This document shows positions 1 through 38,271 of a stretch of 38,271 nt of DNA, one piece after another; positions within the stretch are counted from its first letter, which is position 1, and each line of letters begins with the position of its first letter. A model generated the notes under the pieces. That model ran no database searches and was not told where the DNA came from. It saw only the letters and a program-made list of their open reading frames with translations. The stretch is from Chlamydiota bacterium. Lineage in GTDB: Bacteria; Chlamydiota; Chlamydiia; Chlamydiales; Simkaniaceae. Both the position numbers and the translations under genes were made by a program. Where the stretch lies: NCBI GenBank assembly GCA_011065165.1, contig JAAKFF010000004.1, positions 1 through 38,271 of the forward strand, in the 5' to 3' direction.

Positions 1-27
1 TCTGTGGTATCTGTGGTAGTTAATTTC
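1..27. repeat. CACAGA-type repeat copy at window edge
   Basis: Bases 10-27 are the exact reverse complement of an 18-base stretch at 34196-34213, which leads into the CACAGAGA-type repeat there. Bases 1-9 continue the same TCTGTGGT pattern. The element is cut by the window edge, so its full size is unknown. It suggests that the repeat unit found around the GxxExxY remnant near position 34200 is dispersed in this genome. Confidence 0.6.
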
Positions 28-226
28 CGTCTATCACAAAGGTTCATATGACCAAGGTGCTCCATTGTTACCTAAAAAGATCTGTTTTTTGAACCATGCT
101 TGTCTAGGACGAACGGGTCCAATGGAATTAGGAAACAGCTGTTCCCCTATTATCTTGGGGACATAACATTGTTATTATGCGAAAGCTTGAAAATCAAGAG
201 AGTTTCTTTGCTAGAGATGGGGAGAA

Positions 227-970
227 TTACTGGCGGATTAGGAGAGGTTTAAAATCTAGGTAGTCTGCTGAGGTGAAGAGGTAGCGGATCTTATTCTTTT
301 CGCCGAAGAGTGGGCGCTCTTTTTTCACATTATGCAGATGGCCGAAGACGCAGATATCGATAGCGTACTCTTCAAGAATTTTCGAAGTCTCAGACTCCTT
401 TAGATCGGCGCTGATCGGAGGGTAGTGGGTCATAGCAATGCGCAGAGTTGCCTCGCTATCTAGTTGCTGCAAACTCAACTTTAACCGCTCAAGTTCCCTC
501 TGAAAAATCTTCCGATCCTGCTCTCTATCCTTTACTTTAGGCTTAGCCAGAGGGTTCTCTCTGAATTCGATGAGAGATTCGAAAGAGTACTCCTCAGAGT
601 CCCAGAGGCGGGAGCCACCAATCGTGACATCGTTCCAGTTGAAGGCAGTGTTGTTCACGAAATAGATCGATGGAGGCAGCGCCTCTGAGAGTTTTTTATT
701 AGAGGGCCACCAGTAGTCGTGGTTACCCTTCAAGATCACCTTAGTCCCTGGAAGTGCGTCGATCCATTTAAGATCGATGAGCGCCTCCTCCAGACTCTTT
801 GCCCAGCAGATATCTCCCGGAATCAGAACCAGGTCATCCATCTTAATGAGCTGCTTCCAGCTCTTCTCCACCCGGTTGGCATAATCATTCCAGGTGGGGC
901 CGAAGACCTCCATGCTCTTCTCCGGCGCCCCAAATGCTAAATGTAGATCTCCGATTGCCCAAATGGCCAT
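227..970 (-). CDS. Metallophosphoesterase (predicted phosphohydrolase)
   Basis: A 247-residue cytoplasmic calcineurin-like metallophosphoesterase. All metal-binding motifs are visible in order: GDLHL (7-11), GDICW (52-56), GNHDYWW (82-88), the T-H-Y histidine at 182, and GHLHN (210-214). The natural substrate cannot be read from the sequence; relatives hydrolyse phosphomonoesters or phosphodiesters with a di-metal centre. It starts 3 bases after the stop of the upstream secreted-protein gene, so the two are probably co-transcribed. A metallophosphoesterase close to glgC is also the arrangement I recall in Chlamydia. No signal peptide or membrane segment is present. The family is certain and the specific role is not. 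Confidence 0.9.
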   Translation of the reverse strand: MAIWAIGDLHLAFGAPEKSMEVFGPTWNDYANRVEKSWKQLIKMDDLVLIPGDICWAKSLEEALIDLKWIDALPGTKVILKGNHDYWWPSNKKLSEALPPSIYFVNNTAFNWNDVTIGGSRLWDSEEYSFESLIEFRENPLAKPKVKDREQDRKIFQRELERLKLSLQQLDSEATLRIAMTHYPPISADLKESETSKILEEYAIDICVFGHLHNVKKERPLFGEKNKIRYLFTSADYLDFKPLLIRQ

Positions 971-973
971 CTC

Positions 974-1843
974 TTAACTCTTTTCCATCTCTTTAAAACG
1001 TTCTGGAAGGTGAGGGATATCAAAAGTATCTGATGTGATATCGATGAAACGTTCAAGTGATTCTGTGCGCTCAATATACTTTTTTGCTTCTGCTTTGAGT
1101 TTAATCCACATCACTTCATTGACACTCTCAAAAGCCTCTTCAGCTTCAGAAACGACCTCTCCCAACTCCTCATCGATGAGTGTTTCATCTCTTAATGGGG
1201 CAAAAAGTTTCAAGAGATCTTCTCGACTCTTTGACTCTCTGATGAACTCATAGAGAGTAGTATGAAAAAATGGATCCTTCGATAGTTGGCAAAAATTCTT
1301 GATCTTGGCCATCAGAGCGTATTCGAGCCGTTCAACAGGAGAGATCTCTTCTCCACACGCTGCCGCGCAAGATCCCTTCTCTTCCTTAAGCTTCTCCTTA
1401 GTAATATAATGTTGAAGAATGCTCTCTTGAGTCTTTAGAAGCTCTTTCCAGCTTCTCTCATCTTGGTAACTATTTAGATCATAGACGCCAAAGAACAAAA
1501 AGATCCCCATCTTTCTGAACGTCTCTCTGTTGGATAAAAAATGGCCTAGATTTGCAACCCTGTTTTCAGCAAGCGTTGAAGCTCTCTCTTGAGGATACTT
1601 TTCAATGAGTCTCTCTGTGGCAAGGCAGTACTCTTCAAGAACTGACTCTATCGCTCTCCCTCCCTCATATAGATAGTCAGCACTCTTTGGATGAGTAAGA
1701 TAGAAACACATCACCTTACTATTTAACTTTTTCAACTTAGGGCTGTCCAATAATGCTGTTAGATCCAGCTCCTCAGCATCTGATCTTCCTGCAAAAAGGA
1801 GAGTGAATACCAAGCATAGTGATAAAATGAGTCGTTGTTTCAT
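974..1843 (-). CDS. Secreted protein of unknown function
   Basis: A 289-residue protein that I do not recognise. The start chosen is the internal ATG at 1843, because it is preceded by AAAGGAG at good spacing and opens a clear Sec signal peptide: MKQR, then a hydrophobic core (about residues 6-18), then a likely cleavage after GRSDA near residue 23. An upstream in-frame start would add 25 residues and bury the signal. The mature part is mostly helical and charged, with two cysteines in a CAAAC cluster and others scattered, and no known motif. The product is probably periplasmic. It lies between glgC (98-base gap) and the metallophosphoesterase (3-base gap). Confidence 0.75.
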   Translation of the reverse strand: MKQRLILSLCLVFTLLFAGRSDAEELDLTALLDSPKLKKLNSKVMCFYLTHPKSADYLYEGGRAIESVLEEYCLATERLIEKYPQERASTLAENRVANLGHFLSNRETFRKMGIFLFFGVYDLNSYQDERSWKELLKTQESILQHYITKEKLKEEKGSCAAACGEEISPVERLEYALMAKIKNFCQLSKDPFFHTTLYEFIRESKSREDLLKLFAPLRDETLIDEELGEVVSEAEEAFESVNEVMWIKLKAEAKKYIERTESLERFIDITSDTFDIPHLPERFKEMEKS

Positions 1844-1941
1844 TTGTTCTCCTTTGAGTGGTTGAGAGATGCCAATTTTTATACAGGCTTGCTCAATTTT
1901 TTTAAAGAGAGAATGCAAAAAAAAAACGTTGGGGTGTTTTT

Positions 1942-3237
1942 CTATAGAGAGAAGTTATCAGGAAGCGTTGTTCCGCTGGAGACGACGATGATGCCATCGC
2001 GGATGTAGATACCTTCGCCATCGTAGTTCTGCAGTTTTTTTTCATTCGTGAGCCGTACATTGTTGCCGATAGTAACGTTCTCATCGATGATAGTTGTTTC
2101 GATCTGGCACTCCCTACCAATAGTGAAGCGGTGGCTCTGATCTTCGGGTGTGGAGTAGCTCTCATTGCCAAGAAGGATCGAGTCGCGAATGACGCTTCCT
2201 CTCTTGACGACGCTGCGCACGCCGATAACAGAGTGGGTGATCTCTTTTGCCTCCACTATTGCGCCGTCGCAGATGATAGAATCTTTCACTTTAGTTTCAG
2301 AGAGGCGGGCGCCAGGGAGGAAGTGGTTATGAGCATAGATCGGAAGGACTTCGTTGTAGAGGTTTAAGCCAAGGGTATTCGTTGTGAGAGAGAGGTTAGC
2401 TTGATAGAACGAAGAGATCGTGCCGATATCTTCCCAGTAGCCCTGATGGAGGAAGACCGCTCCCCTCCCTCTGCTCAGCTGCGTCGGGATCAGATGCTTT
2501 CCAAAATCTTCTCGCTCATCCTCCTTAAGAAGAGAGATAAGCACCTCTTTTTTAAAGAGGTAGATGCCCATAGAGGCCAAAAAACAGGGAGGGCCTGCGC
2601 AGTGGATGTCATTATCTTGGAGAAACTGGTCTGACATCTCAAAGCGCTTGAGGATCTCCGGATCTTTGGGTTTTTCATGAAAATCGGAGATATATGCATC
2701 CTCATCGATATTCAAGATTCCCAAACGGGGAGCCTCTCTGCTACTTACCGGGAGCGCAGCGAGTGTGAGATCGGCCTCCTTCTCATAGGCAAAAGCGACC
2801 ATCGCCTCTAGATCCATATTGTAGAGCTGATCTCCCGAGAGAATAAGGAAGTAGTCGACAGGAAGTTTTGTTAGGTTATCGATATTCTGTCTGACAGCGT
2901 CGGCCGTCCCCTTATACCAGACCTTTCCATCCGGCTTCTCCTCTGGGCTCAGTAGGGAGAGGCCCCCTCCCTGAAATTTATCGAGATGGTAGGTCGCTGA
3001 GACATGTTGGTTGAGCCCCGACGAAAAGTATTGGGAGATGATAAAGAGATGGTTCATGTTAGAATTGAGAGAGTTAGAGATCGGAATATCGATGAGACGG
3101 TACCGACCCCCAAAACCCACAGCGGGTTTACAACGATCTTTCGTGAGTGGAAATAGACGTGTCCCTTGCCCCCCGGCCAATATTATACAAGCGACCCGAT
3201 CTGTCAGTTGAAAGCCTTTCTGTCTTGTTGTTGCCAC
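1942..3237 (-). CDS. glgC: Glucose-1-phosphate adenylyltransferase
   Basis: ADP-glucose pyrophosphorylase: makes ADP-glucose from glucose-1-phosphate and ATP, the committed step of bacterial glycogen synthesis, in the cytoplasm. The N-terminal nucleotidyltransferase signature LAGGQGTRLFPLTKDRCKPA is present, followed by GGRYRLIDIPISNS and the substrate-side SGDQLYNMD. The C-terminal half has the left-handed beta-helix pattern of the family. The start chosen is GTG at 3237, because AGGGGGAGG lies 6 bases upstream; it gives 431 residues, the usual GlgC length. Upstream ATG choices at 3261 and further lack a ribosome-binding site. Chlamydiae are known to make glycogen. The HEAT-like gene ends 72 bases upstream, so the two may share a transcript. 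Confidence 0.95.
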   Translation of the reverse strand: MATTRQKGFQLTDRVACIILAGGQGTRLFPLTKDRCKPAVGFGGRYRLIDIPISNSLNSNMNHLFIISQYFSSGLNQHVSATYHLDKFQGGGLSLLSPEEKPDGKVWYKGTADAVRQNIDNLTKLPVDYFLILSGDQLYNMDLEAMVAFAYEKEADLTLAALPVSSREAPRLGILNIDEDAYISDFHEKPKDPEILKRFEMSDQFLQDNDIHCAGPPCFLASMGIYLFKKEVLISLLKEDEREDFGKHLIPTQLSRGRGAVFLHQGYWEDIGTISSFYQANLSLTTNTLGLNLYNEVLPIYAHNHFLPGARLSETKVKDSIICDGAIVEAKEITHSVIGVRSVVKRGSVIRDSILLGNESYSTPEDQSHRFTIGRECQIETTIIDENVTIGNNVRLTNEKKLQNYDGEGIYIRDGIIVVSSGTTLPDNFSL

Positions 3238-3309
3238 TGGAGTCCTCCCCCTAATTGTCATATAATCAATGGGAGGGGTGAGGTCAATCACTTATTGAGA
3301 ACACGGAGG

Positions 3310-4209
3310 TTAAACTGCTCGCTTCCAGTTTCTAAGAACAATGGTCATCTCACTCTTGATTTGTGGAAGGAGTCCCTCTCTCTCAAAGATGGCAAAGAAG
3401 CGTTTTTGCTCCTTCTCCGCTGAGAGGCTGGAGCAGGCGAAGACCAAGTAGCTAGAGAAGAGAGGTTTTTGCAAGGTTGACTCCCTTTCTAAGATTTCAA
3501 GAGAGGCCAACGCGATCTCTTCATCTTCTGGAAAGCCGCTTAAGGCGATCGCGGCATACTCATTATCCTTGGAGTAGGGCTCTAGTCGCAATATCTTGAG
3601 CAGAAACCCTTTCGACTCCTCTCCAAACGAAGAGAGGGCTTTGATGATCTCTTCATCTGTGAAGAAATTGTCCTCACCTAGAGCTTCAAAGAGTGGGGGA
3701 ATTGCCCGCTTATCCTGTAGGGCTGCCAGACATTTGGCGGCAAAGATGGGGGTGCGTCCATAGCCTGGGAAGAGTGGGTCGTAGAACGTCTGAGAGGAGA
3801 GAAGATGGATGAGGGGAGGAACAACCTCTTCACCTTTAGCGATCAGGGCGTCCATCTCACTTTTAGGATCCTCCTCCTCAGAGAGGATGAGATCGCTCAG
3901 TAAAATCGCAAGAGGCTCAGGACTCTCTTTAGAGTAGACCTCGCGCAGATCGTGGTAGAGCTTCTTCGACTCATTTACAACCTTCTCCGCTGCCTCCGGA
4001 AGGAAGATCTCGGCAAGATTTTTTCCCATCTGATCTTCGAGATTTTTGAGTTTTTTTATCTCCTTCATTTCAAAATCGGCCATCATGCCCACACCATCTT
4101 GCTGGTAATACTCTAGCATCATCTCGAAACTGCCACCAAAGTGGGCATCGCGATGCATTAAGATATCCATGTCGATGGCATCGACAACCGGAGCTTCAGA
4201 ATCAACCAT
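3310..4209 (-). CDS. HEAT-like repeat protein, unknown function
   Basis: A 299-residue acidic cytoplasmic protein. From about residue 120 it shows repeated helical pairs of HEAT/PBS-lyase type (for example EEVVPPLIHLLSS, then AAKCLAALQDKRAIPPLFEAL, then EEIIKALSSFG). Such repeats usually form protein-binding scaffolds. The first 80 residues have no recognisable motif. Its ATG overlaps the end of lipA by 8 bases (4202-4209), so translation is probably coupled to lipA and the two are made together. Whether it acts on lipoylation is inference from position only. No signal peptide or membrane segment is present. Confidence 0.75.
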   Translation of the reverse strand: MVDSEAPVVDAIDMDILMHRDAHFGGSFEMMLEYYQQDGVGMMADFEMKEIKKLKNLEDQMGKNLAEIFLPEAAEKVVNESKKLYHDLREVYSKESPEPLAILLSDLILSEEEDPKSEMDALIAKGEEVVPPLIHLLSSQTFYDPLFPGYGRTPIFAAKCLAALQDKRAIPPLFEALGEDNFFTDEEIIKALSSFGEESKGFLLKILRLEPYSKDNEYAAIALSGFPEDEEIALASLEILERESTLQKPLFSSYLVFACSSLSAEKEQKRFFAIFEREGLLPQIKSEMTIVLRNWKRAV

Positions 4210-5137
4210 GGAACGTCTCCCCTTTAAAGGCGTGATCTTTTAATAGTGCTGCATTATAGCTCGAACGGACGAAGGGTCCAGAGTAGATATATTTGAGTCC
4301 AATTGAGTGGCCATACTCCTCATAGCGCTTAAACTGCTCGGGGGTGACAAACGATTTTACAATGAGCTTATTTCGATTGGCTTGAAGATATTGCCCTATC
4401 GTGATGATTTCGCAGCCAGCATCGTGCAGATCTCGAATCGTCTCCTCCACCTCCTCCTCTCTCTCTCCAAGCCCCACCATAATTCCCGACTTTAGGAAAG
4501 GGACCCTATTTTGCGCTTTGACATAAGAGAGAACCTTGAGTGTGCGATCGTAGGTAGCACGGTGACGTACACGAGGTGAGAGGCGTCTGACCGTTTCGAT
4601 ATTGTGGTTAAAGATCTCAGGTTTAGCATCGAGCACGATGTCAAGCGGCTTTTCATCTCCAGAAAAATCTGAAGTGAGGACTTCCACAGTAGCGCTTGGA
4701 TTCTCTATTCTAATGGCGCGGATGATTTCAGCAATATGGTTGGCCCCTTGATCCGCTAAGTCGTCGCGCGCCACCATTGTGATCACCACATGACGCAGGC
4801 CGAGAGCCTTGACAGATTTAGCAATTTTCACAGGCTCCATGCTATCGGGAGCTTTCGGTGCTTTTGAAAAATCGATGTCACAGAATCCGCATGCGCGCGT
4901 GCACTCCTTACCGAGAGCAAGAAAAGTAGCGGTCTTATTCGAATAACACTCTAAACGGTTGGGACACTTCGCCTCTTCGCAGACAGTATTTAGCCCGTGC
5001 TCTCTTAGAATCGCATTTGTCTCTGCTAGAGCGCTCCCCTTAGGAAGTTTGCGATGGAGCCAGGAGGGAAAACGCCCTCTCCCCCCCTTTTCAGGGTTTT
5101 CAGGAAGGATGTTGAGTTTTGCACGCACTTCAGTCAA
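4202..5137 (-). CDS. lipA: Lipoyl synthase
   Basis: Radical-SAM enzyme that inserts two sulfur atoms into octanoyl groups on lipoyl domains. The auxiliary cluster motif C-x4-C-x5-C is at Cys53, Cys58 and Cys64. The radical-SAM motif C-x3-C-x2-C is at Cys79, Cys83 and Cys86. The C-terminal R-S-S-Y motif, which supplies the serine ligand of the auxiliary cluster, is present in GPFVRSSYNA. The length of 311 residues is normal. The start is TTG at 5137, preceded by GGGAGG and 3 bases after the lpdA stop, so it is in the lpdA operon. This matches the lpdA-lipA pairing in Chlamydia and their shared role in 2-oxoacid dehydrogenase complexes. Confidence 0.97.
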   Translation of the reverse strand: MTEVRAKLNILPENPEKGGRGRFPSWLHRKLPKGSALAETNAILREHGLNTVCEEAKCPNRLECYSNKTATFLALGKECTRACGFCDIDFSKAPKAPDSMEPVKIAKSVKALGLRHVVITMVARDDLADQGANHIAEIIRAIRIENPSATVEVLTSDFSGDEKPLDIVLDAKPEIFNHNIETVRRLSPRVRHRATYDRTLKVLSYVKAQNRVPFLKSGIMVGLGEREEEVEETIRDLHDAGCEIITIGQYLQANRNKLIVKSFVTPEQFKRYEEYGHSIGLKYIYSGPFVRSSYNAALLKDHAFKGETFHG

Positions 5138-5140
5138 ATC

Positions 5141-6547
5141 TTATCCTCCCGTTTTTTTTGGTGGAAAGTGGATCGGGGTACCATTAGCGAGTAGCGCCGC
5201 CTCCAACCACGCTTCAGGGACCGTAGGATGAGCATGAATGGTATCTATTATACAATCTAAGGTGAGCTCATTGTTTATCGCAAGCGACATCTCCGCAATG
5301 AGCGAAGAGGCGTCGTGACCCACTACATGGGCGCCAATAATCTCCCCAGTTTTTCTGTCGGCGAGCACCTGAGCAAAGCCCTCCGTTTCGATCGTTGCGA
5401 TAGATTTCCCTAGCGCTTGGAAGGGGAAGGTTCCAACTGTAAAGTCGATGCCTCTCTCCTCCGCCATCTCTGCTGTCAATCCAACCGAGGCGATCTCAGG
5501 ATGGGTAAAGATCACGGAAGGAATGGCGTGGTAGTCGATCACCGCCTCATGCCCAGCCGCGTTGGCTGCTGCCACGAGCCCTTGGTGAGAGGCGACATGT
5601 GCCAGCATCGAGATCGCCGTAATATCGCCGATCGCATAGATGCCAGGGACGTGCGTCTCCATCTTCTCATTCACTTCGATCGCCCCCTTTGGCCCCACCT
5701 TGAGCCCAGCTTTTTCGAGGCAGAGTCCCTCACTACTCAGCCCTCTCCCCACAGCGACAAGCGCCCTCTCTACTTCGATCTTCTCGCCGCCAGAGAGGTT
5801 GACCGAGAGTCCGCTACCCCTCTCCTCAATCGATTCCACAGAGATACCCACCCTTATTTCAATGGCCGCCTTCTTGAAGGCAGAGGTGAGGGCAAGAGAG
5901 ATCTCTCTGCCCTGCGCTTGAACAATGGCAGGGAGGGCTTCGATGATGGTCACCTTTACACCCAACTCTGCAAAGAGCGAGGCAAATTCGCAGCCGATGT
6001 AGCCCCCGCCGATGATTGCAATAGATTTTGGCAGCTCCTTCAGTTCTAAGGCAGAAGTTGAGTTCAAAATGCGCTTATGATCGCAGGGAAAGGCGGGGAT
6101 ATCGATCGGATGTGAACCCGTTGCGATAATGATTTTTTCTGCATGGATCCAGCCATTATCCTCACCCAATACTTTAAGCTCTTTCGGAGATTCAAACTTT
6201 GCAGTGCCCATAAAAATGGTAATTTTATTCGATCTGATCAAGCCGCCTAAACTCTTACGGATCTTCTCCACCACTTGATCTTTTCGCCTGCTCATCTTGC
6301 TATAGTCGAATGAGATTTTATCCACGCTGATTCCATACTCTTCCGCCTTTTTCATCTTCTTCAAGATAGCAGCGTTAGAGAGGAGCGCTTTAGAAGGGAT
6401 GCACCCGACGTTCAGACAGGTCCCCCCAAGATAGTTTTTTTCAATTAATGCGACTTTTTTCCCCAACTGTGCAGCTTTAATTGCAGCAACATACCCTCCA
6501 GGTCCTGCTCCAATCACTGCCAGATCGAAATTCTGTTTCTCCGACAT
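5141..6547 (-). CDS. lpdA: Dihydrolipoamide dehydrogenase (E3)
   Basis: FAD-dependent E3 subunit of pyruvate and 2-oxoglutarate dehydrogenase complexes; reoxidises dihydrolipoamide and reduces NAD. Visible features are the N-terminal FAD-binding GAGPGGYVAA, the redox disulfide in GGTCLNVGCIPSKAL, the NAD-binding GGGYIGCEFASLFAELG, the second FAD motif around YAIGDI, and the C-terminal catalytic HAHPT. The length of 468 residues is typical. The start is ATG at 6547, 6 bases after GGGAG; a TTG one codon earlier is possible but too close to that site. It is the first gene of lpdA-lipA-HEAT, with a good promoter at 6565-6594. Confidence 0.97.
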   Translation of the reverse strand: MSEKQNFDLAVIGAGPGGYVAAIKAAQLGKKVALIEKNYLGGTCLNVGCIPSKALLSNAAILKKMKKAEEYGISVDKISFDYSKMSRRKDQVVEKIRKSLGGLIRSNKITIFMGTAKFESPKELKVLGEDNGWIHAEKIIIATGSHPIDIPAFPCDHKRILNSTSALELKELPKSIAIIGGGYIGCEFASLFAELGVKVTIIEALPAIVQAQGREISLALTSAFKKAAIEIRVGISVESIEERGSGLSVNLSGGEKIEVERALVAVGRGLSSEGLCLEKAGLKVGPKGAIEVNEKMETHVPGIYAIGDITAISMLAHVASHQGLVAAANAAGHEAVIDYHAIPSVIFTHPEIASVGLTAEMAEERGIDFTVGTFPFQALGKSIATIETEGFAQVLADRKTGEIIGAHVVGHDASSLIAEMSLAINNELTLDCIIDTIHAHPTVPEAWLEAALLANGTPIHFPPKKTGG

Positions 6548-6564
6548 CAAGATCTCCCAAACAT

Positions 6565-6594
6565 ATTATACACATTCTAACCCGTTGAGAGCAA
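6565..6594 (-). promoter_or_regulatory. Candidate sigma-70-type promoter for lpdA
   Basis: On the minus strand, TTGCTC (6589-6594) is followed after 18 bases by a perfect TATAAT (6565-6570). The predicted start would lie close to 6558, only about 10 bases before the lpdA ATG, so the leader is short. This fits a housekeeping sigma-66 promoter; it is a sequence match only. Confidence 0.5.
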
Positions 6595-6609
6595 AAAGTA
6601 AACTTTCCT

Positions 6610-6639
6610 TTCACAACTATTAGAGTAATTCGCTAGAAT
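6610..6639 (+). promoter_or_regulatory. Candidate promoter for the zinc-ribbon gene
   Basis: TTCACA (6610-6615), an 18-base gap and TAGAAT (6634-6639) form a plausible promoter pointing right. If it is used, the ATG at 6638 lies inside the -10 element and translation must begin at the ATG at 6668. This is the main reason for the start chosen for the next gene. Confidence 0.35.
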
Positions 6640-6667
6640 GAAGGAGAGAATAAATAGTGGTGTAACC

Positions 6668-7225
6668 ATGAAGCAGATAGATCGTACAAAAGCGTGTTGG
6701 AATTGTGAAGCTGATGTCAATTATGAAGCGACCTACTGTCCCTTCTGCGGTACAGATCTACTGACCTCTTCCGCCGAAGCGGCCAACCAAGCTCCGAAGC
6801 ATGATGCCAAGTTTTCTGATCAGACCCTTCAAGAGAGTTTAGCCTCTCTTTACAAGCCCCCCTATTCCGTGCGCAACCGTCAAGGGCTCGGCGTCCCCGA
6901 TGAGCGCGTTGATACCCCCTTCAAACAGGCTGATCCCATCAAAGACGACCCCCTCTTCCAATCGTACGATGAAGTAGAACACCAAGAGAGTGAAGAGACG
7001 GTTATAGAAGAAGAGGAAGTGACGAGAAGAGGAGACATTCTCCCCCTCCTTTTTCTTATGATCGGAGCGCACTTCTTTGTCTTAGGGACACTTCTACTCT
7101 TCTGCTCAAAAGATGGCTTCGTCACCCTTCAATGGAACAGCAGCTACTGGTTTATCTACTGTCTGATTAGCTTCCCAATCCTCTACTTGGGCGCCCGCCT
7201 CTTAAAGCGCACTCCAGCTCCCTAA
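6668..7225 (+). CDS. Zinc-ribbon protein with two C-terminal membrane helices
   Basis: A 185-residue protein of unknown function. A four-cysteine zinc ribbon near the N terminus (CWNC, 10 residues, CPFCG) should bind one zinc ion. A long, acidic and probably disordered middle follows. At the C terminus are two hydrophobic helices (ILPLLFLMIGAHFFVLGTLL and WFIYCLISFPILYLGARLL), so the ribbon and linker probably face the cytoplasm from a membrane anchor. The gene is divergent from lpdA and converges on the ATPase gene with a 6-base gap. An ATG at 6638 would add 10 residues. No ribosome-binding site is well spaced for either start, so the N terminus is uncertain. Confidence 0.7.
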   Translation: MKQIDRTKACWNCEADVNYEATYCPFCGTDLLTSSAEAANQAPKHDAKFSDQTLQESLASLYKPPYSVRNRQGLGVPDERVDTPFKQADPIKDDPLFQSYDEVEHQESEETVIEEEEVTRRGDILPLLFLMIGAHFFVLGTLLLFCSKDGFVTLQWNSSYWFIYCLISFPILYLGARLLKRTPAP

Positions 7226-7231
7226 TCCCAT

Positions 7232-8644
7232 TTAAAAAACCTCTGCCTCGACCACCTCTTTGGCATCGATGAGACGAACATCGGCTGGAAGTTTGAGTCC
7301 AACCGGCTTTTCTGGAACAAATAGAAGATAGTGTACCTTCAGATTTTCTGGACGTGGAATTGGAGGAATGCCCTTAGCACGCAGAAGATCGATCTCCCGA
7401 AGAATCCACTCTTTGGTAGGACGTTTGGCAATCCACTTGGCTTCACCAAGGAGAAGTTCCCTCTCCTCCCCTGCTAATGCAACAAGATCCCATTCATTCT
7501 CCTTCCCATGCCAATAGCGCCCCGCTTCCATGCAGCTCACTCCCCACTTCTGGGCCAGAAAAGGCAGGGATGAGCGACATAGTTCCTCCCAGGCTTTCGA
7601 AAAAAGCTGTGGTAGGTATTTTTTGAGATGGCGAAGGCATACGCTTCGACTTGCATGAGCTAATAGACTCCGATTAGAAGCGACCAATTCAAACCAAAAG
7701 CGGACAAAGGGATCTTTAATCTTGTAGAGCGCCTTTTTCGACCCTAAGGCGCTCCGTCCATAGGGGACTTCTCGATAGATGAGATCCAAATCAAGCAACT
7801 GCTGCATCACTCGAGAGAGAGAGGTTGCGGGCTTTTCCACACGTGCTGCTATCTCAGAGAGGCGGTGTGCACCCAAACCGATTGCATCTAGGATAGGACG
7901 TAAGACAATTGCTGAAGGCGACTCTTCTAGTAACAGACGATTAGGCTCTTCCTGCAATGGAGCCATCGAATCCAGCACCAGATCACAGATTGTCTCATGC
8001 AGAGTGCCCTCACTTCGAGAGACGAGCTCCCAATAGCGCGGAACTCCTCCCCAAACGGCGTAGGCTTCCACAACATCGCGTGCTTTTTTCAACTTTAATG
8101 CCTCGCCCATATAGGAGATCGAGATCGGTTGTAACTTGAAGAGTTCGTCAGCCCTTCCATAGAGCGGAGCGGAGGGTGCTAAAACAGCTCCCTGCATCAT
8201 CCTTTGAGATGATCCGCATAACGCGATTATCAAGTTAGCATCTTTTGCTTCTCGATCAACAAACCCTTGCAAGATACTCGGAAGTTCTGGGGAAGAAGTG
8301 ACGAGATAGGGTAGCTCATCAATGATAAAAGGGCCGTGCCAACCATGCTGCTTGGCTTCCTTAGCTAGTCGATTAAAGAGAGATCGCCAGTCAGGATAGT
8401 CGACCTCGGCAAAACTGGGCAAGGCCTCTGCCAACGCAATTGCTAGATACTTACGTTGAACTGCTGCAGAGGATTCATCCGCCACATAGTAGACGCCTTT
8501 GTGTTTTTTGGCCCACTCGAGTAATAGGCGTGTTTTGCCTACTCGACGACGCCCCCAAATCACAGCTAAACCCCCTTTTTTGGAGCGTGCCAGTCGATCG
8601 AGCCGTCTCATCTCTTGAATTCTATCTATAAACTTCATACTCAT
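7232..8644 (-). CDS. Archaeal-type AAA ATPase with DUF234 nuclease-like domain
   Basis: A 470-residue protein of the ATPase_2/DUF234 group. The N-terminal half is an AAA-type ATPase with a Walker A motif GRRRVGKTR (31-39) and a Walker B-like FIIDELPYL. A helix-turn-helix-like segment follows around residues 250-300 (RLSEIAARVEKPATSLSRVM). The C-terminal DUF234 part keeps the E..WD...ELLLGEAKW pattern of PD-(D/E)xK nuclease folds. The family is widespread in archaea and scattered in bacteria, its function is poorly known, and it is often in accessory regions. There is no ribosome-binding site before either ATG (8644 or 8638). It stands alone between conserved genes, next to repeats, which suggests acquisition by transfer. 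Confidence 0.85.
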   Translation of the reverse strand: MSMKFIDRIQEMRRLDRLARSKKGGLAVIWGRRRVGKTRLLLEWAKKHKGVYYVADESSAAVQRKYLAIALAEALPSFAEVDYPDWRSLFNRLAKEAKQHGWHGPFIIDELPYLVTSSPELPSILQGFVDREAKDANLIIALCGSSQRMMQGAVLAPSAPLYGRADELFKLQPISISYMGEALKLKKARDVVEAYAVWGGVPRYWELVSRSEGTLHETICDLVLDSMAPLQEEPNRLLLEESPSAIVLRPILDAIGLGAHRLSEIAARVEKPATSLSRVMQQLLDLDLIYREVPYGRSALGSKKALYKIKDPFVRFWFELVASNRSLLAHASRSVCLRHLKKYLPQLFSKAWEELCRSSLPFLAQKWGVSCMEAGRYWHGKENEWDLVALAGEERELLLGEAKWIAKRPTKEWILREIDLLRAKGIPPIPRPENLKVHYLLFVPEKPVGLKLPADVRLIDAKEVVEAEVF

Positions 8645-8656
8645 GATTATACATTA

Positions 8657-8684
8657 AAACATAATGTTTAGAAACATAATGTTT
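8657..8684. promoter_or_regulatory. Tandem 13-bp near-palindromes, candidate operator
   Basis: AAACATAATGTTT occurs twice, at 8657-8669 and 8672-8684. Each is a perfect 6-base palindrome around one central base, and the copies are spaced 15 bases apart. They lie within the 40 bases upstream of the ATPase gene and overlap a minus-strand TTGAAA (8683-8688) that could be its -35 element. The arrangement is typical of a dimeric repressor binding two adjacent sites. The regulator is unknown; the ATPase's own helix-turn-helix-like segment is one possibility. Confidence 0.55.
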
Positions 8685-8728
8685 TCAAGTATAATCCTAA
8701 GTTCTTAACTTTTTGATAATTAAGCTGA

Positions 8729-8754
8729 TAAGAAATTATCCTATCGCTTTTTTG
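8729..8754. repeat. Direct repeat, left copy (duplicated secA 3' end)
   Basis: Matches 9121-9146 at 24 of 26 bases: TAAGAAATT, two differing bases, then CCTATCGCTTTTTTG. The right copy contains the last codons and stop of secA; this one is non-coding. The pair bounds a roughly 370-base insert. Confidence 0.7.
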
Positions 8755-8804
8755 CTAGTCAAGAGCCCTAGAGATAAAAGGTGGGGTTTACTTATAGATC
8801 CGTC

Positions 8805-8989
8805 GGGGATTGCATCCCCTGCTGCCCCTTTGAGCTTCAATCCGCCGGCTGCTCCAGGCATCCATCTTCCAAACTTTCAGTTTGGGTTGGATGTCCTTTC
8901 GCAGAACAAGTCCAGATTAGATCTGTTCTGCGGAGGGATGCTCACCCCGAACCTACGGTTTGGATGGTGGGCCCCGTAACAGCCGGCGG
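8805..8989. repeat. Structured element with nested inverted repeats
   Basis: Outer arms CCGCCGGCTG (8842-8851) and CAGCCGGCGG (8980-8989) are perfect complements. Inside them lie three hairpins: CCAAACT/AGTTTGG (8869-8885), extended by ATCCA/TGGAT (8860-8892); CGCAGAACA/TGTTCTGCG (8900-8932); and CGAACC/GGTTTG around 8949-8961. GGGGAT/ATCCCC (8805-8819) lies just outside. Together they would fold as a multi-branched structure. It could be a structured RNA, a non-autonomous mobile element or a cruciform-forming repeat; I cannot tell which. Confidence 0.55.
8855..8886. repeat. Dispersed hairpin repeat, copy 1
   Basis: This 32-base stretch recurs at 34157-34188 with three mismatches (CAGGCA, two variable bases, then CATCTTCCAAACTT, one variable base, CAGTTTGGG). 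Its core is the hairpin CCAAACT-TTC-AGTTTGG. Confidence 0.65.
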
Positions 8990-9120
8990 CTTCAAGGCGC
9001 TTCTGGAAAATTGATCCGAACGAGTCCGTAGGATTTAGGGGCGCTAGTACTATTGGTCCAGAGGGTCTCTATAAATTGCTTTCCACAGCAGAAGCTAGAG
9101 TTTTTTCCTAAGAAGAGTTT

Positions 9121-9146
9121 TAAGAAATTGACCTATCGCTTTTTTG
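9121..9146. repeat. Direct repeat, right copy (at secA 3' end)
   Basis: Partner of 8729-8754. It contains the secA stop codon (9133-9135) and the four codons before it, so this is presumably the original copy. Confidence 0.7.
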
Positions 9147-12078
9147 TTTTGATTGGAGAGTTGGGAAGGTAGAGGCCCGAGTCCTGATCCCTCTTAAATT
9201 TCTGTGGATGGCGCTTGTGGTGTAAGCTTTGGAGGGGGTTCTGCTGCTGCTCAGGAGGCATCATCTCAAACTTAAAGAGGGCGTGACCGATCTGAAGTTT
9301 AAGATCTTTGCTAAACTGATCGAAGAGATCGAAGGCGTCATGTTTGAACTCAAGGAGGGGATCCTTCTGTCCTACAACGCGCATATTCACTTCGGTACGG
9401 AGGTGGTCGATTGAGAGAAGGTGATCCTGCCAGAGTCTATCGATATGACGGAGCAGCAAGCTGCGTACCACCTCTCTTAGAACGGGCATGGCATCGACCT
9501 CTTTGCCTGCGCCCTCCTGAATGGCGGCGATCGTTACCATCTGCTGATCGAGCTTAATTCTGAACGCCTGGAAGATCTGTTTCGCTGCACTCTCTTCGAT
9601 CTGCTCTGCAGTAAGGTAGTCATCATCAAAGGCGCTATCCTCGAAGGTGACAGGGAAGTGGGTCATGAGCCATTCAGTATAGCCATGTGGATCCCATCCA
9701 CCCTCAGCAGCGCTTGAAGTGAAGAACTCTCCTGCCATCTGCACGCAGATGCTCTCAAGCACCTCTTCAGCAAGTTTCATCGAGTCCTCTTCATGTAGGA
9801 CATCATTACGGAAAGCGTAGACCTCTTTCCGCTGTTTATTCATCACATCATCATATTGAAGGGTGTGTTTGCGGATCGAGTAGTTGCGCTGCTCCACCCG
9901 TTTCTGCGCTGTTTCGATCGATCGGTTGAGCACCTTCGCAGAGATCGGCTCGCCCTCAGGGGGGCGGAAGCGCTGAAGGAAGGCGGTAAGTTTAGGTGAA
10001 GTGAAGAGGCGCATGAGCTGATCTTCAAATGAAACGTAGAACTTCGATGTTCCAGGGTCACCCTGACGGGCGCAGCGGCCGCGCAGCTGTCTATCAGTCC
10101 GCCTCGATTGGTGGCGCGTCGTTCCAATGACATGGAGGCCTCCCTGCTTAGCAATACCCTCCCCGAGTTTGATATCCGTTCCCCGTCCAGCCATATTCGT
10201 GGCGACGGTGATCGCTTCTCTCTGTCCAGCGTCGGCGATAACCTCCGCCTCTGTTGCATGATTTTTCGCGTTTAGAATCGTATGTTTGAGTTTGTTCTGC
10301 TTAAGAATGCGCGCAAGTTTCTCAGAGATTTCAACAGACTCTGTTCCAATAAGAATGGGCCGGCCGGTCTCATGGATTTCGATGATATCCTTGATGAGCG
10401 CATTATACTTCTCCCGTTCACTCATATAGATCTCATCGTCCGCATCCTTCCGCTGGCACTTCTTATGCGTGGGGATCTCTATGACATCGAGCTTGTAGAT
10501 CTCTCTTAACTCATTCGCTTCCGTCATCGCTGTTCCAGTCATTCCAGCGAGCTTCTCATACATGCGGAAGTAGTTTTGCAGGGTGATAGTGGCGTAAGTT
10601 TGCGTCTCCATCTGAATGGGGACAGACTCTTTCGCTTCGATAGACTGATGCAGCCCATCTGAGAAACGGCGACCAGGTTGGGGGCGCCCCGTATTCTCAT
10701 CGATGATGACGATCTTCTGATCTTGCACGATATAGTCGACATCATTTTCCATTAAGAGATGCGCTCTAAAGAGCTGCCGCAGGTTGTGTGAACGCTCCTT
10801 ACGGCGGGAGTCCTCCTCTCGAAGTAGGATCTTCTTCTGCATGCGCTCCTGATCGGAGAGGGCGGAGTCCCCATCGATTTTTGCATATTCATGGCCAAGA
10901 TCGAGCATGACAAAGTCATCTTGCGCCTCAGCTTTATCTCCCGTCCACTCCTGGATCCCCTTATCGGTCAGTTCATACTCACTCGCCCGTTCATCGACGA
11001 TGATATAGAGCTTAGCGAGCATCTCATGCCGCTCATCCTTGTTAGATTCACCGTAAAAGTAGGTCTCCCACTTCTCAATCTCTGCGCGGAGGTCGGGGTT
11101 CTCCTTTAAACGCTTGAGGATCTTATTCTGCGGAGTGCCCTTCCCAACGAGCCAGAGCTTGCGGAAAGCCTCTTCGTTCTCCTTCGCCTCACTCTTTGAA
11201 AGTTTTTCCCGCGCCCCCTCCTCTTTGAGGCGACCAAGCTTCTCTAAGATTTTGCGCGCATCGGAAGCTAGCTTATTACACTGGTCGCGCTGCAGTCGGA
11301 CGATGCGTGAGACCGTTCCTTTGAGTTCATCGTACATCTGTCGCGACTCTGCCGCAGGACCAGAGATGATCAGAGGTGTCCGCGCTTCATCGATCAGAAT
11401 AGAGTCCACCTCATCGATGATCGCGAAGTAGTAGCCTCTCTGACACTGCTCCTCTGGGGAGTGAGCCATCGAGTTGTCGCGCAGGTAGTCAAAGCCAAAC
11501 TCAGAGGCCGTACCGTAGACGATATCAGCTTGGTAGATCTCTTTGCGTTCATGGGGGGGAGATTGGTTGATCAGAGCTTTGACAGTCAAGCCGTGCCAGC
11601 GAAAGATCTCTCCGATCCACTCGCTGTCACGTTTTGCTAAGTAGTCATTTACAGTGACGAGATGTGTCGGCTTTCCAGTTAAGGCATTTAAGAAGAGCGG
11701 CATCGCAGCCGTGATCGTCTTCCCCTCACCCGTCATCATCTCAGCGATCGATCCATTGTGCATAGCGATCGCACCGATCATCTGGACATCATAAGGGATC
11801 ATATCCCACTTCTGATCATATCCAGAGACATGGATATCGGTCCCCATCAAGCGGCGGCATGTGTTCTTAACGAGGGCGTAGACCTCTGGGAGGAGCTGAT
11901 CGACACTCTCGCCTTCCGTCAAGCGCGCCCGAAACTCCTCAGCTTTAGCTCTCAAATCCTCATCAGAGAGGGAGGCATAACCCTCTTCAATCGAGTTGAT
12001 CTCTCTGACAGTTTTCTGAAATTGTTTGATCTGGCGGCTCTGAGCCGTTCCAAAAATTTTTTTAACTAAGCCGAACAT
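9133..12078 (-). CDS. secA: Preprotein translocase ATPase SecA
   Basis: Motor of the Sec pathway; uses ATP to push unfolded proteins through SecYEG. It has the Walker A motif GEGKT (about residues 117-121 from this start), the DEVD box in AIIDEVDSILIDEARTPL, and the second RecA domain with NMAGRGTDIKLGEG and RHQSRRTDRQLRGRCARQGDPG. The length of 981 residues is usual for chlamydial SecA. The start is ATG at 12078, 5 bases after AAAGG; a GTG two codons upstream overlaps that site. The C terminus ends in a lysine-rich tail and lacks the zinc-binding cysteine cluster found in many SecA proteins, so SecB docking there is not expected. It is divergent from psd. Confidence 0.98.
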   Translation of the reverse strand: MFGLVKKIFGTAQSRQIKQFQKTVREINSIEEGYASLSDEDLRAKAEEFRARLTEGESVDQLLPEVYALVKNTCRRLMGTDIHVSGYDQKWDMIPYDVQMIGAIAMHNGSIAEMMTGEGKTITAAMPLFLNALTGKPTHLVTVNDYLAKRDSEWIGEIFRWHGLTVKALINQSPPHERKEIYQADIVYGTASEFGFDYLRDNSMAHSPEEQCQRGYYFAIIDEVDSILIDEARTPLIISGPAAESRQMYDELKGTVSRIVRLQRDQCNKLASDARKILEKLGRLKEEGAREKLSKSEAKENEEAFRKLWLVGKGTPQNKILKRLKENPDLRAEIEKWETYFYGESNKDERHEMLAKLYIIVDERASEYELTDKGIQEWTGDKAEAQDDFVMLDLGHEYAKIDGDSALSDQERMQKKILLREEDSRRKERSHNLRQLFRAHLLMENDVDYIVQDQKIVIIDENTGRPQPGRRFSDGLHQSIEAKESVPIQMETQTYATITLQNYFRMYEKLAGMTGTAMTEANELREIYKLDVIEIPTHKKCQRKDADDEIYMSEREKYNALIKDIIEIHETGRPILIGTESVEISEKLARILKQNKLKHTILNAKNHATEAEVIADAGQREAITVATNMAGRGTDIKLGEGIAKQGGLHVIGTTRHQSRRTDRQLRGRCARQGDPGTSKFYVSFEDQLMRLFTSPKLTAFLQRFRPPEGEPISAKVLNRSIETAQKRVEQRNYSIRKHTLQYDDVMNKQRKEVYAFRNDVLHEEDSMKLAEEVLESICVQMAGEFFTSSAAEGGWDPHGYTEWLMTHFPVTFEDSAFDDDYLTAEQIEESAAKQIFQAFRIKLDQQMVTIAAIQEGAGKEVDAMPVLREVVRSLLLRHIDRLWQDHLLSIDHLRTEVNMRVVGQKDPLLEFKHDAFDLFDQFSKDLKLQIGHALFKFEMMPPEQQQNPLQSLHHKRHPQKFKRDQDSGLYLPNSPIKTKKR

Positions 12079-12106
12079 ATTCACCTTTGAGGTTCATTAG
12101 TGACGC

Positions 12107-12143
12107 AAGTATAGCGTAAAAGCCATTTTACATGCTATTACTT
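12107..12143. promoter_or_regulatory. Imperfect palindrome between secA and psd
   Basis: The left arm AAGTATAGCGTAAAA (12107-12121) and right arm TTTTACATGCTATTACTT (12126-12143) pair except for a few bulged bases around a 4-base centre. It fills most of the short divergent intergenic space. The minus-strand TATACT (12108-12113) in the left arm is a possible secA -10 element. It may be an operator or simply overlapping divergent promoters. Confidence 0.4.
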
Positions 12144-12148
12144 GGGCC

Positions 12149-13057
12149 ATGGAAGAGATCCTTTATAGAGACAGAGAGAGTGGAGAGCTTAGAGAAGAAA
12201 AAGTATATGGCAGGTTTTTTCTTGAAGCGCTTTATAGCAGTAGGCCGCTTTCAAAAGTTTTTTCACTCCTTCTCCTGCCACTCATCGCCAAACTGCCTTT
12301 TTTCTCAAAACTCTATGGAAAGAGACAGAGCTCTCCAAAGAGCCGAGCAAAGATCCTTCCCTTTATAGAGAGCTATGGCGTTGATGCCTCAGAATTTGCC
12401 AATCCCATAAAGTCATTTCAATCCTTCAATGACTTCTTCATCCGCAAACTCAAAGCCGAGGCGCGCCCCCTTGCTGAGGGTGACAAAGTTGCCATCCTTC
12501 CCGCTGACGGACGCTACCTAGTCACTCCCGACCTGAGCGCGGTTGGGGACTTTTTTGTAAAAGAGAAGAAGTTCGATCTCCACCGGTTGCTTCAAGATGA
12601 CGCTCTCTTCGATCGATATAGAGAGGGGAGCATGGTGATCGGCCGCCTCTGCCCATCCGACTACCACCGCTTCCACTTTCCCTGCGCATCTCTCCCTTCA
12701 AACGCTAAGCCCATCAACGGCCCCCTCTACTCAGTCAACCCCATAGCACTCAAAAAGCGCATCTCTATCCTCAATGAAAATAAGCGCTCACTCACCCAGC
12801 TCCAAACCAAATACTTTGGAAATATCCTCTATATCGAAGTGGGTGCCACCTTTGTCGGCGCCATCAGACAGACCTACACGCCAGAGGTCCAGTGCAAAAA
12901 AGGAGCCGAGAAGGGCTATTTTGAATTTGGCGGCTCCTGCCTCATCCTTCTCTTCCAACCAGAGACTATCACCTTCGATCAAGATCTACTCGACGCCTCA
13001 CTCGAACAGATCGAGACAAAAGCTAACTTTGGTGATTCTTTAGGGCGCTGCAGATAG
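12149..13057 (+). CDS. psd: Phosphatidylserine decarboxylase proenzyme
   Basis: Converts phosphatidylserine to phosphatidylethanolamine on the inner membrane, with a pyruvoyl cofactor made by self-cleavage. The sequence has the family's SFNDFFIRKL, LPADGRY and SDYHRFHFP segments. The cleavage-site motif, usually L-G-S-T or G-G-S-T/S, reads F-G-G-S-C with the serine at 263, so a short alpha chain of 40 residues would be released. The length of 302 residues fits the bacterial type II group. The hydrophobic stretch at 38-52 may help membrane association. Its last 35 bases overlap the tail of nth on the other strand. A position beside mnmE, nth and secA is the arrangement I recall in Chlamydia. 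Confidence 0.93.
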   Translation: MEEILYRDRESGELREEKVYGRFFLEALYSSRPLSKVFSLLLLPLIAKLPFFSKLYGKRQSSPKSRAKILPFIESYGVDASEFANPIKSFQSFNDFFIRKLKAEARPLAEGDKVAILPADGRYLVTPDLSAVGDFFVKEKKFDLHRLLQDDALFDRYREGSMVIGRLCPSDYHRFHFPCASLPSNAKPINGPLYSVNPIALKKRISILNENKRSLTQLQTKYFGNILYIEVGATFVGAIRQTYTPEVQCKKGAEKGYFEFGGSCLILLFQPETITFDQDLLDASLEQIETKANFGDSLGRCR

Positions 13058-13652
13058 GGCACTTCTCCACCTTGTGGCCGCGTGAAGGGCAGTACTCCCG
13101 CCCATAGTAGATAATCTGAAGGTGCAGCTTAATCCAAGAGCTCTTAGGGAAGAGCGCCTTTAGATCCTTTTCCGTCTGCTTGACACTCTTTCCAGTGGAG
13201 AGCCCCCACCGGTGTGCGCAGCGATGAATGTGCGTGTCGACAGGGAAAGCTGCCTCCTTAAACGCCTGAGCCATGACGACCGATGCCGTCTTATGGCCCA
13301 CACCCGGAAGTTTCTCTAACGCTTCCAGCGTCTTAGGCACCCTTCCCCCATGCTCCTCCACAAGAATCTTTGAGAGCGCCTTGATCGCCTTCGACTTGGC
13401 AGGGGAGAGACCGATAGGTTTGATAATAGATTTAATCTCTTCCTGAGAGAGCTTCGCCATCTTCTGCGGAGTCGACGCCTTTGCAAAGAGTTCTGGTGTG
13501 ATCTCATTCACCTTCTTATCCGTGCAGCGCGCAGAGAGAAGCACCGCAATAAGTAGGGTATAAGTGCTCCTGTGCTTCAAAGGAATGGCTGGCCTTGGAT
13601 AGAGCCTATCCAACAACCGTTTAACTGTCCGAGCGCGCGTTTTCTTGTCCAT
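13023..13652 (-). CDS. nth: Endonuclease III
   Basis: Base-excision-repair DNA glycosylase/AP lyase for oxidised pyrimidines. The helix-hairpin-helix LPGVGHKTASVV carries the catalytic lysine and is followed by VDTHIHR with the catalytic aspartate. The start taken is ATG at 13652 (209 residues); a TTG at 13688 would add 12 residues, and neither has a strong ribosome-binding site. The C-terminal iron-sulfur loop is unusual: the cysteines are spaced C-x9-C-x2-C and the fourth cysteine of the standard C-x6-C-x2-C-x5-C set is missing, so the cluster may be lost. It converges on psd with a 35-base overlap and lies 99 bases after mnmE. Confidence 0.93.
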   Translation of the reverse strand: MDKKTRARTVKRLLDRLYPRPAIPLKHRSTYTLLIAVLLSARCTDKKVNEITPELFAKASTPQKMAKLSQEEIKSIIKPIGLSPAKSKAIKALSKILVEEHGGRVPKTLEALEKLPGVGHKTASVVMAQAFKEAAFPVDTHIHRCAHRWGLSTGKSVKQTEKDLKALFPKSSWIKLHLQIIYYGREYCPSRGHKVEKCPICSALKNHQS

Positions 13653-13751
13653 TGCATCTATGGTAAGTGAGTGACGAATTAGACCCAAACCAATTATTCT
13701 TTAATAGGCGTAGTCCATGCGCCGGTCTGCACTTTCAGAATTTGAGAGAGG

Positions 13752-15113
13752 TTATTTTCCAACGCAGAATGTAGAGAAGAGGGCGCTGAGAACTTCTTCT
13801 GTGATATTCAAACCAATGATAGTGCCTAATTCGCGCAGGGAGTGGCGCATGTCGGAGACGAGGAACTCTGGAGAGAGTTCAGTTTTAAGTCCACGGGTGA
13901 CTCTTTCGAGTGCAGTGGTAGCATGGGTGAGTGCATGGAAGTGGCGCTCACTCGTAAGGATCACCTCCTCTTTCGATGGAGGGCCATCTCTCCAGATGAT
14001 CGAGTGGATCTCCTCTTTAAGTCCGTCGATCCCATCGCCCTCTTTTGCTGATAGCTGCACTTGATGAGGGTGGGAGAGTTTTGGAATAGCTTCGTGGTCG
14101 AGATCAATTTTATTCCAGATGACGATGCACTTTTTGTCATGGCTGATGGGAGGAATCTCACCTGGGGTCGTAACATCAAAGACGAGGAGAATGAGGTCTG
14201 CCTCGCGCGCTGCCTTTTTGGAACGGCGCACCCCCTCCTGTTCGATGATCTCATCTGTCTCTCGGAGCCCAGCGGTATCGAGAAGGCGGAAGGTGAGTCC
14301 GGCGATCTGCACCTCATCTTCCAAGATGTCGCGTGTGGTTCCTGGGATGTGAGTAACGATAGCCCGATCCTTCCCAATTAGGGCATTCATAATTGAGGAT
14401 TTACCGACATTGGGTGCTCCAAGAAGGCAGAGAGTGGGGTGGGTGTGCAGGAGTCTTCCATCTTGAAAGCTCTCTTGTAAAGCCACCATCTCTCCAGCCA
14501 GCTTTTCTAGGTCGGCGAGTAGCTGCTCTTTCGAGGCAAACTCGAGCCCCTCTTCAGGAAAGTCGACCCACGCTTCTAAGATGGCGGTGATTTTAGTGAG
14601 CCTCTTTTGGAAGGAGATGATCAGCTTGTAGAGCTTGCCTTCCAGATGCTTTTCGGCCGCTTGACAGGAGAGTTCGCTCTTAGAAGCTATGAGTGCTTGC
14701 ACCGCTTCGGCGCGCGTTAGGTCGATCTTTCCATTTTGAAAGGCTTTTTGAGTAAACTCTCCCGGAAGGGCGGGGCGAGCTCCGGCAGCTAGCGCCGCTT
14801 GGAGTACTCTGCTTGTGATAAGCGTACCTCCGTGGCAGTGGATCTCCACGGTATCTTCCCCAGTATACGACTTGGGGTTCTTCATCACGAGAGCCATCCC
14901 CTCGTCGATGAATCGCCCCTCCAAATCTAGAATTTTCCCAAAGTGTGCAGTGTGGGATTGGTACGAATGAATGGGACCAGAGAAGATGAGGTCGGCAACA
15001 GCGAGGGCATTATCTCCAGAGATGCGGATCACAGCGATGCCCCCCACTCCAGGCGGAGTGGCGACGGCTGCAATCGTCTGACCCTTCTCGTAGCTGCGAT
15101 GTGTGAACTCCAT
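13752..15113 (-). CDS. mnmE: tRNA modification GTPase MnmE
   Basis: With MnmG it installs the aminomethyl-type group on wobble uridine 34 of certain tRNAs. The N-terminal formyl-folate-binding domain begins with TIAAVATPPGVGGIAVIRISG. The G domain is inserted near residue 230: G1 GAPNVGKSS, G3 DTAGLRET, G4 NKID. The protein ends in F-C-V-G-K, the conserved C-terminal cysteine motif of MnmE. From ATG at 15113 it has 453 residues, matching E. coli; a GTG six codons earlier (15131) is an alternative. It starts 24 bases after the ruvA stop and belongs to the ruvC-ruvA-mnmE-nth run. MnmG is not in this window. Confidence 0.96.
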   Translation of the reverse strand: MEFTHRSYEKGQTIAAVATPPGVGGIAVIRISGDNALAVADLIFSGPIHSYQSHTAHFGKILDLEGRFIDEGMALVMKNPKSYTGEDTVEIHCHGGTLITSRVLQAALAAGARPALPGEFTQKAFQNGKIDLTRAEAVQALIASKSELSCQAAEKHLEGKLYKLIISFQKRLTKITAILEAWVDFPEEGLEFASKEQLLADLEKLAGEMVALQESFQDGRLLHTHPTLCLLGAPNVGKSSIMNALIGKDRAIVTHIPGTTRDILEDEVQIAGLTFRLLDTAGLRETDEIIEQEGVRRSKKAAREADLILLVFDVTTPGEIPPISHDKKCIVIWNKIDLDHEAIPKLSHPHQVQLSAKEGDGIDGLKEEIHSIIWRDGPPSKEEVILTSERHFHALTHATTALERVTRGLKTELSPEFLVSDMRHSLRELGTIIGLNITEEVLSALFSTFCVGK

Positions 15114-15137
15114 ACCTATAGAGGATAGCACAGAATA

Positions 15138-15740
15138 TCAGATTCCCGATAGCGCCATTTTGATCAGATCGCCGAGTGGGGGAGGGCTCTCATAATGGGT
15201 TAATGCTTTTTTGATCGCTTGCTGCGCATGGAGTGAGTTATAGCCTAGATTGATAAGGGCGCTGAGGGCATCATTGACGACGCGATCCTCTGGCTTTACA
15301 CTTCTGGTTGATGAGGGAAGTGGCGACTTCTTGAGCCCTTTTAGAATTTTATCTCGCATCTCGACGATGAGCCGCTCGGCCGTCTTCTTTCCAATTCCAG
15401 GAATTTTTGAAAGGAGGGTGACATTGGCACTGGTGATAGCCGCTTCGAGATCGCTCTTATCAAGATGTCCAATGAGAGCGAGGGCCGTCTTAGGACCGAT
15501 ACCCGATACCTCACTAATTTTTTCGAAGAGGTCTCGCTCTTCGCGCGATAGAAAGGCAAAGTTACGGTAGAAGTTCTCACGAATAACGGGAGAGATGTAG
15601 AAGAGGACCTCTTCACCGATCGGTGGGGAGTTTGAAAAGGAGCTTAGGGGGATGTAGAGCAGATAGCCGATCCCCTTAACATCGACGACGGCGTTGAGTG
15701 GAGTGATTTCGATAAGAGTTCCCTTAATATATTCAAACAT
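15138..15740 (-). CDS. ruvA: Holliday junction DNA helicase subunit RuvA
   Basis: Binds Holliday junctions as a tetramer and loads the RuvB motor for branch migration. The 200-residue length is normal. The N-terminal OB domain (MFEYIKGTLIEITP) is followed by two helix-hairpin-helix motifs, SGIGPKTALALIG and PGIGKKTAERLIVE, then a flexible linker and a C-terminal RuvB-binding domain (DRVVNDALSALINLGYNSLHAQQAI). It lies 74 bases after ruvC and 24 bases before mnmE. ruvB is not next to it here. Confidence 0.97.
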   Translation of the reverse strand: MFEYIKGTLIEITPLNAVVDVKGIGYLLYIPLSSFSNSPPIGEEVLFYISPVIRENFYRNFAFLSREERDLFEKISEVSGIGPKTALALIGHLDKSDLEAAITSANVTLLSKIPGIGKKTAERLIVEMRDKILKGLKKSPLPSSTRSVKPEDRVVNDALSALINLGYNSLHAQQAIKKALTHYESPPPLGDLIKMALSGI

Positions 15741-15814
15741 TGAACCTATCCTTTATTAAAATTATTTTTGGATCACTTGCAACTTGCTGAAAAGGCTGGG
15801 ATGAAAAAGTGATT

Positions 15815-16333
15815 CTAATGAATGATAGGTTCATAAGCTACCTTTTGGGTGTTTGCATGGCAGATGGCGAGAGAGAGGGCGTCGGCGGCATCTTCGGGTG
15901 TTGGGAGGCTGGCGAGCTGAAGAAGGGTTTGGACCATTCGCTGCACCTGCTCCTTTGATGCTCTGCCGGAGCCCGTGACGGCGAGCTTCGCCTTCGTGGG
16001 AGCGTACTCATGGACGGGAATCTTCCGTTTGGTGGCAGCAAGAATCGCTACACCTTTTGCCATCCCAAGCTTCATGGCACTCTGAGGGTTTCTACTAAAA
16101 AATTGCGACTCGATGGCGACAACATCTATAGGAAAGGTATCGAGCAGGTGTTCGATTCCTTCATGAATAAGGCAGTAGCGTTCATTGAGAGGAAGCTTTG
16201 GTGGCGGACGAATGCAGCCGTAGTCGAGAGGGATGAGAGCGTGAAAATCCGTCTCAATGATCCCATACCCTGTGATCCGTGTTCCGGGATCGATTCCTAA
16301 GATAATTATCTTCTTTTTCTTCATATTTTTCAT
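15815..16333 (-). CDS. ruvC: Holliday junction endonuclease RuvC
   Basis: Resolves Holliday junctions by paired symmetric nicks. The four catalytic acids are visible: the aspartate in GIDPGTRITGYG (residue 15), the glutamate in VAIESQFF, and the two aspartates in EDAADALSLA. The 172-residue length is normal. ATG at 16333 and ATG at 16324 are both possible starts and neither has a Shine-Dalgarno sequence. It heads the minus-strand run ruvC-ruvA-mnmE-nth and is divergent from the heptosyltransferase-like gene. The space between them holds an inverted repeat (16357-16440). Confidence 0.96.
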   Translation of the reverse strand: MKNMKKKKIIILGIDPGTRITGYGIIETDFHALIPLDYGCIRPPPKLPLNERYCLIHEGIEHLLDTFPIDVVAIESQFFSRNPQSAMKLGMAKGVAILAATKRKIPVHEYAPTKAKLAVTGSGRASKEQVQRMVQTLLQLASLPTPEDAADALSLAICHANTQKVAYEPIIH

Positions 16334-16356
16334 TATGAGGAGAAACGCTTTTTCTG

Positions 16357-16440
16357 TTAACCTACATTTCTCACCAGATTTCTAGAAAAGCTACACTCGA
16401 GGATTTGTTAGCCCGATAGATGGTGAAAATTGCAGGTTAA
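16357..16440. repeat. Inverted-repeat element upstream of the glycosyltransferase pair
   Basis: The left arm TTAACCTACATTTCTCACC and right arm GGTGAAAATTGCAGGTTAA are imperfect complements of about 20 bases, with about 45 bases between them. The outer ends (TAACCT at left, AAAATTGCAGGTTA at right) closely resemble the ends of the longer element at 18386-18558. It fills most of the ruvC-waaF intergenic space. Confidence 0.5.
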
Positions 16441-16450
16441 TCTATAAGAG

Positions 16451-17491
16451 ATGAAAAAAGAGTTTCGATCGATTATTGTTCGTATGCCTAACTGGATTGG
16501 TGATCTTGTGATGGCCACTCCTATTTTGGAGGATCTTCGCACCGCTTTCCCCGAGGCTGAGATCACCGCAATGTGTCAATCCAACGTGGCACCTCTATTG
16601 GAGCGGGATCCTGCGATCGATGAACTCTTCCGCTTTTCTCGTGCCAAAGGATTTCTCCGCCGCATCGGAGAGCGCAATATAGTGGAGAAGCTTAAGAGTG
16701 GGAGATATGACTTAGGAATCCTTTTGACCAACTCTTTCTCCTCGGCGTGGCGCTTTTGGCAAGGGGGCGTGAAGAACAAAATAGGGTTTAAGGGCGACTT
16801 CCGAAGCTTCCTCTTGGACCGAGCGCTTCCCTTCCCAGAAAATAGAAGATCCGAACACTTAGTGACTACCTATAAGAGGCTCTTAGAGCCCATTGGAGTG
16901 CCGCTTTCCGAGAGCGCTCCCCGGCTTATTCTACAAGAGGAAGAAATTAAAGGGGCGTGGGAGTTTGTCAAGCGGTTTGACATCACAAAAGAGCAGAAAA
17001 TTATTGGTGTAAATCCAGGCGCTGCTTACGGCTCAGCAAAGTGCTGGCCACCCGAAAGATTTCGGGAGATGGCAGAGCGCCTCATCAAGGCAGATCCCTC
17101 TTATGTTATTCTCTTCTTTGGTGACCTCTCCCATAAAGATCTACTCGATCGTATCTGCAACGGGTTGTCCTCCCGCGTTGTCAACCTAGCAGGGCAGACG
17201 AATTTAAGGGAGCTGATGGCGCTTATCAAGATCTCTTCCACCTTTTTGACCAATGACAGCGGTCCGATGCATATTGCAGATAGCTTGGAGACGCCTCTCC
17301 TCGCCCTATTTGGATCGACAGACCCCATCGTCACGGGCCCCTATCGGCAGAGCGAACAGGTGATAAAGAAAGATGTCGCTTGTGCCCCCTGTTTCAAGCG
17401 CGTCTGTCCCATCGATTTTCCCTGCATGAAAAAAATCAGTGTAGATGAGGTGATCGTAAAACTGGAGAGTTATGTTAAAACGCATCCTTGA
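16451..17491 (+). CDS. waaF: Lipopolysaccharide heptosyltransferase II-like glycosyltransferase (family 9)
   Basis: A 346-residue GT-B enzyme of glycosyltransferase family 9. N-terminal acceptor side: IIVRMPNWIGDLVMATPIL. C-terminal nucleotide-sugar side: GVNPGAAYGSAKCWPPERF and TNDSGPMHIADSLETPLLALFGSTDP. The tail CAPCFKRVCPIDFPCM follows the WaaF pattern. WaaF adds heptose to the inner core of LPS from ADP-heptose at the cytoplasmic face of the inner membrane. Chlamydiaceae LPS lacks heptose, so either this lineage makes a larger core or the enzyme uses another sugar. The gene overlaps the next one by 20 bases, indicating an operon of two related enzymes. Confidence 0.85.
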   Translation: MKKEFRSIIVRMPNWIGDLVMATPILEDLRTAFPEAEITAMCQSNVAPLLERDPAIDELFRFSRAKGFLRRIGERNIVEKLKSGRYDLGILLTNSFSSAWRFWQGGVKNKIGFKGDFRSFLLDRALPFPENRRSEHLVTTYKRLLEPIGVPLSESAPRLILQEEEIKGAWEFVKRFDITKEQKIIGVNPGAAYGSAKCWPPERFREMAERLIKADPSYVILFFGDLSHKDLLDRICNGLSSRVVNLAGQTNLRELMALIKISSTFLTNDSGPMHIADSLETPLLALFGSTDPIVTGPYRQSEQVIKKDVACAPCFKRVCPIDFPCMKKISVDEVIVKLESYVKTHP

Positions 17492-18380
17492 GAGATTTCG
17501 TCCCAATCCCTTTGACACTCTGTTAAAACAGGTTGCGGATGAGGATAAGAGTCGATTTCTAATCGTATGGAATCGGGGGTTGGGTGATATCCCGCTCGGC
17601 CTCTACGCGCTCGTCCATCGGATTCAAAGCTATATTCCCCACGCTTCCATCACCTTTTTGACGCGGAGCGATCTCGCCCCAGCCTTTGAAATGTTAGCCG
17701 TCGGGAAGGTCCTTGTCGATGAGAAGTGGAAGCGGGGAGAACCCATCGATATCGAAAAAACATTGAAAGAGCACCAACTGGCATCGAATATGTTTGATGT
17801 ACTCCTGGAGAGGCCCGATCCGACGAAGTGGCTCAAGTGGCAGTTGGGATCGCTTGTTCCAAAGCTCAACTGGAAGGAGGAGTGGGATCTGCTCATCGAT
17901 CGTTATGAGTTGGATCAGAGCGAAATCTATATCGGTTGCCATGTGCAGACTGAGACAGGCGGTTATTATGGCTATGAAAAAAATTGGGATCTCGCATCGT
18001 GGCGCAATCTATTTAAACGAATCAGCGATCAGAAAAAAGGAAAAATTCTTCTCTTTGGGATGGAACGTGACCCCTCTTTTTTGATGGATGATATCATCGA
18101 TTTGCGCGGAGAGACCCCTCTCTTTGAGATGCTCTCGATTATTAAGAATCGCTGTCGCTATCTAGTGGTTCCCGACTCGGGCGTGCTAAGTATCGCCTAC
18201 TACATCGATGCTAACTTTCCCCTTCGCGTCGTCTCCCTCTGGGCAGATCCGAGGCAGGGGATTCTCCGACAAGACGTCCCCTCCCCAAATGGAGAGCTTG
18301 ACCACCTCCCTCTCCTCGGTAAAAATGATAGAATAGCGAATATCTCTGTCGACAGCGTCTATAACGCCCTATTTAGTTGA
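17472..18380 (+). CDS. Divergent family-9 glycosyltransferase-like protein
   Basis: A 302-residue protein weakly resembling heptosyltransferases. The N terminus has the acceptor-side pattern FLIVWNRGLGDIPLGLYALV, in which the RGLGD turn corresponds to PNWIGD of its neighbour. The C-terminal half contains CRYLVVPDSGVLSIAYYID, matching the TNDSGPMHIA region of the family. The start ATG at 17472 lies 5 bases after GGAG, inside the previous gene. It probably transfers a sugar to the same or a related glycan as the upstream enzyme. Donor and acceptor are unknown. The stop is followed directly by the long inverted repeat at 18386. Confidence 0.65.
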   Translation: MLKRILERFRPNPFDTLLKQVADEDKSRFLIVWNRGLGDIPLGLYALVHRIQSYIPHASITFLTRSDLAPAFEMLAVGKVLVDEKWKRGEPIDIEKTLKEHQLASNMFDVLLERPDPTKWLKWQLGSLVPKLNWKEEWDLLIDRYELDQSEIYIGCHVQTETGGYYGYEKNWDLASWRNLFKRISDQKKGKILLFGMERDPSFLMDDIIDLRGETPLFEMLSIIKNRCRYLVVPDSGVLSIAYYIDANFPLRVVSLWADPRQGILRQDVPSPNGELDHLPLLGKNDRIANISVDSVYNALFS

Positions 18381-18385
18381 GAAAC

Positions 18386-18558
18386 ACTAACCTGAGTTTT
18401 GGATTTATTTTGCTTGTTATCAGGAGAGTTTTTTTTCTTAAATTCTCGGAATTTTTGCCGAAGGGAAGTGCCAAAGTGCCCTTTTTTAGGTAAAAAGATT
18501 GAGAAGAAAGAGAAAAATCCCTGAGAATAAGTGAAATAAACTCAAAATTCAGGTTACT
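18386..18558. repeat. 173-bp imperfect palindrome filling an intergenic space
   Basis: Nearly the whole space between two genes is one inverted repeat centred near 18472. Outer arms: ACTAACCTGAGTTTT at the left against AAAATTCAGGTTACT at the right. The match continues inward with gaps (left GGATTTATTTT against right AAATAAACTC; left TTTTTGCCGAAGGG against right CCCTTTTTTAGGTAAAAA). A transcript would form a hairpin of up to about 80 pairs. The right arm ends exactly at the ATG of the next gene. Confidence 0.65.
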
Positions 18559-19536
18559 ATGCCAAAGCACCCCCTCTATGATATCTTTCGCGCCCATTCC
18601 ATGGGAAAACCTGTCGCGTCTAAATCTTTTCAGCCGATTCCCGACGGTCATCTTGTTAAAAGCCCCTCTCTCTCTACTGATCATAAGAAGATGGCAACGC
18701 TCATCCTAGCTGGGGGAGAGGGAAGCCGCCTCGATCTGACTTCCCCCAAGGGGTGCGCGGAACTCTTTCTAAAGAGTAAGAAGAGCCTCTTTCAGATCCA
18801 CTTCGAGCGAGTAAAAGCTAAGGGAGAGGATCTTCCTCTTGCGATCATGACCTCGCCTCTCAACCATGATGCGACAGCTGCCTATCTGCAGCGTAATGAC
18901 TATTTTGGGCTGACCAACGTCGAGCTCTTTCAGCAGGATTTGATTCCAATGTGCGACGATCGGGGGGAGCTCATTCGCGACGAAGAGGAGAAGATTGTTA
19001 AAGCGCCCGATGGAAATGGAAAAGCTCTCTTGCATCTCCACAATTCAGGAGTGTGGAGGAGGTGGAAGGGAGAGGGGATTGAAGTGGTTCAGGTGATTCC
19101 GATCGACAACCCCCTCGCTGAGCCTTTTGATCCCGAGCTGCTTACGCAGCATCAGCTCTCAAAAGTAGATCTAGTATTGAAAAGCATCAAGCGCGAAGAT
19201 CCAGATGAGAAGTTGGGAGTGGTCGGTGTAGAGGAGAGAAGGCTCCATGTCCGGGAATATTCAGAGCCTCTTTCTGCCACCCACTCACTTGAGTTTGCCT
19301 ATGGAAATATAGGGATTTTCTCTTGTACACTCGATTTTGTGAAGGAAATTTCAACGGTTAAACTGCCCTGGCATCTAGCGCGCAAACAGAGAGAAAAAAC
19401 TTGGATCTGGAAATTTGAAACCTTTATTTTTGACATCTTCCCCTATGCAAAATCTTTTAAAGTAGTTGTGGGAGAGCGTAAAAATTGTTTCTCTCCAATT
19501 AAAGATCGACGAGATCTCCTATCTTTTAATTCTTAA
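18559..19536 (+). CDS. UDP-sugar pyrophosphorylase-like nucleotidyltransferase
   Basis: A 325-residue protein of the UDPGP group, which contains eukaryotic-type UDP-N-acetylglucosamine and UDP-glucose pyrophosphorylases. The nucleotide-binding loop LAGGEGSRLDLTSPKGCAEL is clear, and the C-terminal ERKNCFSPIKDRRDLLSF matches the conserved end of that family. It probably makes a UDP-sugar from UTP and a sugar-1-phosphate in the cytoplasm; which sugar is not certain. It precedes gpsA by 43 bases, the order I recall in Chlamydia trachomatis, so it is probably the chlamydial orthologue of that gene. It is shorter than animal UAP1. The ATG directly follows a long inverted repeat and has only a weak AGGT as ribosome-binding site. 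Confidence 0.82.
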   Translation: MPKHPLYDIFRAHSMGKPVASKSFQPIPDGHLVKSPSLSTDHKKMATLILAGGEGSRLDLTSPKGCAELFLKSKKSLFQIHFERVKAKGEDLPLAIMTSPLNHDATAAYLQRNDYFGLTNVELFQQDLIPMCDDRGELIRDEEEKIVKAPDGNGKALLHLHNSGVWRRWKGEGIEVVQVIPIDNPLAEPFDPELLTQHQLSKVDLVLKSIKREDPDEKLGVVGVEERRLHVREYSEPLSATHSLEFAYGNIGIFSCTLDFVKEISTVKLPWHLARKQREKTWIWKFETFIFDIFPYAKSFKVVVGERKNCFSPIKDRRDLLSFNS

Positions 19537-19579
19537 ATCCACTACTATTTTGATAAAGAATTACAGTTTAGGAATAGAT

Positions 19580-20572
19580 ATGAAGATCGGATATTTAGGT
19601 GCTGGAGCCTGGGGAAGCTGTCTAGCAAGACTCCTCTCTGAGAAAGGGTACGAAGTAAAGCAGTGGATCGGGACGATGACCCTCGAGGAAGTTGTAAAGC
19701 GGGAGAGAGAGCACTTCCAAGATCACCGCTCCTCTGAAAATCGCATCTTCACCTCTGATTTAAAAGAGGCTATCGTGGGTGCTGATATCATTATCGAGTC
19801 GGTCACCTCAAAAGGGCTGCGCCCCGTTCTAAATCAAATTGTAGAATCGAACCTATTAGGCCCCCCACTTATTCTCACATCGAAGGGAATCGAGCAAGAT
19901 ACAGGGCTCCTGCTCTCAGAAGTTGCCATCGATGTGCTCGGCGAGAGGTACAAAAATCGCATCGGCTCTCTGAGTGGACCGAGCTTGGCAAATGAGGTGA
20001 ATCGAAAGCTGCCCACCTCAGTTGTGGGCTCCTCCTATGATCACGATCTGATGATGCTGATCTGTGAGATTTTCACTACCCCCTATTTCCGCGTCTATCC
20101 TAATGAAGATATGGCTGCTATCTCCTTTGGAGGCGCCATGAAAAACATCATTGCGATCGCTTGCGCAATCTCGGATGGTCTAGGCTTTGGAGAGAATACA
20201 AAGGCTGCTCTCATGACACGTGGTCTCCATGAGATCCGCAAATTAGGCGCCGTAAAAGGATGCAGCCCCGAAACGCTCAATGGACTATCGGGGCTAGGCG
20301 ACCTCTGCGCCACCTGCCTCTCCAAATCCAGCCGCAACTATAAGTTTGGCTATCTCCTAGCAAAGGGACACACCCCCGATCAGGCGATAGAAGAGATTGG
20401 AATGGTTGTCGAGGGCGCTTATACCTGCGTCTCAGCGCGGCAGTTGGCCCATAAACATGGCATCGATCTTCCCATTACCGAAGCGGTCTACTCCATTATC
20501 TATGAAGGGACCAACGCGCGAGAAGCCGTTGAAGCCCTCCTCACCCGCTCAGTCAAGCAAGAGCACCTCTAA
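19580..20572 (+). CDS. gpsA: Glycerol-3-phosphate dehydrogenase [NAD(P)+]
   Basis: Reduces dihydroxyacetone phosphate to sn-glycerol-3-phosphate for phospholipid synthesis, in the cytoplasm. Visible features are the NAD(P)-binding GAGAWGSCLARLLSEKG at the N terminus, SGPSLANEV, the catalytic lysine in GGAMKNIIAIA, and the C-terminal NGLSGLGDLCATC. The start is ATG at 19580, 6 bases after TTAGGA; it gives 331 residues, the usual length. An open frame extends 38 codons upstream into the previous gene, but that extension is not coding. It follows the nucleotidyltransferase gene and is followed by a strong inverted repeat. Confidence 0.97.
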   Translation: MKIGYLGAGAWGSCLARLLSEKGYEVKQWIGTMTLEEVVKREREHFQDHRSSENRIFTSDLKEAIVGADIIIESVTSKGLRPVLNQIVESNLLGPPLILTSKGIEQDTGLLLSEVAIDVLGERYKNRIGSLSGPSLANEVNRKLPTSVVGSSYDHDLMMLICEIFTTPYFRVYPNEDMAAISFGGAMKNIIAIACAISDGLGFGENTKAALMTRGLHEIRKLGAVKGCSPETLNGLSGLGDLCATCLSKSSRNYKFGYLLAKGHTPDQAIEEIGMVVEGAYTCVSARQLAHKHGIDLPITEAVYSIIYEGTNAREAVEALLTRSVKQEHL

Positions 20573-20577
20573 TTTAT

Positions 20578-20632
20578 TGTAAAATCGTCCATCTCGTGGC
20601 CGAATTTCAACCACCAAACGGACGATTTTACA
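20578..20632 (+). terminator. Perfect 13-bp inverted repeat after gpsA
   Basis: TGTAAAATCGTCC (20578-20590) pairs exactly with GGACGATTTTACA (20620-20632); the 29-base loop contains a further GTGG/CCAC match. It begins a few bases after the gpsA stop. No T-run follows, so it is either a hairpin that protects or processes the 3' end, or a weak terminator. The left arm begins TGTAAAAT and the right ends ATTTTACA, so it is symmetric for both strands. Confidence 0.5.
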
Positions 20633-20724
20633 TAATTATGAGATATCAAAGTTCTATTTATTCCAGAATTGAGGGCTAGATCATACACTTGCTAAGAATA
20701 GGGTGGTGGATGAGAATGGGGGGT

Positions 20725-22215
20725 ATGAAAAAGATTGAAGGTTATAAGGTCATTTCAGCTTCAGAGATGAGACGCATTGAGAAGCTGAGTATCGAGAAGG
20801 GCGCATCGGATGAGGCGTATATGCTCAAGGCGGCAGAGGGGATTGCCGGTCGGGCTGAAGCGTTCATTCTGGAGAGCGAGTTAGAGAAGAGTGTCACCCT
20901 ACTTGTCGGAAAGGGGAATAATGGGGGCGACGCCTTTGCTGCGGGAACATTTTTGCTCAATCGGGGATTTCAAGTTGAAGCCTACCACACTGTAGCTTCC
21001 GGTGAAGCCTCTCCGCTCTGTCAGAGATTTGAGAGGGATTATATTGAGGCGGGTGGAGAGCTCCATCGAGGGAGAGATCTGCCTCTTAAAGGGCTCATTA
21101 TAGATGGCCTACTGGGGACAGGATTTAAAGGAAAGCTTGAAGGAAAGATCTTAGATGTTGTCCAGAAGGCTAACAACTCAAAGCTGCCGATTCTTGCGAT
21201 CGATATCCCCTCTGGCGTCGATGGAGATAGCGGCGAGATCGATCCGGTGGCGATTGAGGCGAGAGAGACCCTCTTCTTAGGGCTGCCGAAGGTGGGGTTC
21301 TTCCTAAATGGTGGATATAATTCGATCGGGAAGTTATGCGCCATCGATTTTGGAATGGAGCTGCACTTTATTCATGAAGCTCAGCCCCTCGCCTACCTGA
21401 TCGATGAGAAGAGAATTGGTGAGCTCTTGCCGCCGCTTAAGCGGACGCGCCATAAATACGAGGCGGGCTATGTGATCGCTCTGGCGGGATCGCCCGGCAT
21501 GGCGGGCGCAGCGATGCTCGCCTCTCTGGCAGCTCTCCGAACGGGAGCGGGTATTGTCCGCCTCTTCTATCCGGAGGGGATGGAAGGAGAGCTAGCGAGT
21601 TCACCCTATGAACTCATTCGCACCTCCTATAAGTGGGGAGATCCCTCGAAGATCTTTGAAGAGGGCAAGCGGGCGAGCGCTGCGCTGATCGGGCCTGGCG
21701 TGGGCAGAGAGAAGGAGATGCGCACCTTTGTTCAGCAGGTGGTTGGTGGATTGGAGATGCCGTGCGTCATCGATGCAGATGGACTCCTCCTTCTGAAAGA
21801 GTTTCCTGAAGGGGCGATTTTAACCCCCCACTATAGAGAGATGTGCACACTATTAAGCGTAGATAGCCTCACTCAAGAGCTCTGCCAAAAGTTTGTCGAT
21901 AAGAATAGAGTTACGCTCGTCCTTAAGGGGGCGCCCACATGGATCTACCATCCAGATATTCTGCCGCTCATCATCCCTGCGGGAGATCCAGGAATGGCGA
22001 CAGCGGGGACGGGCGACGTCTTAACGGGGATGATCGCGGCACTTGTGGCGCAAAAATTAAGAGGGAGAGAGGCGGCAGCACTCGGTGTCTATCTGCACGC
22101 CCTAGCAGGTGAGATCGCAGCGGAAAAAATGACCTCATACGACATGATTGCGAGTGATCTTATCGAAGCACTGCCTTCGGCCTTTCAGAGAGTTCTTGCA
22201 AGAACCACTCGGTAA
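20725..22215 (+). CDS. nnr: Bifunctional NAD(P)HX epimerase/dehydratase
   Basis: Repairs damaged NAD(P)H hydrates. The N-terminal NnrE (YjeF-N) epimerase domain covers about residues 1-215 with GKGNNGGDAFA and DGLLGTGFKG. The C-terminal ADP/ATP-dependent dehydratase NnrD covers about 225-496 with AGSPGMAGAAMLASLAALRTG, DADGLLLL and the nucleotide-binding GDPGMATAGTGDVLTG. The start chosen is ATG at 20725 because family members begin just before the K-x-x-S-A-x-E-M segment; ATG or TTG codons up to 12 codons upstream are possible. The last 56 bases overlap the end of the epimerase gene on the other strand. Confidence 0.95.
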   Translation: MKKIEGYKVISASEMRRIEKLSIEKGASDEAYMLKAAEGIAGRAEAFILESELEKSVTLLVGKGNNGGDAFAAGTFLLNRGFQVEAYHTVASGEASPLCQRFERDYIEAGGELHRGRDLPLKGLIIDGLLGTGFKGKLEGKILDVVQKANNSKLPILAIDIPSGVDGDSGEIDPVAIEARETLFLGLPKVGFFLNGGYNSIGKLCAIDFGMELHFIHEAQPLAYLIDEKRIGELLPPLKRTRHKYEAGYVIALAGSPGMAGAAMLASLAALRTGAGIVRLFYPEGMEGELASSPYELIRTSYKWGDPSKIFEEGKRASAALIGPGVGREKEMRTFVQQVVGGLEMPCVIDADGLLLLKEFPEGAILTPHYREMCTLLSVDSLTQELCQKFVDKNRVTLVLKGAPTWIYHPDILPLIIPAGDPGMATAGTGDVLTGMIAALVAQKLRGREAAALGVYLHALAGEIAAEKMTSYDMIASDLIEALPSAFQRVLARTTR

Positions 22216-23140
22216 ACTTGGGGATGCCTGCAGCAAGGGATGTTTTTGGAGTAAAGCCAAGATGCGCCTCTGCTTTGGAGATGTCTGCATAGGTTTCGAC
22301 TACATCCCCTTGTTGCATCGGTTGCAAGCTGAGGAGAGCTCGTTTTCCAAGGCTCTCTTCTAATAGATGGACTAGAGTCATGAGCTCTTCAGATCGGTTA
22401 TTTCCCAAATTATAGAGTTCAAATCCGTTGCAGCGGTCGATTGCGCTGGCTGTTCCTTGGACGATGTCGTCGATGTAGGTAAAATCTCGCCTCATCTTAC
22501 CGTTGTTGAATAGAGGGAGAGGCTCTCCACGCACTATTCTTTCAGCGAAGGAGTAGTAGGCCATGTCGGGGCGTCCCCAGGGGCCATAGACGGTGAAAAA
22601 GCGGAGACCTGTCATTGGAATGTTGTAGAGGTGGTTGTAGCTCTTTGCTAAGAGCTCTCCTGCTTTTTTTGTTGCGGCATAGAGGCTGACGGGAGCGTCT
22701 GTCGGGTCGCTCTCTGAAAAGGGGATCTTTCGATTGCCTCCATAGACGGAGGAGGAGGAGGCGAAGATGAGTTTTATTGGTGGAGAGTGGCGGCAGAGCT
22801 CTAAAACTTGCAGAAACCCGTCCAAATTTGAGTCGGCATAGGGCTGAGGATGGGTGAGGGAGTAGCGCACTCCTGCTTGGGCAGCTAAGTGGACAAAGTG
22901 TGTGAACTTCTCTTCTTTAAAGCGGGCGCGTAGGGAGTGGATATTTTGGATGTCGCAGCGAAGCACGTCGATACCTGCCTCTTTGAGTTTTCTTGCACGC
23001 TCCTCTTTAAGCTTGGGAGTATAATAGTCGTTGAAATTATCACACCCGATCACATAATCTCCTCTTTTAGCTAGGTAAGAGGAGAGATGGAAACCGATAA
23101 ATCCAGAGATGCCACTAATAAAAATCTTTTTTTGCGTCAT
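22160..23140 (-). CDS. NAD-dependent sugar epimerase, UDP-glucuronate 4-epimerase-like
   Basis: A 326-residue extended short-chain dehydrogenase. The NAD-binding GxxGxxG is GISGFIG (10-16), the catalytic Y-x3-K is Tyr154 and Lys158, and the catalytic serine is in ASSSSVYGG (about 128-135). Segments such as GCDNFNDYYTPKLK, QAGVRYS, MTGLRFFTVYGPWGRPDMA and the tail are those of the CapI/UDP-glucuronate 4-epimerase branch, which makes UDP-galacturonate. This is a typical precursor enzyme for acidic surface polysaccharide. It is divergent from the export genes, with 5' ends overlapping by 54 bases, and converges on nnr. The UDP-glucuronate source is not in the window. Confidence 0.85.
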   Translation of the reverse strand: MTQKKIFISGISGFIGFHLSSYLAKRGDYVIGCDNFNDYYTPKLKEERARKLKEAGIDVLRCDIQNIHSLRARFKEEKFTHFVHLAAQAGVRYSLTHPQPYADSNLDGFLQVLELCRHSPPIKLIFASSSSVYGGNRKIPFSESDPTDAPVSLYAATKKAGELLAKSYNHLYNIPMTGLRFFTVYGPWGRPDMAYYSFAERIVRGEPLPLFNNGKMRRDFTYIDDIVQGTASAIDRCNGFELYNLGNNRSEELMTLVHLLEESLGKRALLSLQPMQQGDVVETYADISKAEAHLGFTPKTSLAAGIPKFTEWFLQELSERPKAVLR

Positions 23141-24196
23141 CCATTCAGTTTAACACTTCTGCTCTTTTTGCTGCTCCTCTCTATTTCCGGCTGTTCGAAC
23201 TCTCCCTATAAGGGCACTGACGTCCTCGGCGCCGATGAATTTGTCATCGACTCATACAAGATTAGAGAGGGAAAATTTTCTATATTGGAGATGGAAGGTG
23301 AGCCCATTATCCCTCTCAATCCCGCCTATCTCGATGACTACAAAGATACGGTGCAAAATGGAGATCTCCTAAAAGTAGCCCTCTTCCATCCCAGCCGGAG
23401 TGATCTTGTCAGCGCAGTGCAAGCGATAGGGGGGACGATGGGCTATCCTGTACGTGATGGCCACCTAACCCTTCCAGAGCTAAAACCTATCGAAGTGTTG
23501 GGACTCACCATCAGTGAAGCGCGGGAGAAGATCCAGGAGGCCTATGACCGAGAAATTGAGGATCTTGAAGTTTTTCTCGCCTACCAAAAGAGGAAGGTGC
23601 GTAAGGTGCAGCTCGCTGGGATGGTGAGTATCTCAAACATTCCTGTCAGCGGCAGACTTCGTCTCTTTGAAGTGCTCGCTGAAGCAAAAGTTCCTCCCAA
23701 CGCCAACCTCTTTAGAAGTTATCTGGTGCGCAATGGCAGGCCCGTCTCAGTCGATATGTTTAAACTCATGAAGCGTGGGGATATGAGTCAGAATATTGTG
23801 ATGCGAGGTGGGGATAAAATCTACATTGCGGAGGGCTCGGCCTCTAAACTTATGGTCATGGGCGAAGTGCGCACTGAGCGCGTGATCGATATGCCTGCCG
23901 GCTTTATGCCTCTTAGAGAGGCGCTTGCGATGGCTGGCGGAATTCCCTACACAGGGGATAAGGGGTTTATTCAGATCATTCGTGGAAATATTTTGCATCC
24001 TAAAATCTACACCCTCAACTGGAAGCATGTGATGCGTCTACCCACTACGAGCATGCTGCTGATCCCTGGGGATATCGTCTATGTCGCTGCCACTCCCATT
24101 ACAGAATGGAACCGTTTTATCGTTCAGATATTCCCAACTCTCACTGGAATTGAACTCTTCAGAAAAGGTGTAGCAGGAGTTGTAGCAATTCAGTGA
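23087..24196 (+). CDS. Polysaccharide export outer-membrane lipoprotein, Wza-like
   Basis: A 369-residue protein with a lipoprotein signal: a hydrophobic stretch of about 16 residues ending in the lipobox S-I-S-G-C, so Cys36 would be lipidated. It then has a poly-export domain (from GDLLKVALFHPSRSD to about residue 165) and two SLBB-type beta-grasp domains (around VQLAGMVSISNIP and LMVMGEVRTERVIDMPAG). A C-terminal amphipathic helix (ITEWNRFIVQIFPTLTGIELF, roughly) could cross the outer membrane as in Wza. It would form the exit channel for a surface glycan. ATG at 23087 follows AAGAGGAG but lies inside the divergent epimerase gene; a TTG at 23132 would give a shorter signal. It overlaps the next gene by 4 bases. 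Confidence 0.85.
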   Translation: METDKSRDATNKNLFLRHPFSLTLLLFLLLLSISGCSNSPYKGTDVLGADEFVIDSYKIREGKFSILEMEGEPIIPLNPAYLDDYKDTVQNGDLLKVALFHPSRSDLVSAVQAIGGTMGYPVRDGHLTLPELKPIEVLGLTISEAREKIQEAYDREIEDLEVFLAYQKRKVRKVQLAGMVSISNIPVSGRLRLFEVLAEAKVPPNANLFRSYLVRNGRPVSVDMFKLMKRGDMSQNIVMRGGDKIYIAEGSASKLMVMGEVRTERVIDMPAGFMPLREALAMAGGIPYTGDKGFIQIIRGNILHPKIYTLNWKHVMRLPTTSMLLIPGDIVYVAATPITEWNRFIVQIFPTLTGIELFRKGVAGVVAIQ

Positions 24197-27048
24197 TTCA
24201 GAATGAAAATTTCATCATTTTTTCAGATGTAAAGCGGGTTTTTATTCGTTACAAACGGCTGATAGCGGTTGGGGCCCTTCTCTTTGGGGCGATCGGATTC
24301 TATGTGCGCTCTCAACTTCCCCTTACCTACGAAATCGTCGCCACTTTTAAACAGCCCCTGACCACTCCGGGCATAGTGCGAGATGGCGTCTTTGAGAGGG
24401 TTCTCAACTCGATTGGAGTGAGAGAGTCCCATTCGGGATGTTATCTCATTACTTCATCGAAGATGCTGGAGCCTGTCGTTGAAAAATTGGGAGTTCAAGC
24501 ATCGATCGCTCTCGATAGCGGGTTGAGCGGGAGGTTGCGGCAGATCGGAGAGACGATTCGAGCAGAGCGAGGGTTGACAACGAGTGTTAAGGAGGGCTTT
24601 CTCTTTGAGGATGTCCACTATCTCCCTGAAGAGAGCAGAGATTTTAAACTACTCTTCACTTCGAAAGAGCATTTTGAGGTGCGCACACTAGGCGATCACC
24701 TCTTAACCGAGGGGAGAGTGGGGGAGCCGCTGCAATTTGATGAGGTCACCCTCACCTTAAAGAAGAGCCCATCAGCGTTAAAACTACACCATGGCTACCG
24801 CCTATCTCTTAACTCACTACACGGACATATTCTTCAATTAAGAGAGGCTATCGAGGTCAAAGCGATCAATGGAGATAGCACCTTAATTAATCTGAGGCTC
24901 AACCATAGGGATCGCATCTTTGGTAAAAAACTGCTCAACACTCTGATGGCTGAATATCAAACCTATCTGATTAAGGAGAACAGACGGGTCTCTCGAGAAC
25001 AGATGAGCTATCTGGAAGAGAGGCGCGATGAGTTCTGCGCTCAGATGGATCTTTTTTTAGAGGAGCATGTCGACTACTTAAAGGAGAGCTTAGGAGAGAC
25101 GGGTTTTCTCTCTCTCGGTCAGCGTCTTCCCCTTATGGAAGAGAGACAGAAGGATCTTACCGGACAGAGGATCAAGCTGGAGAGTGAGTATGGCGACCTT
25201 CTAACAAGCGCTCCTTCCACTGCCTTTAAGGAGGATGGTGAGATGATGGGGCTGCAGCGCGAGCTTTACGCCATCATGAAAGAGCGTGATGAGTTGGGGT
25301 TGGCATTGATAGGAGCACCAACCCCTGCGAAATATATCACAAAGCTAGATGCGTTAAATTTACAGGAGTTGCGAATTAAAACGGGTGTTGACACCGTTCT
25401 CCCCCACCTCCACTCAGATTTACATCAGAGAAAGAGAGAGCAGGAGGGACTCATCTCTTCTCTTTTTGACTCTGGTCAAACCCTCTCTCCAGACGCCCAT
25501 CAACTTACAAAAATTCAGAAGGAGAAGGTGCGCGTTGCGGCGCTACTTAAAGAGAAGCAGCAGGTAGAGATGACGGCCTCCTATCTAAAAAATCAGTTGC
25601 GTCTCCTATCGATGCAAGAGGGGATATTAAAGCAGCGCGTCTTCCATCGCACAACCCTTGCGGATGAATTTCTAGGAATCGATATTCCGACTCTAAAAAA
25701 GCTACTCCTAAATTACCTGCATGAGAGAGATGAGAGCCTCAGCAAGATCCGCAAAGACGAATTTGTGAGAGAGCAGATGGCAGAGAGAGAGGTTGAGTGG
25801 CTCTCTCTTAGTAGCGCGTTTCCCGACTCGATAGGTCGTGAAATGGCATTAGAGATGGGGCAGTTACTCTTGCAGATGCGCAAGAGGGGAAGCTATACGA
25901 AGAAGGAGCTGGAACGTAAGGAGCGTACCATTTCAGAAAAGAAGAGCGATCTAATCAAACATCTAAACCAGACGCTCCACCTGCAGCAGCTTCAATCTGA
26001 GTTAACTAATCAGCGCATCCGTCTAGTTCAGAGCTCGATGGTTGACCTGCTAAACAGAGAGATGACGCTCATTCAGCAGCAGATCAAAGATAGAGTAGCC
26101 GACCGCTTGCTGCAAGTTAGGAGAGAGAAGGAGCTCGTCAGTGGAGAGCTTCGACGCGTGACCGAGGAGATGGGAACGATCCCTGAGACGTGGCTTAAAG
26201 AGCGTCAGTTGCAGTTCAGCTCGGAGCTGCACAAGGGGATGTTGGAATCTCTAGTCCGTCTCGTTGAGTCTAAAAATATCGAAAATAATCTGATGATTGT
26301 AGAATCAAAACCCTTAGATTTTGCTTACGCCCCTCTGATTCCCATTCATCCCAAACTACTTCTCATCACCCTATTAGGGCTCTTAGTAGGGTTGGTTCTC
26401 ACCTTTGGCGGCGTCTTCATCTTGTCATTTTATCGTGGCATCCCTCTTTCGCTTGAAAATCTCGCAGCGCGTGGAAGAGCAGTGGTTGGCAAGCTCTCAG
26501 AGAGACTCTCCCCAGATAGGGGGAGCGATGATTTAGAAGTGGTAAGAACGCTCTCCCTCTTTTTGAGAGAGCAGCGATGCAGTCCACTTGTGGTCACTCT
26601 GGTTTTGGGAGAGGGGGTCGACTACTCTCTCTTTCTTGCTAACCTCTTGGAAAAAGAGGGACGCACCGCTCTGGTTGTCGATCTCGACTTCTCCAAAAAG
26701 AGCGATCAGAGGGAGCAACCAGGTCTGATTCAATATCTCGAGGGAGAAGCGGACGAGCCGATCGTAGAGAAGAGCTCTTATGGTGGCTTTATTGCTATGG
26801 GGGGAGATTCACCCTATGGCGATGAGCTGTTAAAAAGTAAGCGCTTCCACGACGCTGTCGATAGGATAAAACAGCACTACGATCTAACCCTCCTAGCGCT
26901 ACCGAAAGGTGCAAAGGACTCCCTCTCCAAGAGTCTCTTCTCATGCTCTGATGTGATGGTTGTTAGAGTAGAGCAGGAGAGCTTCTCTCAGCTTCTTCCC
27001 TATTTTGAGTGGGATGATGGCGAAGGAAGCGTCGCCTTTCTCTCTTGA
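24193..27048 (+). CDS. Wzc/Wzz-like polysaccharide co-polymerase with degenerate kinase domain
   Basis: A 951-residue inner-membrane protein. An N-terminal membrane helix lies near residues 15-36. A very long periplasmic part rich in coiled coil follows (about 240-700), then a second membrane helix near 720-746 (LLLITLLGLLVGLVLTFGG). The cytoplasmic C-terminal part resembles a bacterial tyrosine-kinase domain: Walker A' reads ALVVDLDF (about 825), but the P-loop position reads VLGEGVDYS with no G-K-T/S, and there is no tyrosine cluster at the end. It probably sets chain length and couples to the Wza-like channel without kinase activity. GTG start overlaps the preceding stop (GTGA). The last 49 bases overlap a convergent gene. 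Confidence 0.8.
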   Translation: MIQNENFIIFSDVKRVFIRYKRLIAVGALLFGAIGFYVRSQLPLTYEIVATFKQPLTTPGIVRDGVFERVLNSIGVRESHSGCYLITSSKMLEPVVEKLGVQASIALDSGLSGRLRQIGETIRAERGLTTSVKEGFLFEDVHYLPEESRDFKLLFTSKEHFEVRTLGDHLLTEGRVGEPLQFDEVTLTLKKSPSALKLHHGYRLSLNSLHGHILQLREAIEVKAINGDSTLINLRLNHRDRIFGKKLLNTLMAEYQTYLIKENRRVSREQMSYLEERRDEFCAQMDLFLEEHVDYLKESLGETGFLSLGQRLPLMEERQKDLTGQRIKLESEYGDLLTSAPSTAFKEDGEMMGLQRELYAIMKERDELGLALIGAPTPAKYITKLDALNLQELRIKTGVDTVLPHLHSDLHQRKREQEGLISSLFDSGQTLSPDAHQLTKIQKEKVRVAALLKEKQQVEMTASYLKNQLRLLSMQEGILKQRVFHRTTLADEFLGIDIPTLKKLLLNYLHERDESLSKIRKDEFVREQMAEREVEWLSLSSAFPDSIGREMALEMGQLLLQMRKRGSYTKKELERKERTISEKKSDLIKHLNQTLHLQQLQSELTNQRIRLVQSSMVDLLNREMTLIQQQIKDRVADRLLQVRREKELVSGELRRVTEEMGTIPETWLKERQLQFSSELHKGMLESLVRLVESKNIENNLMIVESKPLDFAYAPLIPIHPKLLLITLLGLLVGLVLTFGGVFILSFYRGIPLSLENLAARGRAVVGKLSERLSPDRGSDDLEVVRTLSLFLREQRCSPLVVTLVLGEGVDYSLFLANLLEKEGRTALVVDLDFSKKSDQREQPGLIQYLEGEADEPIVEKSSYGGFIAMGGDSPYGDELLKSKRFHDAVDRIKQHYDLTLLALPKGAKDSLSKSLFSCSDVMVVRVEQESFSQLLPYFEWDDGEGSVAFLS

Positions 27049-28457
27049 TAGGTGCAGGCAGCGAAGAGTCCAGCAAAGAGAAAGAAGATCAACCTCCCAA
27101 GAATTTGGGTCAGTAGATGATGGCTTACAAGTCCACATAGAAGGAGTGAGAGAAAAATGCTCCCTAATGTCAATGAGAGAAGAGAGAATCGTATTCTTAG
27201 ATAGGGCTTATAGAGCGAAAGAATAAAAAGGAGGAAGAGTGAGAGTCCAATGAGCCCGGTCTCTGAAAGTGTTTGTAGATAGATGCTATGGGCGTTTGAG
27301 GCCATAGGGTTGGCACCTACAAATTCTGGGGAAAGAGTTCCATATGGGACATGACCAAATCCATTGTATCCAACTCCAATGAGTGGAGAGTGAAGAAATA
27401 AGAGTAAGGCGAGCTGAAATAAGAGAATCCGACCTCTGTCTGAAGCGATGGATAGCTCACTTCTATTGATGACTCCCCCTCTCTCCACCAAGTTGCTATA
27501 AGTGAGAGCAAAAACACAAATAGACCCCACCAAGATACATGCACCCAGTTTTAGAAGTTTTCTTTTAGCTTGAGGTGACAGCGCCATTTTCTTTGTAAAA
27601 TGTATTGAGAAGAAAACTAGGCTGGCAATTATCCATGAAAAGAGAGAACCCCTCGAGAATGTCAAGACTAGGGTTAGGATTTGAAGTGGAATGAGTGCAT
27701 AGAGCAGGCGCTCTGCCCATCTCTTCTCACTCGTTAGAAAAACGTAGTAAGAGATAAAAAGGCTGATAGAGAGATAGCTGCCAAACATATTGGGATGGGA
27801 AAATGTGCCATAGGCCCGAAGGATTACCTTTTGTCCCTCAGGAATCCAAGGGAGGAGACCACCAAAAAACTCCTTGTGTGTAGGAAGCCAAAAAGTAGCC
27901 ATGTTCTGCATATGGGGTGAGAGCAGCTTCTCAGATAGAAACTGTAAACCTAAGTCGTGTTGCATAAAAAATTGTCCCGTTCCGATGATCGACTCGATCG
28001 CTGCCACAACCAAAACTGCGTAGAAAGTGGGGCGTATCAAGTCGAGACGGTTTTTATAAACGATAAAGACCAGATGAAATCCTAAAGTACCTAGCATAAA
28101 ATTAAGAAGGAGGGAGTAATGGATGTACTCTCTGGAAAATGTGGAAAAGATCAGAGAGAAGAGAGTGGCGAAGGTAAAGAGGGTCAAGTAGCGTGAATGG
28201 CTGTTAAAAAAGAGATCTTTAAGTTTCACTTTCATCCAGAAGCAGAGGGCAAAAATCATTGCAGCGATCAAAAGTCCAGCCAGGAAAAAATGGATGAAAT
28301 TTTTTAATAACGGTGGCAATGTGAATAGAGAGGAAGTCACTTTTAAGAGAGAGTGATAAAAGTCAGAGGAAGCTTTACGGAAGAAGCCAAAATAGAAGTT
28401 AGTAAAAGGTAAAATGAAAAAGAAGAAAGGAATCAATAAACGTCTTCGGAACATCAT
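27000..28457 (-). CDS. O-antigen ligase/polymerase-like membrane protein (copy 2)
   Basis: A 485-residue membrane protein with about ten hydrophobic segments, of the Wzy_C/WaaL family. The family signatures are HPNMFGSYL, LTFSRGSLFSW, IGVGYNGFGHVP and NAHSIYLQTLSETGLIGLSLF; the last contains the conserved histidine and glutamate of the ligase loop. Such proteins either polymerise lipid-linked oligosaccharides or attach them to an acceptor on the periplasmic face. It is a paralogue of the gene directly upstream (15-base gap) and shares 47 identical bases near the 3' end (27052-27098 with 28516-28562). It probably lies in an operon with PBP2. The 3' end overlaps the co-polymerase gene by 49 bases. 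Confidence 0.8.
   Translation of the reverse strand: MMFRRRLLIPFFFFILPFTNFYFGFFRKASSDFYHSLLKVTSSLFTLPPLLKNFIHFFLAGLLIAAMIFALCFWMKVKLKDLFFNSHSRYLTLFTFATLFSLIFSTFSREYIHYSLLLNFMLGTLGFHLVFIVYKNRLDLIRPTFYAVLVVAAIESIIGTGQFFMQHDLGLQFLSEKLLSPHMQNMATFWLPTHKEFFGGLLPWIPEGQKVILRAYGTFSHPNMFGSYLSISLFISYYVFLTSEKRWAERLLYALIPLQILTLVLTFSRGSLFSWIIASLVFFSIHFTKKMALSPQAKRKLLKLGACILVGSICVFALTYSNLVERGGVINRSELSIASDRGRILLFQLALLLFLHSPLIGVGYNGFGHVPYGTLSPEFVGANPMASNAHSIYLQTLSETGLIGLSLFLLFILSLYKPYLRIRFSLLSLTLGSIFLSLLLCGLVSHHLLTQILGRLIFFLFAGLFAACTYQERKATLPSPSSHSK
27052..27098. repeat. 47-bp identical segment shared by two paralogues (first copy)
   Basis: Identical to 28516-28562. Both copies encode the same C-terminal membrane segment (GRLIFFLFAGLFAAC) in genes that otherwise differ clearly, which suggests recent gene conversion or strong local constraint. 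Confidence 0.75.
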
Positions 28458-28472
28458 TGAAAGATATCTTGT

Positions 28473-29918
28473 TCAGGAATTTTTCACCATCTTTCTTCTA
28501 TCCCCATCGGCTGCAGTGCAGGCAGCGAAGAGTCCAGCAAAGAGAAAGAAGATCAACCTCCCCGAACTATAAGCGAGAAAGTAGTGGTCGACGCATCCAA
28601 TAAGAAGCATGCAGAGAAAGATCGTTGCAAGCGTCAATGAGAGGGGTGTGAAACGCCTCTTAAGAGAGGTTCGAATGAGTGAGAAAATGAAGAGAAGGAG
28701 GAGGGAAAGGCCGATCAGCCCAGTCTCTGCTGCCGTCTGCAGATAGATGTTATGAGATAGGGTTCCTGTCGGGTTGGCTAGCGCAAGTTCTGGGGCGAGC
28801 GTCCCGTAGGGAAATAGAGCAAATCCGTTATAGCCAATTCCGATGAGAGGGGAGTGAAGAAATAAGAGAGTAGCGAGTCGGAAGAAGAGAAGACGGTGCG
28901 TATCGGAAGCAAAGGATTGCGCATTGATATTAAAGACCCCCCCTCTATCATTCATGAAGCTAAAAGTAAGGAGTAGTGTGATCAGAAGTCCCGCTCCGAT
29001 CATAGCGGTAAGTTTCAAAAAGTTCCTTCTGACCTGTGGGGTTAACTCTCTCTTTTTCAATAGCCCAAGAGAGAGAAAGGTTAGGGTGCAGAGAACCCAT
29101 GCAAAGATGCTTCCTCTAGAAAACGTCAGAGCAAGAGTGAGGATTTGAAGGGGGATGAGGGCGAGCAGAAGGCGCCGCGCCCATTTTTTTTCACTCGTAA
29201 TATAGGCGTAGTAGGAGATGAAGAGGCTAATCGCTAGGTAGCCCCCAAAGATATTGGGGTGATCGAAGGTGCCATGTGAACGGAGAATTATACTATGTCC
29301 GTCAGGAATCCAGGGCAGAAGATTATTGAAAAACAACTTGTCTGGAGGTATAACAAAATTGGCGATATTATCCATGAAAGGGGTAATTACCGGCTCTGAT
29401 AGAAACTGCAACCCTAGATGGTGTTGCATCAAAAATTGCCCGATTCCGATCAGACACTCTAAAGCTGCCACAGAGAGAACTGCGAAGAGAGTCGGTCGAA
29501 TCCAATCAGGGCGCTCTCTATAGAGAAAATAGACCAGATGAAATCCTAAAAAAGCCAGCGTGAGGTTGAGGAGGGTGGTGTACTGCAAATAGTAGCTGGA
29601 AAAATTAGAGAATAGGATAGAGAGGAAGGCGGCAAAAATAAAGAGTGTCAAATAGCGTGAGTGAGAGTTGAAAAAGAGCTCCTTTATGCGCACTTTTTTC
29701 ATGAAGCAGAGCGCGATAAGTAGCGCTGCAATGAAGAAGTCTGTCAGATAGAATTGGATAAATTTTTGAAAGAGCGGTGGCAAGTTGATGGTAAAGGGAG
29801 CCACTCTTTCGAAGTGGTGAAGAAAATGACAGGAGAGGCCGCGGAAAACTTGAAACTTGAAATTCAAGAGAGGAAAAAGGGTGATGAGCGCTCCCATCGA
29901 AAAATAGATCCATTTCAT
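28473..29918 (-). CDS. O-antigen ligase/polymerase-like membrane protein (copy 1)
   Basis: A 481-residue Wzy_C/WaaL-family membrane protein, paralogous to the next gene downstream. Family segments visible: HPNIFGGYLAISLF, LTFSRGSIFAW, IGIGYNGFALFPYG and SHNIYLQTAAETGLIGLSL. About ten hydrophobic helices with one large periplasmic loop are expected. Its ATG overlaps the PBP2 stop in ATGA (29915-29918), so it is translationally coupled to a peptidoglycan transpeptidase. That suggests the glycan it handles is made or attached together with wall synthesis. Whether it acts as polymerase or ligase cannot be read from the sequence. SEDS proteins such as RodA were considered because they pair with PBP2, but the motifs do not fit. 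Confidence 0.8.
   Translation of the reverse strand: MKWIYFSMGALITLFPLLNFKFQVFRGLSCHFLHHFERVAPFTINLPPLFQKFIQFYLTDFFIAALLIALCFMKKVRIKELFFNSHSRYLTLFIFAAFLSILFSNFSSYYLQYTTLLNLTLAFLGFHLVYFLYRERPDWIRPTLFAVLSVAALECLIGIGQFLMQHHLGLQFLSEPVITPFMDNIANFVIPPDKLFFNNLLPWIPDGHSIILRSHGTFDHPNIFGGYLAISLFISYYAYITSEKKWARRLLLALIPLQILTLALTFSRGSIFAWVLCTLTFLSLGLLKKRELTPQVRRNFLKLTAMIGAGLLITLLLTFSFMNDRGGVFNINAQSFASDTHRLLFFRLATLLFLHSPLIGIGYNGFALFPYGTLAPELALANPTGTLSHNIYLQTAAETGLIGLSLLLLFIFSLIRTSLKRRFTPLSLTLATIFLCMLLIGCVDHYFLAYSSGRLIFFLFAGLFAACTAADGDRRKMVKNS
28516..28562. repeat. 47-bp identical segment shared by two paralogues (second copy)
   Basis: Exact match of 27052-27098 within the 3' part of the upstream paralogue, in the same frame. 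Confidence 0.75.
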
Positions 29919-32900
29919 TCCTTAATTTTATGCTGCTCCTGGATTTCTCTCCACCTCTTTATAATCTGCGCTGCAAGAGGGGCCGCCTCCTTACCGTAAT
30001 CTCCAAACTTAAGATAGATGACAACGCATAGATCGGGCATGTCAAAACGGTAGCTCTCACCCTCTTTAAAAGAGAGAGCCCCAAACCATGTCTCTTTGCA
30101 GATGAGAGAGTTAGGCTCTCTATCTAAAGTGGAACGGTGGACGAACTCTGCTGTCGATGTCTTCCCAATGAATTGATTTTGAAGCGCCTTATACTCGGGA
30201 ATCCACTTGGGATGTTCGTAGAGCGCACGGATCCGATAGGGTTGAACCGGCCCCCTCTCTCCCATGACAACTCGGCGCATTCCCTCTATCAACTCCGTGC
30301 GGACACGGCTTGGAAGATCTAGATTATTCCTAAGTTCGATAGGCACAGTTTCAATCGATTGGCCATCGACTCTAAGCTTTACGATTTGAGGTTTGAGTAG
30401 AGCGCCCCCATTACCAAGCGCGCTGATCATCATCGCTGTTTGGAGTGGAGTGACAACTAATGAGTGTTGGCCAATAGCAAAAGCGTAGAGACCGGTCTGA
30501 TTATAACGCAGATCATCAGGAACATGGCCGCTGATCTCCCCATAGAGATCGATTCCCGTAACCTTTCCAAATCCAAAATTTTCTGCCGCCCTGCGCAGAT
30601 CATCAGGATGGTCGATCACCTCTGCAGCGAGGAGGGAGAAGTAGATGTTGCTCGAACGCTCAATCGCTGTGCGGAAGTCCAACTCTCCAAGCGAGGCGTG
30701 GCTGCGCGGCATCCGCCCCCCTTTGTAGTGGCGCGTAATAAAAGTGCCATCTAAGTGGCGCCCCAGTACAATTCCATTTTTCGTCACGATGTTTGCATTG
30801 ATCTCATCGATGATGGTGAGGGGATTGAGCTCTTGCGTGCGCTCATAACTCTGCCTGAGTGCTTCACACCCCGTTACGAGTTTAAAGAGCGAACCCAGGG
30901 ACGTTGCACGCCCATAGGCGAAAGACTTTCCATAACCAAAACCATTTCTGGGATAGAAGGCGGCAGCTAAATCGCGCAGTGATGCTCCCTTCAAAGAGCG
31001 GTAGCTCCCCCAAAGTGGGGCTGAGAGTTCAGAGTAGCAGTGAAAGGTGGTGAGGAGCTCCAGAGAGTGGTTGTTAAGGAGTTTTCGCGACGCCTTAACC
31101 TCTCCCACTAGTTGCTTACTCTTAAGTACGAGATGGAAGAGAAAGGGGTGCAGCTCCGGCTCTGCTGCGATTTTTCCAAAGATAAAAGCGTCAAAGAACT
31201 TCCATCTGTGCTCCTTCCAAAACTCCCCGAAGAGTCTCCTCTCCGCCTCTACTAAATAATCGGTGTAAGGATGGGGATAGGTTTTTCGCGCCTTCTCTTC
31301 CCCCCTTTTTTCCTTAAGAAAGGCCTTGAAGCTCCTCTCTCTCCATAGAGGAAAGATGCGCTTGCTGTAAAGCTGCTTTACCTGCATTTTTACTTCCGAT
31401 TGAATCGTTGCATAGGCTTGATTGAGCTGGCGGTAGCTGCTCAGCGATATCTCCTCTGTCGACTCGAGGAGAGAGGGTGAGAAGAGATCTTCATCCACAG
31501 CAACTCTTAATAGATCGAGAAAGAGAAGCTTATCTCTATTATCTTTGATAGGTGTTAAGACGAGGTCGAGTTCTCTTCTCACCTCTTTTGCTAGCGGCTC
31601 CTCCAAACTCTCGTGCTCGTGCTGGATAGGGCTCTCAGGATAGAGGGCGTCTATGAGTTCCCTCGGCGATTCCTCGCCCGAAAGTTTCAATAGCGCCAAA
31701 AAAAGGTGCTGCAGATGCACCGCCTCACTAACCGATCGCACCCTTCTCAAACCGGTGCGCACTCTCCCTTTGAGTGAGAGAATCATATCGAGGTAGAGAT
31801 CCCACGTCACCACCTCTCTCTGCACAGTGTCCTGCCGCTCCTTTTCGAGAGGGTAGATGCCATCCCAAAGATTACCGATATGGAGCGGGCTCTCTAACCA
31901 CTTATAGATCGATCTGATCTTCTCTTTGCGATCTCTATCTGTTAAAATGAAATCATTGGGATCGAAGCGAGGATAGGAGGCCAGCGCCACCACCTCCCCT
32001 GTTGCGGGAATAATCGCTACGATAGCCCCTCCCTTAATCCAGGGCGAGCGAATCGTCTCATGTCCCTTCCCCGCACGAGAGAAATGACGGTCTCGATCCC
32101 ACTCATTTTGAATAAGCAGTTCCTCCGCAAAGGATTGAAGTTCAGAGGAGAGAGTCAGCACGATCCTCTCTCCAGAGATCGATTGCGTGAACTCAGGCAA
32201 GTTACGGATGAAGCGCCCCTTCGCATCAATTTCGATGCGCTGCTTTCCAAACTTACCCCTCAACTTTTCATCAAACTTTCGTTCGATTCCCGATTTTCCA
32301 ACATGCGCATGGATAGTGTAGGCTCTCTCCTGTAACTCAGTAAGGCGCTTTACAACCTCCTTAGAGCTGAAAAAGCCCTTAGGCAGCGGAACAGGGAGCC
32401 CCTCCTCCTGCATCTCTAAAAATTCCTGCAGCTCACTAATCTCATGGGCAATTTCTAAGTAGTGGCGTTGATCGATCGCTCCCATGTAGCCAATAATGGC
32501 AGAGCCAACCTTCCCTTGAGGGTAGTGACGTTTACTCGACTCGTGCATGAGTAGCCCCGTCCACACTCTCTCTTGCAGCCTAAGGCGGTAGTAGAGCTCC
32601 TCGGGAATATCCTCTTTGATAATGAAGGGGGTGTTTGGGAAAATCGACGCCTTGCTATGGATCAAATCCTCGATCACAACCGGATTCATATCGAGACTCT
32701 TAGCAAGCATCAGAGAGAGCTTTTTAATGTAGTTACGCCTCTCATAGACCTTGATTTTTTTCTCCCCCTCTCTGATCCAGCTCACCATCGGGATTTCGCG
32801 GATGCGGTCATAGCAGACAGCAGCGTTGTGCTGCACCCTATTGATCGCTAAAGGGATGTTGAAACGGTCGCGAATTGTACCGCGCTTCGCCGGTTCCACC

Positions 32901-33052
32901 ACCGTGCGGCGTTGCGGCCGGAGCGCTTTTTCCAGATATTCATCATGCTTTATCGTCGTCAAGAACCAGACGCGTAAGATCATCATGAGAAAGGCGACTA
33001 ATATTAAATGGAGAACCAGATTGGCTTTATGAGGCACATCACGAGAGTTCAT
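29915..33052 (-). CDS. pbp2: Penicillin-binding protein 2, long chlamydial type
   Basis: A 1045-residue class B transpeptidase that cross-links peptidoglycan in the periplasm. An N-terminal membrane anchor lies at about 11-31 and the dimerisation segment RGTIRDRFNIPLA at 57-69. The transpeptidase domain has S-L-F-K with catalytic Ser721, S-S-N at 800-802, and K-T-S at 964-966 where K-T-G is usual. Between ASYPRFDPNDF (about 358-368) and Ser721 lies a helical insert of roughly 300 residues, far larger than in E. coli PBP2. Chlamydial PBP2 proteins are also over 1000 residues. In Chlamydia this gene lies beside ompA and rpsB. Here the next genes are ligase-like, overlapping by 4 bases. Confidence 0.93.
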   Translation of the reverse strand: MNSRDVPHKANLVLHLILVAFLMMILRVWFLTTIKHDEYLEKALRPQRRTVVEPAKRGTIRDRFNIPLAINRVQHNAAVCYDRIREIPMVSWIREGEKKIKVYERRNYIKKLSLMLAKSLDMNPVVIEDLIHSKASIFPNTPFIIKEDIPEELYYRLRLQERVWTGLLMHESSKRHYPQGKVGSAIIGYMGAIDQRHYLEIAHEISELQEFLEMQEEGLPVPLPKGFFSSKEVVKRLTELQERAYTIHAHVGKSGIERKFDEKLRGKFGKQRIEIDAKGRFIRNLPEFTQSISGERIVLTLSSELQSFAEELLIQNEWDRDRHFSRAGKGHETIRSPWIKGGAIVAIIPATGEVVALASYPRFDPNDFILTDRDRKEKIRSIYKWLESPLHIGNLWDGIYPLEKERQDTVQREVVTWDLYLDMILSLKGRVRTGLRRVRSVSEAVHLQHLFLALLKLSGEESPRELIDALYPESPIQHEHESLEEPLAKEVRRELDLVLTPIKDNRDKLLFLDLLRVAVDEDLFSPSLLESTEEISLSSYRQLNQAYATIQSEVKMQVKQLYSKRIFPLWRERSFKAFLKEKRGEEKARKTYPHPYTDYLVEAERRLFGEFWKEHRWKFFDAFIFGKIAAEPELHPFLFHLVLKSKQLVGEVKASRKLLNNHSLELLTTFHCYSELSAPLWGSYRSLKGASLRDLAAAFYPRNGFGYGKSFAYGRATSLGSLFKLVTGCEALRQSYERTQELNPLTIIDEINANIVTKNGIVLGRHLDGTFITRHYKGGRMPRSHASLGELDFRTAIERSSNIYFSLLAAEVIDHPDDLRRAAENFGFGKVTGIDLYGEISGHVPDDLRYNQTGLYAFAIGQHSLVVTPLQTAMMISALGNGGALLKPQIVKLRVDGQSIETVPIELRNNLDLPSRVRTELIEGMRRVVMGERGPVQPYRIRALYEHPKWIPEYKALQNQFIGKTSTAEFVHRSTLDREPNSLICKETWFGALSFKEGESYRFDMPDLCVVIYLKFGDYGKEAAPLAAQIIKRWREIQEQHKIKE

Positions 33053-33096
33053 ATGGCTACATTAACAAACCGACAAAAGATAATCCACTACTGGCT

Positions 33097-33102
33097 TGTC
33101 AA
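33097..33102 (-). promoter_or_regulatory. Candidate -35 element upstream of PBP2
   Basis: A perfect TTGACA on the minus strand, about 45 bases before the PBP2 ATG. The matching -10 element is unclear; GATTATCT follows at shorter than ideal spacing. Weak evidence. Confidence 0.25.
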
Positions 33103-33182
33103 TAGCCTTCCCCTCGAGACCTTTTTGCCGCCTTGAAAAACAGAGAGCAATAGCTTTTCCAAAATCTGGTAAGAAATAGTAG

Positions 33183-34046
33183 CTACTTAGCGGAACCTTC
33201 AGGGAAGTGCTCGTTAATGAGCTTCTGCTCCTTTTCGAAGTAGTTAGCCATGATCTGCTGCATCTCTCTCTCCGCTTCACTATTGGCTGTGATTTTGCCT
33301 TGGCCGAGCGCCATGAGATGTTTGCGCGTTGCACTCGATGCGTAAACTTTAGGAATGATATCGATGGCGCATCTGATATGATTTTGAGTTTTAATATCGG
33401 CGTATTCATCACTATCGCACGCCTCCTTCATCTGCTTGAGTTTTTCAATTTGAAGGACAATGTGCCGCTTCTGATAGCTCTCCAAGTCAACTCTGTTTTG
33501 AGCCTTTGCAACACCAAGAGAGAGTCCCTTGAGCCAGAATTCCGTATCGATATTGATCAGTTTATTCTCTAAAGGAGTGACGCCATCCCCTTTGAACTTA
33601 TAGCTCAGCTCATGGAGGTAGTCTAGGCTCTGCTGCTGCTCAGGACTGGGAGTGAAAAATACCATATCTCTCACCTCACGACAGAACTTTTCATTTGGAT
33701 GAGCGATCGTGACATCGATAAGCTCTCGGTCTTGCTTTTCGGCTAGAGCTTGTACTTTTATTTTGAAATGATCGGGCTTCACCTGGGAATAGTCTTGAAC
33801 ATAGGTCGAAAGCTTCTTACGCTCCTCTAGAGCGCTGTTATATTCCCACTTTTTATTCTCTTTCTTATAGGTTGAGTCCATTCCTTTCAAAAAAGAATTA
33901 TAACTACCATCTCGGTAATCACTCAGAACCTCGTCGATTAACTTTTGCTCTGTCTGAACCTGAAGCGTCTGGCTTTTAGACACTTCTGTAGCTGTGGCGA
34001 AGGTAAAACTTGCCATTAAGAGAGGGATTAGTATGAATTTCTTCAT
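33183..34046 (-). CDS. Secreted protein of unknown function at the ompA position
   Basis: A 287-residue protein that I do not recognise. The start is ATG at 34046, with GGAG 8 bases upstream. It opens a Sec signal peptide (MKKFILIPLLMASFTFATAT), with cleavage expected near residue 20. The mature part is highly charged, rich in lysine and glutamate, mostly helical, and has only scattered cysteines; it does not look like a beta-barrel porin. A good promoter lies at 34085-34093. It is located between pbp2 and tRNA-Gly/rpsB, where Chlamydiaceae carry ompA (MOMP). It is probably periplasmic; its role is unknown. Confidence 0.75.
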   Translation of the reverse strand: MKKFILIPLLMASFTFATATEVSKSQTLQVQTEQKLIDEVLSDYRDGSYNSFLKGMDSTYKKENKKWEYNSALEERKKLSTYVQDYSQVKPDHFKIKVQALAEKQDRELIDVTIAHPNEKFCREVRDMVFFTPSPEQQQSLDYLHELSYKFKGDGVTPLENKLINIDTEFWLKGLSLGVAKAQNRVDLESYQKRHIVLQIEKLKQMKEACDSDEYADIKTQNHIRCAIDIIPKVYASSATRKHLMALGQGKITANSEAEREMQQIMANYFEKEQKLINEHFPEGSAK

Positions 34047-34084
34047 AAGGGGATCTCCACGTCTTTTTTTCAATGATAAACATG

Positions 34085-34093
34085 ATTATACCA
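34085..34093 (-). promoter_or_regulatory. Extended -10 promoter for the secreted-protein gene
   Basis: On the minus strand TGGTATAAT contains a perfect TATAAT (34085-34090) with the TG of an extended -10 element. No good -35 is seen, as expected for that class. The start would be close to 34078, giving a leader of about 30 bases before the ATG at 34046. Confidence 0.5.
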
Positions 34094-34124
34094 CACTTGG
34101 CAAATAAGCACACCGAATAAAAAG

Positions 34125-34145
34125 GTAAGTAAATTTTTTACTTAC
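34125..34145. repeat. Perfect 9-bp hairpin
   Basis: GTAAGTAAA (34125-34133), TTT, then TTTACTTAC (34137-34145). It lies upstream of the promoter at 34085, so it could be an operator or the remains of a terminator of the neighbouring decayed gene. Confidence 0.45.
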
Positions 34146-34156
34146 ATAGGCAGTTA

Positions 34157-34188
34157 CAGGCACACATCTTCCAAACTTCCAGTTTGGG
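34157..34188. repeat. Dispersed hairpin repeat, copy 2
   Basis: Same 32-base element as 8855-8886, three mismatches, with the hairpin CCAAACT-TCC-AGTTTGG (34171-34187). Confidence 0.65.
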
Positions 34189-34205
34189 ATACTCAGAAAT
34201 TAACT

Positions 34206-34235
34206 ACCACAGAGATCACAGAGACCACAGAGAGG
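34206..34235. repeat. CACAGAGA-type repeat, left arm
   Basis: Three irregular units of ACCACAGAGA type. It is an imperfect inverted copy of 34378-34409, and the sequence just before it (34196-34213) recurs reversed at 10-27. Confidence 0.6.
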
Positions 34236-34237
34236 GA

Positions 34238-34380
34238 GTGGATCCCTTAACTCATAGCATTATCGGTGCTGCAATTGAAGTGCACCCGGATTAGATCCAG
34301 GTCTTCTCGAGTCCGCCTATGAAGCTTGCTTACTCTTAGAGTTGTGTCTTCCAAGGATCGAGCGCCTGATTATTTTACCT
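34238..34380 (+). pseudogene. GxxExxY-family protein remnant
   Basis: Reading from GTG at 34238 gives M-D-P-L-T-H-S then IIGAAIEVHP, the hallmark G-x-x-E-x-x-Y family opening. A one-base loss after the histidine breaks the frame; the next frame continues GLDPGLLESAYEACLLLEL, again the family consensus. Most of the protein is then missing and only a possible C-terminal scrap (IERLII) remains before the right repeat arm. An intact member has roughly 120-130 residues with a PD-(D/E)xK-like fold and unknown role. These genes are commonly flanked by CACAGAGA-like repeats, as here. The gene is clearly non-functional. Confidence 0.75.
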
Positions 34381-34409
34381 CTCTCTGTGATCTCTGCGTT
34401 CTCTGTGGT
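34378..34409. repeat. CACAGAGA-type repeat, right arm
   Basis: Reverse-complement counterpart of 34206-34235 (CTCTCTGTGATCTCTGCGTT then CTCTGTGGT). The two arms enclose the GxxExxY remnant. Confidence 0.6.
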
Positions 34410-34702
34410 TTTTCCCCCCTATCAGTGACTTTTTCAGATGCATTAAGGGAATTAAAATGCCACTTATGGAAAACTCGATATTTTAAAAGCTCAGGGGGGA
34501 AATCCGAAACGCAAGAAATTACTTCAAATAAAAGCTTTGCCTCTATGATCGATCAACTAGCCGAGGCCATTTGAATGGCTAAAGTCCAGCTTAAGTCCCA
34601 AACTGATTTTCTAATCGTTGAGTACGAATTTTCAACTTTCTTCTAATCCACTGTAATTTTTTTTCCTGAATGTCTTTTATTCCTCTTGATGCTGGAATTC
34701 TC

Positions 34703-34731
34703 TTGGAAAAAAAGGAGATATGGGATAAAAG
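34703..34731 (+). promoter_or_regulatory. Candidate promoter for tRNA-Gly and rpsB
   Basis: TTGGAA (34703-34708), exactly 17 bases, then TAAAAG (34726-34731). The start would be near 34739, 13 bases before the tRNA. If no terminator acts between, the same transcript would continue into rpsB-tsf-pyrH-frr. Confidence 0.4.
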
Positions 34732-34751
34732 TTAGTGGCTAACTACCACAT

Positions 34752-34822
34752 GCGCCTGTAGTTCAACGGTAGAACAATAGCCTTCCAAGCTATTAGTATC
34801 AGTTCGATTCTGATCAGGCGCT
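34752..34822 (+). tRNA. tRNA-Gly (anticodon TCC)
   Basis: A full cloverleaf is visible. Acceptor arm GCGCCTG pairs with CAGGCGC, the D-arm region is TAGTTCAACGGTAGAAC, and the anticodon loop CTTCCAA has TCC at 34784-34786. The T loop is GTTCGATTC. CCA is not encoded. It lies 80 bases upstream of rpsB. Confidence 0.95.
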
Positions 34823-34856
34823 ATGTAACCAAACTAATCGAAACCAAGACCGAAAT

Positions 34857-34875
34857 TTCTCCCTATAGGGGGGAA
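34857..34875 (+). other. Small hairpin between tRNA-Gly and rpsB
   Basis: TTCTCCC pairs with GGGGGGA (one G-T and one T-G wobble) around a TATA loop. It may mark processing between the tRNA and the rpsB message, or be part of the rpsB leader. There is no T-run. Confidence 0.3.
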
Positions 34876-34902
34876 TGCCGTCGTCAAACAAAGGGACAAG
34901 GC

Positions 34903-35700
34903 TTGGCAAAAGACCAAACATTACTTGTATCTGTTAAAGATCTTCTAGAAGCTGGGGCCCACTTCGGCCACCAGAAACGTCGATGGAATCCCAAGATGAA
35001 GCGCTATATTTTTGAAGAGCGCAATGGGATCTACATCATCGACCTCGCTAAAACCGTTCAGCAGCTAAGAATCGCTCTTGAAGTGATCACTTCGGTGGTA
35101 GAAAAACACCAGAGCATTCTATTTGTTGGAACGAAAAAACAAGCTAAAGTTATCATTAGAGATTGCGCCGAACGTTGCGGAGAGTTCTACGTTGCGGAGA
35201 GATGGCTGGGTGGTATGCTCACCAACCTCCAGACGATCCGTCTCTCTGTCAAAACCCTGGAGCGCATTGAAAAACGCATCACTACCGGTGGCGATGGGCT
35301 GACAAAAAAAGAGATGACTCTTCTCAACAAAGATAGAACAAAACTCGACCGCAACCTCTCTGGAATCCGTGCGATGCGCAAACCTCCAGGACTTCTGGTT
35401 GTTGTCGACCCCAATAAAGAGCACATTGCGGTAGCTGAAGCGAGAAAGCTCGGCATCCCGATAATGGGACTTGTCGACACTAACTGTGACCCCGATCCAG
35501 TCGACCATGTCATCGCCTGTAATGACGATGCCCTCAAGAGTATCAAATTAATCGTTCAAGCACTCACCGATAGGATCATCGATACGAAAGCAGCTCTGAG
35601 CATCGCCATCGATAAAGATGAAGAGGCGAAAGAGAAGAAGCGACTCGAAATGGAACCTCATGTCGAGGAGATGGAGTCTGAAGAGGAGGAGAAAGAGTGA
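34903..35700 (+). CDS. rpsB: 30S ribosomal protein S2
   Basis: Small-subunit ribosomal protein. The family opening LLEAGAHFGHQKRRWNPKMKRYIF is intact (in parts: AGAHFGHQKRRWNPKM), followed by ERNGIYIIDLAKT, VGTKKQAK and VDTNCDPDPVDHVI. The length of 265 residues includes an acidic C-terminal tail. The start is TTG at 34903, preceded by AAGGGA. It overlaps tsf by 4 bases (GTGA). The order rpsB-tsf-pyrH-frr is conserved in Chlamydiae and many other bacteria. Confidence 0.97.
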   Translation: MAKDQTLLVSVKDLLEAGAHFGHQKRRWNPKMKRYIFEERNGIYIIDLAKTVQQLRIALEVITSVVEKHQSILFVGTKKQAKVIIRDCAERCGEFYVAERWLGGMLTNLQTIRLSVKTLERIEKRITTGGDGLTKKEMTLLNKDRTKLDRNLSGIRAMRKPPGLLVVVDPNKEHIAVAEARKLGIPIMGLVDTNCDPDPVDHVIACNDDALKSIKLIVQALTDRIIDTKAALSIAIDKDEEAKEKKRLEMEPHVEEMESEEEEKE

Positions 35701-36548
35701 GCGAAAAAGTATCAGCCCAACAGGTCATGGAGCTACGCAAACGTACCAGCGTCGGCATGAGCAAGTGTAAAGATGCCCTTGTAGAAGCAGGCGGCGATAT
35801 GGAAGAGGCGATCCACATTCTTCGGAAGAAAGGGATGGCTTCTGCTGTAAAAAAGGGTGTGCGTGAAACGAACGAGGGCGTTGTCGGATATGCTGAGAAT
35901 GCTCAAGGCGCCTACCTCGTTGAAGTGAATGTTGAGACGGATTTTGTTATTCAAAACGATCGTTTTAAAGAGTTTATGAAAAACATCTCCGATGAAGCGC
36001 TCGCAGCGCAACCGAGCTCCATTGAGGAGTTTCTGAAGCAGAAATATAGTAAAAATCAATCACTCACAATCGATGAATACCGCGCAGAGATCGTCCATAC
36101 CCTTGGAGAGAACATCCAGATCAAACGCATTCTGGATTTTAAGAAGGGGAGCGACCGTTCTCTTGGGATCTACTCCCATATGGGAGGAAAAATTGTCACC
36201 GCTGTTGTCCTACAAGGTGCGAGCGACCAGGAGAAGTTAGCACGCGAAGTGGCGATGCACGTTGCAGCTGAGGCGCCCGACTTCTTAAAACCTGAAGACA
36301 TCCCAGAAGACGTCAAGGCGAAAGAGGAGGAGATCGCACGCAGCCAACTTAAGAATAAGCCTCCAGAGATTATGGATAAGATTATTCAAGGGAAGATGCG
36401 GGCTTTCTTTGAGCAGTCGTGTTTAATCAGACAAAAATATGTGAAAGAGCCCTCCATGAATGTGGCAGATTTTGTCGCAAGTGAAGGAAAAAAAGCTGGC
36501 AAAGAGCTTACAGTTGTAGAGTTTGTCCGCTGGCAGATAGGTGAGTAG
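35697..36548 (+). CDS. tsf: Elongation factor Ts
   Basis: Nucleotide-exchange factor that recycles EF-Tu-GDP in the cytoplasm. The N-terminal UBA-like domain (VMELRKRTSVGMSKCKDALV, then LRKKGMASAVKK) and the EF-Tu-contact segment (VEVNVETDFV) are present. At 283 residues it is a normal length. The start is GTG at 35697, inside the rpsB stop, which indicates translational coupling. Its stop shares one base with the pyrH start. Confidence 0.97.
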   Translation: MSEKVSAQQVMELRKRTSVGMSKCKDALVEAGGDMEEAIHILRKKGMASAVKKGVRETNEGVVGYAENAQGAYLVEVNVETDFVIQNDRFKEFMKNISDEALAAQPSSIEEFLKQKYSKNQSLTIDEYRAEIVHTLGENIQIKRILDFKKGSDRSLGIYSHMGGKIVTAVVLQGASDQEKLAREVAMHVAAEAPDFLKPEDIPEDVKAKEEEIARSQLKNKPPEIMDKIIQGKMRAFFEQSCLIRQKYVKEPSMNVADFVASEGKKAGKELTVVEFVRWQIGE

Positions 36549-37261
36549 TGGCTCAGTCGGCCTATAAGAGGATCTTACTAAAACTCTCTGGCGAATCTCT
36601 TAAAGGAGAGAGCCCTGGAGTCATCGACCATGTCGCCTGTGATCAGATTGCAGATGCTATCTGCGAAGTCTATGAGCTCGGCGTCCAGATCGGTGTTGTC
36701 ATAGGCGGAGGGAATATTTTTCGCGGCAACATGGCGGAGCAATTTGGTTTTGCTCGGACTCCCGCAGACCATGTTGGAATGCTCGCCACGACGATCAATG
36801 GCCTCATTCTCGGCCAGGTGTTAACGACCAAAGGATGCACGACGCGGGTGATGAGTGCCCTCAATTTCGATGGGATCGTAGAGCCCTATAACTGGACCCA
36901 CGCCCTCCACTCCCTCAATAAAGGACAGATCGTGATCTTCGTCGGAGGAACGGGGAATCCCTACTTCACCACCGATACCACTGCTGCCATGAGAGCTAGC
37001 GAAATTGAGGCCGAAGTGCTGCTCAAAGCGACGAAGGTCGACGGGATCTATGACAAAGATCCGATGAAGTATCCCGATGCTGTGAAGAGTGAACGCCTCA
37101 CATATGCTGATGTCCTCACCCAAAATCTCCATGTTATGGATAGCGCTGCGATCGCCCTTTGCCGAGATAATAAGATCCCTATCCATGTCTTTAATCTCTT
37201 TGAAAAAGGGGCGCTATTAAATGCTGTGATCGAAAAGTCGGGTGGAACCTTTGTATCGTAA
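36548..37261 (+). CDS. pyrH: Uridylate kinase
   Basis: Phosphorylates UMP to UDP for nucleotide synthesis. It is an amino-acid-kinase fold protein of 237 residues with KLSGESLKG at the N terminus, GGGNIFRG for phosphate binding, and the nucleotide-side DTTAAMRASEIEAE, KATKVDGIYDKDP. The start is GTG at 36548, sharing a base with the tsf stop. frr follows 14 bases after its end. Confidence 0.97.
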   Translation: MAQSAYKRILLKLSGESLKGESPGVIDHVACDQIADAICEVYELGVQIGVVIGGGNIFRGNMAEQFGFARTPADHVGMLATTINGLILGQVLTTKGCTTRVMSALNFDGIVEPYNWTHALHSLNKGQIVIFVGGTGNPYFTTDTTAAMRASEIEAEVLLKATKVDGIYDKDPMKYPDAVKSERLTYADVLTQNLHVMDSAAIALCRDNKIPIHVFNLFEKGALLNAVIEKSGGTFVS

Positions 37262-37275
37262 ATTAGAGGAAATAG

Positions 37276-37827
37276 ATGACTATTAAAGATGAAGCTAAAA
37301 GTGCTATGCAAACTTCCCTGGAACACTACCAGGAGGAGCTAAAGAATTTAAGAACCAATCGACCCAGCGCCTCAATGCTTGATGGCATCTCTGTTGAGGT
37401 CTATGGGACCGAGATGAGGATGAAAGAGCTCGCCACTGTCTCTATCTCAGATGGCAATCAACTCGTCATCTCTCCCTTCGACCCGAGTAATGTCAATGCC
37501 ATTGCCAAAGGGATTGAAAGGGCTAATTTGGGTCTTATGCCCGCTGTTGATGGGACGATCATCAGGGTTCCCTTCCCTCCTATGAGTGAAGAGCGCCGTC
37601 GTGAGATCGCTAAAGATGCTAAGGAGAAGGGAGAGAAAGCAAAGATCACCATCCGTGACCACCGCCGCAAAGCCAACGACCAGGTCAAAAAGCAGAAGTC
37701 CGATGGTGAGATCTCCGAAGATGAACAGAAAAAAAATGAAAAACTTATCCAGGAGCTCACAGACGAATTTTGTAAGAAAGTCGATGTTTTCTTCACTGCG
37801 AAAGAAAAAGATATCCTCGAAGTTTGA
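37276..37827 (+). CDS. frr: Ribosome recycling factor
   Basis: Splits post-termination ribosomes together with EF-G. At 183 residues it has the standard length, with the helical ends and the central LRTNRPSASMLDGI, VSISDGNQLVISPFD, and the C-terminal RRKANDQVKK segments. AGAGGAA precedes the ATG at 37276. It is the last gene of rpsB-tsf-pyrH-frr; a separate promoter for the tRNA genes follows directly. Confidence 0.97.
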   Translation: MTIKDEAKSAMQTSLEHYQEELKNLRTNRPSASMLDGISVEVYGTEMRMKELATVSISDGNQLVISPFDPSNVNAIAKGIERANLGLMPAVDGTIIRVPFPPMSEERRREIAKDAKEKGEKAKITIRDHRRKANDQVKKQKSDGEISEDEQKKNEKLIQELTDEFCKKVDVFFTAKEKDILEV

Positions 37828-37829
37828 GC

Positions 37830-37858
37830 TTGATTCATTTGGATGTTCGAAGTAAAAT
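37830..37858 (+). promoter_or_regulatory. Promoter for tRNA-Glu and tRNA-Lys
   Basis: TTGATT (37830-37835), a 17-base gap and TAAAAT (37853-37858) lie immediately after frr. The start would be near 37865, 13 bases before tRNA-Glu, the same spacing as for the tRNA-Gly candidate promoter. Confidence 0.55.
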
Positions 37859-37877
37859 TCTCTTCGTTAGTTGCTAT

Positions 37878-37952
37878 GGCCCCATCGTCTAGCCAGGCCT
37901 AGGACACTAGATTTTCATTCTAGCAACAGGGGTTCGAATCCCCTTGGGGTCA
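37878..37952 (+). tRNA. tRNA-Glu (anticodon TTC)
   Basis: Acceptor arm GGCCCCA pairs with TGGGGTC (one G-T wobble), the anticodon stem CTAGA/TCTAG encloses TTTTCAT with TTC at 37914-37916, and the T arm is AGGGGTTCGAATCCCCT. CCA is not encoded. It is followed after 7 bases by tRNA-Lys, as in Chlamydia. Confidence 0.96.
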
Positions 37953-37959
37953 CATTTTC

Positions 37960-38032
37960 GAGGCTTTAGCTCAGTTGGTAGAGCATCTCCCTTTTAAGGA
38001 GAGGGTCGTTGGTTCGAGCCCAACAAGCCTCA
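37960..38032 (+). tRNA. tRNA-Lys (anticodon TTT)
   Basis: Acceptor arm GAGGCTT pairs with AAGCCTC, the D arm is GCTCAGTTGGTAGAGC, and the anticodon stem TCTCC/GGAGA encloses CTTTTAA with TTT at 37993-37995. The T arm is GTTGGTTCGAGCCCAAC. CCA is not encoded. Confidence 0.96.
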
Positions 38033-38035
38033 TTT

Positions 38036-38066
38036 AAAGGTCCATTATTTGGGCCTTTATTTTTTT
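38036..38066 (+). terminator. Intrinsic terminator after the tRNA pair
   Basis: AAAGGTCC pairs with GGGCCTTT (one wobble) around ATTATTT, and a run of seven T follows at 38060-38066. This is a textbook rho-independent terminator ending the tRNA-Glu/tRNA-Lys transcript. Confidence 0.85.
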
Positions 38067-38075
38067 AAGGAGAGG

Positions 38076-38271
38076 CTAGTAGCCATTAGTTCTACTTGGC
38101 GAGCATAATATCCAGGAGAGCGGTATTGATGGAAGAGCGAAAAAGAATGAAGCTTTGCGGCTCATCGTGAACCCCAACTGTTTAGAGAGATAGGGGGTAA
38201 GGAAGGTGGTAGCAGCTATCCCAACGCCGTATGCGATCATCCGAATCTGCTCCCATTGACGTGTGAGATGG
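38076..38271 (-). CDS. 3' end of a membrane-protein gene, cut by the window edge
   Basis: The minus strand is open from the window edge to a TAG at 38076-38078. The readable C-terminal piece of about 64 residues includes two hydrophobic segments (MIAYGVGIAATTFLTPYL and FFFALPSIPLSWIL) separated by a short charged turn, which resembles the end of a multi-pass transporter. I cannot assign a family. The gene runs toward the tRNA terminator. Confidence 0.4.
   Translation of the reverse strand, partial: HLTRQWEQIRMIAYGVGIAATTFLTPYLSKQLGFTMSRKASFFFALPSIPLSWILCSPSRTNGY

Follow-up and report, generated by a model that had tools for sequence, protein, structure and literature searches.

A locus in a Simkaniaceae metagenome-assembled genome (phylum Chlamydiota) is likely to encode the part of a Wzx/Wzy-type pathway that carries an acidic (GlcA/GalA) surface polysaccharide across the cell envelope, an export core of ancient vertical inheritance that is missing from the Chlamydiaceae-like family. 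The locus spans 22160-29918 of the window, the 38,271-nucleotide stretch of DNA analysed here. An earlier note had described five genes in this interval, for a UDP-glucuronate 4-epimerase-like enzyme, a Wza-like lipoprotein, a Wzc-like co-polymerase and two polymerase/ligase-like proteins, and had assigned them to a chlamydia. All five reading frames are present, their proposed families are borne out by comparisons of profiles and structures, and the host is chlamydial. The proposal of a capsule or exopolysaccharide locus holds as far as a Wzx/Wzy-type export locus is concerned; "capsule" is unproven, as a capsule, a released exopolysaccharide and an LPS-linked glycan look alike at the level of sequence. 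Nor is the locus peculiar to a single unusual lineage: it forms the conserved centre of a system found across the phylum. Chance resemblance is excluded because the domain and profile scores are high and synteny is conserved across the phylum.

The gene at 23087..24196 (forward strand) encodes a Wza-like class 1 OPX lipoprotein, the predicted outer-membrane polysaccharide translocon. Class 1 OPX proteins are defined by Poly_export and SLBB domains and a C-terminal Wza_C domain, without a GfcC domain (PMC9603273). The protein belongs to this class by its domains, with scores over the respective cut-offs for Poly_export (33.3 bits), SLBB_2 and Wza_C (27.3 bits). It also carries a lipoprotein signal, a lipobox (SISGC) read directly from the sequence and ending in a cysteine (Cys36) that is invariant in 50 relatives. 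A profile built from relatives hits E. coli Wza (2J58, 2.5e-36), and 2J58 is also the best PDB match of the AlphaFold2 model (pLDDT 85.5; Foldseek 6.5e-24), in which the C-terminal helix covers residues 337-360. The start codon is uncertain because the 5′ end of the gene overlaps the epimerase gene by 54 nt.

The Wzc-like gene (24193..27048, forward strand) lies directly downstream of wza, as it does in 75 of 79 loci. Its 951-residue product has the PCP-2 fold expected of a Wzc-like co-polymerase, but the absence of kinase motifs sets it apart from a canonical Wzc. Matches of the single sequence are weak, with GNVR under cut-off; a profile of 50 relatives reaches Wzc (7NHR) at 1.3e-39, and the structural model matches Wza-Wzc structures and Etk/Wzc kinase domains in Foldseek. 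An N-terminal transmembrane helix (21-40) is followed by a periplasmic domain, long helical arms (about 241-704), a second transmembrane helix (722-748) and a C-terminal BY-kinase fold without catalytic motifs or a Tyr-rich tail. Walker A is found in none of the 50 relatives, and its loop is deleted in the alignment to Wzc. The Tyr-rich tail is absent from 50 sequences as well, which have 0-3 Tyr in the last 25 residues. A separate BY-kinase substituting for the fused domain was also considered and rejected, as a scan of 20 genomes for stand-alone BY-kinases (TIGR01007) gave no match over cut-off; LMWPc proteins are encoded in 13 of 20. The cytoplasmic domain of the Wzc-like protein is a BY pseudokinase, and the protein fits the pseudokinase PCP-2 subfamily as defined in PMC12004946. 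Assembly and disassembly of the complex would therefore be independent of phosphorylation.

The chlamydial pair shares with E. coli Wza-Wzc (group 1 capsule/colanic acid) the class 1 OPX domain order with a C-terminal Wza_C helix, the PCP-2a topology and the folds. It differs in several ways. The E. coli Wzc has both Walker A and the Tyr-rich tail, the helical arms are longer in the chlamydial protein (951 versus about 720 aa for E. coli), the window has no wzb-like gene, and the chlamydial genes are dispersed over the genome. Other precedents are the pseudokinase PCP-2 systems EpsV/EcpK of Myxococcus, HfsA/HfsB of Caulobacter and fused forms such as SMc01795 of S. meliloti (PMC12004946), in which a BY-kinase fold without catalytic motifs likewise goes with a co-polymerase; SMc01795 is likened here by its description. 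The chlamydial pseudokinase, known from sequence and a model, is fused to its co-polymerase and has been kept across a phylum whose members are obligate intracellular bacteria.

Of 234 genomes of the phylum, 141 encode Wza-like OPX proteins, in 96 of 147 genera; the Chlamydiaceae-like family has none, in line with the earlier note, which knew of no such system in Chlamydiaceae. A search for the cluster across environmental chlamydiae found the pair in most of them, the Wza-like gene being almost always followed by the Wzc-like gene in one conserved neighbourhood. A priming transferase (PGT) is found in 160 of the 234 genomes. Both occur in 127 genomes, Wza alone in 14, the transferase alone in 33 and neither in 60 (Fisher p about 1e-18, computed without correction for relatedness). 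Genomes that are distant in Wza tend to be distant in neighbouring genes as well (Mantel rho 0.43-0.64, 0/999 permutations), and in the Wza tree the members of a family mostly group together. Such congruence rules out a recent horizontal gain of the Wza-Wzc core. We lean, by a small margin, toward the broader view that export of an acidic surface polysaccharide by way of a fused-pseudokinase Wzc and a class 1 Wza is a property of most environmental chlamydiae and was probably already one of their last common ancestor, and that the Chlamydiaceae lost this pathway, making their bare, truncated-LPS surface a derived state. A few genomes bear extra, unrelated OPX proteins.

Downstream of the pair, on the reverse strand, lie two genes for membrane proteins of the Wzy_C/O-antigen-ligase family: copy A (27000..28457; PF04932 4.8e-17, 62.6 bits) and copy B (28473..29918; 5.2e-15, 56.0 bits), both above the cut-off of 31.7 bits. 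They are tandem paralogues, 58% identical, and copy A has about 11 hydrophobic segments. The family holds polymerases and ligases alike, and a match does not separate the two. One of the copies could thus be a WaaL-type ligase that transfers an O-antigen-like glycan onto lipid A-core, leaving Wza-Wzc a minor or different role. Two such proteins in tandem would suit this arrangement, as would the waaF-like gene in the same neighbourhood (glycosyltransferase family 9; 16451..17491, forward strand; PF01075 2.2e-50), a conserved neighbour of the locus in relatives whose product probably acts on the LPS core and has a putative tie to the export system. We nevertheless regard an LPS-linked product as unlikely. 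The best conserved part of the locus is Wza-Wzc, and we know of no requirement for Wza-type OPX proteins in O-antigen delivery. Further, a Wzy_C gene beside the locus is mainly a Simkaniaceae trait, whereas Wza-Wzc is phylum-wide.

The export reading of the earlier note depended on components outside the window, in which, as it correctly observed, neither a flippase nor a priming transferase is encoded. These are supplied elsewhere in the genome, which encodes a priming transferase as well as two candidate Wzx proteins and more glycosyltransferases. The WbaP-type priming transferase lies on contig C56 (PF02397 2.8e-62; WbaP structures 1.2e-53, with WbaP and PglC structures matched) and scores under the equivalog cut-offs, so that its sugar is not assignable from the family. 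Its gene adjoins galE and lies close to ugd; different families share the ugd-PGT arrangement, and the gene order of C56 is kept in relatives. Two PF01943 proteins over cut-off, with 12-13 hydrophobic segments, are Wzx-like flippases. The gene on contig C51 clusters with genes for a GT4, a GumK-type glycosyltransferase, wecB/wecC-like enzymes, an amidotransferase and a heparinase-like protein, and the one on C1 is accompanied by a GT4. The system is split into at least two conserved loci and variable glycan clusters. Contamination or mis-binning is ruled out, since a congener and many further genomes have the locus in this gene order and relatives share the order of C56; for C51 and C1, the check consists of a Wzx relative in the congener. 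Of the parts of a Wzx/Wzy pathway, the genome encodes an initiating transferase, a Wzx flippase and a PCP-2 and OPX pair, with the two Wzy_C proteins as candidate polymerases.

The fifth gene of the locus (22160..23140, reverse strand; PF01370 2.6e-52) encodes an NAD-dependent sugar epimerase, probably a UDP-glucuronate 4-epimerase. Among solved structures (phmmer), it matches 5U4Q at 8.4e-96 and the family of 6ZL6, which we take to be a UDP-GlcA 4-epimerase, at 4.6e-49. Of 83 testable loci, 66 have the gene next to wza in divergent orientation; in loci of the Parachlamydiaceae/Waddlia type, it does not adjoin wza.

In the pathway that we propose, Ugd would oxidise UDP-Glc to UDP-GlcA, which the epimerase of the window probably converts to UDP-GalA. 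The WbaP-type transferase would place the first sugar phosphate onto undecaprenyl phosphate, the glycosyltransferases on C51 and C1 would build the repeat unit, and a Wzx-like flippase would turn it over. One or both Wzy_C proteins may polymerise the repeat, or one may act as a ligase. The Wzc-like protein would form a periplasmic platform that docks a Wza-like octamer, whose C-terminal helices would make the outer-membrane pore through which the polymer reaches the cell surface. The pseudokinase domain may form a structural base for the complex, a role already suggested for EcpK/EpsV and HfsA/HfsB. Because the genes are dispersed, we infer their membership in one pathway.

A flippase scores over the PF01943 or PF13440 cut-off in only 7 of 19 Wza-positive genomes checked; none was recognised over cut-off in the other 12, and the window genome's own Wzx, used as a query within the family, matches only its genus. 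The phylum-wide core (Wza, Wzc, PGT, Ugd) is not accompanied by a phylum-wide flippase and polymerase by profile, which would suit a platform for a different envelope glycan or glycoprotein-linked sugar, flipped by MurJ or another transporter, in place of a classical Wzx/Wzy capsule or exopolysaccharide. The AsnB and ligase genes also resemble families of XrtA/PEP-CTERM exopolysaccharide systems, all below cut-offs (amidotransferase TIGR03108, 467 bits versus a cut-off of 817; ligase-like TIGR03097). An XrtA system is ruled out, as a search of this genome for the exosortase (PF09721) gave no match. Wzx and Wzy families diverge quickly, so that failing to find them by profile says little; several genomes, including that of the window, have full clusters. 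We consider a platform of this other kind improbable. It is equally hard to credit that the locus is a decaying remnant exporting nothing, as the degenerated kinase domain (Walker A in 0/50 relatives), a relative (L058) without the cytoplasmic domain and the many genomes without a recognisable flippase might suggest, for reading frames are intact, Wza is strongly conserved (46 invariant positions among 50 sequences; mean identity across the phylum of 57-59%, versus 44% for the neighbouring PBP and 48% for nnr), and working systems need the pseudokinase partners of their co-polymerases (PMC12004946).

The usual picture of the chlamydial envelope comes from Chlamydiaceae: truncated LPS, cross-linked outer-membrane proteins and no capsule. 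The earlier note called the glycan undescribed in well-studied chlamydiae, which is true of the pathway: in the freely accessible literature searched, no description of a chlamydial capsule or exopolysaccharide pathway was found beyond one table entry from 2009. This entry, cluster 024 "Wza" in Table 2 of Heinz et al. 2009, is a predicted outer-membrane protein cluster of Parachlamydiaceae (PMC2811131). Like the protein studied here, it is a chlamydial Wza homologue and predicted outer-membrane lipoprotein, with none listed for Chlamydiaceae; as a table row, it names neither a Wzc partner nor a pathway and says nothing of a pseudokinase, of synteny or of distribution across the phylum. As about 60% of chlamydial genomes encode the conserved exporter, an undescribed surface glycan may be present in most of the phylum. 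If so, the glycan could bear on survival outside the host, amoeba entry and immune recognition, loss of the exporter would mark the Chlamydiaceae lineage, and phosphorylation-independent co-polymerases would extend to a whole phylum. Simkania, Waddlia and Parachlamydia are cultured relatives, so the idea is directly testable.

Finally, further genes of the window surround the locus. A UDP-glucose pyrophosphorylase-like enzyme (18559..19536, forward strand; PF01704 1.8e-23) is a likely source of UDP-Glc, for general metabolism too. The gene at 17472..18380 (forward strand), which overlaps the waaF-like gene, has no Pfam match, and its orthologues lie at the same place in relatives. The ORF at 33183-34073 has no Pfam match either, and a promoter and terminator scan gave chance levels. 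A penicillin-binding protein with dimerisation and transpeptidase domains (29915..33052, reverse strand; PF03717, PF00905) is a syntenic flank outside the export system, and its gene adjoins the locus in many relatives.

The locus holds a genuine export core, of a type already known. The five open reading frames that the earlier note read as a possible capsule or exopolysaccharide locus are present: an epimerase (22160-23140, minus strand), a Wza-like protein (23087-24196, plus), a Wzc-like protein (24193-27048, plus) and two Wzy_C proteins (27000-28457 and 28473-29918, both minus). By Pfam they are the epimerase, a Poly_export/SLBB/Wza_C protein, a protein that matches GNVR weakly and the Wzy_C pair; single-sequence weakness was confined to the Wzc assignment. 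Class 1 outer-membrane polysaccharide export (OPX) proteins are defined by Poly_export, SLBB and Wza_C without a GfcC domain (PMC9603273), and the Wza-like protein has exactly this composition. Its AlphaFold2 model (pLDDT 85.5) matched 2J58 at 6.5e-24 and closes with a predicted helix (337-360) in the position of the Wza outer-membrane helix. The wza and epimerase frames lie on opposite strands and share 54 nt at their 5′ ends (23087-23140); as the wza ATG sits opposite a codon of the epimerase Rossmann region, its conservation in relatives need not mark the true wza start.

The core has two variant features, a fused pseudokinase co-polymerase and a dispersed pathway. A profile of 50 Wzc-like relatives matched E. 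coli K30 Wzc (7NHR) at 1.3e-39; its matches to BY-kinase domains (VpsO, BceF, Etk and Wzc) ranged from 4e-10 to 3e-9. Wzc and Wza-Wzc structures were the top PDB matches of the AlphaFold2 model (mean pLDDT 79.9, pTM 0.49), with modest global TM-scores of 0.3-0.5, which helical arms of different length and orientation would account for. Aligned with Wzc, the protein has the Walker A loop deleted and the Walker B region altered. All 50 relatives lack a Walker A motif, and their final 25 residues hold 0-3 tyrosines. By its sequence, the chlamydial protein is a pseudokinase. Canonical Wzc cycles through phosphorylation, and its Walker A mutant K540M assembles into stable, Wza-binding octamers (PMC12881504). 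Myxococcus and Caulobacter have pseudokinase partners of co-polymerases that are believed to serve as scaffolds, and fused versions are on record from rhizobia and others (PMC12004946). The chlamydial protein fits this subfamily. Among 20 chlamydial genomes, no stand-alone BY-kinase scored above the family cut-off; LMWPc-type phosphatases were present in 13. In a 1.2 Mb genome (G191, L058:10409-12637), nothing remains of the cytoplasmic domain of the Wzc-like protein.

Other pathway genes lie elsewhere in this 1.63 Mb MAG of 143 contigs, of which the window is contig C78. Simkaniaceae and other chlamydial MAGs are the nearest relatives that bear a name. On contig C56, galE adjoins a WbaP-type priming transferase (PGT), with ugd about 8.5 kb off; in relatives, ugd is often much nearer. 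Contig C51 carries a wecC-like nucleotide-sugar dehydrogenase, wecB, an ADH/GFO fusion, a methyltransferase, a Wzx-like protein, a GT4 and a glycosyltransferase with a GumK-type N-terminus. It also holds a heparinase II/III-like protein (L006:10198-12069) and an asparagine-synthase-like amidotransferase (L006:4530-6434), which resemble proteins of XrtA systems; no exosortase was found in the genome. A second Wzx-GT4 pair, on contig C1, is 62% and 66% identical to that on C51. The genome therefore does not lack an initiating transferase or flippase, the absence that, according to the earlier note, would refute an export locus. Among 19 Wza-positive genomes examined, only 7 had flippase families and 11 had Wzy_C above cut-off. 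Those with no flippase family above cut-off may use an alternative flippase; the simplest reason for the sparse matches is fast sequence change in Wzx and Wzy.

Across the phylum, Wza-like proteins (PF02563) occur in 141 of 234 genomes and 96 of 147 genera. Family f4 has none; the eight near-complete genomes searched in it, of 1.1-1.2 Mb, encode full-length MOMP (E < 1e-198), so we take this family to be Chlamydiaceae. The priming transferase occurs in 160 genomes, together with Wza in 127, and 60 have neither (Fisher p about 1e-18, uncorrected for relatedness between genomes). Six genomes of genus g116 (G153-G158) keep the transferase and lack Wza, possibly a lineage-specific loss; no ugd lies near the G153 transferase.

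The Wzc-like gene lies directly 3′ of wza at 75 of 79 named loci, and the epimerase is divergently adjacent at 66 of 83 testable loci; Parachlamydiaceae and Waddlia-like loci are among the 17 where it is not. The gpsA/nnr and penicillin-binding-protein flanks also recur. A second conserved locus reads ugd-ispA-like-PGT-(galE)-[conserved ORF]-suhB-like-folD-apbE, with gene names assigned from sequence similarity and general background. Pairwise distances for Wza are correlated with the distances for Wzc and for the genes around the pair (rho 0.43-0.64, a level reached in none of 999 permutations), and the Wza tree is largely in line with families. Together, these comparisons argue that the core system is old and vertically inherited, and we infer an origin in the phylum ancestor. 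Extra OPX proteins in four genomes (G043, G060, G063, G071) form a separate group on very long branches, which suggests that they were acquired later; G091 also has extra OPX genes. The 3.2 Mb G043 has a second polysaccharide cluster (L050, L177) encoding a 379-aa OPX, a 932-aa protein matching Poly_export and a 740-750-aa protein whose match to the BY-kinase family is stronger, at 77 bits, yet below cut-off. In G106, a second, divergent Wza (L053:8904-9989; 37% identical, long branch) has no Wzc-like neighbour.

The export core is conserved through a phylum whose usual picture includes no such system; its predicted product is unproven. Heinz et al. 2009 place a Wza cluster in Parachlamydiaceae as well as other bacteria, and do not list it for Chlamydiaceae (PMC2811131). 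The pathway itself was not found described by term searches of pangenome, evolution, Rhabdochlamydiaceae, coral, dinoflagellate, Hydra, Protochlamydia and Waddlia papers, or by a wider search mainly of open-access literature.

Upstream of the locus are GT9/waaF-like and UDP-glucose pyrophosphorylase-like genes, gpsA and the NAD(P)HX epimerase/dehydratase gene (nnr); downstream are a penicillin-binding protein, rpsB, tsf, pyrH and rrf. A 296-aa frame with no Pfam match (33183-34073, minus) separates the penicillin-binding protein from rpsB, at the position occupied by ompA in Chlamydiaceae; a short MOMP-like match lies on another contig (C52). The window also encodes an ATPase_2 and DUF234 protein (7232-8644, minus), of a family described mainly from archaea. 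The environmental-chlamydia gene order recurs in public MAGs named Chlamydia trachomatis, Verrucomicrobia, Acidobacteria or Aerophobetes (L096, L103, L075, L113, L080), so these names are probably wrong.
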